Shown: positions 1 through 64,000 of the stretch, piece after piece
Numbering within the stretch: the stretch's first letter is position 1
How the letters are laid out: each line of letters starts with the position of its first letter
Source of the DNA: Methanoregula sp.
GTDB taxonomy: Archaea; Halobacteriota; Methanomicrobia; Methanomicrobiales; Methanospirillaceae
NCBI GenBank assembly: GCA_028679075.1
Contig: JAJRCF010000001.1
Location: 248,001 to 312,000, forward strand
Direction of reading: 5' to 3'
Length of the DNA stretch: 64,000 nt
Position numbers and translations under genes: made by a program
The notes under the pieces: generated by a model
Database searches by the model: none
What the model was told of the DNA's origin: nothing
What the model saw: the letters and a program-made list of their open reading frames with translations, nothing else

Positions 1-1
1 C

Positions 2-895
2 TATATCCAGGGCGTGGCCACCGGCCACCCCCGCAATGGTCTCCAGGTATGGGAGATCGGTTACAATACCGTGAAAGTTTCAACAATCTCTGTCAACGAC
101 GACAACACCTATTCGTACGAAGTGAAGTCTGCCGATACGCAGGGCCTTGCATCCGGCCAGTACGTTGTCATTGTCCAGCACCCGATGATGAACGGGGAAT
201 TCGATATTTACTACTCGCCTTCGACCGGGCAGGTGATCAACCGGCAGCTGAATGGCGGGACTTCGATATTCCAGCTGACCAGGAGCGGGAGTCTGCAGAG
301 CACCGATGCAGCATCCGCACTCATGAAGGCGATCAACAGCCAGAATATCGACGATACGTTTGCCTCGTCCTCCTTTTACGTCAGCCCGCCGGATGCACTC
401 ATCCATCCCGTTGGCGACCATGTAGTCGGGGATAAATTCACCATCACCGGCTCCACCAACCTCGCCGTTGGTGACAAACTGCAGGTGGATGTCTATTCTT
501 CATCCTTTACACCGACATTGAAGAGCCAGTCCGGGGAGTATTCAGGGGCAAGCGGCGTAGTGGAGGTGATGCCCGGCAGCAATGGCCGCAACCAGTGGTC
601 GTTTGACATTGATGCATCGACGTTCAAGCCGGATGAGTATATTGTGACAGTCGCCGGCATTATCCAGGATGTCCGGGGTTCAGAGACGTTTAATATCCTC
701 CCGTCATCCCCTGCAACAATTCAGGTCACCGCGACCGCCATGACAACGGGAACGGTTGCTCAACCAACACCTGTATCTGCGATCACGACAACTCCAACGC
801 ACGTACCTACAACCCTGCATTCTTCCCTGCCACTCTGGGTCAGCGCAGGTGCGGTATTCGGGATAATAATGGTATTCAACAAAAGAAAGGACTGA
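2..895 (+). CDS. Surface protein, C-terminal part (partial at window edge)
   Basis: The frame is open from the first codon of the window, so the true start lies upstream; about 297 residues remain. The visible part is rich in Gly, Ser, Thr and Asp and looks beta-sandwich-like. A Thr/Pro-rich linker follows, then a single hydrophobic helix and a short basic tail (NKRKD). That plan fits an exported protein anchored at its C terminus. The layout resembles Methanomicrobiales surface glycoproteins of the DUF3821 kind, and the protein at 51617-52699 has a similar plan. The gene converges on the aldehyde dehydrogenase only 7 bases away. The exact family was not verified; surface location is the firmer part of the call. 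Confidence 0.75.
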   Translation, partial: YIQGVATGHPRNGLQVWEIGYNTVKVSTISVNDDNTYSYEVKSADTQGLASGQYVVIVQHPMMNGEFDIYYSPSTGQVINRQLNGGTSIFQLTRSGSLQSTDAASALMKAINSQNIDDTFASSSFYVSPPDALIHPVGDHVVGDKFTITGSTNLAVGDKLQVDVYSSSFTPTLKSQSGEYSGASGVVEVMPGSNGRNQWSFDIDASTFKPDEYIVTVAGIIQDVRGSETFNILPSSPATIQVTATAMTTGTVAQPTPVSAITTTPTHVPTTLHSSLPLWVSAGAVFGIIMVFNKRKD

Positions 896-902
896 CCTGA
901 TC

Positions 903-2333
903 CTACCAGGTGAGGAACAGGGTCTTGGTCCGGGAATAACTGTCAAGAGCGTGGATCCCATTCTCCCTGCCAATCCCGCTCTCGTTCATCCCGCCGAAGG
1001 GGACTTCCGGGGGGACGGTGAGGTGGCGGTTTACCCATACGATCCCGGCGTTGATCTCATCGAATGCCCGTTTTGCCGTATGCAGCCGGGTGGTCCAGAC
1101 CGATGCCCCGAGGCCGTAGCGGGTACGGTTCGCCTCCCGGATTGCCGTATCAAGGTCCGGAACCGACATCACCGGCAGGACCGGGCCGAACACCTCTTCG
1201 TTCATGAGCCGGCCCTCCGGGACCACATCGGCAACAAGGGTCGGCTGGTAGAACAGACCCCGGTCGCAGGGCGCAGCGTCCAGCCGGCATCCCCCGGTAA
1301 GGATCGTCCCTTCCCCGCCATCGCGGGTCCCGTCAACCAGCTGCGATATGCGTTCGCGCTGGGCGGGACTGTTCAGCGGGCCCATGTCGATCCTAGCATC
1401 AAGGCCGTTACCGATCTTCAGTTCTTCGATCCGGCGTTTCAGTTTCTGCGTGAACACCGCAGCGATGGCATCGTGGACGAACAGCCGCTTCACTGCCGTG
1501 CAGGTCTGCCCCGCATTATAGAACCTGCCCCTGAGTGCCCCTTCAACCGCCTTGTCGATATCCGCGTCATCCATCACGATCATCGGGTCCGATCCCCCGA
1601 GTTCAAGCGTCAGTTCCTTGAGATGACTGGTGGCCAGTTCCCGGATTCGCTGGCCGGTTGCACAGTTCCCGGTAAAGGAGATCTTGCGGACCTGCGGGTG
1701 GCTGACCAGGGATTCACCGACAACTTCCCCCGGCCCGGTCACGATATTGAGGACCCCGGCCGGAAGGCCGGATGCCTCAAGGATCTGTCCAAGCCGGATG
1801 TTTGTGAGCGGGGTTGTCGAAGCCGGTTTGAGGACCATCGTGTTGCCCGCGAGCAGAGCAGGCCCGACCTTCCACCCCATGATGAGCACCGGCATATTCC
1901 AGGGGATGATCGCCCCGCAGATCCCGAGCGGCTCACGGGTAACAAGTGCATCGCCGGCAGTGCCGAGGCGGATGAGGTCCCCCTGCCGGGATGCGGATAT
2001 CCCGGCATAGAACTCAAGGATATTGGCATATCCTCTGACCTCATCGATTGATTCCCGGAGGGGTTTTCCCTGCTCCATCGTCAGGAGCCGGGCAAGGTCC
2101 TTGTGCTGCTCCCGCACCTTCTCTGCCGCATGGAAAAGGATGATGCCACGTTCACGCATGGTCTTCTTCTTCCAGCCGGCTGAGGCTGCTTCCGCAGCGT
2201 CCACTGCCCGCACGACATCATCGGAAGACCCGGAAGGTACACGATCAATCTCTTCACCGGTTGCGGGGTTCTTCACAACGATCCATGTATCATCCAGGGA
2301 GGCAACATCGGTGCCCCCGATCCTCATCAGCAT
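903..2333 (-). CDS. NAD(P)-dependent aldehyde dehydrogenase
   Basis: Oxidises an aldehyde to the acid with NAD(P). The 476 residues match the usual ALDH length. The three hallmark residues are visible: Asn146 in IPWNMPV, the general base Glu244 in LELGGS, and the nucleophile Cys278 in GQTC. The start is supported by a GGAGG element seven bases upstream of the ATG. Substrate cannot be read from sequence. In methanogens, members of this broad family include lactaldehyde dehydrogenase (CofA, coenzyme F420 side chain) and succinate-semialdehyde-type enzymes; this one could be either. It is transcribed in the same direction as the malic enzyme gene 131 bases upstream, but with room for its own promoter. 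Confidence 0.9.
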   Translation of the reverse strand: MLMRIGGTDVASLDDTWIVVKNPATGEEIDRVPSGSSDDVVRAVDAAEAASAGWKKKTMRERGIILFHAAEKVREQHKDLARLLTMEQGKPLRESIDEVRGYANILEFYAGISASRQGDLIRLGTAGDALVTREPLGICGAIIPWNMPVLIMGWKVGPALLAGNTMVLKPASTTPLTNIRLGQILEASGLPAGVLNIVTGPGEVVGESLVSHPQVRKISFTGNCATGQRIRELATSHLKELTLELGGSDPMIVMDDADIDKAVEGALRGRFYNAGQTCTAVKRLFVHDAIAAVFTQKLKRRIEELKIGNGLDARIDMGPLNSPAQRERISQLVDGTRDGGEGTILTGGCRLDAAPCDRGLFYQPTLVADVVPEGRLMNEEVFGPVLPVMSVPDLDTAIREANRTRYGLGASVWTTRLHTAKRAFDEINAGIVWVNRHLTVPPEVPFGGMNESGIGRENGIHALDSYSRTKTLFLTW

Positions 2334-2464
2334 ACTCTGCCTCCTGTCATCGTATCATCCTGCCACTGTTATTCCCGGGGGGTGTGAAATGCTCCCTGGT
2401 ACCGGCTGGAGATTATCCCGGTTTACTATTCGGTTATACCCTACAAAATTCCTTCCATCACTAT

Positions 2465-3685
2465 TCAGGGACGGGGACGGCGGCCGCACCCGCACTGGAC
2501 GGCTGCCTCTGCCACCGCGGATGCAACGGCTTTCGTGACGTCCTTGTCGAGGATGTTGGGAAGGATCCGTTCGCGGTGGGGTTTTGGGACACAGCCCGCG
2601 ATTGCATGCGCAGCGGCAATCTTCATCTCATCGGTGATCCGCGTGGCTCGGGCATCGAGGGCCCCCCGGAATATTCCCGGGAACGCGAGCACGTTGTTGA
2701 TCTGGTTGGGCAGATCACTCCGTCCCGTCCCGACAACCGCGGCACCGGCATGCTTTACCTGATCCGGCATGATCTCGGGGACAGGGTTTGCCATGGCAAA
2801 GACAATGGCATCCTGGTTCATCGAACGTATCATCTTCTCCGTGACTATGCCGGGCCCGGAGACGCCGATAAAGACATCCGCCCCGCGCATCGCATCCGCA
2901 AGGCTGCCGTCAAGGGCGTTTTTATTCGTCTCTTCAGCAATGATGAACTTGTACTTGTTTTTATAGAGACCGGGCCTGCCCCGGAAGATCGTCCCCTGCG
3001 TATCGCAGACGATGATGTCGTTGACTTTGGTACAGACATCCGGGCTGTACCCGATACATTTCAGCATGCGGGTGATCGCATACCCGGCAGCACCCGCCCC
3101 GCTGATCACGATATTGAGATCGGCGTATTTTTTACCGGTCACTTTGCAGGCATTCAGGAGTGCGGCAAGGACGACAACGGCAGTACCGTGCTGGTCATCA
3201 TGCATGACAGGGATCCCGATGTCCTGCAGGGCATCCTCCACCTCGAAACATTTCGGGGCTGCGATATCCTCAAGGTTGATTCCCCCGAAGACCGGTGCAA
3301 TGTTTCGCACCTTGTCGACAAAATTCGTTTCATAACTCTCAAAACAGATAGGGAAGGCATCGACCCCGGCAAATTCCTTGAACAGGATCGCCTTCCCTTC
3401 CATGACGGGTATGGCCGCATAACCTCCGATGTTGCCGAGCCCGAGCACTGCGGAACCATCGGTGACAATGGCGATGGTGTTTGCTTTCAGCGTGTATTCA
3501 TAGGCAAGGGCCTTGTCCTTAACGATCTCCCGGCTGACTTCAGCAACACCCGGCGTATAGGCAACCGAGAGATCATGTTTTGTCTTCAGGGGGACCTTGG
3601 ACCGGATGCCGAGCTTCCCTTTATGCTTTGCATGCATGGCAAGCGATTCCCGGTATATCTCATTGCTTGCCGAGGAGAATGTCAT
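2465..3685 (-). CDS. NAD(P)-dependent malic enzyme
   Basis: Converts malate to pyruvate and CO2 (or the reverse) in the cytoplasm. About 406 residues, the short prokaryotic form. It carries the malic-enzyme N-terminal block (KVPLKTKHDLSVAYTPGV), LGLGNIGG, the conserved DDQHGTA segment and a Rossmann motif (SGAGAAGYAI). The ATG at 3685 is chosen because GAGAGGT stands about six bases upstream. An in-frame TTG at 3724 would add 13 residues unlike the family. In a methanogen the enzyme probably feeds or drains the incomplete TCA cycle; direction in vivo is not visible from sequence. Confidence 0.92.
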   Translation of the reverse strand: MTFSSASNEIYRESLAMHAKHKGKLGIRSKVPLKTKHDLSVAYTPGVAEVSREIVKDKALAYEYTLKANTIAIVTDGSAVLGLGNIGGYAAIPVMEGKAILFKEFAGVDAFPICFESYETNFVDKVRNIAPVFGGINLEDIAAPKCFEVEDALQDIGIPVMHDDQHGTAVVVLAALLNACKVTGKKYADLNIVISGAGAAGYAITRMLKCIGYSPDVCTKVNDIIVCDTQGTIFRGRPGLYKNKYKFIIAEETNKNALDGSLADAMRGADVFIGVSGPGIVTEKMIRSMNQDAIVFAMANPVPEIMPDQVKHAGAAVVGTGRSDLPNQINNVLAFPGIFRGALDARATRITDEMKIAAAHAIAGCVPKPHRERILPNILDKDVTKAVASAVAEAAVQCGCGRRPRP

Positions 3686-3840
3686 CCGGTACCTCTCAGT
3701 ACGTGTGAGGGATGGGGCAGGCAATGAAGATAGTGGTTGAAACCCGGCCGGCTCGTGTCGTAACGGCAGAAGAATCCGGTCAATAGTATTTCAGGATCCA
3801 TTGCCCGCATAAAGGTAAATTTAATACATGAATGGACAAA

Positions 3841-3860
3841 TGTATACATTAAGGTATACA
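3841..3860. promoter_or_regulatory. 7-6-7 inverted repeat, candidate operator of the ECF operon
   Basis: TGTATAC and GTATACA are exact inverted arms separated by six bases. The site lies about 20 bases downstream of a TATA-like stretch (TTTAATAC near 3821-3828), so it would cover or abut the transcription start of the transporter operon. That position is typical for an archaeal repressor. The regulator is unknown. Confidence 0.5.
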
Positions 3861-3928
3861 AAAGTCATCGCGCGGCAATTAATTACCGCATTCTCCCCTG
3901 TTACCTGAACATTATGGTTGTGAATCAC

Positions 3929-4456
3929 ATGAAGTCAAAAGATATCGCCATTGTCGGAATCCTGCTCGCTATCGGTGCCATCCTCCGGTACTTCCTTGCG
4001 ATGCTCCACACGCCCCTGACACCGAACATGATCATCGCATTCTACTGTCTTGCGATCATCCTGATCCGACCAAAGATCCTCGAAGCACTCGGTATCGGCC
4101 TTGTTGCCGGTGTCCTCTCGATGCTGATCTCCAGTTCGATGTTCCCGCCGGCAAATATTATCAGCGAACCGTTAGGCGCCCTGGTCTGTTTCGTGCTGTA
4201 CGCGGCACTCCGTGAGCGGACGAAATTCGCCCCGACCGTGACCACCTTTATCGCAACACTGGTAAGCGGATTTTCGTTTGCCGCGATCGCCATCATCGCC
4301 ATCGGCGCCACCTACCTGGCCAAGTACAATGGCGACATGATGGCATTCATTGTGATCTTTGTACCGATCGTTGTCATAACGGCAGTTTTTAATGCAATCG
4401 TTGTCCAGTTCCTCTACATCCCTTCCAGCAGGGTGCTTCTTAGAGGACAGGAATGA
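3929..4456 (+). CDS. ECF transporter substrate-binding (S) component
   Basis: Integral membrane protein of about 175 residues with five or six hydrophobic helices. It is the substrate-specific subunit of an energy-coupling-factor importer. It sits directly before the fused ATPase (4-base overlap) and the EcfT gene, so this is a complete dedicated ECF system. Of the S families I know, the layout most recalls TrpP/ThiW-like proteins, but the substrate (tryptophan, a thiamine precursor or another vitamin) cannot be decided from sequence. An in-frame ATG at 3914 lacks a ribosome site. The ATG at 3929 is preceded by a weak GGTTGTGA and begins with the usual MKSKDIA-type start. Confidence 0.8.
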   Translation: MKSKDIAIVGILLAIGAILRYFLAMLHTPLTPNMIIAFYCLAIILIRPKILEALGIGLVAGVLSMLISSSMFPPANIISEPLGALVCFVLYAALRERTKFAPTVTTFIATLVSGFSFAAIAIIAIGATYLAKYNGDMMAFIVIFVPIVVITAVFNAIVVQFLYIPSSRVLLRGQE

Positions 4457-5880
4457 TTGAACTCACTGACGTCAGTTACACATACCCCCACACGGTGCAG
4501 CCGGCCCTGCACCGCGTGTCACTTTCTTTGAAAAAAGGCCGGTGTGTGATGGTCACCGGCCCCTCGGGAGCCGGAAAGACTTCGCTCTGCCTTGCGGCAT
4601 CCGGGATCCTCCACCATGAATATGGCGGGAAAAAAGAAGGGACCGTGATCGTTGACAAGAAGAATGTGGCGGAGTACAAAACACTCTCGGATCTTGCGCA
4701 AAACGTCGGGGTTGTCTTTGACGATGCCGAAGCCCAGATGATCTTCACCACGGTTGAAGAAGAACTCCTGTCAGCGCTTGAACACCGCGGGCTTTCTGCC
4801 GCCGTGATCGAGGAGCGACTTGACGGGATCATGAAAACAACCTATCTTGAGGAGATCAGGGACCGATCGCCACACCATCTTTCCGGCGGCCAGAAACAGA
4901 GAGTCGCCCTTGCGGCAACACTGGCCCTGGGAAACGAGATCCTCATCCTGGACGAGCCAACCTCAGAACTTGACGAGCACGCAACAGAACGGATTGCGGA
5001 GATTCTTGCAGAACTCAAAAGCCAGGGAAAGACGATCCTGCTGATAGAGCACAAGTTCCGCCACTTCCGGGACATGGTCGACACGCTTGTCATCCTGGAA
5101 AACGGTGCCATTACTGCATCCGGCAACCCGGTCGATGTCCTGGAAGATGCACGGATCCGGGGCATGATCTTTCCTGATTTCTCAACAATCAGGAAGGCGG
5201 TGCCGAAAGCGTCGGGCGGCGAACCGGTTATTTCCGTGCAAAACCTCTCCCATTCATATGGTGATGTGCCCGCACTGTCAGGTATCAACCTAACCATCCG
5301 CAAGGGTGAGTTTGTCGCCATCGTGGGGGAGAACGGTTCGGGAAAGACAACACTCGTCAAGCACTTCAACCAGCTCCTTTCCCCAACGAGCGGCGATGTG
5401 ATCATCAACGGGAGGAACACCAAGGAGTGCAGTATTGCCGATCTCGCACGGGATGTCGGCCTTGTCTTCCAGAACCCGGATCATATGTTCTTTGCCGATA
5501 CCGTGCGGGAAGAGATCGCGTACGGGGTAAAAAACCTCAATATCGGTAACAGTAATGCAGTTATCGATGCAGCGCTCCGGGATGCAGGTCTTTCTGAAAC
5601 GGCCGAGCTGTATCCGCGGTGGCTGTCACGGGGAGAGCGGCAGCGTCTTGCTATAGCCTGCGTTGTTGCCATGCAGCCCGGTATCATCGTGCTTGATGAA
5701 CCGACCACGGGACTCGACGGGTACGAGGCACGCACGGTCATCGACATGCTCAAAAACCTCCAGGAGAAGGGCCACACGATCATCATCATCACCCACAACC
5801 GGGAGATTGCACAACACTGCGCCGACCGTATCATCATGATGGAGAACGGGCGTATTATTACCGATTCGGAAGGTGCATGA
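4453..5880 (+). CDS. ECF transporter ATPase, two ATPase domains fused
   Basis: Drives the ECF importer. Two complete ABC ATPase domains lie in one 475-residue chain. The first has Walker A GPSGAGKT (36-43) and a canonical LSGGQ signature. The second has Walker A GENGSGKT (292-299) and a divergent LSRGE signature, with the Walker B/Glu segment LDEPTTGLD. In most Gram-positive bacteria EcfA1 and EcfA2 are separate proteins; here they are fused. The start overlaps the S-component gene by four bases and the end overlaps ecfT by four bases, so translation is likely coupled across the operon. Confidence 0.9.
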   Translation: MIELTDVSYTYPHTVQPALHRVSLSLKKGRCVMVTGPSGAGKTSLCLAASGILHHEYGGKKEGTVIVDKKNVAEYKTLSDLAQNVGVVFDDAEAQMIFTTVEEELLSALEHRGLSAAVIEERLDGIMKTTYLEEIRDRSPHHLSGGQKQRVALAATLALGNEILILDEPTSELDEHATERIAEILAELKSQGKTILLIEHKFRHFRDMVDTLVILENGAITASGNPVDVLEDARIRGMIFPDFSTIRKAVPKASGGEPVISVQNLSHSYGDVPALSGINLTIRKGEFVAIVGENGSGKTTLVKHFNQLLSPTSGDVIINGRNTKECSIADLARDVGLVFQNPDHMFFADTVREEIAYGVKNLNIGNSNAVIDAALRDAGLSETAELYPRWLSRGERQRLAIACVVAMQPGIIVLDEPTTGLDGYEARTVIDMLKNLQEKGHTIIIITHNREIAQHCADRIIMMENGRIITDSEGA

Positions 5881-6677
5881 CAATGGCAGAGATTCTCCAG
5901 TACGTCCATAAGGATGCATTCCTGCACCGGCTCCATCCCTATACCAAGATCTTTTTCATTATCCTCGTTACCATTATGGCGATCGTTGCCACCGACATCC
6001 CCTTCCTCGTCCTCATGGTAATCGCCCTGCTGGTATTTGCGGCATACGGCAATGTGCTCTCGGAATCGCTTAACCAGCTGAAGTTGATCCTCGTCATGAG
6101 TGTGATCTTCATCCTCATCACGGTCATCACCATGCCGAACGGGGGGACAATCGGACATGTCATTCCGGAAGGCGTGCCATTCATCGGAGGGGCCATCCCC
6201 ATTACCGTCGGGGGACTCATGATAGGCGTCGTCCTCACGCTCCGGTTCATGATCCTCATCTTCGCCTTCCAGCTCTTCCTGATATCAACGCAGCCACGGG
6301 ACATCGTCCACGCGATGGAGAAGATCCGGGTCCCTATTGATTATATCCTGATGTTCATCATTGCGCTCCGCTTTATCCCGACCCTCCAGATCGAGGGGCA
6401 GCGCATTCACGAGGCGCAGCTGGCACGCGGCTTCAATCCGGGAACCGGTCTGCTGGGAAAGGTCAGGAGCGTTTCCCCTATCGTCATCCCGCTGGTATCC
6501 AACGCATTGCTCCGCTCCAATATTCTCGGACTTACCATCGACATGCGGGGATACCGGACGGGCAAGAGAACACACGTCCGCGAGCGGGTCTTCATGGCTC
6601 GGGATTACACCGTCATAACAGTGCTCGCGATCGCTGGCGTGGGTTTTATCGCACTTGTCATGGCGCAGATGGTGTAA
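5877..6677 (+). CDS. ecfT: ECF transporter transmembrane component EcfT
   Basis: Scaffold membrane subunit coupling the ATPases to the S component. 266 residues with several hydrophobic helices. The conserved EcfT features are visible: an N-terminal DAFLHRLHPYTKI segment, an internal ARGF motif (QLARGFNP) and a second short motif around DMRGYRTGKRT, the two Ala-Arg-Gly-like coupling helices that contact the ATPases. It starts within the end of the ATPase gene (ATGA overlap) and closes the three-gene operon. A T-rich stretch at about 6696-6701 may end transcription. Confidence 0.9.
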   Translation: MTMAEILQYVHKDAFLHRLHPYTKIFFIILVTIMAIVATDIPFLVLMVIALLVFAAYGNVLSESLNQLKLILVMSVIFILITVITMPNGGTIGHVIPEGVPFIGGAIPITVGGLMIGVVLTLRFMILIFAFQLFLISTQPRDIVHAMEKIRVPIDYILMFIIALRFIPTLQIEGQRIHEAQLARGFNPGTGLLGKVRSVSPIVIPLVSNALLRSNILGLTIDMRGYRTGKRTHVRERVFMARDYTVITVLAIAGVGFIALVMAQMV

Positions 6678-6786
6678 CAACCAGAAAAGTCTATCTTTTT
6701 TACCCGACGTGCACGATCATAATCCATGATTCGTGCAGGGTCAGCAAAGAATCTGAAGATCAGGGCTTTGAACCTGAAAAGAAAAC

Positions 6787-6857
6787 GCCCCGGCCGGGAT
6801 TTGAACCCGGGTCAAAAGATCCGCAATCTTCTAGGATGTCCGCTACCCTACCGGGAC
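6787..6857 (-). tRNA. tRNA-Arg (anticodon GCG)
   Basis: On the minus strand the 71 bases fold as a cloverleaf: acceptor GTCCCGG with CCGGGGC (one G-T), D stem GGGT/ATCC, anticodon stem GAAGA/TCTTT with loop TTGCGGA, T arm CCGGG-TTCAAAT-CCCGG. The anticodon reads CGC and CGU codons. No CCA is encoded and no intron is seen. A TATA-like AATTTAAG lies about 30 bases upstream (near 6880-6887). The sequence is closely related to the tRNA-Arg at 42514. Confidence 0.92.
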
Positions 6858-6961
6858 AGGCGTTTTAGTGTATGCCTTACTTAAATTGCTTTTATCGCTT
6901 AAATATCTCACCGTATCACGGTCTGATATACCCCGTGAATATCAGAAAAAAGGATCACGCG

Positions 6962-7729
6962 TTAGTGGGTCCACGTCGGGGTAGGAGTTCCCGTGATTAG
7001 TGCAAGGCTGGTGGTGTCCCGTGTTGACTGGCCCCAGTACGTACAGGTATCGAAAGTCATATTGTCAGGGTTATCGAAATTGCCCACTGGCTTGACCCAG
7101 AAGGTTATCGTTGCCGTCATCTTATTCCCCTTTATTTCAACGAGAAGGTCATCCCGTTTCAAAACTTTGAGGGTCCTTGTCAGGTACATGGAATAATCCT
7201 TGCCGAATCCATCCTGGAGATAGATCTCCCCCGAGGTTTTATTCCTCACCGTGATTTCCAGGTAAGACTGGGGATCGTACGTGTCGTATTTTTCAACAAC
7301 ATCCTCTTTCGATTCATATCGGGAGGTGTATGCATTATAACCGGAGATATTCTGCGGTTTGACGGTGTAATTGATATACATGGGGGGATTTTTCAGGTTG
7401 AACGAGAATGCTGAACCGTTATAAAGAAAGGCCTGGGTCAACGTGTAAATTCTGCAGCTTTTTTCCTCAGGAAGTGGCGTCGGGGTGGCGAATGTGTGAT
7501 AGCCGGGGGCCTCTGTCCCGGTGATGCCGACATCCAGAACGGTGACATACGGGGTCGCAGTGGTAATGTAAGCAGAGCCGGGGGCTGTTGTGGTTGGCAC
7601 TCCCACCGGGGTATTGGTATACTTCGCTCCCGTCGACGATTCTTTGGGAGGAGCAACGCAGCCAGACAGTGCCAGCATGGCAATCATCGCGATAATAAAA
7701 AAGACAGGTCCCGGCTTTATCATGATCAA
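6962..7729 (-). CDS. Putative secreted lipoprotein
   Basis: 255 residues. The N terminus is a lipoprotein signal: hydrophobic stretch followed by LSGC (Cys at about 24). A Thr/Pro/Ser-rich linker follows, then a soluble domain with several NxS/T sequons, and a short PTPTW tail. It is therefore expected on the outside of the membrane. I do not recognise the domain. The gene stands alone between tRNA-Arg and a divergent surface-protein gene. Confidence 0.75.
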   Translation of the reverse strand: MIMIKPGPVFFIIAMIAMLALSGCVAPPKESSTGAKYTNTPVGVPTTTAPGSAYITTATPYVTVLDVGITGTEAPGYHTFATPTPLPEEKSCRIYTLTQAFLYNGSAFSFNLKNPPMYINYTVKPQNISGYNAYTSRYESKEDVVEKYDTYDPQSYLEITVRNKTSGEIYLQDGFGKDYSMYLTRTLKVLKRDDLLVEIKGNKMTATITFWVKPVGNFDNPDNMTFDTCTYWGQSTRDTTSLALITGTPTPTWTH

Positions 7730-7998
7730 TCAGAGTACAGTAACTCATAGTAAATAAGCATTTCAAAACAAAGCAGATGGCAATGAAGAGTTATTCCCAC
7801 GATATCTCCCTTGGAACGAAGCCGTTTGTGACATGAGTTTCTGACGGGAACAATATACCGGTGTACGTAAAATATTATACGATTACTTATGATTATAATG
7901 GAGAACTGATTCCTGGCAGAGTATTCTGCAGGACACCTTGTGCTTCCGGTACCAGGAAGTGTATTTTTGCAGGAGTACGGGTTTTAGGGGGATAACGG

Positions 7999-9300
7999 AT
8001 GGCCATTATGGGAAAAAACATATGCATGGTATTGATAATCTGCAGCCTTCTGGCTGCTCCGGCGCTGGCAGGAACAAATTATATGGGAGGGAGCCCGGAC
8101 CTTTCGGCATATATCTCGGGAACCACAGAATTCAGTCCGGGAAACGAATCACAGATCACGATAGTGATCAAAAATACCGGCATCAATGAATACAAGCTTG
8201 TCCAGTCAGGTACCACTCAGGACCTTGCCGATCTGCCCAACACGGCGAAATTCTTAAAAGTGTCACTCCGGCCCGGCGATGCACCGCTGGTCGTGAAAAC
8301 AGACCCGCAGATGCTGGGTGACCTCAAGGGCGGATCGAGCACTACTGCGACATTCATAACGAAAATTAATACCGATGCCCAGGGCGGCACCTATATCCTG
8401 CCCCTTCTGCTGAACTATTCCTACCAGGATACCTTTGCCCAGGCGGGCGCCACCGAATATATCGAGTATAGTTATAAGACCGTGGCATACACGCTCGATA
8501 TCCCGATCACCGTTAAACACGAGGTATCAATCGATGTCCTTTCAGCAGAACCGGAACACCTGAATGCCGGGACTGAGGGCTACCTGGACCTGAAGATCAA
8601 TAATACGGGTTCTGAAGACGGGACGCAGGCGATTGTAAAAATTACCCGGAACGGAAACAGCCCGGTCATCCCGGTGGACAACAGTGTCTATATCGGCGAT
8701 TTCCCCTCGGGAAGCACAGTGTCCTGCCGGTACAAGGTTGCGGTATCGTCCAGTGCAGAAAAGCAGACATATCCCGTTGATGTTGTTGTTGAATACCTGA
8801 ATACAGAAGGGGATACCGTCACTTCCCGCAGTGACACGGTTGGCGTACCGATCGGGGGGAAGGCAGACTTTGCCATCATATCCGCACCGGCAGAAATGCA
8901 CCCCGGGAATAAGGAAGTCATCTCCGTTGAATACAAAAATACCGGTGACACGGCCATATACAGCGCCCAGTCACGGATCAGTGCTGTCGACCCGTTCAGC
9001 AGCAGTGAGGACATCGCATTCATCGGAAACCTGCAGCCGGGCGAGTCCCGGGTCGTATCCTACCAGGTCAGTGTCGATCGCAGCGCAACAATCAAGGAGT
9101 ATGGCCTCGATTCGGAAATCCGTTATCGCGACGCTCTCGATAACACCTACATCTCAGACATTATGAAAGTGAACGTCAACGTAACCGCAACAAAGGGACT
9201 TGAGACGATCATCACCAACCCGATTTACCTCTCCATCCTCGCTGCAATAATCATCGGAATTGCCTATGTTGTTTACCACAGACGCAACCGGAAACAATAA
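7999..9300 (+). CDS. COG1361-type S-layer domain surface protein
   Basis: 433 residues: signal peptide (about 1-26), three repeated beta-sandwich modules of the NEW3/CARDB kind (each with a pattern such as PGNESQITIVIKNTG, LNAGTEGYLDLKINNTG and PGNKEVISVEYKNTG), and a C-terminal membrane helix (about 405-425) ending in RRNRKQ. Such COG1361 proteins are abundant in methanogens and sit outside the cell, sometimes as partners of ABC or RND exporters; no exporter is adjacent here. The start is backed by GGGGGAT eight bases upstream. Confidence 0.82.
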   Translation: MAIMGKNICMVLIICSLLAAPALAGTNYMGGSPDLSAYISGTTEFSPGNESQITIVIKNTGINEYKLVQSGTTQDLADLPNTAKFLKVSLRPGDAPLVVKTDPQMLGDLKGGSSTTATFITKINTDAQGGTYILPLLLNYSYQDTFAQAGATEYIEYSYKTVAYTLDIPITVKHEVSIDVLSAEPEHLNAGTEGYLDLKINNTGSEDGTQAIVKITRNGNSPVIPVDNSVYIGDFPSGSTVSCRYKVAVSSSAEKQTYPVDVVVEYLNTEGDTVTSRSDTVGVPIGGKADFAIISAPAEMHPGNKEVISVEYKNTGDTAIYSAQSRISAVDPFSSSEDIAFIGNLQPGESRVVSYQVSVDRSATIKEYGLDSEIRYRDALDNTYISDIMKVNVNVTATKGLETIITNPIYLSILAAIIIGIAYVVYHRRNRKQ

Positions 9301-9383
9301 GCAATTACCTTTTTTTAAATAACTCTCTTGTTTCACGCACGATAACGCATACCAGATTTTTTCGTTCAGATAATCCCCTACCG

Positions 9384-9397
9384 TGTCCGGCCGGACA
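9384..9397. promoter_or_regulatory. 14-bp perfect palindrome upstream of the diamide synthase gene
   Basis: TGTCCGGCCGGACA is a perfect palindrome. It lies about 13 bases before a TATA-like ATTTTATTAAG (9410-9420), itself about 120 bases before the start codon. It could be an operator, or simply a GC-rich palindrome. Confidence 0.3.
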
Positions 9398-9538
9398 TGA
9401 CAGCGTCAGATTTTATTAAGAGCCACGGCTTACCAGATTGTATTGCGAAGTCAATCCTCCATGAAATGATGTTTCAGATAATCCCGGTGCAGATATGCGT
9501 ATCATGATCACTACGATGGTGTGTAAAGGATGTCCGGC

Positions 9539-10864
9539 ATGACCATCCCCCGTATCATCATTGCCGGTACCCACAGCGGCTGCGGCAAGACAACCGTGGC
9601 GAGCGGGATCATGGGCGCGCTCACAAAGAATGGGTATACCGTCCAGCCGTTCAAAGTTGGCCCGGACTTTATCGATCCAACGCACCACACGCGGATATGC
9701 GGCCGCGTTTCCCGCAACCTCGATCCGTTCATGATGGGCGAAGAAGGATGCCTTGCATCATTCTCCCGTGCATCGGCAGGCGCCGACATAGCGGTTATCG
9801 AGGGGGTCATGGGCATGTTTGACGGTGTTGATGGATCCGATCTCTCAAGTACCGCCCACGTTGCCCGGATCCTGCAGGCACCGGTCATCCTCGTTGTCGA
9901 TGCAAAAGGGATGTCCCGGAGCATCCACGCGCTCATCAAAGGGTTCATTGCCTTTGATCCCACGGTCAGGATTGCCGGCGTGATCGTCAACCGTACCGGG
10001 AGCAAACGCCACCGGGGGATGATGGAGCCCTCCCTTGCTATCCCATCATTCGGGTGGATCCCCAGGAACGATGATATTGCCATGAAGAGCCGGCACCTTG
10101 GCCTTCTCATGGCACACGAATCCGGCTCGCACGATGAGATGGGATCGCTCATCGCAGAGCACTGCGATCTCGGTGCTATTGTCACAGCAGCAAAAAACGC
10201 CCCGGCGTTACCTGTCCTGCAGGATGCCACGTCACGAATTGCCCCCCGGGCCCGGATTGGTGTTGCTCGGGACCATGCATTCTGCTTCTATTACCAGGAC
10301 AACCTGGACCTGCTCTGTCGATCCGGGGCCGAACTGGTCTTCTTCAGCCCGCTCCAGGACCGGCTGCCTCCGGTCGATGCGCTGTATCTTGGAGGCGGAT
10401 ATCCCGAACTCTATCTCCCTCAACTCGAGGCTGCAGCCTGTACCGGGGATATCAGCAGGGCGGCGGGAGATGGCCTGCCGGTCTTTGCCGAGTGCGGCGG
10501 GCTGATGTACCTGACCCGGGAGGTCACCGGTGAGCGCTCGTACCGCATGACCGGCATCCTGCCCGCGGTAACCGAGATGACAAAACAGATCCAGGCGCTG
10601 GGATATGTGAAAGGCACGGTTACCGGTACGGGGTCGTTTTTACCGCAGGGGAGGATCGTTGCCGGCCACGAATTCCATTATTCACGACTTGCCTCGGACA
10701 AGGATGCACGCTTTGTTGTCAGCCTTTCGAGGGGGAAAGGAATTTCAGACGGGAAAGATGGCCTTACCGCAGCGAATACGCTGGGTATGTACACGCACTC
10801 GTATTTCTCTCCGGCGTTTGCTGGCGATTTCGTGGATGCAGCCGTGTCGTTCTCCCGTACCTGA
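9539..10864 (+). CDS. Cobyrinate / Ni-sirohydrochlorin a,c-diamide synthase
   Basis: ATP- and glutamine-dependent amidation of the a and c acetate side chains of a tetrapyrrole. Domains: an N-terminal dethiobiotin-synthase-like P-loop domain (GTHSGCGKTT) and a C-terminal class I glutamine amidotransferase with the nucleophile Cys319 in FAECGG and a His in LGMYTHSYF. Methanogens need this reaction both for cobamides (CbiA) and for coenzyme F430 (CfbB, acting on Ni-sirohydrochlorin); the two are homologous and no other cob or cfb gene is near to decide. The ATG at 9539 has AAGGA eight bases upstream and is preferred to the ATG at 9530. Confidence 0.88.
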   Translation: MTIPRIIIAGTHSGCGKTTVASGIMGALTKNGYTVQPFKVGPDFIDPTHHTRICGRVSRNLDPFMMGEEGCLASFSRASAGADIAVIEGVMGMFDGVDGSDLSSTAHVARILQAPVILVVDAKGMSRSIHALIKGFIAFDPTVRIAGVIVNRTGSKRHRGMMEPSLAIPSFGWIPRNDDIAMKSRHLGLLMAHESGSHDEMGSLIAEHCDLGAIVTAAKNAPALPVLQDATSRIAPRARIGVARDHAFCFYYQDNLDLLCRSGAELVFFSPLQDRLPPVDALYLGGGYPELYLPQLEAAACTGDISRAAGDGLPVFAECGGLMYLTREVTGERSYRMTGILPAVTEMTKQIQALGYVKGTVTGTGSFLPQGRIVAGHEFHYSRLASDKDARFVVSLSRGKGISDGKDGLTAANTLGMYTHSYFSPAFAGDFVDAAVSFSRT

Positions 10865-10951
10865 TCCTTCATTTATCTTCATTTATCCACGCATACAAGG
10901 GCTAAAGTCATAAGACAGCGAACCTCACAAACACAGGCAGGTCTGTTATCC

Positions 10952-12595
10952 ATGCGCAGTGATGAAGTGAAATCAGGTTACCAGCGGGCACCCAACCGTG
11001 CGCTCCTCCGCTCACTGGGAGTGACCGACCGTGAGATGGAGCTCCCGTTCATAGGAATCGCTAATGCATACAATACGATCGTGCCCGGCCATATCCACCT
11101 CCGGCAGCTGGCCGAGAAGGTGAAGGAGGGCGTTGCCGCGGCCGGTGGCGTTCCGTTCGAGTTTGGCGTTATCGGAATTTGCGATGGTATCGCCATGGGC
11201 CACGAAGGGATGAGGTATTCCCTCCCGTCACGCGAAAACGTTGCGGACTCTATCGAACTCATGGCACAGGCCCACCGGTTCGACGGCCTCGTCTGCATCG
11301 GCACCTGCGACAAGATCGTGCCGGGCATGCTGATGGCTGCGGTCCGGTGCAATATCCCCACGGTTGTCCTGACCGGGGGTGCGATGCTCTCCGGCTATCA
11401 GGACGGGAAAGACCTCTCCCTCATCGATATTTTCGAAGGCGTGGGAAAAGTTGCCGCCGGAACGATGACAGAAAAAGCACTGTGCGAACTCGAGTGCTGT
11501 GCCATGCCCGGTTGTGGCAGCTGCCAGGGACTATATACCGCAAATACCATGGCCTGCATGACCGAAGCGCTGGGCATGTCCCTTCCGGGGTGTGCGGCAA
11601 CACCGGCTGTCGATGCCGGGAAACTGCGGCTCGCCCGCGAGAGTGGCGAAGCGATCATCCCTCTGGTGAAAAAGCAGGTCCGGCCGCGGGACATCATCAC
11701 AAAGAAGAGCCTGCGGAACGCCATCCGGGCAGACATGGCACTCGGCGGGTCGACAAATACCGTCCTGCACCTCATGGCGATCGCAACCGAAGCCGAAGTC
11801 CCGCTCTCGCTTGAGGACTTCTCCACACTTGCCGAAGAAGTCCCCCATATCTGCTACATGCAGCCTTCCGGCCCGCACTCCATGCAGACCCTCCACCGTG
11901 CCGGCGGAATCCCTGCCGTGCTGAAGAGACTTGAGAAGTATCTCGACAACACCCCCACGGTCGCCGGCAGGAAGATCCTGGAGATTGCGAAAAGCGCGGT
12001 TGTCAGGGATGAAGAAGTGATCCGTCCGGTAAACCGGCCCATCAGCACAACCGGGGGACTGCGAGTCCTCTCCGGCTCGCTTGCACCGGATGGTGCCGTA
12101 GTGAAGAGTGCTGCCGTGCCCAAGGACATGTGGAAACACTCCGGCCCGGCCCGGGTTTTCGATGGCGAAGGACCTGCCATGAAGGCGATCCTGGCAAAGA
12201 AGATCAAAGAGGGCGATGTTGTGATCGTCCGGTACGAAGGTCCCCGCGGAGCACCGGGGATGCCCGAGATGCTCTCGCCCACGTCGGCACTGATGGGGCT
12301 CGGGTACAAGAAGGTCGTCCTCATCACGGACGGACGTTTCTCCGGGGGCACACGCGGTCCCTGCATCGGCCATGTTGCACCGGAGGCGGCTGTGGGCGGC
12401 CCCATTGCGTTCGTCCGGGACAAGGACCACATCTCTGTTGACCTGCATAAAAAGACCATCGAGCTGGAAGTTCCTGCAAAGGAGATCAGCCAGCGTAAGA
12501 AAGGATGGAAACCCCCGAAAAAATCTCTTACAGGTGTCCTTGCCCGGTACGCAAAGAGCGTGGAGCAGGCAAACCTCGGTGCAGTGCAGCGATAA
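10952..12595 (+). CDS. ilvD: Dihydroxy-acid dehydratase
   Basis: Third common step of valine, leucine and isoleucine synthesis: dehydrates dihydroxy-acids to 2-keto acids. 547 residues, normal length. Iron-sulfur ligand segments are visible: [10 protein letters not shown], the Cys-rich [16 protein letters not shown], and the C-terminal [10 protein letters not shown] with GHVAPEA. It stands alone, with no other ilv gene in the window. Start at the ATG 10952, after AGGCAGGT. A T-run at about 12624-12630 may terminate it. Confidence 0.96.
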
Positions 12596-12787
12596 CCCGG
12601 TTACCGATATCCAATCCAACCTCTTTTTTATCGGTCAGGCTCAGGCAGTTGCACGTTGACGGGCAACAGTTCACGCATAACAGCCGCAGAGTTCCGGCAT
12701 AATCAGGGTCTGTTTCGATAACCGGGCATTCAGGAAAATGCCGGGACAATCCGATTTTTCTGATGTATTAAAAAAAGTGTAGGAGAA

Positions 12788-13435
12788 TTATGCCGCACCG
12801 GCGCTGTCATACAGTTGGCTGATGTACCGTGCATGCCAGAGTACGAGTGGCGGAGTCAGGAGGAAGAGGATGATCATCCCAATATAGGGAATGGCCATAC
12901 AGATGACCTCGATGATACCGATAATGATCCCGATGATGATGAGCGCAATGATGTAGTCGAGCCAGCCGATCTTACCGATCGTCTCAATGATCGCGCCGAA
13001 GTTGAAGGCTTCGCCCATACTGCCGGTGCGGGCAAACCGGACGATACCGATTGTTGCCAGGAGACCGGTGATGATTGCGACAACCAGGAGGATGAGGAAC
13101 CCGGCAAGCATGCTGCCGATGATCCCTATGATCGCTGCAGGGTTCATGACATAGGCAGTAATGCCTGCACCAATCGTAACAAAGGCGATGATCAGGCAGG
13201 GGATTGCCCAGATGATTGAGACGATGAGATATTTGATACCGTCAATAACCAGGGTGCCCCACCCGTCAACTTCCGGTGCCGGTTTTTCTCCCCGGAATAC
13301 TTTAAGGGTATACCCGAGGAGCGGGATAGCAATAAGAATCGTTGCTACCAGGAGCAACAGCCACTGCATCCATTTACCCACAACTGCATCCTTTGCATAG
13401 GCAAAGGACTCTCCAACCATGTTTCCAAAATCCAT
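12788..13435 (-). CDS. DUF4013-like multi-pass membrane protein
   Basis: 215 residues, nearly all in long hydrophobic helices rich in Ile, Leu, Val and Gly; the N terminus carries a conserved-looking ESFAYAKDAVVGKWMQW segment. The pattern matches the DUF4013 membrane proteins common in methanogens, whose function is unknown. The start at 13435 has GGTGA five bases upstream; a longer frame to 13495 has no such support. No functional partner is evident. Confidence 0.75.
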   Translation of the reverse strand: MDFGNMVGESFAYAKDAVVGKWMQWLLLLVATILIAIPLLGYTLKVFRGEKPAPEVDGWGTLVIDGIKYLIVSIIWAIPCLIIAFVTIGAGITAYVMNPAAIIGIIGSMLAGFLILLVVAIITGLLATIGIVRFARTGSMGEAFNFGAIIETIGKIGWLDYIIALIIIGIIIGIIEVICMAIPYIGMIILFLLTPPLVLWHARYISQLYDSAGAA

Positions 13436-13580
13436 TCGTTTCACCACAAAGATACCATCAATGTTCAGAATCATCCGTGGCTGTTTCCCTGCCACAAACG
13501 ATTTAAAGAAGGTATGGCAACTTCGCAGAATAAATATCTATCGCGGATTTTTGGTTAAAATTGGAAAAAAAGGGCAAATA

Positions 13581-15065
13581 TTAGTGCCTAAAGTACCGTA
13601 TGCCCGTAAAAACCATTGCCATGTTGAGACGGTTTGCTGTTTCGATAACTTCCTTGTCCCGGATTGACCCGCCGGGCTGCACAAGTGCGGTTGCACCGGC
13701 TTCAGCCGCAACCTCAAGCGTATCCGGGAACGGGAGGAACGCGTCGGAGGCTACTGCTGATCCCTTAAGGGAGGCGCAGGCTTTCTCGATCGCAATCTTT
13801 GCCGAGTCGACCCGGCTCATCTGGCCGGCACCGATGCCCAGCGTCCTCTTCTGGTCGGCAAAGATGATGGTGTTGCTCTTCGTGTGCTTGCAGACCTTCC
13901 AGGCAAGCTGGAGCGCCTTCATCTCATCAGCCGAAGGATCCATGTCCGTGATCACCTGCCAGTGCTCCTGGTAGGCCGGTGTCCTCTGAACAAGGATCCC
14001 GCCATCGATGGTCCGGACCTCATCGGCATCACACTTCGGAGGCAGGGCAAGGACCCGCATCGTGTCCTTCTTTTTCATGACCGTAAGGGCATCGCCGGAA
14101 AAAGACGGGGCAACGATCACTTCGACAAAGGTCTTGCAGATCTCTTCCGCGAATGCCTTTGTCACTTCACGGTTCACTGACACAACGGAACCGTACGCGG
14201 AGACCGGATCGACCTCGCGGGCAGTAAGGTATGCATCAAGAACATCGGAACCGACTGCGACCCCGCAGGGGTTGTTATGCTTCACGATCACGGCCGCAGC
14301 GTCATCGAACTCGCGGAGCAGTGATACTCCTGCATTGACATCGAGATAATTATTGTACGACATCTGCTTGCCCTGGAGGGGCTCGGTACCAGCAATTCCC
14401 TGTGTCCCGTACACCGCTGCCATCTGGTGCGGGTTCTCACCGTAACGCAGCGGCCTCCCGTGCGTGAACTGGAGGGACAGTGTTGTGGGGAACGGCGAGG
14501 TGAGGTTGTAAAGATAATTACTGATCGCTGCATCATACCCGGCGGTGCGGGCGAATGCTTTCTTTGCCAGCTCAAGGCGCTGGCTTTCGGAGAGGTCGCC
14601 GGCTTTTATCGATTTGATGATTCCGGGATAATCCGAGGGGTCCACAACCACGGCAACGTCCTTGTAGTTTTTTGCCGCTGCACGGATCATCGCCGGCCCG
14701 CCGATATCAATGAACTCGATCAGTTTTTCGAGGTCCATCGCCTTTTTGGACATTGCTTCGAAGGGGTACAGGTTGACGACAAGCAGGTCGATGCGGTTGA
14801 TCCCGTGCTTTGCCATCACGGCATCATCGATCTGCCGCCTTCCAAGGAGCCCCCCGTGGACCTTGGGGTGCAGGGTCTTTACCCGGCCATCCATCATCTC
14901 GGGGAAGCCGGTGTAACTCGACACTTCGGTGAACTTGATATTCGCCTCAGCAAGGACTTTGCCCGTTCCCCCCGAGCTCATGATATTGAATTTGTGTGCC
15001 GATAACTCCTGTGCCAGTTCGATGATACCGGTCTTGTCCCAGACCGAAAGCAATGCCCACTTCAT
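13581..15065 (-). CDS. purH: Bifunctional AICAR formyltransferase / IMP cyclohydrolase
   Basis: Last two steps of IMP synthesis. 494 residues in the usual order: an N-terminal IMP cyclohydrolase domain (starts MKWALLSVWDKTGI; contains TLHPKVHGG) and a C-terminal AICAR transformylase domain with the KHNNPCG motif and a PGGSIRD segment near the end. Many methanogens use the ATP- and formate-dependent PurP plus PurO instead, so the fused folate-type enzyme is of bacterial style. It is divergent from grpE across a 246-base spacer; a TATA-like GTATAAACA lies on the minus strand near 15132-15142. Confidence 0.96.
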   Translation of the reverse strand: MKWALLSVWDKTGIIELAQELSAHKFNIMSSGGTGKVLAEANIKFTEVSSYTGFPEMMDGRVKTLHPKVHGGLLGRRQIDDAVMAKHGINRIDLLVVNLYPFEAMSKKAMDLEKLIEFIDIGGPAMIRAAAKNYKDVAVVVDPSDYPGIIKSIKAGDLSESQRLELAKKAFARTAGYDAAISNYLYNLTSPFPTTLSLQFTHGRPLRYGENPHQMAAVYGTQGIAGTEPLQGKQMSYNNYLDVNAGVSLLREFDDAAAVIVKHNNPCGVAVGSDVLDAYLTAREVDPVSAYGSVVSVNREVTKAFAEEICKTFVEVIVAPSFSGDALTVMKKKDTMRVLALPPKCDADEVRTIDGGILVQRTPAYQEHWQVITDMDPSADEMKALQLAWKVCKHTKSNTIIFADQKRTLGIGAGQMSRVDSAKIAIEKACASLKGSAVASDAFLPFPDTLEVAAEAGATALVQPGGSIRDKEVIETANRLNMAMVFTGIRYFRH

Positions 15066-15252
15066 GGTCTTATGTATGAAAAACAGGAAAGAAAAAGGTA
15101 TGCGAGTGTATGTACACCCGGTATTCCCGGGGTTTGTTTATACCCGGGGTGCGGGCCCCTGAATAGCAGTACCATGAAAATAAACCTTAAATTTTGGCTG
15201 AATGCCGATTCATAAAACCATTTGCGCCCGGTTTTAAAAAACAGTCGCAATC

Positions 15253-15290
15253 TGGGGGTTCCCCAATATACTGCATGTGAAAATTTATAT
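15253..15290 (+). promoter_or_regulatory. Heat-shock operon promoter with small inverted repeat
   Basis: A TATA box (AATTTATATAG, about 15282-15292) lies about 25 bases before the first grpE ATG. Just upstream, TGGGG and CCCCA (15253-15257 and 15261-15265) form a short inverted repeat that a heat-shock regulator could use. The TATA box is the firmer part. Confidence 0.45.
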
Positions 15291-15311
15291 AGAACTACAA
15301 TGCAATAGATA

Positions 15312-15878
15312 ATGGAACATCGAATGGGATGCACTATGAACGACGCAGAAGACGGGATCGAGCAACCCGGGAAGGATGTGGAAGGCATTGGGAAAACGTC
15401 GCCTGACGTGCGAGTGCCCGGTGCCGGAGAACCGGATGAGCAGAAGACGGCATATGCTGACCTGAACGACCGGTTCCTGCGCCTTGCTGCGGATTTTGAT
15501 AACTATAAAAAACGCAGTGAACGCGATCGGGCTTCGCTGGTTGCCATGGCAAACGAGCGGTTCGCGGTCGACCTCCTTGAGGTCCTCGACAACCTTGACC
15601 GGGCACTCAAGGCCGATGATGCGCACCTCCGTGAAGGTGTCATCCATATCCACCAGTTGCTCAGCGACCAGATGCTGCGTCACGGTGTCTGTCCCATAGA
15701 TTCACTCAAAAAAACATTCAACCCCGCTGAACATGAGGCGATCGCCCACGTACCATCAGGGGAACCTGCCGGTACGATCATCGACGAGGTCTCACGCGGG
15801 TATCGGATGCATGAAAAAGTCATCAGGTACGCAAAAGTTGCTGTATCAAAAGGAAATCAGAAAGATCAGGAGGTATAA
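15312..15878 (+). CDS. grpE: Nucleotide exchange factor GrpE
   Basis: Co-chaperone that releases ADP from DnaK. 188 residues: an acidic, disordered N terminus, a helical region (about 55-110, including DLNDRFLRLAADFDNYKKR), and the beta domain near the end (PAEHEAIAHV, DEVSRGY). First gene of grpE-dnaK-dnaJ. Three in-frame ATGs (15312, 15324, 15336) are possible. The TATA position makes 15312 nearly leaderless, while 15336 would have a short leader, so the true start is uncertain by up to eight residues. Confidence 0.95.
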   Translation: MEHRMGCTMNDAEDGIEQPGKDVEGIGKTSPDVRVPGAGEPDEQKTAYADLNDRFLRLAADFDNYKKRSERDRASLVAMANERFAVDLLEVLDNLDRALKADDAHLREGVIHIHQLLSDQMLRHGVCPIDSLKKTFNPAEHEAIAHVPSGEPAGTIIDEVSRGYRMHEKVIRYAKVAVSKGNQKDQEV

Positions 15879-15881
15879 AAA

Positions 15882-17735
15882 ATGGCAAAAGAGAAGGTTC
15901 TGGGAATCGATCTGGGAACAACCTTTTCCTGTATGTCGATCATGGAGGCCGGGAAGCCCATCGTCATCCCGAACTCCGAGGGCGGAAGGACGACTGCATC
16001 GATCGTCGCGTTTACCAAAGAGGGGGAACGTCTTGTCGGCAGCCTTGCAAAAAGGCAGGCAGTAACCAACCCCCAGCGCACGATCCAGTCCATCAAGCGG
16101 AAGATGGGGACGAGCGAGAAAGTGACCATTGACGGCAAGGGCTACACCCCGCAGGAGATCTCCGCAATGATCCTGCAGAAGCTCAAGGTCGATGCCGAAG
16201 CCTACCTTGGCGAGAAGATCACCAAGGCCGTTGTCACGGTCCCGGCATATTTCAACGATGCCCAGCGCCAGGCCACCAAGGATGCCGGCAGGATCGCCGG
16301 CCTTGAAGTGCTGCGGATCATCAACGAGCCGACAGCAAGCGCACTCGCCTATGGTATCGACAAGGAAAACGATGCAACGGTTCTTGTCTACGACCTCGGC
16401 GGCGGGACCTTCGATGTATCGATCCTGACGCTTGGCGACGGTGTGTTTGAAGTGAAGTCCACGGCCGGCAACAACCATCTTGGCGGCGATGACTTTGACA
16501 AACTTGTCCAGGACTACCTGATCGAGGAGTTCAAAAAGAAGGAGGGAGTTGACCTCAGGAATGATCCCTATGCAATGCAGCGCCTGCGGGAAGCGGCTGA
16601 AAATGCAAAGATCGAGCTCTCCCAGCGACAGACCACGAACGTCAACCTCCCGTACATCACCACCGATGCGAGCGGCCCCAAATTCCTTAACATCGACCTG
16701 ACCCGGTCAAAACTGGAACAGCTCATCGGGGCACTGGTAGAGTCAACAGTCGGCCCGGTCAAACAGGCCCTCAGCGATGCAAAACTGGAGCCCAAGGACA
16801 TCGACCATGTCCTGCTTGTCGGCGGATCGACCCGCGTGCCGCTGGTTATCGAGACCGTACGGAAACTCCTTGGCAAGGAACCGGACAAGGGCATCAACCC
16901 CGATGAATGCGTCGCGCTCGGCGCCGGTATCCAGGGAGCAGTCCTGACCGGGGAGACAAAGGATATCGTCCTCCTGGACGTCACCCCGCTGACACTCGGC
17001 ATCGAGACCCTTGGCGGCATTGCCACCAAGCTCATCGAACGGAACACGACCATCCCGACACGGAAGAGCCAGATCTTCTCCACTGCTGCGGACGGCCAGA
17101 CCAGTGTCGAGATCCATGTCGTGCAGGGTGAGCGGGCACTGGCGAAGGACAACTTCACGCTGGGCAAGTTCCAGCTGACCGGCATCCCGCCCGCGCCACG
17201 CGGCATCCCCCAGATCGAGGTCACGTTCGATATCGACTCGAACGGCATCATCCACGTGTCGGCAAAAGACCTTGGCTCGGGCAACCAGCAGGCGATTTCC
17301 ATCAAGGGCGACCGGAAACTGTCCGAAGAGGACATCAAGAAGGCGATGGAATCAGCCAAGCAGTTCGAGGAAGAGGACAAGAAGAAGCGCGATGAGATCG
17401 AGCTGCGCAACCAGGCGGACACCGCCGTCTTCATGGCCGAGAAGATGCTCAAGGAGAGCGGCGACAAAATCGATACGGAAGACAAGACAAAGATCGAGGA
17501 CGGCATTGCAGCGATAAAGAAGGCCCTGCCGGAAGACAACCTCGACGAGATCAAGAAGGCCATGGAATCCCTGACAGAGTCCGTCTACGCGGCAACTACC
17601 AAGATCTACCAGAAGGCCCAGGCAGAACAGGCCGCACAGCAACCGCCGGGCAGTGGTGCCGGTCCCGCTCCCGAACAGGAGCAGAAGACCGATGACAATG
17701 TCGTCAATGCCGACTATAAGGTAAAAGAAGAGTGA
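15882..17735 (+). CDS. dnaK: Chaperone DnaK (Hsp70)
   Basis: ATP-driven folding chaperone. 617 residues: ATPase domain with [10 protein letters not shown], the [11 protein letters not shown] phosphate loop and [10 protein letters not shown], the substrate-binding domain starting around [14 protein letters not shown], and a lid ending in an acidic tail ([14 protein letters not shown]). A clear AGGAGGT lies upstream. Three bases separate it from grpE and seven from dnaJ. Hsp70 is thought to have reached archaea from bacteria; the operon order here is the bacterial one. Confidence 0.98.
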
Positions 17736-17742
17736 GTAAACG

Positions 17743-18873
17743 ATGAGTGCGGGCGATTACTACGACACGTTAGGTGTTCCGCGGAATGCCGACGAGAAGG
17801 AGATCAAGAAAGCCTACCGCAACCTCGCCCGCAAGTACCACCCCGACGTCTGCAAGGAGCCCGGGGCAGAAGAGAAGTTCAAGCAGATCAACGAGGCCTA
17901 CAGTGTCCTGTCCGATGACCAGAAAAAGGCACAGTATGACAACATGGGCCACGATACCTTCACGAATGCCTCAAAGGGCTCCTACACCGGTGGCGGAGGG
18001 TTTGGCGGGGGAGGGTTCTCCTCAGATTTCTCAGGCTTTGGCGACATCTTCGATTTCTTTGGTGGCGGAGGCCGGCAGAGATCCGGGCCCCAGCCCGGTG
18101 CCGACCTGCTGATGCGCATCCAGATACGGCTCGAGGATGCCGTCGCCGGCATGGACCGGGAGATCGAGGTGATGCACTCGGAGCCGTGCACGGCCTGCAG
18201 CGGCTCCGGCAGTGAGACAAAAAGGCTGAATGTCTGCCCGCGGTGCGGTGGCAGCGGCCAGATGCGGCAGGCAACCAACTCCCCGTTCGGGCAGTTTGTC
18301 CGTATGTCTACCTGCACCCAGTGCGGGGGCAAAGGGAAGATCCCGGAGAAGACCTGCCGGGAATGCCACGGCACAGGACATTCCCGCATCAAGCGGAAAG
18401 TATCCGTGCACATCCCCGCCGGGATCGACAACGGGATGCGGCTGCGCATGGAAGGGTACGGGGAGGCCGGGGACTACGGGGCCGCGAACGGCGACCTGTT
18501 CCTCGAAGTCTATGTCCAGCCCCATGACCGGTTCACCCGTGCCGGTGACAACCTGGAGACTTCTGTCGAGATCAGCCCGATCCAGGCGATTCTCGGTACC
18601 CAGATCGAGATCGAGACCATTGACAAACGCCACATCGATCTCAGGATCCCGGCCGGCATCCAGTACAATACGGCACTCAAGCTTGCCGGCGAGGGGGTCA
18701 AGCGGCGGGGAAAGCCGGGAGACCTCCTGGTCCGGGTCAGGATCATCACGCCCAAATCCATCAGTAACGAACAGAAAGAGCTGTACCAGAAACTGGCTGA
18801 ACTGGAAGGGAAAGGCGGCGGTGCCGGCGGCTTCTTCTCCGGCATCATGGGAAAGAAGAAGGGTAAGAAGTAA
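17743..18873 (+). CDS. dnaJ: Chaperone DnaJ (Hsp40)
   Basis: Stimulates the DnaK ATPase and delivers substrates. 376 residues with all classical parts in order: J domain with the HPD triad (KYHPD, about residues 31-35), a Gly/Phe-rich region (about 77-105), four CxxCxGxG zinc motifs ([32 protein letters not shown]), and two C-terminal beta domains. It ends in a Gly/Lys-rich tail. Third gene of the heat-shock operon. Confidence 0.97.
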
Positions 18874-18954
18874 CCCATCCCAATCCCCTCCCGCCCTTTT
18901 TTTACAGAAGGTTCTGGCACACCTATTTGTGCGCCCGGGTACCATCTGATCAGG

Positions 18955-19923
18955 ATGAAGCTGCTCTTTGAGCTCTCGGGAGAGAATGCAACCCTCCCGT
19001 TCGCGGAGCTCGAATGTATCGGGACCGTGACGGACCGGCGCTTGCAGGTCGCGGTAGCCGAATGCCCTGACCCGGCGGCAGCTGAGCGCCTTGCCATGAC
19101 CCAGGTAGTGCTCGAATACCTCGGAGAGTGTGAGCCCGATCTCACGGCATTCCGGGACCTGCTCAAAGACCTGGCACTTGAAACGGACCGTGCCTTTGCC
19201 GGCAGGGCAAAGAAGGTCCACGGGGGGTGCCATGAGCGCAACCCGGCATCGCAGCGCGAATTCGAGCGGCTGATCGGCACCATGGTCTCCGGTCCCGTCT
19301 CGCTCAATTCACCGGAGGTCGAGTACCGGGCCATCCTCTCGGAAGACCGGTGCTATTTTGGCAGGGTCATATGTACGATCGACCGGGCCGCATACGATAC
19401 CCGGAACCCCGGCAAACGCGACTTCTTCCACCCGGGGGTCATGATGCCGCGGATGGCACGGACCCTCGTGAATATTGCGTGCACCCGCCCGGGCGATGTT
19501 GTGCTTGACCCGTTCTGTGGGACCGGGGGTATTCTTATCGAGGCCGAACTGCTCGACATGCGCACGGTTGGCAGCGACTTCGACCCCTTCATGATCGGCG
19601 GGAGCCTGCAGAATGCAAAGGAAACGGACTTTCTCATGGGGGATGCCACATCCCTCCCGTTCCGGGACCATTCGGTTGACAGCGTTGTCACGGATTTCCC
19701 GTACGGCCAGTCGGTCTGCATCCTCAAGAGCGATACGATGGACCAGCTCTATGGCGATGCCCTTCTCGAGATCCGTCGGGTACTCCGTCCCGGGCGCCGT
19801 GCGGTTGTCGTCACCCACCGTGACATCTCCGGCATTGCAGCACAGCACATGACCGTACTGCAGCAGCACAACCAGCGGGTCCACAAGAGCCTGACCCGCA
19901 GGGTCCTGGTGCTGGCCCACTGA
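18955..19923 (+). CDS. Trm-G10-like tRNA guanosine methyltransferase
   Basis: 322 residues. The N-terminal half resembles the THUMP-containing part of archaeal TrmG10; the C-terminal half is a Rossmann SAM-dependent methyltransferase with VLDPFCGTGGILIEA (SAM loop) and the catalytic motif DFPYGQS, where the family usually has DPPYG. The known family makes N2-methyl or N2,N2-dimethylguanosine at position 10 of tRNA. The Phe in place of the first Pro is a visible deviation. It lies 82 bases after dnaJ, possibly with its own start. Confidence 0.85.
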   Translation: MKLLFELSGENATLPFAELECIGTVTDRRLQVAVAECPDPAAAERLAMTQVVLEYLGECEPDLTAFRDLLKDLALETDRAFAGRAKKVHGGCHERNPASQREFERLIGTMVSGPVSLNSPEVEYRAILSEDRCYFGRVICTIDRAAYDTRNPGKRDFFHPGVMMPRMARTLVNIACTRPGDVVLDPFCGTGGILIEAELLDMRTVGSDFDPFMIGGSLQNAKETDFLMGDATSLPFRDHSVDSVVTDFPYGQSVCILKSDTMDQLYGDALLEIRRVLRPGRRAVVVTHRDISGIAAQHMTVLQQHNQRVHKSLTRRVLVLAH

Positions 19924-20013
19924 ACCGGGCCATCGTCAACCGGGCCCGGAGAAAAGAATTCTTTGCTCTGCAGAAACCCTTTTTTGAAATGACAAAACTC
20001 GCTCACCTAATTT

Positions 20014-20241
20014 GTACACCGCCCGACCCCCGCTCCCCCATGGGGCCTGGACAATCCCTTCATTCATCCCGTAAAACTGCACGAATCCGGCACAGAAATG
20101 GGAAGGGGCCTGGCGGGGGTCGGGCGGTGTACTTTGATATTTTATCACCCGCGACCAACAGGTCCGGGGGAAAATTTTCGACGGTACTTACCTGAATCAC
20201 ACCAGTTTGTCCGCATGGGAAGTACACCGCCCGACCCCCGC
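20014..20241. repeat. Three exact 20-bp repeats in alternating orientation
   Basis: GTACACCGCCCGACCCCCGC occurs exactly at 20014-20033 (+), 20113-20132 (-) and 20222-20241 (+). Neighbouring copies are inverted, so copy 2 can pair with copy 1 or copy 3 as a 20-bp stem, but not both. They fill the 417-base gene-free stretch 19924-20340 between the methyltransferase and the TPR membrane protein. Apart from GGGGCCTGG, which occurs twice between copies 1 and 2, I see no gene or other structure there. Confidence 0.85.
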
Positions 20242-20340
20242 ACGAGTGCAACGTAAGCCCGGGAGCGTCAGCATCCCGAAATGATTTCTACGGAGCAGAA
20301 TTCTTTATTCTTCTTTCGCACCAGATATTATCCGGTTGAT

Positions 20341-21039
20341 ATGAGCATACGATTCCCGGTACACCTGTCGATAATCATGATTATCTTCCTGTTTGCATGC
20401 TGCACTCCGGCCCTTGCCTATTCCGGCGATGCAACCGGGCGGTACGCACAGGGCAATGCGTTCCTTGCTTCAGGGAATACTACCGATGCCATCGCGGCAT
20501 ACGATCAGGCAACCGGCCTTGAACCGGCATACTTCGAGGCGTGGGACGCAAAAGCGGACGCACTCAACCGTGACGGCCGGTTCTCCGAAGCACTGGACGC
20601 GTCCACCCGGGCCGTGGAGATCAATCCCGGGTATGTCCAGGGCTGGATCAACCGGGGCCAGATCCTCTATAACCTCGGGTATGTGTACGAAGACCAGATG
20701 AACGACCCGGCCCGGGCGAACGAATACTATACCCAGCAGGTCCTTGCATTCGAAAAGGCGATCGCGCTCGATCCCACAAATGCCGATGCCTGGTTTAACA
20801 AGGGATATGCCCTTGCCGGCATGAAGCGGTATGATGAAGCGATCGCTGCATTCGACAAGGTGAAGGAACTCAACCCGGATTACCCGAAGATCGACAAGAA
20901 CCGGCAGATTGCCCAGCAGCTCAGGGACGCAGCCGCACCTGATTATATGAAGTTTGCCCCGGTGTTCGCTTGTATTGCCGTGGTCATCATCGGCATAGTC
21001 ATCTGGTTCGTGTTCCTGCGGGAAAAAGAGGAGGAATAA
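20341..21039 (+). CDS. Membrane-anchored TPR protein
   Basis: About 232 residues: a signal peptide or N-terminal anchor (about 1-28, ending CTPALA), four TPR-like units (for example YAQGNAFLASGNTTDAIAAY and WFNKGYALAGMKRYDEAIAAF) and a C-terminal membrane helix (about 207-226) followed by FLREKEEE. The TPR part is therefore probably outside the membrane, acting in protein contacts. The frame extends upstream to 20281, but the ATG at 20341 opens directly on the signal peptide. It converges on the giant TPR gene, 56 bases away. Confidence 0.82.
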   Translation: MSIRFPVHLSIIMIIFLFACCTPALAYSGDATGRYAQGNAFLASGNTTDAIAAYDQATGLEPAYFEAWDAKADALNRDGRFSEALDASTRAVEINPGYVQGWINRGQILYNLGYVYEDQMNDPARANEYYTQQVLAFEKAIALDPTNADAWFNKGYALAGMKRYDEAIAAFDKVKELNPDYPKIDKNRQIAQQLRDAAAPDYMKFAPVFACIAVVIIGIVIWFVFLREKEEE

Positions 21040-21095
21040 TCCTTTTTACAAAAGACCAGACAGCCCGGTAATAAATTAAAAAAAAGCGGGACCGG

Positions 21096-24000
21096 TTACC
21101 GCCCTTTCTCATAACAGATCTTTGCTTCTTCGGGTTTCCCGATCTTGTCAAGCACATCCCCGATATCGTTCCAGCACTCCTTGCGCCCGGGATCGATCTC
21201 CAGCGCCCGCTTGAAAGCAGCGAGGGCGTCCTGGAACATGCCCATCTCCTGGAGCGCCCGGCCCTTGTGGATCCAGGCATCGACAAACTCCGGCTGGATA
21301 TGGAGCATTGCATCGAACGCCTCCACGGCTTCTTCATTCCGGCCAAGAGCAATCAGGGCACTCCCCCGCGTAAAGTACGCGATGGAGAACGTCGGATCGA
21401 TCAGTAAGGCACGGTCATAGAATTCGAGGGCTTCATCGTATTTCTGCCGGGCCGACAGGGCCATCCCCAGCCGTGTCAGTGCCTCGGTATTCTCCGGGTC
21501 CAGTACAAGCCCGCTCTCGTACGCCTTCTCTGCATCCGGATATTTCCCGAGATCATACAGGACATTTCCTTTTCCCATCCATGCCTCGACAAGGTTCGGG
21601 TCCAGCTCGATCCCCTTGTCAAAGGCCTCGATCGCGTCCCGGTTCATCCCGAGCTCGGCAAGGGAGACCCCCTTGTGGGCAAATACCGGCGGGAGGTGCT
21701 CGATCTCCAGTGCACGGTCATAGGACCCGATCGCCTCGCGGTATTGTTCGAGGGCTGCATAGGCCAGTCCCTTCTGGTCATGGATGACGGCCATCCGCGG
21801 CATGATCTCCAGTGCATGGTCGAATGCCGTGATCGCCGCATCGTAATTCGCCTGGTCAAAGAGTGCACGACCCTTCCAGAAGAATGCCTGCCAGCAGGAA
21901 GGGTTGATATCGATCGCCTGGTCAAAGGCTTTGGTTGCTCCTGTCGGGTTCGCAAGGGCGAGGAGCGCCCGGCCCTTTTCATACAGGGCACCCGCATTCC
22001 CTGGGGTGAGCACGAGGACCTGGTCAAAGGAGGCAATCGCCTCCTTGTATCTCCCGGTGTGGATCAGGGACCTCCCGCGCTCGTAGATCGCCTCGGCATA
22101 TTCATGCTGGATGGCAAGTGCCGCGTTGAACGCAGAAATCGACTCATCATACCGTTCGATGCGGGCAAGGGCAACACCCTTGTGGTAGTATGCCTCCGCG
22201 TAACGGTTGTTGTTTGCAAGGGCCATGTCAAACGCCGGGATCGCGTCCTCGTACTGGTGCTGTTCAAGGAGAGCACGGCCCTTGTAATAATAGGCTTCGG
22301 GATAATCCGGCTGGTGCAGGAGCGCCTGGTCGAATGCACTGACGGCTTCATCGGCACGATGTACTTTGATCAGGGCAATGCCCCGGAAGAGGTATGCCGC
22401 GGCATAGGACGGGTTGAGGGAAAGGGCGTGCTCGTAGTCCTGGAGGGCCGAATCGAACTGGCCGAGGCTGGCGCGTGAGATCCCGCGGTACAGCCAGGCT
22501 TCCGCAAAGCCGCCATTCTCCGATATCGCCCGGTCATATGCCGTGACAGCCTCATTGTTCATGGAGAGCATCGCAAGCGCCCGGCCCTTCTGGTAGTACG
22601 CTTCTGCACAGTCCGGGTGCTGTGCCAGCGCTGCCTCGAAATTCTTAAGGGCCTCCTGGTATTTCCCGAGCCTTAACAAGGAAAAGCCAAGGGAATAACT
22701 GGCACGTGCATCCTTTGGATCGATACCGAGGGCTTTGTTGAAGAAACTGACCGCGTCCTGGTCCCTGCCAAGAGCGGACATGGCCCTTCCCTTCCCCGTC
22801 CAGATACGGGCGAAATTGGGGCGGATCTTCAGGGCCTTGTCAAAGGCCTCGATCGCCTCGTCATACTGCGCGAGCTTTGCAAGTGCTGCCCCCTTATGGT
22901 ACAGGGCTTCCACATTCTTTGGCTGGAGGGCGAGTGCATTATCGAACGCAATCACCGCCTCTTTGAACATGCCCATATGGCACAGGGACCTTCCCTTGTC
23001 GTAATATGCCGACACATAATCCGGCCGGATCTCCATGGCCCGGTTGAAGGCCTCGATCGCATCCTCGAACCCGCGGGATGCATAGATCGCACTGCCCTTG
23101 AGGTACCAGGCATCGGCATTGGAGGGATCGATCTCGAGCGTCCGTATATAGGATTCAACGGCATCGTTGTGCCTGCCCAGTGCGGACAGGGCCTTGCCCC
23201 GGTGAAGCCATGCATCGATCGATTCCGGGAAGAGCTGGATCACGACATCGAACGCTTCGATCGCATCCTGGTACCTCCCGGTCTGGGAGAGGGAAAGCCC
23301 CTTGTGGTACGATGCCTGCCAGTTGTCGGAGTCCAGGTCGATATTCTTGTTGAAGGCAATGATCGCCTCGTCGTGCCGGCCAAGGTTTGCCAGGGCAAGA
23401 CCTTTGTTGTAATACACACCGGCATAGTTCCCGTCGATGCTGAGCACCTTGTCAAAGGTCTTGACCGCCTCGCGGAACATCCCCAGCGCCGAGAGGGCCC
23501 GGCCCTTGTCGTACAGCGCTTCCATATACGCGGGGTCGATCTCCAGTGCACGGTCGAAGACCTTGATCGCCTCCTCGTTCTTCCCCATCTTTACCAGGGC
23601 GGCACCCTTGAAATGGAGGGACGGGATGTGCATGGGCTGGACCGCAAGTGCGTTATTGTAGGCATCGACCGCTTCTTTTGGCATATCAAGGCTGTCGAAG
23701 GAACGGGCCCTCATGAAGAGGGCATCGAAATAGTCCGGCCGTATGCGGATCGCCTGGTTGAATGCGTGGATCGCATCGTCATGACGGTTGAGCCGGGACA
23801 GGGCCATGCCCTGTTCGAACCATGCCCTGTCATTATCCGGTGTCAGGGTCAGCAGGAGATGGTAGGAATCGACGGCTTCCTCGAACTTATCAAGGGCGAC
23901 ATACGATGCAGCGCGATAATACATCGCGTCGTGGTTTCCCGGGTCAGACCGGATTACCGTGTCGAATGCCTGGATCGCATCGCCATACCGTTTGAGGTCA

Positions 24001-27000
24001 TAGAGGGCATGCCCTTTCGCATGCCAGGCTTCGGTATGCTGCGGAGAGTGCTCGATGATCTTATCAAACGACTCAATGGCACGGTCATGGGATCCAAGTG
24101 CAGAGAGTGCACGCCCCTTTCCGAGGTATGCTTCTAGGTCATCCGGACGCTGTTCGAGCACATGGTCAAATGCGGGTACGGCCTCATCGAAATTCCCCAG
24201 CTGCATATAGGACTGGCTCAGGTGATACCATGCGTCCGTGAGGCTTGCGTCCAGGTCAAGGGTGACGGAGAGCGTGGATGCCGCATCAGAAAACCGGCCA
24301 AGGTGAAAGAGTGCCAGCCCTTTATGGTAGAGGGCAGGGACATACGAAGCATTGATCGAGAGCGTTGCATCGAATGCCGTTAGCGCTTCCTTGTACTGGG
24401 CCAGCCGCTCGAATGCGAGCCCCTTGTCGTAAAAGGCATTGAGGAAGTGCGGATCGATCGCGGTCGTGTTCTCGAATGCCTGGATCGCATCGCGGTCACG
24501 GTCAAGGCGCACCAGGGCAACGCCCTTGTCATACCACGCGTTGGCATATTTCCGGTTGATCGCGATGGCGCGGTCGTAGGATGCAACCGCCTCTTCATAC
24601 CGGCCCAGCTCCGATAATGCAATGGCACGGTCGTACCACCCGTTTGCATTTTTGGGGTCCAGGTCCAGGGCGTGGGTCAGGGCATCGATGGCCGGTTCAA
24701 ACTGGCCGAGCGAGAGGAGCGAACTCCCCTTCCTGAGCCAGGCTCCCCCGCAATGTTCATCGGCCTGGAGTACCTGGTCGAAACAGGGGATTGCTTCCTG
24801 GTAGCGTGCCAGATCGGAAAGCGACCGGCCTTTTAAGTACCAGGGGACCGGGTTATCGGGAGTGAGGGCAATGGCACGGTCAAAGGATTCCAGGGTCTCC
24901 TCAAACCGGCCAAGGTCGTAGAGAGTATTGCCCCGGAGCACCCAGACATCGGCATTGTTGTTTTCAATCTCCAGTGCACGGTCTATCGACTGGAGTGCGT
25001 CGTCAAACCGTGACAGCCGGGCAAGGGACCGCCCCTTCTGGTACAATACCTGGGAATTGTCCGGCTCCACTTCCAGCATCTTGTCAAACGCCTTGAGGGC
25101 GTTCTCATATTTTCCGAGCCCGAAGTATGAGAGCCCGGTCTGGTACACGGCATCGACGATTGACGTGTCATGGGTAAGGGCCTGTTTATAGGAGCGGATC
25201 GCCTTCTCATATTTCGCAAGTGCCTGGAGTGCCAGCCCCTTGTGGTAATGGGCCAGGGCAAAATCCGGGGTATGTTCGAGGGCATAGTCGAACGATGCAA
25301 TCGCATCCGGGTATTTCCCGAGCCGCGAGAGTGCACGCCCCTTCAGGTATGCGGCATCATACCAGGTAGCGTCGAGTTCAAGGGTACGGGTAAACGACTG
25401 AATTGCCTCCTCATCCCGGCCGAGCTCCGTTAATGCCTGCCCGCGGCTGAACACGGCCTGCACGGACTTCGGGTCAAACTCAATCGTTTTATCAAATGCA
25501 AGAAGGGCGGAGGAATAGTCTGCGAGTTTTGAGAGGCAGACCCCCTTGTCGAGCCATGCCGCTGCGTCTTCCGGTGCGAGGTCCAGGGTTCGGTTGAAGG
25601 ATTCCAGTGCGTCCTGCCACCGGCCGACCTGCATCAGGGAGTTCCCGCGGTAATACCAGAGTTCCCGGGTATTCAGCCCGATCGATACGGCACGGTCAAA
25701 TGCCGTGACGGCATCGTCATGACGGCTGAGGATTGCCAGTACCAGCCCTTTCTGGTACGCTGCATCCCGCATATCCGGCTGGAGCTCGAGGGTGCGATCG
25801 AATGCCGGAAGGGCGTCTTCGTATGTTTTGAGTGACCCCAGTTCACGCGCCTTGTTGTACCACGCGACAGCACAGGCATCGTCGAACGTGACGGCATTCT
25901 CGAATGCCGCAAGGGCGTCCTCGTGGAGGTTCTGTGCAGAAAGGGCAACGCCCTTGTAGTACCAGGCGGAGGCATTTTTCTGTTCGAGAGCGATCAGTTT
26001 CTCAAACATCGCATAGGCATCTTCCCACCGGCTGAGGTGGAGATACGCCTTCCCCCGGAAGAGCAGGGCTGTCGGGTTCTGGGGTTTGCGCTTCAACGAT
26101 TTGCCCAGCGATTCCACTGCCTCCTTATACCGGGCGAGGCGGTAAAGGGAATGTCCCTTGCAGGCAAGGAGCTCCGGGTTTGCCGTATCGTTTTCCAGCG
26201 CCCGGTCGAGTTCAATGACCGAGTCCTCGTACCGGGAAAGTTTTACGAGAGAGATACCCCGGCCCCGGTGTGCCCGCACATTTTCCGGATCCTGTGCAAT
26301 CACCCCGTCAAATGAGGAGATGGCCTCAGTATAGCGGTTGAGGAGCAGCAGGGACTCGCCTTTTGATAAGAGCGAGCGTGAGTCCTGCGGATCGATGGCA
26401 AGTGCCCGGTCCGCTGATGCGATCACGGCATCATACCGTTCAAGCCTGAACAGGCAGAGCGCCTGTTCGGTATGGACACGGGACGTGTTCAGGCCGAGCT
26501 CGATGGCGCGGCTGAACGCATTGAGCGCCTCTTCATGCCGGTCGAGCTGGGTGAGGGCGAGCCCCTTCTCAAACAGGATCTCGGCAACATCCGGTTTTAC
26601 CGCAAGGAAACCATCAAACGCTTCCACGGCCTTTGCATATTTTTCAAGGAGGACAAGCGCCCTGCCCTTCTCCTGCCATGCCTCGGTATTCGAAGGGTTG
26701 ATCTCGATGACCCGCGTGAACGCGGCAACCGCGTCGTCATACTCATGGCTGAGCATCTGGGCAAAACCCTTGTACAGGAATGCCCGCTCGCAGTCCGGGG
26801 AGATCCGGTTGACTTTTGCATATGCGGCGATCGCTTCCTTGTACGACCCGAGATGGTCCTGTGCACGGGCCAGCCCGTACAGTGCCGCGAGGTCCTTGGG
26901 ATGGACCGCCAGTACCTGTTCAAAGGCCGTTGCCGCTTCGCGGTGCCTCCCGAGTGCGGCAAGGGTCCGGCCATTCTCGAGGAAGGCCTCGGTGAAGTCC

Positions 27001-30000
27001 GGCATCAGCCGGTTGGCTTCATCAAAGGACGCTGCGGCCTCGGGCAGCCGTTTCAGGCGGAACAGGGCAATGCCCTTGTAATAGTAGGCTTCCCCGAACT
27101 CAGGGACCAGCCGGATGGCCTGGTCGAATGCCGCCACCGCATCTTCATCATTTCCGAGGCTGATCTGCGCCCGCCCCTTGTAGAACCAGGTATGGGGGTT
27201 CTCTGTCTCGATCTCCAGGGCATTGTTGTACGAGAGCACCGCTTCAGAGAACCGCTCGACCGCAAAGAGGCAGAACCCCCGGATCAGCCAGGCATTGGCA
27301 ATTTTCGGGTTTGTCTCCAGGGTCTTTGTCAGGATCTCGATCGCGTCGGTGAATTTTCCCAGCTCGGCGAAGGCCAGGCCCTTGTGGTAGAGGGCGTCCC
27401 TGTTGCCGGGATCGAGCTCAAGGGCCTGCGAAAACGCGGATGCCGCTTCATCCTGCCGCCCGAGGACCGCAAGCGCAAGGCCCTTCTGGTAAAGGGGATC
27501 GGCGTTCCGTGGATCGATGCTGATCGCGGCATCGAACGATACGATCGCATCCTCATGGTTCTCAAGACGGGCCAGCGCGAGCCCTTTCTGGTACTGGATT
27601 GCCGCATCCTCCGGGGTGATCTCAAGGGCGATGTTGAAGGACATGACCGCCTCTTCGAACATCCCGATCTCGGCAAGGGCAATTCCTTTCTGGTAGAATG
27701 CCGGGGTGTAGCTGGGTATCAGGCCAAGGACCCGGTCGAACGCTTCCACTGCTTCGAGATACTTTTCCAGGTGTGCCAGCGCGAGCCCGCGGTCATAATG
27801 GGTCATGGCATCCAAGGGATCGAGCTCGATCGAGTGGTCGAATGCCGGGACTGCATCGGCAAACCGTCCGAGCTCGGCAAAGGCCGTGCCTTTGCTGTGC
27901 CATGCTTCGGGAGATTCAGGCCGGATACTGATCGCCCGTTCAGCTGCTGACAGGGCATCTTCATTCCTGCCGAGGTCGTGCAGGGCTAATGACTTGCGGA
28001 GTGCAGCGTCGGCAAGCGACGGATCGGATTCAAGGGCATGGTCGAATGCTTCAACGGACTCCTGGTAGCGGCCGAGGGCATAGAGCGCGAGCCCGCGCTG
28101 GTGGTGGGCAGGGGCGTACCGGGGCGTGAGGGTGATGCAGGTGTCCAGGACCTGGATGGCATCGTTCTGCCGTTCCATCGCAATCAGGGCAAGACCATGG
28201 TGGTAGAAGGCCATCGCGTTTGCAGGGTCGAGCGTCTCGGTACGCTCGAATTCCACGACCGACTCCGCGGGATGCGACAGTGCCAGGAACGACAGCCCGG
28301 CATGATAATGCGCTTCGGCAGAGTTCGGGTCAAGCCGGATCGCAAGCGAATATTCTTCCAGCGCCTCGTCATGCTGGGAGAGGTCGGCAAGGGCCCGTGC
28401 CTTGTAGTAATGCGCCTGGAAATTGTTTGCATTCTCCACAATTGCCTTGTCGAAATCATGGATTGCATCCCGGTATTTCCCAAGGTTGTACAGGGCAATG
28501 CCTTTCCTCAGGCGTGCATCGGTGTACCGGGGTTTCAGCTGGAGGGTCTTGTCAAAGGCAAAGACCGCATCGCTGTGCCGGCCAAGGTCCCCGTAGGCCT
28601 TCCCCTTGTGATAGAATGCAAGGGCATTCTCCGGGTCGTAGATGAGGGCCTTGTCGAAGGCTTCCAGTGCGTCCTCGAACCTGCCGGTCTTTTCCAGTGC
28701 AATGCCGCGGTTGAAATGCCCGGGAGCATTGCTCGTATCTTTTGCCAGGTTCTTGTCGAAGGCTTCCAGCGCTTCGGGATATTTCCCGGTCTTCAGGAGC
28801 GCAAGGCCGAGATAATAGAAGGCCTCCGTGTAGGAAGGCTCAATCCCGATGGCCTGGTTCAGGGATACGATCGCATCCGGGTACCGGCCGATCTCGATCA
28901 TGGATCTGCCCTTGTTGTACCATCCCGGTGCGAAATCAGGGAGGATGGTGATGGTCTTCTCGAAACTGGTGATCGCGTCCCGGTGGTCCCCGAGCTTTGC
29001 GAGCGACAGCCCCTTGTGGAACTGCGCATCGCCGTTCTTCGGGTCGATCTCGAGCAGGATCTCAAAGACGTGGATCGCGCCCTCGAACCGGTTCACTTTC
29101 TCCAGTGCCAGGCCCTTGTAGTAGAATGCCTCGATACTCCGCTGGTTCAGTGCAATGGCGCTGTCAAAGGCATCGATGGCGTCCTGGTACCGGCCCATGT
29201 CAAAGAGTGCCCGGCCGTTCTTGATCCAGCCGGCCTCGTTGTCGGGTTCGATCTTTAAGGATTTTGCATAGGCAAGGATCGCATCATCCGTCCTGCCGAT
29301 CTGGTTGAGCGCATCACCCTTGCGCATCCAGATGTCATAGAGCGCCGGGTTGATCTCGAGCGCCCGGGTGTAAGCGCTGATCGCATCGGGGATCTTCCCA
29401 AGGTCGTATAACGCGGACCCTTTCCGGACCCACCCCTCCGAAAGGCCGGCATTGATCTCCAGTGCCTTCGTGTAGGCGTTGATGGCGTCCAGTTTCCGGG
29501 ACTGGCCGGACAGGGCATCCCCCTTCTGCATCCAGACATCGATGAGGGTCGGGTTGAGCGAGAGGATACGGTCGTCGGTCTCGATCACTTCAGGGTACCG
29601 CCCAAGGACAAAGAGGGACCGTGCCTTGCAGATCATCGCTTCGATCAGCGAAGGATTGACGGCAAGGCTCTGGTCAAGCAGCGGGATCGCTTCTTCATGG
29701 CGCGATACCGCGGCAAGGGCAATACCCTGGTACATGTAGCCGTCGGAAAGCGTTGGATCGAGCTGGGTTGCCTGCGCGAGCGTTGAGATCGCGTTCTCGT
29801 ACTGCTTTGACTGGAGATAGGCAAGCCCCATGTAATAATACGAGAGCGCATTTTCCGGTTCAAGGGTGAGGGCACTGGAAAAGGCCTTGACGGCATCATC
29901 GTACCGTTCCCGCTGGATCAGCGCGATTCCCCTGAAATGGTGGGCCTGCGCATTCGATGAATCGAGGGCAAGGGAACTGTCGAATGCCTTTATCGCATCA

Positions 30001-32516
30001 TCGTACCGTTCACGTCCGGCATACGCGATCCCCAGGTAGTAGAAACCGGAGGCATTCTCCGGTTCAATGGCAAGGGCACTCTCGAATGCAATGATCGCAT
30101 CATCGTACCGCTCCCGCTGGGCGAGGGCCACTCCCTTGTGATAGAGGATCCGGGGATCGTCCGGGGACAGGTCCAGGGCCTGGTCGTAGGAGACCACGGC
30201 CTCGAGAGGTTTTCCCATTTTTAAGAGGGCATTCCCTTTCTCAAAGTAGGCCCGCGGGCATTTCCGGGTGATCTCGAGGGTCTTGTCAAACGAGCGGACG
30301 GCCTCATCGTAATGTTCCAGCGCCGAGAGGGCGAGTCCCTTGTAACACCAGGCATACAGGTCGCGGGGGTTGTCGTCAAGCGCCCGGTTCAGGACCGTGA
30401 TCGATTCGTCGTACCGACCGAGGGAATACAGGGCAATGCCCTTCCGCATCGAGGCTTCACTCAGTTTCGGGTTGAGGCCGAGGGATTTGTCGAACGATGC
30501 GATCGCATCCTCACGCCGGCCGAGATGGGCAAGGGCAATCCCCTTGTACAGCCACCCGTCCGTGAGCGCCGGGTTCTGTTCCAGGGCTTCCTCGAATGCA
30601 TTGACCGCGTCCTGGTAACGCAGCAGGTTGAACAGGGCAAGGGCCTTCTCGTAGTGGGCGTTCGTGTTCTGCGGGGATATCGCAAGGACTGCATCAAACG
30701 CGGTCACGGCCTCCGGGAACCGGTTGAGCCGGGAGAAGGTGAGGCCCCGGTGGAAGAGCGCAAGCGTATGGGACGGATCGATCTCCGCCGCTTGTTCGAA
30801 TGCTGCGATCGCGTCTTCGTTCCGGCCGAGCTGGACAAGGACGAGACCGCTCTGGTAATGGGCATTGATATATTTGGGATTGATGGCAATGGCCTTGCCG
30901 AATGCGTCCAGCGCTTCATCAAACCTCTTGAGCTTGACGAGCGCCGTCCCCTTGTCGTAGAATGCCTGCACGTAGGTGGGGCGGAGCCCGATGCTCTGGT
31001 CAAACGACTCGATCGCCTCTTCAAACTTCCCGACTTTTATGAGCTGCAGCCCTTTCTGGTGGTATGCCTGCGCATTGTTCGGGTCGAATGCAACGGTGCG
31101 GTCGAACTCCTGGACCGCGTCCTCGTTCCTCCCGAGCTTGGAGAGGGCAAACCCTTTGTGATAGAGGGCATCGGAAAAACCGGGATTGATCCGCAGGGCC
31201 CGGTTATAGGCATCGACCGCCTCGGTGAACCGGCCAAGGCTGGCATACGAGATCCCTTCCTGGAAGGCTGCCGACGCACACCCGGCATCCCGCTGGAGTG
31301 CGTCCTCGAACGCTTCGATCGCTTCCTTGTGCCGGCCCAGGCGCGTGAGGGCAATCCCCCGGAAGTAATGCGACCCGGCATGGTCCGGGTCGAGTGCGAG
31401 CCGACGGGTGAACGAGTCAAGCGCCTCTTCGTACCGGCTCATGTTGATGCAGGCAACGCCGCGGCGGTACCAGGCGTCCTCGTTACCCGGTTCCATATTC
31501 GTTGCCTGGTCGAAATCCACGACTGCTTCGCGGTATCGTTTCAGCCGGAAACAGGCAAGCCCCCGCTGGAATACGGCGCCCGCATTCCCGGGCTGCACTT
31601 CGAGGGTCTTTGTAAATGCTTCCACGGCGTCCTCGAACCGTTCGATCTGCATGTCCGCAAGCCCGAGGTAGTACCAGGCATCGGGAAGATCGGGGTTCAG
31701 GTCGGTTGCCTGGTGCAGGGCATAGACCGCGTCCACGTACATCCCGATCTTGAATAACGACATCCCCTTGATCGCCCAGATGTCCGCGTGACCGGGCTCG
31801 TTCCTGAGGAAATTTTCCGCGGACTGCACCGCATCTTCGTGCCGCTCCTGCTTTGCAAGGATAAAACTCCGGTAATACCAGACCCAGATATCGTCCGGAT
31901 CGAGTTCCAGCGCACGGTCGAACGCGGCCAGGGCCTCGTCATATTTACCGACATCGTAGAGGGAGATCCCCTTGTTGTAATACGCACGTGAGTATTCGGG
32001 AACGATCTCGATCGCCTTGTTGTACGCGAAGATCGCTTCCTGGTGCCGGCCAAGGTCCGCAAGCGCAATCCCCTTGTTGTAGAACACTTTTGCGTGACGG
32101 GGGTCCACCATCAGTGCATGGTCGTAGGCGCCGATCGCGTCCTGGAACCGGCCCAGCTCGTACAACGCGATCCCCTTGAGGATCCAGGCCTCGGCATTAT
32201 CGTATTTTATGGAGAGGAGGCGGTCGCAGGCAACGAGGGCCTCTTCGTTCCGGCCGATCTGGGCAAGGGTTGCGGCCTTGTTATACCACGCATTGGGATC
32301 GGCGGGTTCGATAGCAACGGCCTGGTCGTAGGCATCGATTGCTTCTTCGTATTTTCCTAAGTCGTACAGCGCGATGCCCTTGAAGTAATAGGCTTTTGCC
32401 AGCCGGGGATACAATGCAAGTCCCCGGTCGAACATGACGATGGCTTCCTGGAACCGGCCAAGATCATAGAGTTCAATGCCCTGCCGCAACAATGCTTCTG
32501 CATCACTCTTGTTCAT
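21096..32516 (-). CDS. Giant all-TPR protein (3806 residues, about 112 repeats)
   Basis: The whole chain consists of 34-residue tetratricopeptide units with the pattern W/Y-Y-x-K-G-x-A-L-x-x-L-G-R-Y-x-E-A-I-x-A-F-D-x-A-L-x-I-x-P. Counting from the first GIELYDLG motif (residue 13) to the last GDVLDKIG (residue 3786) gives 111 intervals of 34, short by a single residue. The one 33-residue unit I found lies at ALEIEHLPPVFAHKG near the C terminus. There is no signal peptide, membrane helix or other domain, so it should be cytoplasmic. TPR stacks form superhelices of about eight repeats per turn, so this would be about 14 turns long. The start at 32516 has GAGGT ten bases upstream. The binding partner is unknown. 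Confidence 0.95.
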   Translation of the reverse strand: MNKSDAEALLRQGIELYDLGRFQEAIVMFDRGLALYPRLAKAYYFKGIALYDLGKYEEAIDAYDQAVAIEPADPNAWYNKAATLAQIGRNEEALVACDRLLSIKYDNAEAWILKGIALYELGRFQDAIGAYDHALMVDPRHAKVFYNKGIALADLGRHQEAIFAYNKAIEIVPEYSRAYYNKGISLYDVGKYDEALAAFDRALELDPDDIWVWYYRSFILAKQERHEDAVQSAENFLRNEPGHADIWAIKGMSLFKIGMYVDAVYALHQATDLNPDLPDAWYYLGLADMQIERFEDAVEAFTKTLEVQPGNAGAVFQRGLACFRLKRYREAVVDFDQATNMEPGNEDAWYRRGVACINMSRYEEALDSFTRRLALDPDHAGSHYFRGIALTRLGRHKEAIEAFEDALQRDAGCASAAFQEGISYASLGRFTEAVDAYNRALRINPGFSDALYHKGFALSKLGRNEDAVQEFDRTVAFDPNNAQAYHQKGLQLIKVGKFEEAIESFDQSIGLRPTYVQAFYDKGTALVKLKRFDEALDAFGKAIAINPKYINAHYQSGLVLVQLGRNEDAIAAFEQAAEIDPSHTLALFHRGLTFSRLNRFPEAVTAFDAVLAISPQNTNAHYEKALALFNLLRYQDAVNAFEEALEQNPALTDGWLYKGIALAHLGRREDAIASFDKSLGLNPKLSEASMRKGIALYSLGRYDESITVLNRALDDNPRDLYAWCYKGLALSALEHYDEAVRSFDKTLEITRKCPRAYFEKGNALLKMGKPLEAVVSYDQALDLSPDDPRILYHKGVALAQRERYDDAIIAFESALAIEPENASGFYYLGIAYAGRERYDDAIKAFDSSLALDSSNAQAHHFRGIALIQRERYDDAVKAFSSALTLEPENALSYYYMGLAYLQSKQYENAISTLAQATQLDPTLSDGYMYQGIALAAVSRHEEAIPLLDQSLAVNPSLIEAMICKARSLFVLGRYPEVIETDDRILSLNPTLIDVWMQKGDALSGQSRKLDAINAYTKALEINAGLSEGWVRKGSALYDLGKIPDAISAYTRALEINPALYDIWMRKGDALNQIGRTDDAILAYAKSLKIEPDNEAGWIKNGRALFDMGRYQDAIDAFDSAIALNQRSIEAFYYKGLALEKVNRFEGAIHVFEILLEIDPKNGDAQFHKGLSLAKLGDHRDAITSFEKTITILPDFAPGWYNKGRSMIEIGRYPDAIVSLNQAIGIEPSYTEAFYYLGLALLKTGKYPEALEAFDKNLAKDTSNAPGHFNRGIALEKTGRFEDALEAFDKALIYDPENALAFYHKGKAYGDLGRHSDAVFAFDKTLQLKPRYTDARLRKGIALYNLGKYRDAIHDFDKAIVENANNFQAHYYKARALADLSQHDEALEEYSLAIRLDPNSAEAHYHAGLSFLALSHPAESVVEFERTETLDPANAMAFYHHGLALIAMERQNDAIQVLDTCITLTPRYAPAHHQRGLALYALGRYQESVEAFDHALESDPSLADAALRKSLALHDLGRNEDALSAAERAISIRPESPEAWHSKGTAFAELGRFADAVPAFDHSIELDPLDAMTHYDRGLALAHLEKYLEAVEAFDRVLGLIPSYTPAFYQKGIALAEIGMFEEAVMSFNIALEITPEDAAIQYQKGLALARLENHEDAIVSFDAAISIDPRNADPLYQKGLALAVLGRQDEAASAFSQALELDPGNRDALYHKGLAFAELGKFTDAIEILTKTLETNPKIANAWLIRGFCLFAVERFSEAVLSYNNALEIETENPHTWFYKGRAQISLGNDEDAVAAFDQAIRLVPEFGEAYYYKGIALFRLKRLPEAAASFDEANRLMPDFTEAFLENGRTLAALGRHREAATAFEQVLAVHPKDLAALYGLARAQDHLGSYKEAIAAYAKVNRISPDCERAFLYKGFAQMLSHEYDDAVAAFTRVIEINPSNTEAWQEKGRALVLLEKYAKAVEAFDGFLAVKPDVAEILFEKGLALTQLDRHEEALNAFSRAIELGLNTSRVHTEQALCLFRLERYDAVIASADRALAIDPQDSRSLLSKGESLLLLNRYTEAISSFDGVIAQDPENVRAHRGRGISLVKLSRYEDSVIELDRALENDTANPELLACKGHSLYRLARYKEAVESLGKSLKRKPQNPTALLFRGKAYLHLSRWEDAYAMFEKLIALEQKNASAWYYKGVALSAQNLHEDALAAFENAVTFDDACAVAWYNKARELGSLKTYEDALPAFDRTLELQPDMRDAAYQKGLVLAILSRHDDAVTAFDRAVSIGLNTRELWYYRGNSLMQVGRWQDALESFNRTLDLAPEDAAAWLDKGVCLSKLADYSSALLAFDKTIEFDPKSVQAVFSRGQALTELGRDEEAIQSFTRTLELDATWYDAAYLKGRALSRLGKYPDAIASFDYALEHTPDFALAHYHKGLALQALAKYEKAIRSYKQALTHDTSIVDAVYQTGLSYFGLGKYENALKAFDKMLEVEPDNSQVLYQKGRSLARLSRFDDALQSIDRALEIENNNADVWVLRGNTLYDLGRFEETLESFDRAIALTPDNPVPWYLKGRSLSDLARYQEAIPCFDQVLQADEHCGGAWLRKGSSLLSLGQFEPAIDALTHALDLDPKNANGWYDRAIALSELGRYEEAVASYDRAIAINRKYANAWYDKGVALVRLDRDRDAIQAFENTTAIDPHFLNAFYDKGLAFERLAQYKEALTAFDATLSINASYVPALYHKGLALFHLGRFSDAASTLSVTLDLDASLTDAWYHLSQSYMQLGNFDEAVPAFDHVLEQRPDDLEAYLGKGRALSALGSHDRAIESFDKIIEHSPQHTEAWHAKGHALYDLKRYGDAIQAFDTVIRSDPGNHDAMYYRAASYVALDKFEEAVDSYHLLLTLTPDNDRAWFEQGMALSRLNRHDDAIHAFNQAIRIRPDYFDALFMRARSFDSLDMPKEAVDAYNNALAVQPMHIPSLHFKGAALVKMGKNEEAIKVFDRALEIDPAYMEALYDKGRALSALGMFREAVKTFDKVLSIDGNYAGVYYNKGLALANLGRHDEAIIAFNKNIDLDSDNWQASYHKGLSLSQTGRYQDAIEAFDVVIQLFPESIDAWLHRGKALSALGRHNDAVESYIRTLEIDPSNADAWYLKGSAIYASRGFEDAIEAFNRAMEIRPDYVSAYYDKGRSLCHMGMFKEAVIAFDNALALQPKNVEALYHKGAALAKLAQYDEAIEAFDKALKIRPNFARIWTGKGRAMSALGRDQDAVSFFNKALGIDPKDARASYSLGFSLLRLGKYQEALKNFEAALAQHPDCAEAYYQKGRALAMLSMNNEAVTAYDRAISENGGFAEAWLYRGISRASLGQFDSALQDYEHALSLNPSYAAAYLFRGIALIKVHRADEAVSAFDQALLHQPDYPEAYYYKGRALLEQHQYEDAIPAFDMALANNNRYAEAYYHKGVALARIERYDESISAFNAALAIQHEYAEAIYERGRSLIHTGRYKEAIASFDQVLVLTPGNAGALYEKGRALLALANPTGATKAFDQAIDINPSCWQAFFWKGRALFDQANYDAAITAFDHALEIMPRMAVIHDQKGLAYAALEQYREAIGSYDRALEIEHLPPVFAHKGVSLAELGMNRDAIEAFDKGIELDPNLVEAWMGKGNVLYDLGKYPDAEKAYESGLVLDPENTEALTRLGMALSARQKYDEALEFYDRALLIDPTFSIAYFTRGSALIALGRNEEAVEAFDAMLHIQPEFVDAWIHKGRALQEMGMFQDALAAFKRALEIDPGRKECWNDIGDVLDKIGKPEEAKICYEKGR
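21096..32516 (-). repeat. Tandem 102-bp coding repeats
   Basis: The DNA of the giant TPR gene is a tandem array with a 102-base period. Most units are diverged, but some neighbours are close. GCATCATCGTACCG recurs at 29893, 29995 and 30097, exactly 102 bases apart. The array also makes long open frames on the opposite strand, which are side effects of the periodic codons. Confidence 0.9.
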
Positions 32517-32606
32517 GGAATTTTTTACCTCGTGTTGAAATGCCGGGTACTATCGGGGATTATTATTTTCTCATCCTGCTGTCGATGGATTCTTCTGCCA
32601 TAGAGG

Positions 32607-32641
32607 TTTTATAAAGGCCGCATATACCCTTTCCGGTATAT
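32607..32641 (-). promoter_or_regulatory. Likely promoter and inverted repeat of the giant TPR gene
   Basis: On the minus strand a TATA box (CTTTATAAAA, about 32607-32617) lies about 90 bases before the start codon. Directly upstream of it, ATATACC (32622-32628) and GGTATAT (32635-32641) form an exact inverted repeat with a six-base spacer, placed where an activator or repressor would act. The arms share GTATA with the operator-like site at 3841 but with different spacing. Confidence 0.4.
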
Positions 32642-32753
32642 CCGCTCGCAACCTGTATGGATACTATAGCGATCTATGTGTACTATTTTTATACTCAATC
32701 CGTATTAAGAACGGTTGGTTAAAAAGGGGGAATGAAAGGGGGTGAGGGCATGT

Positions 32754-33986
32754 TCAGTGCCGGTCCAGCTGCCGGATCACCCGGGACAGCCGTTCCACAC
32801 CGGTCCGGATCTTCTCCGGGGTCGAGTTGGAGAAATTGAGCCGGAGGGTATTACTGCCGCCCCCGTCCGTATAGAACGGCGTGCCGGGGAGGACGGCCAC
32901 CTGCTCTTTCAGGGCATGTTCGAACACGTCCATGGAGGAGATCCCGTCCGGCAGGGTGACCCAGACAAACATCCCGCCCCGGGGTTCCGTGCAGGTGACC
33001 GAAGCCGGCATCAGCTCCTTAATCAGGCTGACCATGAGGCTGCACTGCTCCCGGTACCGGGCACGGATGATCCGGATCTTTGCATCAATGTCCACCGTGC
33101 AGAGGTACTCGTACGCGATCCGCTGGGACAGGTAATTCGAGTGGAGGTCCGAGGCCTGTTTTGCGATGACCAGCTGTTCCATGATCGCGGGGGGAGCAAC
33201 CACCCATCCCATCCGCATGCCCGGCGCAAGGATCTTTGAGAACGACCCGGTGATGATCGTCTGTTCCGGCAGGTACTGCCGGAACGAGGGCAGGGAGTGC
33301 CCGTCAAAATTCAGTTCGCCATACGCATCGTCTTCGACTACGAGCGTGCCCCGTTCTGCGAATATCGCCGCGAGCTCTTTTCGCCGGGCTCCTGAGTAGG
33401 TGATCCCGGAAGGGTTCTGGGAATTCGGGACCCCGTAGAACAACCGGACCGGGTAGTGGTCGAGCTCATGTGCCAGCATTGCCGGGTCGGGCCCGTCCTC
33501 GTGCAGAATGACCGCGTGGAAGACGGGTTCAAAGAGCGAAAAGGCCTGGATCGCGCCAAGATACCCGGGCCGTTCGATCGCCACATGGTCGCCGGGACTG
33601 ATGAGGACTTTCCCGATCAGGTCAAGGCACTGCTGCGAGCCGTTCGTGATCAGGATCTCGTCGGGGGATATGTCCAGCCCGAGGCGTTTTTTGTACCGGT
33701 CGGCAATGAACTGGCGGAGCGGGCGGTACCCTTCGGTCGTGGAATACTGCAGTGCAACTTTCCCGTCCTGTGCAAGCACATCTGCGGCGGCCCGGGCTAC
33801 GCCCCCGACATCGATGAGCTCCGGGTTCGGGAGGCCCCCGGCAAAGGAGATGATCCGGGGGTCTTCGGTCACCTTGAGGATTTCACGGATGAAAGACTTG
33901 GGCGTCTTTGCCATCCGGGATGCAAACGTGTACTTTCGGCCGCCGGATGTTTTTGCCCCGATCGGTAACGGTGTCTGCTGGCTCAT
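32754..33986 (-). CDS. PLP-dependent class I/II aminotransferase
   Basis: 410 residues of the aminotransferase fold used by 2-aminoadipate aminotransferase (LysN) and the MocR-type enzymes: an N-terminal FAGGLPNPEL segment, QYSTTEGYRPLR, TNGSQQCLDLI, VPNSQNPSG, the VEDDAYGEL aspartate region, the PLP lysine in GSFSKILAPGMRMG and the carboxylate-binding RLNFS near the end. The donor and acceptor cannot be named from sequence; aromatic, branched-chain or aminoadipate-like substrates are all possible. No winged-helix domain precedes it, so it is an enzyme rather than a MocR regulator. GGTGAACC lies before the ATG. Confidence 0.9.
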   Translation of the reverse strand: MSQQTPLPIGAKTSGGRKYTFASRMAKTPKSFIREILKVTEDPRIISFAGGLPNPELIDVGGVARAAADVLAQDGKVALQYSTTEGYRPLRQFIADRYKKRLGLDISPDEILITNGSQQCLDLIGKVLISPGDHVAIERPGYLGAIQAFSLFEPVFHAVILHEDGPDPAMLAHELDHYPVRLFYGVPNSQNPSGITYSGARRKELAAIFAERGTLVVEDDAYGELNFDGHSLPSFRQYLPEQTIITGSFSKILAPGMRMGWVVAPPAIMEQLVIAKQASDLHSNYLSQRIAYEYLCTVDIDAKIRIIRARYREQCSLMVSLIKELMPASVTCTEPRGGMFVWVTLPDGISSMDVFEHALKEQVAVLPGTPFYTDGGGSNTLRLNFSNSTPEKIRTGVERLSRVIRQLDRH

Positions 33987-34154
33987 GGTTCACCTGATCT
34001 GTCCTGATCAGTTTGGGGAGGAAGATCCATAAAGTGATCCCTCCAGCGGGAGACGTCAATGAGCTCATGGACAGCGGTGCAGCAGGCCGGACGGGTTACA
34101 CTTTCACCCCCCTCACGCCCTCCCTTTTTAGTTCCGGCAATTCTTTTCACTGGT

Positions 34155-34328
34155 ATGATGGATGTGGCAGCACAGGAAAACGCAACAGGTTATGACTTCC
34201 GGCACCTTGACCGGATCCGGGAAAAATTCCATGACGTGTTTGGCAGTGAATGTACGTTACGCGACGAGACACTCGTGCAGCGGTACACCATTGCGCCCGA
34301 TGGCGAGCTGATTATGTTCGTACGGTGA
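34155..34328 (+). CDS. Small hypothetical protein (57 residues)
   Basis: A short frame starting at tandem ATGs (34155, 34158) gives a charged protein containing YDFRHLDRIREKFHDVFG and ending GELIMFVR. Codon choice is like the neighbouring genes. I do not recognise it, and no clear ribosome site is present. It stands alone between the aminotransferase and the repeat array. Confidence 0.35.
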   Translation: MMDVAAQENATGYDFRHLDRIREKFHDVFGSECTLRDETLVQRYTIAPDGELIMFVR

Positions 34329-34443
34329 CTCAGGTTTCCGTCATAAACGGGGGTGTCTGGAAAAACCTCTCCTGGTTGCTGATGACAAATCGTGTAGATC
34401 TGCCGGATGCCCTGTTCTACAAAAACCTCCGGACCTTTTTTGC

Positions 34444-34823
34444 CGGACCCTGCCAATAATTTTACAAACGCGATCACGATCGCGATTGAAACGATGATCC
34501 GGATCAATCAGACCTTGTTGAAATTTTTTCAAGCAGACTTTGATGAGACAATTTTCAGCAGACCTTGCTCATGAAAAGTTAACCAGATTTGTCTGAACCG
34601 GAAAACAGTAAAACAGCTCGCCGTCGAAAAACGTTCCGGTTTTTCATGCAGACCCTGATGAAATTATTTTAAGCAGACCTTGATTGATCTGCTTTCAATC
34701 AAACCTTGATGAAAAAAAATTTACCGGACCTTGCCTGAGAAATTTTAATCACGATCATGATCGCGATTAAAATATTAATCCGGATCAACCGGACCTTGCT
34801 CGAATTTTTTTCATCAGACTTTG
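34444..34823. repeat. Iteron-like array: 25-bp repeats in groups of four
   Basis: A degenerate CAGACCTTG(A/C)TGAAA-type unit begins at 34509, 34534, 34559, 34584, then 34649, 34674, 34700, 34725, then 34790 and 34815; 34444 is the end of an earlier group. Steps within groups are 25 bases (once 26); steps between groups are 65. The groups thus recur every 140-141 bases. Each 65-base spacer carries an inverted repeat: CGCGAT-CACG-ATCGCG (about 34470-34485), AACCGGAA/TTCCGGTT (34596-34603 and 34634-34641), and an imperfect palindrome around 34747-34768. The spacers at 34450-34508 and 34740-34789 are similar to each other and rich in GATC. No open frame is convincing across it. Confidence 0.8.
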
Positions 34824-34845
34824 GTTGTGAAATGGTAAGCTCATG

Positions 34846-35053
34846 TTAATGATGCGAGGCCCACGCGCAAAAGGCCTCCCAGATTTTGCGCTACGTATTT
34901 ACTAGTTCTCTTGGCATGATCCAGAACCTTGCCCAGCGAGGGCCCGACGAGGCGCCCGAGCGACTCCGCGCGAAGCGTGGAGGGGGTGAAATCGTAAAAA
35001 ACGCACGTAAGTCCAAAAGAAAATATTATCATCTCAAAATTTAACGAAAAATT
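34846..35053. other. Intergenic GC-rich patch inside AT-rich DNA
   Basis: Between the repeat array and the zinc-ribbon gene lies about 100 bases of strongly GC-rich sequence (about 34915-34995) in AT-rich surroundings. A 96-codon minus-strand frame crosses it but shows no recognisable domain and overlaps the next gene. It may be a dispersed repeat or a gene remnant. With the array, this completes the 725-base gene-free stretch 34329-35053. Confidence 0.4.
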
Positions 35054-35413
35054 ATGTATTGTCAAAAATGCGGGAAAGAGAACTCCGATGATAATAAATT
35101 TTGTAAAGAATGCGGAGCTTCTTTGATCCAAATAAATTCATCCACTTCATCTTCATATCGCATTTCTCCCGAACCATTTGGGATTATTATTGGTATAGCA
35201 ATAATTCTTGCAATGTATGCAATTCCATTAGTCCCAGTTTCTTTATTTTTCTCTCAAGGTACTTACACATCATTGGCTAAGGCTGTCGAAATATGTTCAT
35301 CTCCCTTGTATCAATGTCCAAGCATAAATCTTTCATTATGGTTTTACGCGGGATGGTTGTGTGCCATTTTTTTTATTTTTATTAGCATGTTTCATAAAGC
35401 GAAAATAAATTAG
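35054..35413 (+). CDS. Zinc-ribbon membrane protein
   Basis: 119 residues. The N terminus is a classical zinc ribbon (MYCQKCGKENSDDNKFCKECG, two CxxC knuckles), then a Ser/Thr-rich linker and two hydrophobic helices (about 44-66 and 94-113). Such proteins are common in methanogens, but their role is unknown. The gene is clearly AT-rich, unlike the core genes around it, and belongs to a short patch of probably acquired DNA. Confidence 0.75.
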   Translation: MYCQKCGKENSDDNKFCKECGASLIQINSSTSSSYRISPEPFGIIIGIAIILAMYAIPLVPVSLFFSQGTYTSLAKAVEICSSPLYQCPSINLSLWFYAGWLCAIFFIFISMFHKAKIN

Positions 35414-35455
35414 TACGTATTGTTAAGCAGGTCTGAAAAAAACGGAGGTGAGATA

Positions 35456-35710
35456 ATGGTTTCACTAACCATCATTATCGAACAGGGAAAAAAGAATTTT
35501 TCCGCATATTGCCTGGAACTTCCGGGTGTCATTGCAACCGGCAAAACTGAAGAAAGCGTATTCGAAAACATGAAGGGGGCAATCAACTTTCATCTTGAAG
35601 GGATGCGCGAGAAAAATCAATCCCTGCCTTCCCCCATGCCAAAAACAAGAAAAATCCAGATCCCTAAAAAAATGTTTGAAAAACCCGATTATCACGAAAT
35701 ACCCGCATAA
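35456..35710 (+). CDS. HicB-family antitoxin-like protein (orphan)
   Basis: 84 residues with the HicB N-terminal fold: a beta strand (MVSLTIIIEQ), FSAYCLELPGVIATGKTEESV, and a helix FENMKGAINFHLEGM. The family normally neutralises the HicA mRNA-cleaving toxin. No hicA gene lies on either side, and there is no C-terminal DNA-binding helix-turn-helix, so it is an orphan. A perfect GGAGGTGA five bases before the ATG fixes the start. It lies 42 bases after the zinc-ribbon gene. Confidence 0.8.
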   Translation: MVSLTIIIEQGKKNFSAYCLELPGVIATGKTEESVFENMKGAINFHLEGMREKNQSLPSPMPKTRKIQIPKKMFEKPDYHEIPA

Positions 35711-35943
35711 TTTTTAGTCGCTCACCATCTTTCCACAGTCCGGACACATCCAGCAACCGGTACGAACCGGCCATTATCACTTTTCTGCGCCGTTGCATTA
35801 TGACCGTGCGATCTTTGTGCTGGCAGAGATAGGCCTTGATGTCCATAAGTTGTATACAACGTATGTCTGATCAAATCCCGTGGTCTTACCGATAAATCCA
35901 TCATATCGAAATAATTATCATGCCGGGATATGACCGGAGAAAT

Positions 35944-36558
35944 ATGAAAAACTTTTCTCTTTTTCTCCTTGGGTTGATATGCATCGCAGTAGTGATTGCA
36001 GCTGGATGCACAGGAGTATCGAATACCCCGACAGCAACAACGATGCAAACAGCAGCCCAGACAACCATTCCCCCCACCCCAACGATTGCTCCAACCGTTG
36101 TCATTGTGACCACACAGACCACGATCCCGACAACAGATATTGCGGCTACTGACCCGATCCTTCATCGGTATATACGGCAATACTCCGATACAATAATAAA
36201 TGGGCAAAAAACGGGTTATGAATTCAGATTCTACCCGGGAGGAATTTTAAACTATCGCGAGGGGACTACGTTAATGGTTTCTGACAATATTAAGATAGAT
36301 ACCGTTACCGGGGAAGCATCCGGTACATGGAAGAATATAGGAAATAGGACGTATCTGATCATGTACCTCCCGACAGGAGTGAATGGGGCACAGATCATCC
36401 GGCAATATACCTTGGTGCCAGCGCACGAAGAGAAAGATTATCCCGGTGTTATAATCAAAGAACACATAGAAAGTTCTTACGAGACCGATCAAATCAACAA
36501 AGGTCAACAGAGGAGTTCGAATATAATGTATTATCCGGAACGGGCAAAAATCGATTAA
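35944..36558 (+). CDS. Putative lipoprotein
   Basis: 204 residues: lipoprotein signal with the Cys in IAAGC (about residue 22), a Thr/Pro-rich linker (about 25-65) and a soluble domain of about 135 residues with beta-strand-like segments (YEFRFYPGGILNYREG, GTWKNIGNRTYLIMYL). The linker is typical of Methanomicrobiales surface proteins. The ATG at 35944 has GGAG upstream and is preferred to the ATG at 35920. Domain not recognised. Confidence 0.75.
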   Translation: MKNFSLFLLGLICIAVVIAAGCTGVSNTPTATTMQTAAQTTIPPTPTIAPTVVIVTTQTTIPTTDIAATDPILHRYIRQYSDTIINGQKTGYEFRFYPGGILNYREGTTLMVSDNIKIDTVTGEASGTWKNIGNRTYLIMYLPTGVNGAQIIRQYTLVPAHEEKDYPGVIIKEHIESSYETDQINKGQQRSSNIMYYPERAKID

Positions 36559-36599
36559 TTTTTTTAGAGAATAGAAATTCGAAGGATAGGGATTTTCAA

Positions 36600-36672
36600 G
36601 CCTATGGCGAGATTTGAACTCGCGACTTCCTCCTTACCAAGGAGGCACACTGCCGGGCTGTGTCACATAGGC
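36600..36672 (-). tRNA. tRNA-Thr (anticodon GGT)
   Basis: Folds perfectly on the minus strand: acceptor GCCTATG with CATAGGC, D stem ACAC/GTGT, anticodon stem CCTCC/GGAGG with loop TTGGTAA, T arm GCGAG-TTCAAAT-CTCGC. No CCA is encoded and no intron is present. The AT-rich gene patch ends beside its 3' end. Confidence 0.95.
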
Positions 36673-36821
36673 ATACAACACCAGACGGAAACGAATCCGT
36701 TGCGGGTTGCCTAACTACGTTGTGAGTAATCCCTATAAAACATTGCGGAGATAAACCGGGAAAAAACTGTAAATCCCCCCTTGTTCATACTTGAGGGAGG
36801 ATAGAGTATTATATCCGGCCA

Positions 36822-37532
36822 TCAGAGCGCATTCAGCCGTTCGATGCTTTTTACGACCCCGTCATAGGTCGCCACTTCAATGATCGGCTCGACACCGGAT
36901 TTTCTGACGGCATTCATGACATCGGAAAAATCGATCGTCCCGTCACCCACCGCCCAGTGGGAATCCTCCTTTCCCGCATTGTCATGGAGGTGGTAGTGAG
37001 CGGCAGGGTGCATGAGGAATGCATCAAGTTGCCTCATCTGGTGTGCATGCCCGACATCGAGTGCGAACGGGGCATCCCCGATGAGCGGGAGTTCTTCGGG
37101 AGTCTTCAAGAGAAAATATTCCCAGTTCCCCATGTTCTCGATAAAGAACCGGACTGAGTATTCTTCAGAGATCTTCTTCAGCTCGCCAATGGAGCGGACG
37201 AGCTGCTGCTCGGATTTTTCCCGTTCCTCGGCCCAGGCATAGTATCCCGGGTGGATCACAACACCGCCACCAACCTCCGCGGCAATTTTCATACACTGGG
37301 ACATCACCTCAACGCTTGCCCTGCGGATGGTCTCCAGGCGGCTCGCGATATTGGTCCCGCGGCTGGGGGCATGGATCGAGAAGTGATGATCGTAGGAACG
37401 GAGCAGCTCGGCGGATTCAAGATAGTGGAGCCCCTCGTCCATCACTTCGATCCGGTCCGTGATGGTGGAGATCTTCTCCAGCGCATCGGCAAGGGGGAGC
37501 TGGTGCAGGCAGAAGGATGAGACCCCGAACAT
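36822..37532 (-). CDS. Sugar phosphate isomerase/epimerase-like TIM-barrel protein
   Basis: 236 residues resembling the AP-endonuclease-2 superfamily of xylose-isomerase-like TIM barrels: HHFSIHAPSRG, GGGVVIHPGYYAW, the metal-site segments FFIENMGNW, ALDVGHAHQM and HYHLHDNAG, and a final PIIEVATYDG. The His, Glu and Asp residues at these points fit a divalent-metal site. Substrate is unknown; members act on sugars, inosose or abasic DNA. No informative neighbours. Confidence 0.82.
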   Translation of the reverse strand: MFGVSSFCLHQLPLADALEKISTITDRIEVMDEGLHYLESAELLRSYDHHFSIHAPSRGTNIASRLETIRRASVEVMSQCMKIAAEVGGGVVIHPGYYAWAEEREKSEQQLVRSIGELKKISEEYSVRFFIENMGNWEYFLLKTPEELPLIGDAPFALDVGHAHQMRQLDAFLMHPAAHYHLHDNAGKEDSHWAVGDGTIDFSDVMNAVRKSGVEPIIEVATYDGVVKSIERLNAL

Positions 37533-37613
37533 GATGAGTGGTCGTTGCTCAACGGTCTTAAACGTGTCCGTGTGGTACTAGACAAAACAGAAAAAAAGGA
37601 GTATCGGTACTGA

Positions 37614-38666
37614 TTACTTTTTCATCCGGACTTCCATCTGCGGGAAGGGAATCTCGATGCCCTCGGCCGCAAACCGCTCGGCAATGCGGATATTGATATC
37701 GTCTTTGATCTCGTCAGGGAGGTTATACTTCCGTGCCCAGACCCGGAGGATAAAATTCAGGCTCGACCCGGCATACTCGGTGAAAAAGACGGTCGGGGCC
37801 GGGTCCTCAAGCAGGTAATTGGTCTTCTTGATTGATTCGCGGGCGATCTCAAGGAGAATTGTCTTGACCCGTTTGGGGTCGGTGCCATAGGCAACGGAAA
37901 CCGGGATGCTGATGCGCAGTTTCTCGTCGGGTTCTGAATAGTTGGTGATCACGTTCGTGGTCAGCTTGTTGTTCGGGATCGTCACGACCTGGTAATCCAG
38001 CGTCTGGATCCGCGTGCTGCGGGTGCCGACCGAGAGCACATTCCCGTAGTAATTATCCACCTTGATCCGGTCACCCACCTTGAACGGCTTGTCCACCGTG
38101 ATGATGGCCCCGCCAAAGAAGTTGGAGATGAAGTCCTGTGCCGCCAGCGCAACGGCGATACCCGCGATACCCGCACCTGCAAGGAACGGGGTGATATCGA
38201 TATTGAAGATCTTGAGGATCGCCATGGCGGCCGCGAACCAGACAACATACTTGACCACCAGTTCGAGCAGGTCGATGAGGCGGTCATCCATGTCGGTATC
38301 GGATTTCCCGGCAAGGACGCGGCCGTACGTGGCGATGATGTCATGCAGGAATGACGAGATGATCCAGGCGCTGATGACAACATAAAACGCCGTCACGTAC
38401 GCGGGATTGAGGAGCCACTGGGCATTCTCCGGGAGGATATTGAACCAGGTGACGCCCAGGTACACCGAGACGACAATGATCGTGATCTGGACCGGCAGGC
38501 CGAACGCCGCAATGACGATGTCATCCCATTTGGTATCGGTCTCTCCGGCTTTTGACTCCAGCCAGCGGACGACCGTTCGTACGACAAACGCGACGATGAT
38601 ACCGAGCAGTATCGTTAACGCTGCAAAGACATAATTCACATCAAATCCGTACGCTGCGAGATCCAT
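37614..38666 (-). CDS. Small-conductance mechanosensitive channel (MscS family)
   Basis: Releases solutes when membrane tension rises. About 350 residues: five hydrophobic helices, the pore helix region AGAGIAGIAVALAAQDFISNFFGG, then the beta domain (FKVGDRIKVDNYYGNVLSVGTRSTRIQTLD) and a C-terminal alpha/beta domain. The start at 38666 leaves 45 bases to the divergent hypD. The frame continues upstream to 39371, but that part lies opposite hypD and does not look like protein. Confidence 0.92.
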   Translation of the reverse strand: MDLAAYGFDVNYVFAALTILLGIIVAFVVRTVVRWLESKAGETDTKWDDIVIAAFGLPVQITIIVVSVYLGVTWFNILPENAQWLLNPAYVTAFYVVISAWIISSFLHDIIATYGRVLAGKSDTDMDDRLIDLLELVVKYVVWFAAAMAILKIFNIDITPFLAGAGIAGIAVALAAQDFISNFFGGAIITVDKPFKVGDRIKVDNYYGNVLSVGTRSTRIQTLDYQVVTIPNNKLTTNVITNYSEPDEKLRISIPVSVAYGTDPKRVKTILLEIARESIKKTNYLLEDPAPTVFFTEYAGSSLNFILRVWARKYNLPDEIKDDINIRIAERFAAEGIEIPFPQMEVRMKK

Positions 38667-38711
38667 ACGCGTACTCTTATGTGATGTAACGGTAAATACT
38701 TTTGAGATTCT

Positions 38712-39740
38712 ATGGCGACGGGAAAAGAGATCGCGGACAGCTTGCACGAACTGGTGGACCGCGACATGACGTTCATGCACATCTGCGGTACGCACGAGGC
38801 AGCGATCGCACGGACCGGGCTGCGCAGCCTGCTCCCGGAACAACTGAAGATCGTGATGGGGCCCGGCTGCCCGGTCTGCATCACGCCGCAGGGCGAGATC
38901 GATGCGGCGCTCGACCTCGTTGAGAAGGACTGCATCATCGCCACATACGGGGACCTCCTCCGGGTTCCCGGGTCCAAAGGATCGATGGAGTCCTGCGGGG
39001 GGGATATCCGTGTCGTACAGGGGGTCCATAAAGCGGTCGAGATCGCAAAGAAGACCGACAAGGAAGTGGTCTTCATCTCGGTCGGCTTCGAGACCACCGC
39101 CCCGACCGTTGCCGCAATGCTCCTGACAGCGCCACCAAAAAATTTCTCCATCCTCTCCTGCCACCGCGTTGTCCCGCCCGCGATGAAGTGGCTGCTCGAA
39201 CAGGGCGAGGCAAAACTGCACGGCTTCATGCTCCCCGGCCATGTCTGTGCGATCATGGGCTACGAAGAGTACGAGGTGTTTCCCGTACCGCAGGTCGTTG
39301 CCGGGTTCGAAGCAGAAGACATCCTGCTCGGCCTTCTCATGCTCGTCAGGCAGGTGAAGGAGGGGACGCACCGGGTGGACAACGCTTATCCCCGCGTCGT
39401 CACCCGCGAAGGAAATGTCAAGGCAAAGAAGCTGATGTACGAGGTCTTCGAGCCATCCGATGTCGAGTGGCGTGGGTTTCCGGTCATCCCGGGCTCAGGC
39501 CTCCGGCTCAAAAAGGAGTTCGAGCAGTACGATGCCCAGAAGAAGTTCGGGATCGTGTTTAAGCATATCAGCAAGCACTCGGCCTGCATCTGCGACAGGG
39601 TGCTGCGGGGCATTGCACAGCCGTCCGACTGCAAGCTCTTCGGCAAGGTCTGCACCCCGCGGACACCGGTCGGACCGTGCATGGTCAGCCATGAGGGCGC
39701 CTGCAAGATCTGGCACCAGTACCACATGAAGAAAGCCTGA
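38712..39740 (+). CDS. hypD: Hydrogenase maturation protein HypD
   Basis: Scaffold with HypC for building the Fe(CN)2CO ligand of [NiFe] hydrogenases. 342 residues with the family's landmarks: HICGTHE, GPGCPVCITP, ATYGDLLRVPGS, VGFETTAP, MLPGHVCAIMG, and the C-terminal cysteines (ACICDRVLRG, CKLFGKVCTP, CMVSHEGAC) that hold the [4Fe-4S] cluster. A hydrogenotrophic methanogen needs it for its hydrogenases. No other hyp gene is adjacent. Confidence 0.97.
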   Translation: MATGKEIADSLHELVDRDMTFMHICGTHEAAIARTGLRSLLPEQLKIVMGPGCPVCITPQGEIDAALDLVEKDCIIATYGDLLRVPGSKGSMESCGGDIRVVQGVHKAVEIAKKTDKEVVFISVGFETTAPTVAAMLLTAPPKNFSILSCHRVVPPAMKWLLEQGEAKLHGFMLPGHVCAIMGYEEYEVFPVPQVVAGFEAEDILLGLLMLVRQVKEGTHRVDNAYPRVVTREGNVKAKKLMYEVFEPSDVEWRGFPVIPGSGLRLKKEFEQYDAQKKFGIVFKHISKHSACICDRVLRGIAQPSDCKLFGKVCTPRTPVGPCMVSHEGACKIWHQYHMKKA

Positions 39741-39788
39741 ACAATTCCCCGGCACGTTTAACATTTTTTATTATTTTGACGGGCCTGG

Positions 39789-41081
39789 TTACCAGCCAAG
39801 CTCCGGAAGCCCTTTGGACCGTAACACGGAGTTGATCTCCTGCCGCAACTGGGCGGCACGTTTCTCCTGGTCACGGGTCTTGACGTTGATGTAATCGACG
39901 ACCAGCATATCGTCGAGGGTGTCCAGGTCAAGGTCCGCCACAGCGGGTACTGCCATCGGCACGTTCAGGATACCGAGGAGTTTCTTGTCGACTGTGATGC
40001 GCCGGGAGAGTTTCGCGAGCTCGCAGAATTTTTCTTTGTCAACCCCCGCCTGCCGGGCTAATGCAAGGGTCTCTTTCAGGGTATGTTCCCTCTCAAGGAT
40101 GCTGTTAATCGCGGCATAGAGTTCATCCGGCTGGAACGGTTTCATGAGATAGTCATCGATACAGATATGGTACTGTTTTGCCGCTTCCGTCGTGAGCCTG
40201 CGGCCGGTGAGCATCAGGACCGGGATTTTCCGGGATGCCGGCCCCTTCTTGATCTGCGCAAGGGTCTGCCACCCGTCCATCGGGCTCATGCCCACATCAA
40301 GGAGGACCAGGTCGGGGATCTCTTTTCTGATGAGGTCGAGGCATTCCCTCCCGCTGGATGCTGCGATGGTGGCATAGTCTTCCATCCGGAGGAGCTCGGC
40401 AATCGCCTCAACAATATCCGGATCATCATCAACGATCAGGACAACCTGTTTCCTGAACCCTTGGACATCTGCCCTCCGGCGGATCGTCCAGATCGCCAGG
40501 CCCGCGGCCATAAAAATGGAGGCCGACAGGAGCGTTGCCAGTAACAGCCTGGTGCCCTGATCCGGTACCGTGGATCGTGAGACCGGGAGGCGGGCAAGAC
40601 AATCCGGATCGCCGGGATAGGCCGTACAGAATTCCGTAACGGGGGGATTGAGTCCGGTAGAGACCAGGAGCGTGCCATCGCGTGAGTCTGACATCCTGAA
40701 TTGCTGCATACCCGCGAGATACGGGACGGTGATCATCATCTCCCCGGCAGCAGAGGTCTCCGTATACCCGATGATGCTGTCCCCGACCTCCGACCCCGCG
40801 ATGTCCCCGTAGGCGATTCCCGGGTCCCGCAGCGGGAAGGATTTCAGCTCGTTCCCGTCCGCGTCCAGGATTGCTCCCTCCAGTTCTCCGCTCCGGATGT
40901 TGAGGTTGGGGGCCTCGCCGTACCGGACTTCCGTACCGGACACGGAATACCCGCTGTCATCGTACGCCAGGTGGATCTGCAGGATCTTCTGGTAATCCGG
41001 AAGCGGCTCTGCTCCGGCAACCGGTACGCATACGAGTGCCGCAAGGATGAGTACGAGACCCGTGGCCGCGATCCATCTCAT
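39789..41081 (-). CDS. Exported sensor-like domain tethered to a receiver domain
   Basis: 430 residues in an unusual order: signal peptide (1-24), an extracellular region of about 150 residues, a membrane helix (about 180-202), then a cytoplasmic receiver domain (VVLIVDDDPDIVEAI, phospho-Asp in LVLLDVGMSPMDGW, LMLTGR, the Lys in DDYLMKPFQPDEL) and a C-terminal helical tail of about 100 residues. There is no histidine kinase or DNA-binding part. The start overlaps the end of the HEXXH protein gene by four bases, so the two are co-translated. It may report an external signal through, or be controlled by, an unlinked kinase. Confidence 0.85.
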   Translation of the reverse strand: MRWIAATGLVLILAALVCVPVAGAEPLPDYQKILQIHLAYDDSGYSVSGTEVRYGEAPNLNIRSGELEGAILDADGNELKSFPLRDPGIAYGDIAGSEVGDSIIGYTETSAAGEMMITVPYLAGMQQFRMSDSRDGTLLVSTGLNPPVTEFCTAYPGDPDCLARLPVSRSTVPDQGTRLLLATLLSASIFMAAGLAIWTIRRRADVQGFRKQVVLIVDDDPDIVEAIAELLRMEDYATIAASSGRECLDLIRKEIPDLVLLDVGMSPMDGWQTLAQIKKGPASRKIPVLMLTGRRLTTEAAKQYHICIDDYLMKPFQPDELYAAINSILEREHTLKETLALARQAGVDKEKFCELAKLSRRITVDKKLLGILNVPMAVPAVADLDLDTLDDMLVVDYINVKTRDQEKRAAQLRQEINSVLRSKGLPELGW

Positions 41082-42208
41082 GATGACCCTGCTCCTGCCT
41101 GCGACAGCACGTAATCGATCCTCCGGGTAGCGGCGTCACCGAACGTTCCGCTGTACCCGTTCGCCATGATATCCGGTACCGGGTCCCACTGCCAGTAGTT
41201 CCGGGTGCAGGACGATGAGAGAGAAGTGGTTTTCCGGATCTGGCGGCACTGTGCCGGATCGCGGCTGCCGGACCGTGCATCGGCCTCACATGACGCAAGC
41301 GATGCCCAGACATTCGGGTAAGGACCATTCTGGTAATAGTAGGTATCGCCGCAGTAGGTATCGACAAGGCTGAATAACGCGTGCCCCGATTCATGGCTGA
41401 ACAACACCGGCCGGTCTGCCGGAGCCTTCATCAGGGTATGTCCCGGCCCAAGGTCCTGGGTGCACCCGGTCGGCTGGCAGGATGCGTTTGCATAGATCCC
41501 GTAATAGGACGGGTACAGGACCACCGTGACATCGCTGAACGGGACCTCGTCCCAGTACTTCTCCGGCACGGTGCCGGCACAGCCGGAGAACGCATCAGCC
41601 GGTGCGGCCGGATCATAATAATAATAGAAATTAAACCGTTCGCGGTAATCGGCTGGCAGCGGATCTGATGCGGACGTGAACTTGTCAAGGCGGAGGAAGG
41701 TCGAGTTTATCACGTTCATCACGTCATTTCGGAACCGGGTCTCATTCGTCATATACACCGGTGTGGATACTTTCACTTTATCGGTACAGCTGTAGGATGT
41801 CGACGAGGGATAAAAAATTACATTGATTGCACCGGGAGTGGGACCTGCCGGGTCCAGGGAGACGAGCGCACTCTTTGAGAGCGCGATATCCACGGTTGTT
41901 TCTGCCGGGTATGCAAACGTCGTTGTCGCCTCCTTAAAACCCGTACGGGTCACCCGGACCGTATATGTGCCGGGCGTTACGTCCTGCATCACCAGTGTCC
42001 CGGTCCCGTCCACGGTACCGGTGACACCCCGGTACCCGCCATCCAGGTACACCTGGGCGCCGGCCAGATTTTCCCGAGTCCGCGTGTCGGTAACAAAAAC
42101 AGTTACCGAATTCGAGCCGGATACTGCCGAGACCGTGTAGGTAAGGGAGAGGAAAAGGATGATGATGAGGATCCAGCCGGTCTTTCCGATACGCGAGAGC
42201 AGGGTCAT
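41078..42208 (-). CDS. Secreted zinc-metalloprotease-like protein with PEGA-type domain
   Basis: 376 residues: signal peptide or anchor (about 10-28), a carboxypeptidase-regulatory or PEGA-like beta domain (about 33-105; GAQVYLDGGYRGVTGTVDG, PGTYTVRVTRTGF), then a catalytic-looking domain with HESGH, an HEXXH zinc motif, in RPVLFSHESGHALFSL. Several Cys pairs suggest disulfides. The third zinc ligand is not obvious to me. It is the first gene of a two-gene unit with the tethered receiver protein. Peptidase activity is an inference from HEXXH. Confidence 0.75.
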   Translation of the reverse strand: MTLLSRIGKTGWILIIILFLSLTYTVSAVSGSNSVTVFVTDTRTRENLAGAQVYLDGGYRGVTGTVDGTGTLVMQDVTPGTYTVRVTRTGFKEATTTFAYPAETTVDIALSKSALVSLDPAGPTPGAINVIFYPSSTSYSCTDKVKVSTPVYMTNETRFRNDVMNVINSTFLRLDKFTSASDPLPADYRERFNFYYYYDPAAPADAFSGCAGTVPEKYWDEVPFSDVTVVLYPSYYGIYANASCQPTGCTQDLGPGHTLMKAPADRPVLFSHESGHALFSLVDTYCGDTYYYQNGPYPNVWASLASCEADARSGSRDPAQCRQIRKTTSLSSSCTRNYWQWDPVPDIMANGYSGTFGDAATRRIDYVLSQAGAGSS

Positions 42209-42513
42209 GGGATCAGGAAAAATATCTGAGTGTACATAGCGTTTTGATCGTATAATTCTCCTTTTATGACATGATATTTCAATTGTCCCCTTTGCCCGAC
42301 AGGTCTGCCTGACATTTCATTCCGCAAGATGATGAACAGGATTTTTCCCATTCTTTCCGCCTTCCGAGAGCTTTAATACGCAATGAGGTCTTGTTAATAT
42401 GGAACCGTGAATCATCGCACTCCGGTGTTATTTCTCTCGCCGTAACCACATATGTTTCATGCAATGGTGTTACGCGTGCAGGAACAGCAGTGCACAGGAC
42501 ACGGTAACGCGTT
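42209..42513. other. Intergenic region before tRNA-Arg
   Basis: 305 bases between the divergent protease gene and the tRNA. It should hold the promoters of both. A TATA-like CTTTAATAC at about 42371-42379 is seen, but too far from the tRNA to assign. A short minus-strand frame here shows no recognisable protein. Confidence 0.4.
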
Positions 42514-42584
42514 GCCTCGGTAGGGTAGTGGACATCCTAGAAGCCTCCGGAGCTTTTGACCCGGGTTCAAATCCCGGCCGAGGC
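42514..42584 (+). tRNA. tRNA-Arg (anticodon CCG)
   Basis: Acceptor GCCTCGG with CCGAGGC, D stem GGGT/ATCC, anticodon stem GAAGC/GCTTT with loop CTCCGGA, T arm CCGGG-TTCAAAT-CCCGG. Reads CGG. No CCA is encoded. It shares most of its body with the tRNA-Arg(GCG) at 6787. Confidence 0.92.
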
Positions 42585-42685
42585 GCTTTTATTTTCAGGT
42601 CCAAATTTTTTTTTCAAATTCCATGAATGAAAAATAATTGTGATAAAAGAATGGTCCTGCCCCCGCATTCACCGGCGTGAAGTTA

Positions 42686-42697
42686 GAGATATATAGG
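42686..42697 (+). promoter_or_regulatory. TATA box of the TBP gene
   Basis: ATATATAG at 42689-42696 lies about 27 bases before the start codon, which makes the transcript leaderless or nearly so. The gene product itself binds TATA boxes, so autoregulation is possible. Confidence 0.5.
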
Positions 42698-42719
42698 TAC
42701 TTCCGCCCAATTTTACTGC

Positions 42720-43304
42720 ATGAAAGAGCGTGGGAACACTTCATTAAAGATCGAAAATATCGTCGCTGCCGGGACGATTGCGGATGCGATCGATCTTGAA
42801 TTCATTGCAAATAATATAAAGGACTGTACATTCACCAAAAAGAAGTTTCCCGGCGCGGTATACCACATGCAGGACCCGAAATCCGCTGCACTCATCTTTG
42901 CATCAGGCAGGGTTGTCCTTACGGGACTCCACCGGGCCGATGATATCGAAACCGCATTACACAACCTCCTGAAAAAATTCCGGGATGCCGGAATAACCTG
43001 TCTTGATAACGCGAATTGTGCGGTGACCAATATCGTCTGTACGTATAATATCGGGTTCCCCCTCAACCTGGTCAGGATCGTGGCAGCGCTGATGGAGCAC
43101 GAGCGGGTCGAATATGAGCCCGAAGCATTTCCCGGGCTGGTCTGCCGGATCTCTGAGCCCAAGGTCGTATTTCTTCTCTTCTCATCGGGAAAGATCGTGA
43201 TAACGGGTGGAAAGAATATGGACGATGTCAGGACCGGACTTAATGTCCTCATGGAAAAACTCGGTGTTGTTGACCCGAAAATAACGAGAATTGAAAATTT
43301 TTAG
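42720..43304 (+). CDS. tbp: TATA-binding protein (divergent paralogue)
   Basis: General transcription factor that bends promoter DNA with TFB. 194 residues in two pseudo-repeats: KIENIVAAG... KFPGAVYHM... ALIFASGRVVLTG, and VTNIVCTYNI... AFPGLVCRI... FLLFSSGKIVITGG. The four intercalating Phe positions (two FPG and two in the LIF/LLF strands) and the two Asn of the ENIV/TNIV strands are kept, so DNA binding should be intact. The remainder departs from the archaeal norm (for example CTYNIGFPLN), suggesting a second, specialised TBP. It lacks the usual acidic C-terminal tail. Confidence 0.93.
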   Translation: MKERGNTSLKIENIVAAGTIADAIDLEFIANNIKDCTFTKKKFPGAVYHMQDPKSAALIFASGRVVLTGLHRADDIETALHNLLKKFRDAGITCLDNANCAVTNIVCTYNIGFPLNLVRIVAALMEHERVEYEPEAFPGLVCRISEPKVVFLLFSSGKIVITGGKNMDDVRTGLNVLMEKLGVVDPKITRIENF

Positions 43305-43487
43305 CCAGAGAATACCTGTTTCAGGCTTAACCGTCGATCTGCAGCATGGGGGCAGGTGAATTTTTTTCACTCATCAACAGTGTTATAGGTGAGCCATCGA
43401 AATCAGAATACTATATCTGCGGTGTCCCGGGATCCGGAGGTCCCGGCACATCGTCCGGTCTTCAGTCCGGGAGAAAAAGGAGCACGT

Positions 43488-45146
43488 ATGCAGGAGACGC
43501 CACACACGCGATACGGGTATAACCGGTTCCTCAAGGAGATCTGTTCGGCCCGGCCGCTCACGTACCTGGCTGTTATCATCCTGAGTGTCTCTGGGATGCT
43601 CTTTTCCCTCATCAGCCCGCTCATCATGCGGGCCCTGATCGATGACGTGCTGATCGGGAAGAACACCGTGCTTCTCATCCCGCTGCTCGCCGCAATGGCG
43701 GGGATCTTTTTTGTCTCGGCCCTCTCGAATTACCTGTCCGCCCGCGTCAGGGGAACATTAACGATACACCTGTACCGGGAATTTTCTTCCCGCATCTTTT
43801 CCCGGATCCAGCAGGCGGAATATGCATCGGTCCGGAAATTCAGGACCGGCGACCTGTTGACACGGGTAACCGGGAATGTCATGACCGTTGTCCAGACCGC
43901 GATCCGGACCATCCCCCAGATCCTCATCACCGGCCTTGGGATCATCCTGCCGGTTGCCATCATGGTCAGTCTTGATGCCGGGCTGGCCGTTGTTGTTATC
44001 GTGCCGGCACTCCTGTTTGTGTTTTCCGCACTGTGGTTTGGGAAACGGATGAAAGAGGCCCAGAGGCCGGTACTTGATGCGGACGCGAATGTCCAGTCGT
44101 ACATCAAGGAAAACCTGGAATCAGCCCCGTTGATACGGGTCTTCGGTCTTGAGGGCTGGGCACAGGAGAAGTACGACCGGCAGGTATCGGGTTACACCGA
44201 TACGTCGGTCTCGGTCATCAAACTGGTCTCGCTCAGTTCTGCAGTCACTATGGTCATCTACAGCGTCCCCACCCTCCTCATCTTAACGCTCGGGAGTTTT
44301 TCTGTCCTTGAGGGGACACTCACGGTCGGGACACTGACGGCGTTTGTCGCGTACGTGAGCCTCTTTCTCTCGCCCGTGCTGCAGGTCTCGGATCTCTGGA
44401 ACTCCTACAAGAGCTCCCAGGCATCGTACGACCGGATCGGCGAAGTGCTGGAACTCGGGGCCGGTGCAGAAGGCAGTGTTCCCCTGCCGGCGGACGGGCC
44501 GGGGGATATCCGTTTCGAGAACGTGGGGTTCTCGTACGATGACCGGGTCATTGTCAGGGACTTCAACGGCCATTTCACCCGGGGGATCAATTACCTGATC
44601 GGGGAGAACGGATCGGGGAAATCCACGGTCTTAAAACTTCTCTGCCGGTTGTATTCCCCGGATCATGGCAGGATCACGATCAACGGGAAGGACATCGCAT
44701 CGGTACGCAGGGACGATCTCCGGTCGTACGTGTCCATTGTCTTTTCCGAGGCCCTGATCTTTGACGGCACGGTATACGACAATATCCTGATCGGGGACCT
44801 GTCGGCAACCAGGGATGACGTGATGCGGGCTGCCCGCCGGGCCGGTCTCGACAACCTGATCGGTACGCTTCCCCGGGGGTACGATACCGAAGTGGGGGAG
44901 TCCGGTCACAACCTCTCGAGCGGGGAGATGCAGAAGATCGCGCTTGCCCGGGTCCTCCTGCGGGATTCGCCGGTCATTGTCTTTGACGAGTTCACCCGCT
45001 CCATCGATACCGAATCGAAACAGTCCATCTACGAAGTGATCCGGCAGCTGACCGGCAAGACCGTGATCATCGTGACCCATAATATGGGCGATATCCAGGA
45101 AGGCAGCAATATTGTGTACATGACCGGCGGACCGGGGCCGGCCTGA
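43488..45146 (+). CDS. ABC exporter with fused membrane and ATPase domains
   Basis: 552-residue half-transporter: six membrane helices in the first 300 residues, then an ATPase domain with Walker A GENGSGKS, signature LSSGEMQK and Walker B IVFDEFTRSID. There is no N-terminal C39 peptidase. The ATG at 43488 is chosen because AAGGAG lies five bases upstream; a GTG at 43389 has no support. This family exports lipids, drugs or peptides. A small Cys-rich peptide gene follows 163 bases downstream on the same strand, which makes peptide export a reasonable guess. Confidence 0.9.
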   Translation: MQETPHTRYGYNRFLKEICSARPLTYLAVIILSVSGMLFSLISPLIMRALIDDVLIGKNTVLLIPLLAAMAGIFFVSALSNYLSARVRGTLTIHLYREFSSRIFSRIQQAEYASVRKFRTGDLLTRVTGNVMTVVQTAIRTIPQILITGLGIILPVAIMVSLDAGLAVVVIVPALLFVFSALWFGKRMKEAQRPVLDADANVQSYIKENLESAPLIRVFGLEGWAQEKYDRQVSGYTDTSVSVIKLVSLSSAVTMVIYSVPTLLILTLGSFSVLEGTLTVGTLTAFVAYVSLFLSPVLQVSDLWNSYKSSQASYDRIGEVLELGAGAEGSVPLPADGPGDIRFENVGFSYDDRVIVRDFNGHFTRGINYLIGENGSGKSTVLKLLCRLYSPDHGRITINGKDIASVRRDDLRSYVSIVFSEALIFDGTVYDNILIGDLSATRDDVMRAARRAGLDNLIGTLPRGYDTEVGESGHNLSSGEMQKIALARVLLRDSPVIVFDEFTRSIDTESKQSIYEVIRQLTGKTVIIVTHNMGDIQEGSNIVYMTGGPGPA

Positions 45147-45148
45147 AC

Positions 45149-45175
45149 GGTGATCTCCCGTATCACCATTCTTTT
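45149..45175 (+). terminator. Stem-loop terminator after the exporter gene
   Basis: GGTGAT (45149-45154) pairs with ATCACC (45162-45167) across a seven-base loop, followed by a T-rich tail, two bases after the exporter stop codon. Confidence 0.45.
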
Positions 45176-45309
45176 CTGGCCCGGGCACATCGGTGCACCA
45201 ATAGATGAAAAAAAATTTTCACTCAACACCAGGTATATCCCGATTCAGGAAAGAGATAGGTTGTAGCAAAATACCCTCAGGAATAAAAGAGAAAGGAGGT
45301 GAAACGGAC

Positions 45310-45456
45310 ATGTGTCAAAAAGCCGGGGAATCAATCACCGGACCCCTTACCACTGCGGCATCGGGGGCCCCGACGGGAGTTGTAGTGAATGGCTGGGCCT
45401 GCGACAAAACCGACTGCCCTTCATATGGAAAATGGTATTGCCCGTTCTCGTGGTAA
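45310..45456 (+). CDS. 48-residue Cys/Trp-rich peptide, candidate exported or modified peptide
   Basis: A perfect AAAGGAGGTGA lies seven bases before this ATG and fixes a 48-residue product. The first 27 residues are small and polar (Gly, Ala, Thr, Ser); the last 21, GWACDKTDCPSYGKWYCPFSW shortened here as GWAC...DC...YC-PFSW, hold Cys31, Cys36 and Cys44 plus three Trp and two Tyr. Cys2 is a fourth cysteine. The split into a bland leader and a Cys/aromatic-rich end is like a ribosomal-peptide precursor, but no modifying enzyme is seen nearby. A longer frame to 45205 lacks support. Its own terminator follows. Confidence 0.7.
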   Translation: MCQKAGESITGPLTTAASGAPTGVVVNGWACDKTDCPSYGKWYCPFSW

Positions 45457-45495
45457 AGCCGGATGTGAGAACCTCTCCATTGTTATCTTTCTTTT

Positions 45496-45537
45496 GGGGT
45501 CCTGATGGAAAAGTATCAGGCCCCAGTACACTTTTTT
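45496..45537 (+). terminator. Strong stem-loop terminator after the small peptide gene
   Basis: GGGG-T-CCTGAT pairs with ATCAGG-CCCC (ten base pairs, one bulged T, eight-base loop; 45496-45524), followed by six T (45532-45537). This is a well-formed terminator for so short a gene and suggests an abundant, discrete transcript. Confidence 0.6.
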
Positions 45538-45639
45538 AAACAATGCTAAGGTGCGAAAGGCACGTGTCATGGTCGTCTGCGTAAAACGCCAGAAGTTTTT
45601 GCATCAGAAAAATTCCCAAAAAAACGGGAAATAAAAAAA

Positions 45640-46677
45640 TTACAGCGCCGGCTTCTTCTTCAGCGTTGCGACCAGCAGCTGCACCGCGGCTTCGAGATCA
45701 CGGGTGTCGAGAACCTCGACCGGCGAGTGGATGTACCGGGTCGGGATGCTCATCGTGGTGCTCGGGATGCCGCCTTTCGTCAGGTGGATCGCGGTCGCAT
45801 CGGTCGTGCCGCCACTGCCGACTTCGAGCTGCATCGGGATGCTCTCCCTGTCCGCTGCTTCCTTGAGCCAGGAGACGACCTTCCGGTTCGCGATGAGCCC
45901 GCGCCCGCTGGCGTCGACAATGGTAACGACCGGGCCCTTGCCCATCTCAACCGGAGCATCCTTCATCTCGATGCCCGGGTGGTCGCCCGGGATCGTGACA
46001 TCGGTGGCAATGGCGCAGTCCGGGTCAAGGTCGTACGCGCTCGTGCGTGCCCCTTTCAGCCCTACCTCTTCCTGCACCGTGAAAACCGCACAGATCGTGA
46101 GCGGGGATTTGACTTCCTGCATGGTCTTGATCAGCATCGCCACCCCGGCACGGTTGTCGAAGGCCTTGCCGGTCACGCGGCCGTACCCGAGTTCCGTGAA
46201 TTCCCGGTCAATGGTAACCGGCGTCCCCACATCAACGCCCAGCACTTCCACTTCCTGCCGGTTCGTGGCGCCGACATCGATGAACATGTCATCGATCTTG
46301 ACGCCTTTCTTGCTCTCTTCGGCATCCATCATGTGCGGGGGTTTGCCACCAATGACCCCGTACACCGGGCCTTTGGTGGAGTGCAGGACCACGCGCTGGT
46401 TGTAGAGCGTGGGGCCGTACCATCCGCCCAGCGCAACGAACCGGAGAAATCCTTTCTCATCCACGAACTTCACCATCAGGCCGATCTCGTCCATGTGGGC
46501 GGCGAGCATCACCTTGAACTTGTTCCCTTTCCTGATGGCGATCAGGTTGCCCATCGAGTCTTCGCGGATCTCGTCAACGTGGCCCCTGAGTTCCTTCTTT
46601 ATTACCGACAATACGCTGCCTTCGCTGCCCGAGACACCGTGGGCATTGGATAATTTTGCCAAGAGTTCCTTTACCAT
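45640..46677 (-). CDS. M42-family metallo-aminopeptidase
   Basis: 345 residues of the dinuclear-metal M42 (TET/glutamyl aminopeptidase or deblocking aminopeptidase) family. Motifs: AAHMDEIGL, the metal and catalytic segments FDNRAG and TVQEEVGLKGA, TDVTIPGD, and the C-terminal STMSIPTRYIHSPVE with its metal His. Members form large tetrahedral cytoplasmic complexes that trim peptides. Some M42 homologues were annotated as endoglucanases in error. Last gene of the hxlB-aminotransferase-peptidase unit, four bases after the aminotransferase. Confidence 0.93.
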   Translation of the reverse strand: MVKELLAKLSNAHGVSGSEGSVLSVIKKELRGHVDEIREDSMGNLIAIRKGNKFKVMLAAHMDEIGLMVKFVDEKGFLRFVALGGWYGPTLYNQRVVLHSTKGPVYGVIGGKPPHMMDAEESKKGVKIDDMFIDVGATNRQEVEVLGVDVGTPVTIDREFTELGYGRVTGKAFDNRAGVAMLIKTMQEVKSPLTICAVFTVQEEVGLKGARTSAYDLDPDCAIATDVTIPGDHPGIEMKDAPVEMGKGPVVTIVDASGRGLIANRKVVSWLKEAADRESIPMQLEVGSGGTTDATAIHLTKGGIPSTTMSIPTRYIHSPVEVLDTRDLEAAVQLLVATLKKKPAL

Positions 46678-46681
46678 GATA

Positions 46682-47785
46682 TCACTTCACGAGTTGTTCG
46701 ATCCGTTCAAGAGCGGTCATAATATTCTGTCGCGATGTGGCATAACTGAACCGGGTGTACTCCGGCGCATTGGCGCCGAACGCGGAGCCGGGGACCACGA
46801 TGACGCCCTTTGCGATGATCTTCTCCGTCAGTGCCGGCTTCATCGGGACAAAGGCATAGAATGCCCCTTCCGGTTTCGGGAAGGGCAGGCCCAGGTCGGA
46901 AAGGCCCTTCCAGATAAGGTCGCGGCGTGCCTCGTACTCGTCCCGCATGACCGCAACCGCACCCTGGTCGCCTTCGTACGCGGCAAGGGCCGCATATTGG
47001 GAGATCGACGTGGCGCAGGCCTGGCAGTACTGGTGGACCTTGAGGCACTGCCCGATGATCTCGGGCGATGCCGCAAGGTATCCCAGCCTCCAGCCGGTCA
47101 TCGCGTAGGTCTTGCTCGTGGCGTTGATGGTGATCACGTTGTCGCCGAATTTTGCAGCGCTCACGTGCTTCTTGCCGTAGATGAAATGTTCGTACACCTC
47201 ATCGGATACGACCGTGACGCCCTTGTCTGCGGCGTACTCGACAATCGCCCTGACCGATTCCTCGCTCTCGACCGCACCGGTCGGGTTGCCGGGAGAGTTT
47301 AAGACAAAGAGTTTTGCGCCACCCATCAGGGCCTTTGCCTTCTCGACATCGATATGGAGGGTTTTCGTGAGCGGGACGCTGACCGGGGTCCCCCCGGCAA
47401 TGGTTGCAAGCGACGCGTACGAGACAAAACCCGGGTCGGGGCAGAGGACGCGGTCGCCGGGGTTGAGGAGCGCCTGCATCACGATATGGAGTGCTTCGCT
47501 TGCACCGGCCGTGACGATGAGCTGGTCAGGGTGGTACTTGATCCCGTTCTCGTTTTTGAATTTCCTGCTGATCGCAGCCCGGAGTTCCGGGAGACCGTTG
47601 TTCGTGGTGTACCCGGTCTTTCCTTCCTGGATCGCCTTGATCGCCGCATCCTTGATGTGCTGCGGGGTGTCGAAGTCCGGCTGGCCAAGCCCCATGTTGA
47701 TGGAGTCCGGTCCTGCGGCTTCGAAAATTTTCCGGATACCGGAGATCTCGATCCCCGCCACCCGTTCAGAGAATTTCATGCCCAT
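46682..47785 (-). CDS. PLP-dependent aminotransferase (aspartate aminotransferase-like)
   Basis: 367-residue class I aminotransferase: NMGLGQPDFDTP near the N terminus, the NSPGNPTG motif, VVSDEVYEHF, the PLP lysine in NATSKTYAMTGWRLGY, and the substrate Arg in TRFSYATS near the end. The sequence is of the archaeal aspartate/aromatic aminotransferase group. It is co-transcribed with hxlB (14-base gap) and the M42 peptidase. The start has GGAAGTGA just upstream; a second ATG two codons in is also possible. Confidence 0.92.
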   Translation of the reverse strand: MGMKFSERVAGIEISGIRKIFEAAGPDSINMGLGQPDFDTPQHIKDAAIKAIQEGKTGYTTNNGLPELRAAISRKFKNENGIKYHPDQLIVTAGASEALHIVMQALLNPGDRVLCPDPGFVSYASLATIAGGTPVSVPLTKTLHIDVEKAKALMGGAKLFVLNSPGNPTGAVESEESVRAIVEYAADKGVTVVSDEVYEHFIYGKKHVSAAKFGDNVITINATSKTYAMTGWRLGYLAASPEIIGQCLKVHQYCQACATSISQYAALAAYEGDQGAVAVMRDEYEARRDLIWKGLSDLGLPFPKPEGAFYAFVPMKPALTEKIIAKGVIVVPGSAFGANAPEYTRFSYATSRQNIMTALERIEQLVK

Positions 47786-47799
47786 AGGTCACTTCCTGT

Positions 47800-48399
47800 C
47801 TACTCGATATTCGTATGCCGGTTCTTGAGGGCAGTCTCGTCCGTCTTCGTGATCTCCATAAGCCGCGAGATGACCGCATCGGAAAAGATCATGGACGCGG
47901 TCTCAAACAGCGTGCCCAGCGGTGCAAAGGACTTGTGCTCCCCCATCATCTGCCGGATCTCGAACTCCACGGTATCGTCTTCGACTTCGTCGCGGTGGTG
48001 CTCGATGATGACGATGCAGTCTGCAATCTTCCCGATCCGTGAATCCGCATTGGAGGAGATCAGGCAGATGTGGGCCCCGATGTCCTTTGCGGTCTCGGCA
48101 ATATCCGCCACGGTCTTCGTCCTGCCGGAGCCGGAGAAGATCACCATGACATCCCCGGGACTCAGGGCAGGCGTGATCGTCTCCCCGACCACATACGCCT
48201 TCAGGCCAAGGTGCATCAGCCGCATCGCAAACGCCTTGGCAACGAGCCCCGAGCGCCCGGCGCCGATCACGTAGACACGCTTTGCGTCCAGCAGTTCGGC
48301 AATGAATTTCTCGACGTCGTTGTCAGATATTTTGTTCGCAATCGCCCGGATCTTCGATGCCATCAACAGCATCATTTCCTGCACCCTGTGGCTGTCCAT
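47800..48399 (-). CDS. hxlB: 6-phospho-3-hexuloisomerase
   Basis: Isomerises 3-hexulose 6-phosphate and fructose 6-phosphate, the archaeal route to ribulose 5-phosphate and pentoses. 199 residues with a single SIS domain (VYVIGAGRSGLVAKAFAMRLMHLG, VIFSGSGRTKTVADIAETAK) and the late Glu/His region typical of PHI. HxlA is not adjacent. First gene of a three-gene minus-strand unit. Confidence 0.9.
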   Translation of the reverse strand: MDSHRVQEMMLLMASKIRAIANKISDNDVEKFIAELLDAKRVYVIGAGRSGLVAKAFAMRLMHLGLKAYVVGETITPALSPGDVMVIFSGSGRTKTVADIAETAKDIGAHICLISSNADSRIGKIADCIVIIEHHRDEVEDDTVEFEIRQMMGEHKSFAPLGTLFETASMIFSDAVISRLMEITKTDETALKNRHTNIE

Positions 48400-48523
48400 G
48401 CTTCTCGCACAAGAGATACATCCACATAGTAGATGAGAATTTCTAATGGCGGACTCAAGGGTTTTATTTACTGACGCGGGAACGGGGATAGATCTTTATG
48501 CAATGTTCATAAAAAGTTAGTCT

Positions 48524-49378
48524 GTGATTGCCCCGCTCGTGAAATGCTCGCCTTTTATCAAATGGGCCGGCGGAAAACGACAACTTCTCGTGGAACTGGA
48601 CCAGCGCCTCCCCCCGGCCTGGAACACGTACTACGAGCCGTTCATTGGCGGCGGGGCACTGCTGGTCAACCTCGATAACCACCAGCTCATCTCCCGGGCG
48701 GTGATTGCCGACCTGAACAGCGAGCTCATCAACCTGTACCGGGTGGTCCAGGACAAGCCGGAGTCGCTCATCGCTGCACTGGAGGACGATGACCTCCGGA
48801 ATGATGAGGCGTCGTACAAGGCATTGAAAGAGAGGTTCAACACCATCATCGGCAACCCGTTGCATGAGATCGAACGGGCCGCCCTGCTCATCTACTTGAA
48901 CAAGCACGGGTTCAACGGACTCTGGCGGGTGAACCGGAAAGGGAAATTCAACGTGCCGTTCGGGAGCCACAAGAACCGTTCCATCCCGTCAGGTGCAAGC
49001 ATCATGAAGTTCTCCGCACTGCTCGCGAAGGTGAAGATCCTGAATGCCGACTTCGAAGCGGCGGTAAAGACCGCCCGGAAAGGCGACTTCATCTACTTCG
49101 ATCCCCCGTACCAGCCACTCTCAAAGACCGCGAACTTCACGGATTACAATTCCCGGGGGTTCCGGTTCGAGGACCAGGAGCGGCTCGCCCGGCTGTTCCG
49201 TAAGCTGACAAAAAAAGGGGTGCATCTCATGCTGAGCAATTCCAAGGTCCCGGCAATCGAGGACCTGTACGAGGGGTTCCGCATCGAGACGGTCACGGCC
49301 AAACGGTTCATCAACTGCAATGGCGAACGCCGGAGCGGGATCGAGGAAATTATTGTAACGAATTACCCGTACGACTGA
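48524..49378 (+). CDS. DNA adenine methylase (Dam family)
   Basis: SAM-dependent N6-adenine methyltransferase of the alpha class. 284 residues with KWAGGKRQLL (SAM/motif X), YYEPFIGGGALL (motif I), LIYLNKHGFNGLWRVNRKGKFNVPFG and the catalytic DPPY at 193-196. The family usually methylates GATC. It begins with GTG, nearly leaderless by the TATA-like TTTATG near 48495. No restriction enzyme is clearly linked, but a GIY-YIG-like gene follows. GATC is dense in the repeat array at 34.4-34.8 kb. Confidence 0.92.
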   Translation: MIAPLVKCSPFIKWAGGKRQLLVELDQRLPPAWNTYYEPFIGGGALLVNLDNHQLISRAVIADLNSELINLYRVVQDKPESLIAALEDDDLRNDEASYKALKERFNTIIGNPLHEIERAALLIYLNKHGFNGLWRVNRKGKFNVPFGSHKNRSIPSGASIMKFSALLAKVKILNADFEAAVKTARKGDFIYFDPPYQPLSKTANFTDYNSRGFRFEDQERLARLFRKLTKKGVHLMLSNSKVPAIEDLYEGFRIETVTAKRFINCNGERRSGIEEIIVTNYPYD

Positions 49379-49498
49379 CAGGCACTAAGGTTCATCTGTT
49401 TTGAGTGATAATGATGAACCGGTCTCCGACTGGTTCCGGTGAGATCAGATCACAAGATTTAATGTCAGGAAATCATATCCATCAATTTGCTATTTCAT

Positions 49499-49849
49499 AT
49501 GCCGATAATTGACAGTGGGGTTACGGATAATCTGGAAGATGCCAAAAAAGGAGTCCGTCAGGGAGTCCTGTATTTAGTTGAACGAGAGAGGGTGAAATTA
49601 TTAAAATTCGGGATTACCAGTCAACCCCAGGTGCAATTAAAACAATTCGAGAAGGATGGCCTTCGTTATAATCACCTGTTCCTGATTTACAAAACCCGAT
49701 CATTTGCCAATATGAAAATGCTGAAAGAGTATCTTATGAGTACCTACCCGGATTATTGTGACAACGAGATCCGGGATTATGATGAAAAAAGTGGAGAGAG
49801 TTCCTATTTCCTGTATTGTGCAACCTATATCCACCAAAAAAAATTGTAA
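49499..49849 (+). CDS. GIY-YIG-like small protein
   Basis: 116 residues. GVLYLVERERVKLLKFGIT resembles the paired GIY and YIG strands, and a later Glu in MLKEYLMSTYP could be the metal ligand. The Arg usually found about ten residues after the YIG motif is not present (SQPQVQLKQF), so nuclease activity is doubtful. The gene is AT-rich and lies 120 bases after the methylase gene, with its own TATA-like box (AGATTTAATG near 49455). It may be a decayed or variant nuclease partner, or an unrelated protein. The ATG is preferred to an upstream TTG. Confidence 0.6.
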   Translation: MPIIDSGVTDNLEDAKKGVRQGVLYLVERERVKLLKFGITSQPQVQLKQFEKDGLRYNHLFLIYKTRSFANMKMLKEYLMSTYPDYCDNEIRDYDEKSGESSYFLYCATYIHQKKL

Positions 49850-50017
49850 ATTTTTACCATTTCAATCGTGTTAACCAATGGAACAGTTTTCCCGGATTTA
49901 TTTCACCATAGTGAGTGCATGCGGGATTTTAATTCCCCGCTACGTATTGATTACGAAGAGGTTGTCTTAAAAACCGGATAATAATCGCACTCTTTTCCGG
50001 ATGAACCCGGCCACCCT

Positions 50018-51529
50018 TCATTCGTTCTTTGTAGCCCGGTACTCCTCGATCACCCCGTACGGCACGAGCTTCCCACCCTCAAGCACCGAGACCGCCCCGT
50101 GCCCGCCGCAGATGAGGCAGTGCCGGCCGGTTGGTGCGAGTGCTCTGTCCGTCTCCTCTGCAAGGGCCGTGAGGGCAATACGCTCCTCTTTTGCCCGGTC
50201 GCTGTCAACATTAACGGAGGTGACGAGGAATGCGGCAAGCGAACTGTAGTCCGCCCGTTCCTGCGTCAGGCTCCTGAAATTGATCACGCTGTCGGCCGCA
50301 AAGATCAGGCCGTGTGCTTTGGAATAGAGGAAGACCTGCCCGAAGGTGTGGCCGCCCAGGCCGTCCAGCACGTCCAGTTCCAGCCCGCCGATCGTGACCG
50401 TCCCGATGACCGGGAAGATCCCCCGCGTTGCACCGGTCGGCCCGGAAAAACAGTGGACATCCGAAGGAATGGAAAACCGCGAGAAGAGGTTGATCATCTT
50501 CGTGTAGAACTCCTCGAGCACCGACTCCTGGCTCCGCGAACCGTAGCCCCGGTTGTTGGTCCGGATGATCTCAAGGGTCCCCGTGTGCATGTACACCGGC
50601 ACGGAGAAGTGGCCCGCGGCCCCGCAGTGGTCCGCGTCCGCGTGCGTGACGATGATGCGGGTCAGCCTTCTCATGTCCACCCCGTACCGGGAGAACATGG
50701 TCATGACATCGTCATGGTAGATGCCATACCCGGTGTCGATCATCACCAGTTCTGCGGGAGTCTGGATGAGGAATATGCTCCCCCCGCAGGGTGGCTGGAA
50801 ACAGTACAGCACCGTGTCAGGTGTGATCGCAAACTGCTGCACGGCGGCATAAAAATTATCGCCGGAAGTTGCGTTCATGGTCCGGCCGGTTGCAAGCACG
50901 CTGTCGAACACCTGGTGGGGGTTGCAGCCCCGGTCCATCAGCTCCTGTGCGATGTGGTTGGTATCCGCAAGGAACGAGAGCAGGAACGCATCCTCGGATT
51001 CACCGATCAGTTCCCGGACTTCCTGGGCGTACCGGACATAAAAGACCGTATCGTCAAGGTGTTTTCCGGTCTTGTCGTACTCGACAATCTCGAGCCGGTA
51101 CCGCGACTTCAGCTGGTCGAGGAGGCGGTCGATCTCCTTGCTCTGCTCAAGGTTGAGGCTGACCGTGAGCCGGTCGGGGTGCCGGCCCTTGTCATCGAAA
51201 TCGATCAGCGCGATGTTTGCCCCGGCAGAGGTGATGTACCCGAGGAACTCGTAGAGGGCCCCGGGCCGGTGCGGGAGGTACACGCAGAACTTCAGGAAGT
51301 CGAGGGAGACGAGCGAGGTCTGGAGGTACCCGATCCGGGCCAGGTCTTCGGTGATCTTCCGGTAGGCATCGTCCGTTGCAGTAACCTCATAAAAGACGGT
51401 CCCGGGGTCGATGCGGCGGTCAAACTGGATACGGTTGATATTGCCATCGTATTTTTTGATGATCTCGGCTGCCCGGTGCAGTGAACCGGGCTCATCCGGC
51501 ATATGCGCAACAAAAGAAAATTTTCCCAT
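50018..51529 (-). CDS. ACT-ACT-metallo-beta-lactamase fusion protein
   Basis: 503 residues. The first half has two ACT-like ligand-binding units (FSFVAHMPDEPGSLHRAAEII... and FCVYLPHRPGALYEFLGYI...), each with the DxPG or RPGAL loop where amino acids bind. After a helical linker, residues about 245-490 form a metallo-beta-lactamase domain with VTHADADHCG (HxDxDH form rather than HxHxDH), LGGHTFGQV, FAADSVI and GGHG. An amino-acid-gated hydrolase is the natural reading. Substrate unknown. GGTGGATC precedes the ATG. Confidence 0.82.
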   Translation of the reverse strand: MGKFSFVAHMPDEPGSLHRAAEIIKKYDGNINRIQFDRRIDPGTVFYEVTATDDAYRKITEDLARIGYLQTSLVSLDFLKFCVYLPHRPGALYEFLGYITSAGANIALIDFDDKGRHPDRLTVSLNLEQSKEIDRLLDQLKSRYRLEIVEYDKTGKHLDDTVFYVRYAQEVRELIGESEDAFLLSFLADTNHIAQELMDRGCNPHQVFDSVLATGRTMNATSGDNFYAAVQQFAITPDTVLYCFQPPCGGSIFLIQTPAELVMIDTGYGIYHDDVMTMFSRYGVDMRRLTRIIVTHADADHCGAAGHFSVPVYMHTGTLEIIRTNNRGYGSRSQESVLEEFYTKMINLFSRFSIPSDVHCFSGPTGATRGIFPVIGTVTIGGLELDVLDGLGGHTFGQVFLYSKAHGLIFAADSVINFRSLTQERADYSSLAAFLVTSVNVDSDRAKEERIALTALAEETDRALAPTGRHCLICGGHGAVSVLEGGKLVPYGVIEEYRATKNE

Positions 51530-51616
51530 GATCCACCGTTTGCGGGTATACCGTTGTTCCCGTAATTCGATATAGGTTATGGTCGGTGGACCCGTGTTTA
51601 AAAAAATTATCAGAAA

Positions 51617-52699
51617 TTATGGATCTCTTCGTCCTGTCGAAAAGGCCACGAAGAGGAATCCCGCAATGAGGAGTCCCGTACACGCAGTGACGGGAGAGAC
51701 CGGCAGGGAGAGCGGGTTCTTTACGAGTGTCGGCGAGATGGAGGTTGTTTCCGCGGGTTTTACGGTCACCTGGACCGAGTAGGCAAGGTAGCCGGGGGTT
51801 TTGATCTCAACAAGGTGGTTGCCCGGGGTGATGGTCCCGAGCGTGATCGGGGTTACTCCCACAGATACCGAGTCAAGGAAGACCGGCGCACCGGCAGGGG
51901 TGGATGAAACCGACAGCGTCCCGGTCAGGGGAGGAATTTGTTCCGGAACGGCTCCTGCCGGGGTGCCTTCAGCAGGGGTCTGGTTTCCCGAGGACGCCGG
52001 AGCCTGGGGGGAAATGACCGTGATCGTGGTACGGAACGTGTTCTTCACGGACGGGCTGGAGACCGTAACGTCATAGTTGCCCGGCTGCATGTCCACGTGG
52101 AATGCGTAGGTGAAATATCCTGACTCGCTTGCACCGGTGTCATATGTGTGGAGGACTTTCCCGTTGCTGTCACTGACCTGGATGCGGATGTCCTTTGTTC
52201 CCTGTTCAGCGGTACCGAGCAGCTGGATGTAATTGCCGGTCTCCAGCGGGTTCGGGCTTGCGACAACGTAGAAGTCAGGTTTTTTCATCATGACCGAAGT
52301 GGTTGAAGACTGGGTGGGATCGCCAAGGTCAAATGCCGTGATGTAATACCGTGCAGTCTGCATCTGGTCGATCCCCTTGATGGAGGACGTGTACCAGGAG
52401 AAGCGCCACGTGCCGTCAGCGTTCATCGGGATCGGGTTGCCGGTCCCTTCAACGCCATTGAGGTCATAGATCGGGACACCGCCGGCAGGCAGTCCCGGGC
52501 CGGTGATTTTTGCGGCCGTGATATTCCCGACCTTGTTGAACCCGTCGAAGATGATCGTGTCGCCGATATAATAACCACCGGGACCGCGGTATGCAATGGA
52601 CATCGTTTCATTCGCTGCAAGTGCCGGTTGTATGCAGACTGCAAAGGCAACAAGCAGGACAAGCATTGAGATGACTCTCGTGAACTGGATCTTTCCCAT
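51617..52699 (-). CDS. Surface protein with PEGA domain
   Basis: 360 residues: signal peptide (about 1-29, ending PALAAN), two beta-sandwich units (about 30-135 and 140-235), a Pro/Ala/Gly linker, a PEGA domain (GTLSVSSTPAGAPVFLDSV, then TPGNHLVEIKTPGY) and a C-terminal membrane helix. The N-terminal part resembles the DUF3821-type proteins of Methanomicrobiales, as does the protein at the left end of the window. Probably a cell-envelope glycoprotein. GAGAGGT lies before the ATG. Confidence 0.82.
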   Translation of the reverse strand: MGKIQFTRVISMLVLLVAFAVCIQPALAANETMSIAYRGPGGYYIGDTIIFDGFNKVGNITAAKITGPGLPAGGVPIYDLNGVEGTGNPIPMNADGTWRFSWYTSSIKGIDQMQTARYYITAFDLGDPTQSSTTSVMMKKPDFYVVASPNPLETGNYIQLLGTAEQGTKDIRIQVSDSNGKVLHTYDTGASESGYFTYAFHVDMQPGNYDVTVSSPSVKNTFRTTITVISPQAPASSGNQTPAEGTPAGAVPEQIPPLTGTLSVSSTPAGAPVFLDSVSVGVTPITLGTITPGNHLVEIKTPGYLAYSVQVTVKPAETTSISPTLVKNPLSLPVSPVTACTGLLIAGFLFVAFSTGRRDP

Positions 52700-52809
52700 G
52701 TACTACCTCTCGTTAAGAACAATATCGTTTAAAACGTATATATTTCTTTATTGTCAGATTTCTGTTATAATCGCCCCAAATGCCAAAAATCCCCAGATTC
52801 CAGAACTCC

Positions 52810-52853
52810 GGGTTACCCTATAACGAAACTATATCTATATTACCGCGTAACCC
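52810..52853 (+). promoter_or_regulatory. acs operon promoter flanked by an inverted repeat
   Basis: GGGTTAC (52810-52816) and GTAACCC (52847-52853) are exact inverted copies placed on either side of a TATA-like ACTATATCTATATT (about 52828-52841). The acsB start follows 21 bases later. A regulator binding both arms would straddle the promoter. Confidence 0.5.
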
Positions 52854-52874
52854 TTGATACGAGGGAAATGGACG

Positions 52875-54905
52875 ATGACCGACGTTGAGTTGGCCAAAAA
52901 ACATGGCGAAGAGCTGCTGAAAACGAGGATCTCAACACTCCAGAAATCGTTTTCTTATGAAGATACTGCATATCACCTCCCGATCTCCTATGCATTGACC
53001 GGCATCCCGGTCCATGACCAGAAAGCGGCAGCGGAGGTTTTTACCAAGACGGCGAACAACCCGATCGTTGCATCCGAGTGCCTGCTTGCAGAACAGACCG
53101 CGGTCTCCGGCAAGGAGCCGGCACCGTACACCGGCTTTATCAGCGACACGGTCATCCGCAAGCTCGGGTATTCGCTGGTTGACGGGAGTATCCTTGGCCT
53201 CGCGCTGGTTGTCGGCACGCCCGCGAGCGGGGGCAGTGCTGCCGCCATCTGCCGCGAACTGCAGGAAAAATACATGCTCACGTTCCTTGCCGGAAACGTC
53301 ATCCCCACCCTGTCCAAAGCCGGCGTCCGGCTGGGCCTTGAATACCGTCTCATTCCCCTGGGTTCAACACCCTTCTACGGCATCCATTTCGTTGACCTTA
53401 TCGCCCGCGTTGCCATGACATTTGGCGGCGTGAAGCCCGGGGACACGAACCGCCTTATCACCTATGCCGCGGAGCGGGCAAAGGCGATCGTGATCGTCTT
53501 CCCCGGCCTGACCGACGAGGAGATCACCCTCGTGGACGGCATGAGGGTGCTGGGGTTCCCGATCCTCTCCCTTGGCGGGTACGAAGGCGGGACGTGGACA
53601 CCTGCCACTCCGGATGACGTGGTCCGGCAGGGCATGGAGATGAAGGGGATCAAGGTCAATGTCACCGCGATCCCGATCCCGATGGGGTGTTCGCCCGCGT
53701 TCGAGGGGAAGAGCATACGGAAGGAAGAGATGTACGTGGAGTTCGGCGGAGGCAGGTCGCCGGCGTTCGAACTGCTCCGTATGCGGCAGCCCGGCGAGAT
53801 CGAGGACGGGAAGGTCACGGTCATCGGCCCCGAGATCGGTGCGCTGAAGGAAGGCTCGGCAAACCCGCTCGCGATCATCATCGAGGTTGCCGGCAAGACG
53901 ATGAAGAAGGACTACGAGCCGGTGCTCGAACGGCGGATCCACAACTTCGTCAACTATGGCGAAGGCTCCTGGCATGTTGCGCAGCGGGACCTCATCTGGG
54001 TGAGGCTCTCGAAAGAAGCGGTGGCAAAAGGAGTAAAGATCGAACACCTCGGCAAGCTGCTAGCGAGCAAGTTCCGCATGGACTTCCCCCAGCTGCTCGA
54101 TGCGGTTGCGGTCACGCTGATCACGGACGGTACAAAAGTCCTTGAAGCGAAGAAAGAAGCAGAGCGGGTGTACGATGAACGCGATGCCCGCATCAAGGGG
54201 ATGCGGGATGCCGATGTCAGCACCTATTACTCCTGCACGCTCTGCCAGACGTTTGCCCCCAACCACGTCTGCGTCATCACGCCCGAGCGGCTTGCCCTCT
54301 GCGGCGCGATCAGCTGGCTTGACGGGAAGATCGCGTACGAGATGTCGCCCTCCGGCGCCAACCAGCCAATCGAGAAAGGGGCGGTCCTCAATGCACAGAA
54401 CGGGGAGTTCGAGGGAGTCAACCGTTTCGTGAAGAAGGCGAGCCACGGCGAGATCGAGCGGTGCTCGCTCTACAACGTGATGGAGTACCCGATGACCTGC
54501 TGCGGCTGCTTCGAGGCGATCGCCCTGATGCTGCCGGAGGTGAACGGGATCATGGTCGTGAACCGCGAACACAAGGGGATGACCCCCTCCGGCATGACCT
54601 TCTCAACGCTCGCCGGCACGATTGGCGGCGGGGCCCAGACACCCGGGTTTGCCGGGATCTCCAAGAACTACATCCTCTCGGACCGGTTCCTCCAGGGCGA
54701 GGGCGGGATCGAGCGGCTGGTCTGGATGCCGGCAGCCCTCAAGGAGGAGCTTAAGGAACGGCTCGTAAAGAAACTCGAGGAGCGGGGCCTTGCAGGGTTC
54801 TTTGAGAAGATCGGCGATGAGACTACCGCGGCGACCATTGAAGACCTCATGGTGTTCCTTAAACGCGTCGGCCATCCGGCCCTTGGGATGAAACCGCTGG
54901 TGTGA
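52875..54905 (+). CDS. acsB: Acetyl-CoA synthase, bacterial-type full-length AcsB
   Basis: Joins CO, a methyl group from the corrinoid protein and CoA into acetyl-CoA. 676 residues, close to bacterial AcsB (about 730) and well above archaeal CdhC (about 470), because the N-terminal domain that contacts CO dehydrogenase in bacteria is present. A-cluster ligands are visible: Cys454, Cys457, Cys466 and Cys476 (CTLC...NHVC...LALC) and the distal nickel site Cys543-Gly544-Cys545 preceded by another Cys (TCCGCF). The ATG at 52875 has GAGGG upstream; a TTG at 52854 is less likely. First gene of a six-gene operon. No CO dehydrogenase gene is in the window. Confidence 0.95.
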   Translation: MTDVELAKKHGEELLKTRISTLQKSFSYEDTAYHLPISYALTGIPVHDQKAAAEVFTKTANNPIVASECLLAEQTAVSGKEPAPYTGFISDTVIRKLGYSLVDGSILGLALVVGTPASGGSAAAICRELQEKYMLTFLAGNVIPTLSKAGVRLGLEYRLIPLGSTPFYGIHFVDLIARVAMTFGGVKPGDTNRLITYAAERAKAIVIVFPGLTDEEITLVDGMRVLGFPILSLGGYEGGTWTPATPDDVVRQGMEMKGIKVNVTAIPIPMGCSPAFEGKSIRKEEMYVEFGGGRSPAFELLRMRQPGEIEDGKVTVIGPEIGALKEGSANPLAIIIEVAGKTMKKDYEPVLERRIHNFVNYGEGSWHVAQRDLIWVRLSKEAVAKGVKIEHLGKLLASKFRMDFPQLLDAVAVTLITDGTKVLEAKKEAERVYDERDARIKGMRDADVSTYYSCTLCQTFAPNHVCVITPERLALCGAISWLDGKIAYEMSPSGANQPIEKGAVLNAQNGEFEGVNRFVKKASHGEIERCSLYNVMEYPMTCCGCFEAIALMLPEVNGIMVVNREHKGMTPSGMTFSTLAGTIGGGAQTPGFAGISKNYILSDRFLQGEGGIERLVWMPAALKEELKERLVKKLEERGLAGFFEKIGDETTAATIEDLMVFLKRVGHPALGMKPLV

Positions 54906-55867
54906 GCTCGATGGCCTGCGAACTGAATTTTGGCTGGACTGCAACCATAGGCGAAGTCGTGATTGGGGCAACGAAGGCGGACGGGGGTACGCGGAGGCTC
55001 TCGTACCGGATTGGCGGCGGGACAACGCTCCCGTTCATGGAAGACCAGGCTGGTTCCCCGTCCCCGCTCATTGCCCTTGAGATCTGTGACTATCTCCCGT
55101 TCTGGTCGCCGATCGCGAAGAACTACTGCGGGGACATGACGAACAGCGTGAGCGAGTGGGCAAAAGCTGCTGACGGCACGTACGGTGCCGACCTCATCCG
55201 GCTGTACCTGACCAGCACGCGGCAGCGGAACTTCTCCGACATTGCTTCGCTCGGAAAAGTTGTCGAAGATGTTCTCTTGGCATCCAGCCTGCCCCTGATC
55301 ATCGAAGGGAGCAACGAGCCGAAGATCGACAGCGAGGTCTTCCAGAAATGCGGGGAAGTGGCGCAGGGAGAGCGGCTCCTCCTCGGCACAGCAGAGGCAG
55401 GGAAGTACCGCAGTATCGCCGCCGCTGCCCTTGCCTACAACCACTCCATCATCGCCCAGTCACCTATCGACATCAACCTTGCAAAACAACTCAACATCCT
55501 CTTAAAGGAGATCGGCGTCCAGCGGGACCACATCGTGATCGATCCCTATACCGGGGCGCTCGGCTACGGGTTCGAATATTCGTACTCGGCAATGGAACGG
55601 ATCCGGTTTTCAGCGCTCAAGGGCGACAGCGATCTCGCCATGCCGATGATCTGTTCCGCGCCTGACTCCCTCACCATCAAGGAAGTGCGGGAAGCAGAGC
55701 CTGCGGTGCAGGACGAGATGGCGATCCAGTGGGAGTTTTACACATGCCTTGCCGCAGCAGCAGCCGGCGCAGAGATCGTCTGCGTCCGCCACCCCGGCAC
55801 GATCCCCCTCCTCCGGAAGGCATTTGCCGATATGAAAAAACCCGGCGCAGCAGCGGAGGTGCGATAA
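54902..55867 (+). CDS. acsD: Corrinoid iron-sulfur protein small subunit
   Basis: Small subunit of the corrinoid/Fe-S protein that carries the methyl group to acetyl-CoA synthase. 321 residues, TIM-barrel type; recognisable segments are PLIALEICDYLP, PLIIEGSNEPKIDSEVF, IDPYTGALGYGFEYSYS and MPMICSAPDS. It corresponds to archaeal CdhD (delta). GTG at 54902 overlaps the acsB stop by four bases; an ATG at 54911 is an equally possible start. Confidence 0.93.
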   Translation: MSSMACELNFGWTATIGEVVIGATKADGGTRRLSYRIGGGTTLPFMEDQAGSPSPLIALEICDYLPFWSPIAKNYCGDMTNSVSEWAKAADGTYGADLIRLYLTSTRQRNFSDIASLGKVVEDVLLASSLPLIIEGSNEPKIDSEVFQKCGEVAQGERLLLGTAEAGKYRSIAAAALAYNHSIIAQSPIDINLAKQLNILLKEIGVQRDHIVIDPYTGALGYGFEYSYSAMERIRFSALKGDSDLAMPMICSAPDSLTIKEVREAEPAVQDEMAIQWEFYTCLAAAAAGAEIVCVRHPGTIPLLRKAFADMKKPGAAAEVR

Positions 55868-55868
55868 G

Positions 55869-57206
55869 ATGGCACTCAAGGCGCTGGACATCTACAAGCT
55901 CCTCCCCAAGAAGAACTGCAAGGAGTGCGGCGACCCGACCTGCCTCACGTTCGCGATGAAACTCGCCGGCGGGAAGGCAGATATCGAGCTCTGCCCGTAC
56001 TTAAGCGACGAGGCAAAATCCGTTCTCGGGGCAAGCACGCGGCCACCCATCCGGCTCGTCAGGGTCGGTATGGGCGAGCGCTTCTTCAAGGTGGGGGAAG
56101 AGACGGTCCTGTACCGCCACGAGAAGACATTCTACCACCCACCCGGCATTGTCTTCCGTGTCAGCGATACACAGACGCCTGCGGAGATCGCGGCGGTCAC
56201 CCGCCGTGTGAGGGACGAGACCTTCACCCGCGTGGGTGCCGACCTCCGCTTCAGCGGCATTGCCATTGAAAATACCAGCGGCTCTGCGGAGACCTTTGCA
56301 AAGGCAGTAGCAACAGTTGAGGCGGAGCAGGCCCACCTCCCCCCGGTGCTCATTGCAAAGGACCCCGCAGCGCATGCGGCAGCCCTGGTCCACTGCGGTT
56401 CCTACCGCCCGCTCCTCCATGCCGCAACCGGGGAAAATTATAAGGTGATGTGTGCGCTTGCCAAAAAGTACGGGTGCCCTCTGGTCATCCGGGCTGCAAC
56501 GCCCGACGGGCTTGCCCGGATGGTGAAGGACTGCACGGCCGAAGGAGTGCAGGACCTCGTGCTCGACCCTGCACCGGAGAATCTCGGGACATTTCTCACC
56601 CGCTCCACACAGATACGGCAGCTCGCGATCACGCGTCTGGTCCCCGAACTCGGCTATCCGGTGTATCTCGATGCCACCGCAACCGGGCAGCAGGACGCGG
56701 CGGTTGCACTGGGTATCGTGAAATATGCCTCGGTCATTGTCACGGACCCGCTCTCGCCCGGGGCCACGAAGGCCTCGCTCACGCTCCGCCAGAACATCTA
56801 CACGGACCCCCAGAAACCCATCCAGATGAACCCCGGGCTGTACCGGGTCGGGACACCGGACAAGGACGCGCCGGTCCTGATGACAGTGAACTTCTCGCTC
56901 ACGTTCTTCACCCTCCAGGGCTACCTCGAGTCCACCCGGGTCCCCTGCTTCATGCTGATTGTCGATACTGAAGGGCTCTCGGTCCTGACCGCGGTTGCCG
57001 CGGGCAAACTCTCCGAGATGCTGGTCCGGGACTCGATCAAAAAATTCGGGGTCGAGAACGAAGTAACGCACCGGAAGTTGATCATCCCCGGGTATGCCTC
57101 GCCACTCTCCGGGAGGATCGAGGATGCAACCGGCTGGAAAGTCCTGGTCGGCCCCCGCGATGCTGCCGAGATCGGCGAATTCCTGCACGAGGAGTGGAAG
57201 AAATAA
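55869..57206 (+). CDS. acsC: Corrinoid iron-sulfur protein large subunit
   Basis: Large subunit of the methyl carrier. The N terminus holds the [4Fe-4S] cluster (Cys17, Cys20, Cys25, Cys42 in KNCKECGDPTC...ELC), which reduces the cobalt. A TIM barrel and a C-terminal cobamide-binding domain follow. 445 residues, standard length; it corresponds to archaeal CdhE (gamma). Start one base after acsD ends, with GGAGGTG seven bases upstream. It stops immediately before acsV. Confidence 0.95.
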   Translation: MALKALDIYKLLPKKNCKECGDPTCLTFAMKLAGGKADIELCPYLSDEAKSVLGASTRPPIRLVRVGMGERFFKVGEETVLYRHEKTFYHPPGIVFRVSDTQTPAEIAAVTRRVRDETFTRVGADLRFSGIAIENTSGSAETFAKAVATVEAEQAHLPPVLIAKDPAAHAAALVHCGSYRPLLHAATGENYKVMCALAKKYGCPLVIRAATPDGLARMVKDCTAEGVQDLVLDPAPENLGTFLTRSTQIRQLAITRLVPELGYPVYLDATATGQQDAAVALGIVKYASVIVTDPLSPGATKASLTLRQNIYTDPQKPIQMNPGLYRVGTPDKDAPVLMTVNFSLTFFTLQGYLESTRVPCFMLIVDTEGLSVLTAVAAGKLSEMLVRDSIKKFGVENEVTHRKLIIPGYASPLSGRIEDATGWKVLVGPRDAAEIGEFLHEEWKK

Positions 57207-59108
57207 ATGCTGACCGTCACGTTCCTCCCCAGTTATCGCAAGATCGATGTGGAACGGGGGATTACCATCCTCGATGCTGCCCAGCGTGCCGGCCTCTCCA
57301 TGAACGTAGTCTGCGGAGGACAGGGAAAATGCGGTAAATGCATTGTCTACATCCAGTCCGGGAGAGTTGAGTTCGACCGGCAGAAGTACGGCCGGTTCTT
57401 CACGGAGACAGAGCTGCAGAAAGGGGCGTGCCTTGCCTGCGAGGCAACGGTGCAGGGCGACCTCCATGTCGTGATTCCCGAGAGTACCCTCATCCAGGAG
57501 CAGAAAATTCTCGTGGAGGGCCTGGAGCAGGCGATCGATTTCCGCCCCTCCGTCCGGAAATACTATGTCGAGCTCCAGCCGCCGAGCCTTGCCGACCCGT
57601 CACCGGATCTCTCGCGCCTGCTCTGGGGGATCCAGAAGAGCGGCGGGCCGGTGGCAGAGAAGATGTATGCCCCGCTCGAAGTGCTCCGGGAGATCCCGTA
57701 CATCCTGCGCCACAGCGACTGGAAGGTGACCGGTACGATCAGCCTCGTGCCCGGGGGATACCGCCTCATCGACCTCCAGGAGAACGATACCTCGAAGCGC
57801 ATTTATGGTGCGGGGGTCGATCTCGGGTCAACGACCATTGTCGTCTACCTCTGGGACCTGGTCACCGGCAAGGTCGTCAGCGTTGCCTCAAATTACAACA
57901 AGCAGATCAGCTGCGGCGAGGACATCCTGGCCCGGGTAAACTTTGCCCGGAAGAACGGCCTCGTGAAACTCCAGGCCCTTGCTGCCGAGAGCATCAACCA
58001 GGCCCTCACTACCGCGTCCAACGCGGCGGAAATCGACCGCGAGGACATCTACGAAGTCGTCGTGGCCGGTAACACCGTGATGACCCACATGCTCCTTGGG
58101 ATCGACCCCGCGTACATGATCGCCGAACCCTATGTCCCGGTAGTCCGGCGGGCGCTCTCCGTTGCCGCGCCGCGCCTTGGCATCACCTGCAACCCGAACG
58201 GGGGCGTCTTCCTCTTCCCGGCTGTCAGCGACTTCATCGGCGGCGACATCATCGCTGACATCCTTGCGTGCGGCATGAGCGAACGGGATGAGATCTCGCT
58301 CCTCGTTGATATCGGTACGAACTTCGAGGTCGTGCTGGGCAATAAGGAGTGGATGTTCTCCTGCGCCGGCGCGGCCGGTCCTGCACTGGAAGGAGGGGAG
58401 GTCCTCTTCGGCATGCGGGCAAACCCCGGTGCGATCGAGAAGATCACGATCGACCCGGTGACGCTGGACCCGAAGTACTCGACCATCAATGGCATCAAAC
58501 CCCGGGGGATCTGCGGCTCCGGCCTGATCGACCTGCTCGCCGAACTCCTCATCGCCTGCGTGATCGACCGGACCGGCCGGATCAACATGGAGATCAATCA
58601 TCCCCGTATCCGTAAAAACGCACATTTCCCGGAGTATGTTATTGCGTGGGCAAAGGAGACGGAGATCGGAAAGGACATCGTGATCACGGAGAACGACATC
58701 AAGAACCTGATCATGAGCAAGGCCTCGGTCCACGCGGCCTGCGTCACCCTCATGAAGGAAGCCGGGGTGACCCGCCATGATATCTCGACAATCTATTTTG
58801 CAGGCGCCTTCGGGAACTTCCTGGACAAGAAGAACGCGACCATCATCGGGCTCATCCCGGAGATCGGGATCGACCAGATCAAAAATATCGGGAACGGTGC
58901 TGTTGTCGGCGCGAACATCGCGCTCATCAACCGCCGTGAGAGAAAGACGCTCGACAGCATTGCGTACCGGATGGCCTACATCGAGCTGAACGCCGAGAAC
59001 TCCTTCATGGACGAGTACACCGGCAGCACGTTCCTGCCGCACACGGACCTCGCGCTCTTCCCGAGGGTCCAGAGCCTGCTGGAATCCTGCCGGGTCAAGC
59101 GGGAGTGA
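57207..59108 (+). CDS. acsV: Reductive activator of the corrinoid protein (AcsV/RACo)
   Basis: Restores the inactive Co(II) state of the corrinoid protein to Co(I) using ATP. 633 residues: an N-terminal [2Fe-2S] ferredoxin domain (Cys36, Cys42, Cys45 and a Cys at 75 or 78; CGGQGKCGKC), a linker, and an ASKHA ATPase-like part (GAGVDLGSTTIVVYL, DIGTNFEVVLG, GICGSGLIDLLAEL, FAGAFGNF). In bacteria it is encoded beside acsC and acsD exactly as here. Methanogens usually use other RamA-type activators, so its presence supports a bacterial origin for the operon. Confidence 0.93.
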   Translation: MLTVTFLPSYRKIDVERGITILDAAQRAGLSMNVVCGGQGKCGKCIVYIQSGRVEFDRQKYGRFFTETELQKGACLACEATVQGDLHVVIPESTLIQEQKILVEGLEQAIDFRPSVRKYYVELQPPSLADPSPDLSRLLWGIQKSGGPVAEKMYAPLEVLREIPYILRHSDWKVTGTISLVPGGYRLIDLQENDTSKRIYGAGVDLGSTTIVVYLWDLVTGKVVSVASNYNKQISCGEDILARVNFARKNGLVKLQALAAESINQALTTASNAAEIDREDIYEVVVAGNTVMTHMLLGIDPAYMIAEPYVPVVRRALSVAAPRLGITCNPNGGVFLFPAVSDFIGGDIIADILACGMSERDEISLLVDIGTNFEVVLGNKEWMFSCAGAAGPALEGGEVLFGMRANPGAIEKITIDPVTLDPKYSTINGIKPRGICGSGLIDLLAELLIACVIDRTGRINMEINHPRIRKNAHFPEYVIAWAKETEIGKDIVITENDIKNLIMSKASVHAACVTLMKEAGVTRHDISTIYFAGAFGNFLDKKNATIIGLIPEIGIDQIKNIGNGAVVGANIALINRRERKTLDSIAYRMAYIELNAENSFMDEYTGSTFLPHTDLALFPRVQSLLESCRVKRE

Positions 59109-59113
59109 GCATC

Positions 59114-60160
59114 ATGGCAAAGATGATCCCCTCACCCCACTCGCTCGCGACCGGCGTTGGCGCACTGCCCCACACGGACCCGAAACAGGCATGCGACGAT
59201 GTCCTCGCCCTCTTCCCGGACTTCCCGTACATCCCGACCCTCCCGGACCGCAGCCAGCTCGAAGGCATCGTCTTCAATGATTCCGAGCAGCTCCCGGGCC
59301 GCCTGATCCGTGAGGACCGGCTCCTCTTCGACAGCACGCGGGACCAGACCGCTGCAATGGAGAAGGTGTACATGGACTTCGTTGAGGGGAATTCTGCCGA
59401 TTACGGCCTCCACCGGGAATATGCCTCGGCATTCATCGAGATGATGTCCCGGAAGGTCCCGGCATCGGGCGTCCTGAAATGTCAGGTGACCGGCCCGGTC
59501 ACGTTCGGCATGCAGGTGGTTGATGCCAACAAGCGGCCGATCTATTATGATGCCCAGATCGCGGATGTCCTTTCGAAGATGATCGCGCTCAAGGCCCGCT
59601 GGTGCGAGCAGGCAATGCGGGAGCACACCGGCGCAACAGAGACACTCGTTGTCCTCAACGAACCCTACCTTGCATCGCTGGGATCGTCCGTTGTCCCGGT
59701 GGACCGCGAGACCGTCCGGTCCGGATGGGAGGACATCGCATCGCTTGTTGATGGCGGCCTTGGCATCCACTGCTGCTCCAACACGGACTGGGAGTTCGTC
59801 ATCGGCCTCTCCCCCTCGGTCATCTCCATGGACGCGTATGCGACCTCAAAGGAGTTCCTCCTCTATGCGGATTCTATCATCTCCTACATGGAGAAAGGAG
59901 GCGTTGTTGCATGGGGGATCGTGCCCGCCGAGTACAAGGTCTTTGCAACGGAAACGGTGGACTCGCTCTACAGCAAATATCTCGCGATACGCACCCAGCT
60001 CTGTGCCCGTATGCCGGAGAAACTCTTCGATGCCCAATCGCTCATCACGCCCAGCTGCGGGATCCGGTTCGCCGACCGCAACGGGTCGCTTGCGATCATG
60101 GGAGCCGCCGGGGAGATCTCCCGGCGCATCCGGGCCGGCGAAACCGGCAACCGCACGTAG
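59114..60160 (+). CDS. MetE-like core methionine synthase, probably corrinoid-dependent
   Basis: 348 residues with the UROD/MetE barrel but without the MetE N-terminal half. Zinc-ligand candidates are His219 and Cys221 (GIHCCSN) and Cys315 (TPSCGI), matching the MetE pattern HxC...C; the usual Glu between them is not obvious. Short MetE homologues coded beside acs genes in anaerobic bacteria (the group called MesB or core MetE) are reported to take the methyl group from the corrinoid iron-sulfur protein and make methionine. This gene sits in that setting, so the same role is likely. GGAG lies eight bases before the ATG; a GTG at 59105 overlaps acsV. Confidence 0.78.
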   Translation: MAKMIPSPHSLATGVGALPHTDPKQACDDVLALFPDFPYIPTLPDRSQLEGIVFNDSEQLPGRLIREDRLLFDSTRDQTAAMEKVYMDFVEGNSADYGLHREYASAFIEMMSRKVPASGVLKCQVTGPVTFGMQVVDANKRPIYYDAQIADVLSKMIALKARWCEQAMREHTGATETLVVLNEPYLASLGSSVVPVDRETVRSGWEDIASLVDGGLGIHCCSNTDWEFVIGLSPSVISMDAYATSKEFLLYADSIISYMEKGGVVAWGIVPAEYKVFATETVDSLYSKYLAIRTQLCARMPEKLFDAQSLITPSCGIRFADRNGSLAIMGAAGEISRRIRAGETGNRT

Positions 60161-60173
60161 AGGACAAGACACC

Positions 60174-60965
60174 ATGCCCACGCACCCGTTCACGATCGCA
60201 GTCTCCGGCAAGGGAGGGACCGGCAAGACCACGATCAGCTCCCTTCTCGTCCGCTCGTTCATCGCGCTCGGGGAAGCCCCGGTCCTTGCCGTTGATGCCG
60301 ACCCGAACGCAAACCTCCACGAGGCGCTTGGCGTCTCCGTCCATGAGACCCTTGGCAGCATGCGGGAGGAGGCATTCTCGCGGAACATCCCGCCGGGCAT
60401 GAACCGGCACGACTATGTCCGGTTCCGGTTCCGGCAGGCGCTCGTGGAAGCGGAAGGGTTCGACCTCGTGGCCATGGGCCGGCCGGAGGGGACCGGGTGT
60501 TACTGTTTTGCAAACGACCTCCTCTCGGAATGCATGCTCCAGCTGGAACGCGACTATCGTTTTATCATCATCGACACCGAGGCCGGCATGGAGCACATCA
60601 GCCGGGGCACGATCGGCAAGCCCGACATGCTCCTCATTGTCAGTGACCCGGGGGCCCGGGGGCTCCGGACTATTGCCCGGATCCGGGAGATCGCCACCCA
60701 GCTCGGGCTTGAGAAAGAGAAGATCCATGTAGTCTTCAACCAGTACAAGACCGGGGCGGCGCCGGTTGATATTGGCGACGAGCTGCCTATTGCTGTGATT
60801 CCGGAGGACCCGGCCGTGGAGAACGCCGATCTGGCTGCATCTCCTGTTTCTTTGATTCCGGATGATTCGCCGGCGCGGGTTGCGGTCCGGGAACTCGCGG
60901 GGAAGATCCGGGGGATGGCCATGACGCGGGGAGCCATCGTAACTCCTGAAAAAACCAAGCCGTAA
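60174..60965 (+). CDS. cooC: Nickel-insertion ATPase, CooC/AcsF family
   Basis: P-loop ATPase of the MinD/CooC class that loads nickel into CO dehydrogenase or acetyl-CoA synthase. 263 residues: KGGTGKTT deviant Walker A (13-20), DADPNANL, and the CxC metal motif Cys109-Tyr-Cys111 (GTGCYCF) at the dimer interface. Coming last in the acs operon, it probably serves the A-cluster of AcsB. The start at 60174 follows GAGGACAAG; the open frame extends far upstream but overlaps the previous gene. Confidence 0.93.
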   Translation: MPTHPFTIAVSGKGGTGKTTISSLLVRSFIALGEAPVLAVDADPNANLHEALGVSVHETLGSMREEAFSRNIPPGMNRHDYVRFRFRQALVEAEGFDLVAMGRPEGTGCYCFANDLLSECMLQLERDYRFIIIDTEAGMEHISRGTIGKPDMLLIVSDPGARGLRTIARIREIATQLGLEKEKIHVVFNQYKTGAAPVDIGDELPIAVIPEDPAVENADLAASPVSLIPDDSPARVAVRELAGKIRGMAMTRGAIVTPEKTKP

Positions 60966-60982
60966 ATGTATAAAAAAATCTT

Positions 60983-61021
60983 GGACTCAATCGGAAAAAC
61001 CTGATGAGTCCTTCTCTTGCT
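60983..61021. terminator. Possible bidirectional terminator between cooC and arginine decarboxylase
   Basis: GGACTCA (60983-60989) and TGAGTCC (61015-61021) are exact inverted arms with a 25-base loop, followed by pyrimidine-rich sequence, between two convergent genes. The large loop makes it a moderate call. Confidence 0.35.
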
Positions 61022-61041
61022 TCAGGTCTGATGATTCAGTA

Positions 61042-61584
61042 TCACAGGAACATTGCCACGGCAATCGTCGTTGTCCAGAGACCGTTCTTGTCCCCTTCCG
61101 CAGACTGGCAGATATTCTTGGTCTTGATGATCTTGCCGCTTGCCTTGTAGGTCTGTTCACGTTCCGACCACGCGGCATTCACATCGAACTCGATACCGAG
61201 GGTCGTGGCGAGCATGGTCGCCGCGAGGTCTTCGGCATATTCCCCGGTCTTCTTCTCGGTCTCCCCGTACGCGTGGTGTTCCGAAAGGTACCCGTACTCT
61301 TCCGAGGCACTCGGGAGGGCAAGACCGATTGCCGATGAGACGAGACGGTTCGGCTCATTGGTATCGTTCCGTGCCATGACGCAGAATGTGATCGCACCGG
61401 GTGCGAGTTTCCGAAGACCCGCAGAGCGGGTGATTTGTTTGCATTCGGGAGGGAAGATGCTGGAGACATAAACGAGGTTGCATTTTTCTATGCCGGCCTT
61501 CCGCAATGCAAGCTCAAAAGAGGCAAGACGATCTTTATGGACACCAACCCCTTTGGTGAAAAAGATCTCTTTCGGAACGTACAT
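61042..61584 (-). CDS. pdaD: Pyruvoyl-dependent arginine decarboxylase
   Basis: Makes agmatine from arginine, the archaeal entry to polyamines and to agmatidine in tRNA-Ile. 180 residues, typical. The self-cleavage site is visible as Ser41-Ser42 in [10 protein letters not shown], where the second Ser becomes the pyruvoyl group. The [19 protein letters not shown] and [16 protein letters not shown] segments match the family. A single gene, convergent with cooC. Confidence 0.93.
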
Positions 61585-61733
61585 AGCTCTTATTATACGG
61601 GTCTCATTTTTAATTTTTGGTCATAACCGGGAGAAAAAGGTTAAAAAACCAACAATTTTCCCAATTTCCCACCGGGTTTTTTTATTCGCGCCTGTACAAT
61701 AGTGCCGGTTTTACCGGAAAAACCTACAGGTAT

Positions 61734-62420
61734 TCAGGACCGGTTGATCTGGTCGATGATGGCCGGGAGCTGGTCCAGCCCATCGATGACGAAATCCGCA
61801 CCGGGGTCCCTGCGGCCGTCCGCAAACCGGTCGCCGTACCGTGCATAGACCGTGCGGATGCCAAGCCGGGCGCAGGGCTCAATATCCCGCCGGATACTGT
61901 CCCCGACAAGGAGGGCGTTGTCCGGGGAGGCACGCATCATCTCAAGCGCGGCGAGGAACGGTCCCGGGGCGGGTTTCTTTACCTGCACCATATCGTACGC
62001 GACCATGCCGGTGAAGTACGGCAAAAGGCCGATCTTCTCAAGGCGCAGGGTCGCATCACGGGAGTGCGCATCCGTGACAATGCACATCGGGTACCCCCGT
62101 TCATTCAGCTCCTTCACGGTCTCTGCAACGCCGGGATAAGGTGTGATGTGCCGGAGTTTTTCGGTCTCGTAGATCCGGCAGGCATTCTCAAACGTACCGT
62201 TGACCGGGATTGTACGCTCTTCCATGTACTGCCGGATATTTTCATGCGACTCGAACCCGTGCACGGGCTTAAGGAAATACGAGAACAATTCCTCCCCGTC
62301 ATCATGCCCGAGGAACCGCACAACCTCGCGGCAGGACGCCACCTGTGCCTCAACGAGGTCGAACAGGGTGTTGTCCATGTCGAAGAGAAGGGTGGATACC
62401 GGCAGTGATGGAGTACTCAT
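61734..62420 (-). CDS. HAD-superfamily hydrolase
   Basis: 228 residues. Motif I DMDNTLFD with the nucleophilic Asp, motif II Thr in CIVTDAHS, the Lys in VKKPAPGPF and motif IV GDSIRRDIEPC; a helical cap lies between motifs I and II. This is the pyrimidine-5'-nucleotidase or phosphoglycolate-phosphatase-like subgroup; the substrate is not determinable. The ATG at 62420 is chosen over a frame to 62507 because motif I then falls at the usual distance from the N terminus. Confidence 0.85.
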   Translation of the reverse strand: MSTPSLPVSTLLFDMDNTLFDLVEAQVASCREVVRFLGHDDGEELFSYFLKPVHGFESHENIRQYMEERTIPVNGTFENACRIYETEKLRHITPYPGVAETVKELNERGYPMCIVTDAHSRDATLRLEKIGLLPYFTGMVAYDMVQVKKPAPGPFLAALEMMRASPDNALLVGDSIRRDIEPCARLGIRTVYARYGDRFADGRRDPGADFVIDGLDQLPAIIDQINRS

Positions 62421-62559
62421 AGGTACCGGATTGTTGGCGTGGTATCGTGATGAGGATATTGTTTGCGGTAACGGGGCACCCGGGTCCGCAGGTACCGGAA
62501 GAGGCAACCTTTAATTTTGCCGGCGATTACCTGATTAATACGGTCTGGAGGAATTTTTT

Positions 62560-62742
62560 ATCGCAGAACCAGTCATGGTACCGGTCATCGCAATCCTTGT
62601 CGGGGCTCTCCTGATCGCGATCGGCATCACATCTGCACCCTCGCTCGCTCCCGGTATCGGGATCGTCCTTGGCATAGCGGGAGTTGCCACCGTCCTTGTC
62701 GGCATCATCATGCTCTTTGGCCTGGCACAGAAAAAAGAGTGA
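62560..62742 (+). CDS. Small two-helix membrane protein, possibly with an AUC start
   Basis: From the ATG at 62575 the product is 55 residues: two hydrophobic helices (about 3-21 and 27-48, rich in Gly, Ile and Val) separated by SAPSLAPG and ending in AQKKE. A full GGAGG (62547-62551) is 23 bases before that ATG but eight bases before an in-frame ATC at 62560, which would add IAEPV. A TATA-like CTTTAATTTTG lies near 62510. Function unknown; the frame is well supported by composition. Confidence 0.6.
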   Translation: MAEPVMVPVIAILVGALLIAIGITSAPSLAPGIGIVLGIAGVATVLVGIIMLFGLAQKKE

Positions 62743-62851
62743 CATACCGATCGTTTCTTTCACATACCCCGGTACGGTATCTGCCGGATGACAACCGGAT
62801 CACATTTTAACCCGGAACACCGACAATAAACCTGAGTGTGCGGTCCTGACC

Positions 62852-64000
62852 ATGAATGACGTATACCTTGTGGAGATCCGGCTCGGCAGGACCAAATGGC
62901 GGGTCAGGCAGACTGTTGTCTCCATTGCCAGGGCATACGGTATCGAACCCTTCATGGAACGGCACCCGCACGTGACGCTCTTTGGCCCCATGGAACTGCT
63001 GGAAGGCGTCAGCCAGCAGCAGCTCATCGATGCAATCGGTACCGTTGCATCGCACTTTGATCCTGTTCCGTTCACCCTTGACGGGTTTGAGAAGCGCGAA
63101 GGCATGCATGGCAGTGTTATTGCGTTTTCTGTCCGGCCATCCGACAGCCTGACGAGGCTGGTCGCGGAGATCGCCGGGGCATTGCTGCCAATCTCCCGCA
63201 GCCATAATGCATGGGACGACCGGCCGGAACTGAAATGGTACCATGTGACGGTTGCAAACCACCTTGATCAAAAGAAGGCGTCCGCAGTGTTCCAGGCCCT
63301 GCCGGGCCCGGATACCGATGATGGACAGTTAGCGCAATCCGGAGGATTCCTTTCCGGCCTCCGCACTTTTTTCCATTCATTCTTTAAATCCGCAGAGGCC
63401 CGGTATATCCGGCCCCTCCTCATTGACGAGACCGGGCTCCGGATCACCCTCATGCACGGGGAAGAGATCCTTGCCGAGTATGATCTCCTGGAAAAGCGGT
63501 GGCTGCATGACAACCACCGGCATGACAGCCGGTCCTGGCAGGAGACATTATCGCGGTTCCGGAAACATGCGGGATTCGAAGGTGCGGAACCCCGGAACCC
63601 CGGGCCCGGGGACACCCTCCTTATTGCCGACCTCCATCTCGGTCATGCGAACATCATCCGTTACTGTTCGAGACCGTTCCTCTTTTCCGATCCCGGTGAG
63701 ATGGACCGGGTCCTGGTCGCAAACTGGAATGCGTCGGTCCCGCCCGGCACCCGCATCTGCCATATCGGGGACCTGTGCCATGGCAGGACCGCCCGTCCCG
63801 AACAGGAATACCGGGAACAACTGAACGGAGATATTACATTCATTACCGGAAACCACGATGCTCCCGGGCCGGGGGCATGCTCCTCCACCATGATTGAACA
63901 TGCGGGGACGAGGTTCTGCCTTGTCCATGATCCTGCAGACGCCCCGGCAGCGTTTGACGGCTGGGTGGTCCACGGCCACCACCATAACAATGACCTCCGC
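62852..64000 (+). CDS. 2H-phosphoesterase fused to metallophosphoesterase (partial at window end)
   Basis: Open through the window edge: 383 codons without a stop. Residues about 1-130 form a 2H (LigT-like) fold with both HxT motifs (HPHVTLFGP and WYHVTVANH). A linker of about 110 residues, including a small beta segment (LLIDETGLRITLMHGEEIL), leads to a calcineurin-like metallophosphoesterase from about residue 255: ADLHLGH, IGDLCHG, ITGNHD and VHGHHH, the full metal set. The known activities (RNA 2',3'-cyclic phosphate or ligase-type ends; phosphodiesterase) suggest nucleic-acid end processing. Start by the ATG at 62852; the ribosome site is weak. Confidence 0.85.
   Translation, partial: MNDVYLVEIRLGRTKWRVRQTVVSIARAYGIEPFMERHPHVTLFGPMELLEGVSQQQLIDAIGTVASHFDPVPFTLDGFEKREGMHGSVIAFSVRPSDSLTRLVAEIAGALLPISRSHNAWDDRPELKWYHVTVANHLDQKKASAVFQALPGPDTDDGQLAQSGGFLSGLRTFFHSFFKSAEARYIRPLLIDETGLRITLMHGEEILAEYDLLEKRWLHDNHRHDSRSWQETLSRFRKHAGFEGAEPRNPGPGDTLLIADLHLGHANIIRYCSRPFLFSDPGEMDRVLVANWNASVPPGTRICHIGDLCHGRTARPEQEYREQLNGDITFITGNHDAPGPGACSSTMIEHAGTRFCLVHDPADAPAAFDGWVVHGHHHNNDLR

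Follow-up and report, generated by a model that had tools for sequence, protein, structure and literature searches.

What does a methanogen do with a protein made of nothing but tetratricopeptide repeats (TPRs), and what governs the number of repeats that such a protein carries? The question is raised by a single gene in the window, i.e., the 64,000-nucleotide stretch of Methanoregula sp. DNA analyzed here. In the accessible parts of two published accounts, TPRs per protein number 3-16 (PMC4304861) or 2-20 (PMC7279152). The TPR repeat itself is ordinary; unusual are the repeat number of this protein and its relatives (112 to 159) and the mode in which the array evolves. A literature search, with subscription papers and preprints mostly outside its coverage, gave no paper on the giant protein or on turn-wise solenoid growth among the matches listed, and the sole paper naming both Methanoregula and tetratricopeptide does so, in its available portion, in unrelated tables (PMC2362130). 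What is new here is the evolution of array length, which proceeds mostly in eight-unit steps.

Architecture of the giant TPR protein

The open reading frame begins with an ATG at 32516, and its features and neighbors are given in Table 1. We parsed the protein with an iterative 34-column matrix fitted to it, permitting a 33-residue unit on re-parsing. This analysis revealed 110 full 34-residue units, a single 33-residue unit, and an incomplete one at the end; every one of the full units scored 35-68 bits with this matrix, which was trained on the giant protein itself. The gap-free run of full units spans residues 9-3781, with a 33-residue stretch (residues 3579-3611) as its sole irregularity, and the partial unit (residues 3782-3806) carries the repeats to the final residue. 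A preliminary description of this DNA had proposed a TPR-only protein of 3806 residues with near-constant 34-residue spacing and some 112 repeats interrupted by a single one-residue slip. Matrix parse and Pfam bear this out: 112 units were counted, the slip is the 33-residue unit 106, and the distance of 3773 residues (111 x 34 - 1) given there between the first and last landmarks is exact, as these lie at residues 9 and 3782.

Pfam places the protein firmly among the TPRs, since the TPR_1 model matched its three thirds with 657.6, 655.5, and 840.4 bits (E values of 2e-205, 1e-204, and 4e-263) against a curated cut-off of 27.8 bits. The claim that no other domain is present also held among the best 25 of the 34-40 passing Pfam families for each third, all of which are TPR-type or other helical-repeat models and none a catalytic glycosyltransferase domain. 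In addition, neither end carries an anchoring domain (judged from these best families and from the end sequences), and inspection by eye found no signal peptide or membrane segment. Long antisense frames of up to 492 aa lie on the plus strand opposite 21096-32516, probably as a by-product of codon composition.

Table 1. Location of the giant TPR gene, its landmarks, and its neighbors in the window
Feature	Position	Strand	Basis
dnaK (HSP70), neighbor	15882..17735	+	
dnaJ, neighbor	17743..18873	+	
RNA-methyltransferase-like gene (UPF0020)	18955..19923	+	
252-aa TPR protein, convergent with the giant gene	20281..21039	+	
Giant TPR-only gene, 3806 aa, 112 TPR units	21096..32516	-	matrix parse and Pfam
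Conserved C-terminal partial unit (WNDIGDVLDKIGKPEEAKICYEKGR)	21099..21173	-	orthologue comparison
Unit 106, the sole 33-residue unit	21684..21782	-	matrix parse
Units 67-85, hot spot of 8- and 16-unit insertions and losses	23823..25760	-	
Junction of units 81/82; site of exactly 8 additional units in the closest relatives (M. formicica and two others)	24228..24233	-	
Units 51-58, placed as missing in the G010/G003/G011 clade	26577..27392	-	unit alignment, uncertain there
Junction of units 22/23; other species have 8 more units, one clade 15	30246..30251	-	unit alignment
Conserved N-terminus (MNKSDAEALLRQGIELYDLG...) with unit 1	32391..32516	-	orthologue comparison
GAGGT, Shine-Dalgarno-like, 10 nt 5' of the giant-gene ATG	32527..32531	-	by eye
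Aminotransferase gene, upstream of the giant gene	32754..33986	-	

The units of the giant protein share a mean identity of only 31%, and Tandem Repeats Finder detected no DNA-level repeat within the gene; the array is therefore old and diverged. Unit 1 is the best conserved, with 88% mean identity to its orthologues. The 33-residue unit occupies the same place, counted from the C-terminus, in 20 of the 23 complete Methanoregula arrays parsed and in none of four sister-genus arrays.

Orthologues and the evolution of array length

Combined C- and N-terminal searches found an orthologue of the giant gene in 33 of 39 Methanoregula genomes. More specifically, the C-terminal 900 residues matched 32 of the 39 at E <= 1e-150, and the N-terminal 654 residues matched 31 at E <= 1e-120. 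The six genomes without an orthologue (G007, G017, G045, G046, G048, and G051) are 64-94% complete; G017 and G048 are missing the methyltransferase marker as well, and in G046 the contig stops 1.1 kb past that marker, a stretch free of TPR arrays. In the sister genus, five of eight genomes carry the orthologue, and these are all five with completeness of at least 90% and contamination of at most 5%. Against named genome contigs, the C-terminal 900 residues found only five distant bacterial loci (L021-L025).

The gene is intact in six single-contig genomes (G011, G018, G021, G040, G053, and G056), which makes an assembly artefact unlikely. It is under strong purifying selection in the two methanogen genera, with dN/dS over aligned units of 0.073, 0.081, 0.095, and 0.147 in four pairs and of 0.094 and 0.151 in two more whose synonymous sites are near saturation. 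Two orthologues are not contained in a single frame. In L040 (G016:C1:1900500-1920400), from a single-contig genome, frameshifts split the gene into frames of 3236 and 1966 residues, through either decay or sequencing error; in L028 (G020), the first ~seven units sit in a separate frame and the main frame holds 120 units.

In aligned blocks, orthologous units share about 46-70% identity with the window units, against the 31% within the protein, so that arrays can be aligned unit by unit. The repeat-number comparison across the two genera covered 26 complete arrays; L028 (partial frame), L040 (frameshifted), the fragments L052, L053, L066, and L096-L099, and the orthologues of G004, G009, G012, and G013 (on short contigs only) were set aside. 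Unit counts were 112 (three arrays), 120 (seven), 128 (five), 136 (four), and 144 (two), i.e., divisible by eight in 21 of the 26 arrays (a range of 112-144), and 121 (two arrays), 134, 151, and 159 (one each) in the remaining five. A molecular ruler, one of the roles first suggested for this protein, is not supported in the form of one fixed length, because the number of units varies from 112 to 159 among related species.

Array length changes mostly by eight units. Among branch-disjoint sister comparisons on the maximum-likelihood (ML) tree, all six that differ in length do so by exactly 8 or 16 units: window versus M. formicica group (8), L047 versus L048 (16), L049 versus L028 (8, with the missing first units of L028 set aside), L032 versus L034 (8), L037 versus L051 (8), and L063 versus L065 (16). 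If sizes were uniform modulo eight, this outcome would have a probability of (1/8)^6 = 4e-6; the forks behind the six comparisons are partly open or modestly supported (L047/L048 open, L032/L033/L036 open, L037+L051 94/91). Adding L050-L032 (8), L029-L037 (17), and L062-L063 (7) gives seven multiples of eight in nine contrasts (p 1.4e-5), although the six-comparison count is cleaner because three pairs among the nine have a common branch. Across five alignment settings, the sizes were stable in those nine contrasts and varied in three others of the 15 comparisons run.

The exceptional differences are each one unit off a multiple of eight. At the site after unit 22, the clade L029/L037/L051 (G023/G005/G041) has 15 units where others have eight, and L029 is missing one further unit, which leads to differences of 17, 25, 9, and 1 from various relatives; the 7-unit case belongs to the sister genus. 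The G010/G003/G011 clade has another eight units after unit 44, according to a unit alignment that is poor in parts of these arrays. Twenty mid-array units could not be aligned between the window and L039 (G011), nor could about units 54-85 between the genera, and length events in the latter region were therefore left uncounted.

Recent duplications tell of the same step. We scanned 23 Methanoregula arrays at offsets of 1-40 units and found eight-unit duplications in 14, some with 16- and 24-unit ones as well; three arrays (two among the 14) had a duplication at 15, eight had none, and no other offset occurred. The four sister-genus arrays had no duplication. Among 170 unit pairs with at least 60% identity within 23 arrays (19 Methanoregula and 4 sister genus), 151 lie at eights (108 at offset 8, 36 at 16, and 7 at 24). 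Counted by clade and place, the eight-unit duplications make up six combinations; three of these lie in or close to the hot spot (units 67-85), where a common history is possible and independence unproven. In L037, three 816-bp blocks share about 95% DNA identity and end abruptly; as L037 and L051 are draft genomes, block copy number may be miscounted, but unit size hardly.

An old eight-unit super-repeat was also considered and rejected, as profile autocorrelation of the 112 window units had no peak at multiples of 8 up to 56 (z 1.3 at 8, 0.3 at 16, and 0.2 at 24). Only offset 1 exceeded z 3 (z 5.8), i.e., neighboring units are the most alike.

Predicted superhelix, groove, and charge

Two AlphaFold2 (AF2) models, covering two of the seven 16-unit blocks and built only from window segments (units 49-64 and 81-96; 561 residues each, 16 units plus a cap), reached pLDDT values of 96.0 and 96.5, and each contains 33 helices in the antiparallel two-helix arrangement of TPRs. 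The consensus-TPR superhelix 8chy (eight repeats) fits both over 272 of 272 residues, at 1.4 Å for units 49-64 and 1.6 Å for units 81-96, and 9qhc_B matches the C-terminal half of the units 81-96 model over 258 residues at 1.8 Å. The superhelices of O-GlcNAc transferase (OGT), which make a turn in about seven repeats, fit more loosely (3.6-6.0 Å over 342-388 residues; 3.9-6.0 Å for the first model). By Z score, OGT (1w3b, 6eou; 29.5) stands above 8chy (27.8) for the first model, whereas 8chy ranks first for the second (30.6 versus 27.9).

In the available text of two sources, one turn of consensus TPRs takes eight repeats (PMC7885266) or between seven and eight, at a pitch of ~72 Å (PMC4191447). 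The models thus support a superhelix of about eight repeats per turn, and the initial proposal of eight per turn and 14 turns, which they favor through their match to the eight-repeat consensus superhelix, gains independent support from the eight-unit quantum of evolutionary length change. That quantum would equal one predicted turn, with seven repeats also within the published range, and 14 turns at 72 Å would give a rod of about 100 nm.

The consensus superhelices (CTPR8, 8chy and 2fo7; CTPR16, 9qhb) share with the giant protein the 34-residue helix pairs and the predicted superhelical path. However, they are designed and reach up to 20 repeats in the cited work, whereas the giant protein is natural, with 112 units that are 31% alike and individually conserved. 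OGT and SPINDLY (1w3b, 6eou, 7y4i) are natural TPR superhelices and by sequence the nearest natural solved structures; their fit is the looser one given above. They combine about a dozen repeats with a catalytic domain. Membership in the OGT family was rejected, as the units run to the last residue and no catalytic glycosyltransferase domain is among the best 25 Pfam families of each third.

We computed conservation beyond the general TPR pattern over 109 well-covered unit columns, with groove, buried, and convex positions taken, as our assumption, from TPR structure. The helix A groove scored 0.48, and positions 34 and 6 scored 0.58 and 0.57. The rest of helix A (0.45) is nearly level with the groove and single buried positions exceed it, while buried helix-B positions (0.41), the loop (0.39), the turn (0.34), and the convex face (0.32) follow. 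Between units, groove positions vary the most. Being conserved in place yet varied between units, each segment of the groove seems to be maintained individually.

Net charge per unit (orthologue mean) has its strongest period at 8.2 units (10,000 shuffles; global p 0.0099, and p 0.0004 within 7.3-8.3). By turn phase, units 7 and 8 average +0.2 and -0.6, and the others -1.3 to -2.2. In the window array alone, net charge reached a global p of 0.077 (p 0.0063 within 7.3-8.3), positive charge had a period of 8.1 (global p 0.043), hydropathy, negative charge, and helix A charge had no period, and 11 of the 16 net-positive units fell in phases 7 or 0. Taken singly, 8 of 16 related arrays reached p 0.05 within 7.3-8.3; two control arrays had no significant charge period in that range. 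Concave and convex charge have their best period elsewhere (convex p 0.023 within 7.3-8.3), and total net charge alone is best near 8. Since net charge was one of eight features tested and only 8 of 16 arrays agree, the charge period is support, not proof, for a face. A single conserved side was considered as well and rejected: per-unit conservation (all, concave, convex, loop, or turn positions) has its best period elsewhere than 8.

Selection, recombination, and the gene neighborhood

On balance, we favor a cytoplasmic linear scaffold of ~100 nm whose groove is position-specific and whose face is fixed, with only whole turns gained or lost. Its geometry is predicted from the models; its length and its location in the cytoplasm we infer. 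Of the roles proposed earlier (ruler, scaffold, or elastic element), the scaffold is the best interpretation, and a ruler of a single fixed length is not supported (112 to 159 units). One very long cytoplasmic TPR superhelix, with 14 turns of eight repeats, would present individually conserved binding sites in a fixed order along its inner groove, and its turns would all face one way. Repeats i and i+8 would point in the same direction. Only whole-turn gains or losses would then leave the face and the two conserved ends aligned in register, and under selection on register the array would be free to change mainly in steps of eight repeats. That selection for the angular register of a rod of 14-20 turns admits changes by whole turns only, to within one repeat, is a tentative idea, and we would put it a shade below an even chance. 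With that reservation, it is selection for angular register, rather than DNA mechanics, that presumably lies behind the eight-unit quantum, and whole-turn changes suggest that rod orientation is important to the cell.

The chief rival to the selection reading is a habit of 816-bp duplication at the DNA level, in which an amplified block and unequal crossing-over 816 bp apart produce the eight-unit steps and the fold is irrelevant. We consider this unlikely as the whole explanation, although it deserves to be taken seriously. L037 and L051 carry near-identical eight-unit blocks in tandem, from which recombination would yield more steps of eight; indeed, two near-identical copies suffice for ordinary recombination to step by eight without selection. 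Moreover, a single hot spot and its surroundings contain three of the six duplication places, which may have a common history, and the nebulin repeat family keeps one duplication unit of seven domains, according to the accessible part of that work (PMC1553488). However, the other three combinations either lie outside that hot spot or occupy its far end, and the window units retain no old eight-unit period (z 1.3 at 8 against z 5.8 at 1). As neighboring units are the most alike, homology would favor single-unit steps.

Other TPR arrays have no preference for eight, which also argues against DNA mechanics alone. In the control arrays L068, L069, and L070, similarity between units peaks at offsets 1-2 (in L069, offset 8 ranks third, 40.4 versus 41.5%), and L071 has no eight-unit signal. 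L068 (G015:C3) is a second TPR array in a Methanoregula genome, with 3032 residues and 88 homogenized units; its 63% identity between neighbors indicates recent amplification, unlike the giant gene. In G025 (L042-L043; C6, about 153803-173932), a TPR-only ORF of about 6710 residues and 196 units belongs to another family of the order. It resembles the giant gene in being TPR-only and very long; in contrast, its ends differ, its own duplications lie at offsets 1, 3, and 4, and no eight-unit duplication was found. A further array of the Methanomicrobiales, in G057, is TPR-only, with at least 112 units up to the contig edge and ends that differ from those of the giant gene.

The nebulin repeat unit matches the actin filament, an external partner, whereas the length unit of the giant TPR array matches the predicted turn of the protein itself. 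Both are giant proteins of a single repeat type that grow by a constant multi-repeat unit, seven domains at once in nebulin (from the available portion of PMC1553488) and eight units in most changes of the TPR array, with 7, 15, and 17 as exceptions. The nebulin unit is visible as a super-repeat; the eight-unit step is not so visible. The likeness is one of working alike, and a sequence relation to the giant TPR protein is not expected.

An elastic spring that stores or buffers force, with whole turns as mere units of extension, is improbable. Consensus TPR arrays do act as springs in optical tweezers, as the accessible text of one study has it (PMC8944806). Nevertheless, a spring has no need of a position-specific groove, yet every unit has its groove residues conserved in place, and no anchoring domain is present at either end.

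The gene neighborhood bears on a further proposal, that the giant protein serves as a co-chaperone platform for the adjoining DnaK/DnaJ system. We examined 30 orthologous loci, calling neighbors by blastp (E 1e-8) against those of the window; 27 had at least 2 kb of downstream flank, and 27 could be judged on the upstream side. Gene order around the giant gene is conserved in part. Downstream, the methyltransferase gene was present at 21 of 27 loci and the 252-aa TPR gene at 20, and six loci (L026, L027, L039, L040, L047, and L048) had no chaperone-side marker within 3.3-4.6 kb. Upstream, 17 of 27 loci had the aminotransferase, 3 an AP-endonuclease-like or MscS neighbor alone, and 7 nothing. 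The single-contig locus L039 (G011:C1:1168500-1188400) has none of the window's neighbors within 3-4.6 kb on either side, and represents either a relocated copy of the giant gene or rearranged flanks.

None of nine outgroup loci from the order, read around the methyltransferase gene, has an adjoining TPR array of at least five units, and a short ancestral homologue at the locus was rejected on this ground. Because of this absence, the giant gene probably originated beside the methyltransferase in the ancestor that both genera share, or reached that place at an early stage. Within about 9-10 kb, the nine loci had no close relative of the 252-aa TPR protein and no such aminotransferase; seven of them keep dnaK-dnaJ beside the methyltransferase. 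No methyltransferase, dnaJ, or dnaK marker was present at the loci (L072-L076) that encode five further TPR proteins of the order.

A co-chaperone role is hence suggested by the methyltransferase, itself beside dnaJ-dnaK, adjoining the giant gene at those 21 loci in two genera. We nonetheless give it a low probability: the giant gene and the chaperone-side genes are convergent, the markers are missing at six of the 27 loci, and most outgroups keep the chaperone pair at the methyltransferase gene without such an array. Eukaryotic TPR clamps bind an EEVD tail, and the window DnaK ends in ...DYKVKEE instead. By eye, the 252-aa TPR protein begins with a signal-like sequence and has a membrane segment at its C-terminus, which should place its few TPRs outside the cell. 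As for the surroundings, GC content at window positions 34001-36000 is 43%, versus 58% before and 51% after, and with a tRNA-Thr gene at 36599 this is a possible integration spot. Positions 42720-59108 hold genes for a TATA-binding protein, an ABC transporter, an M42 peptidase, and CO dehydrogenase/acetyl-CoA synthase with a RACo-like activator.

That the array is a misassembly or a decaying selfish repeat might be read from the frameshifted G016 orthologue and from the separate frame for the first ~seven units in G020, but it is highly improbable given six intact single-contig genomes, dN/dS of 0.07-0.15, and conservation of both ends, and for the orthologue family as a whole it is already refuted.

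If the length of the array is tied to turns of the superhelix, genome comparison by itself would give the number of repeats that make a turn in a natural solenoid. Whether solenoid repeats slip by one becomes a directly testable question. Selection on register would make the period of the tertiary structure, rather than that of the sequence, the unit of evolution. It would also imply a straight partner (a filament, a membrane, or a nucleic acid) recognizing a single face of the rod, and a partner along one side of a 100-nm protein rod would then be there to be found in the archaeal cell.
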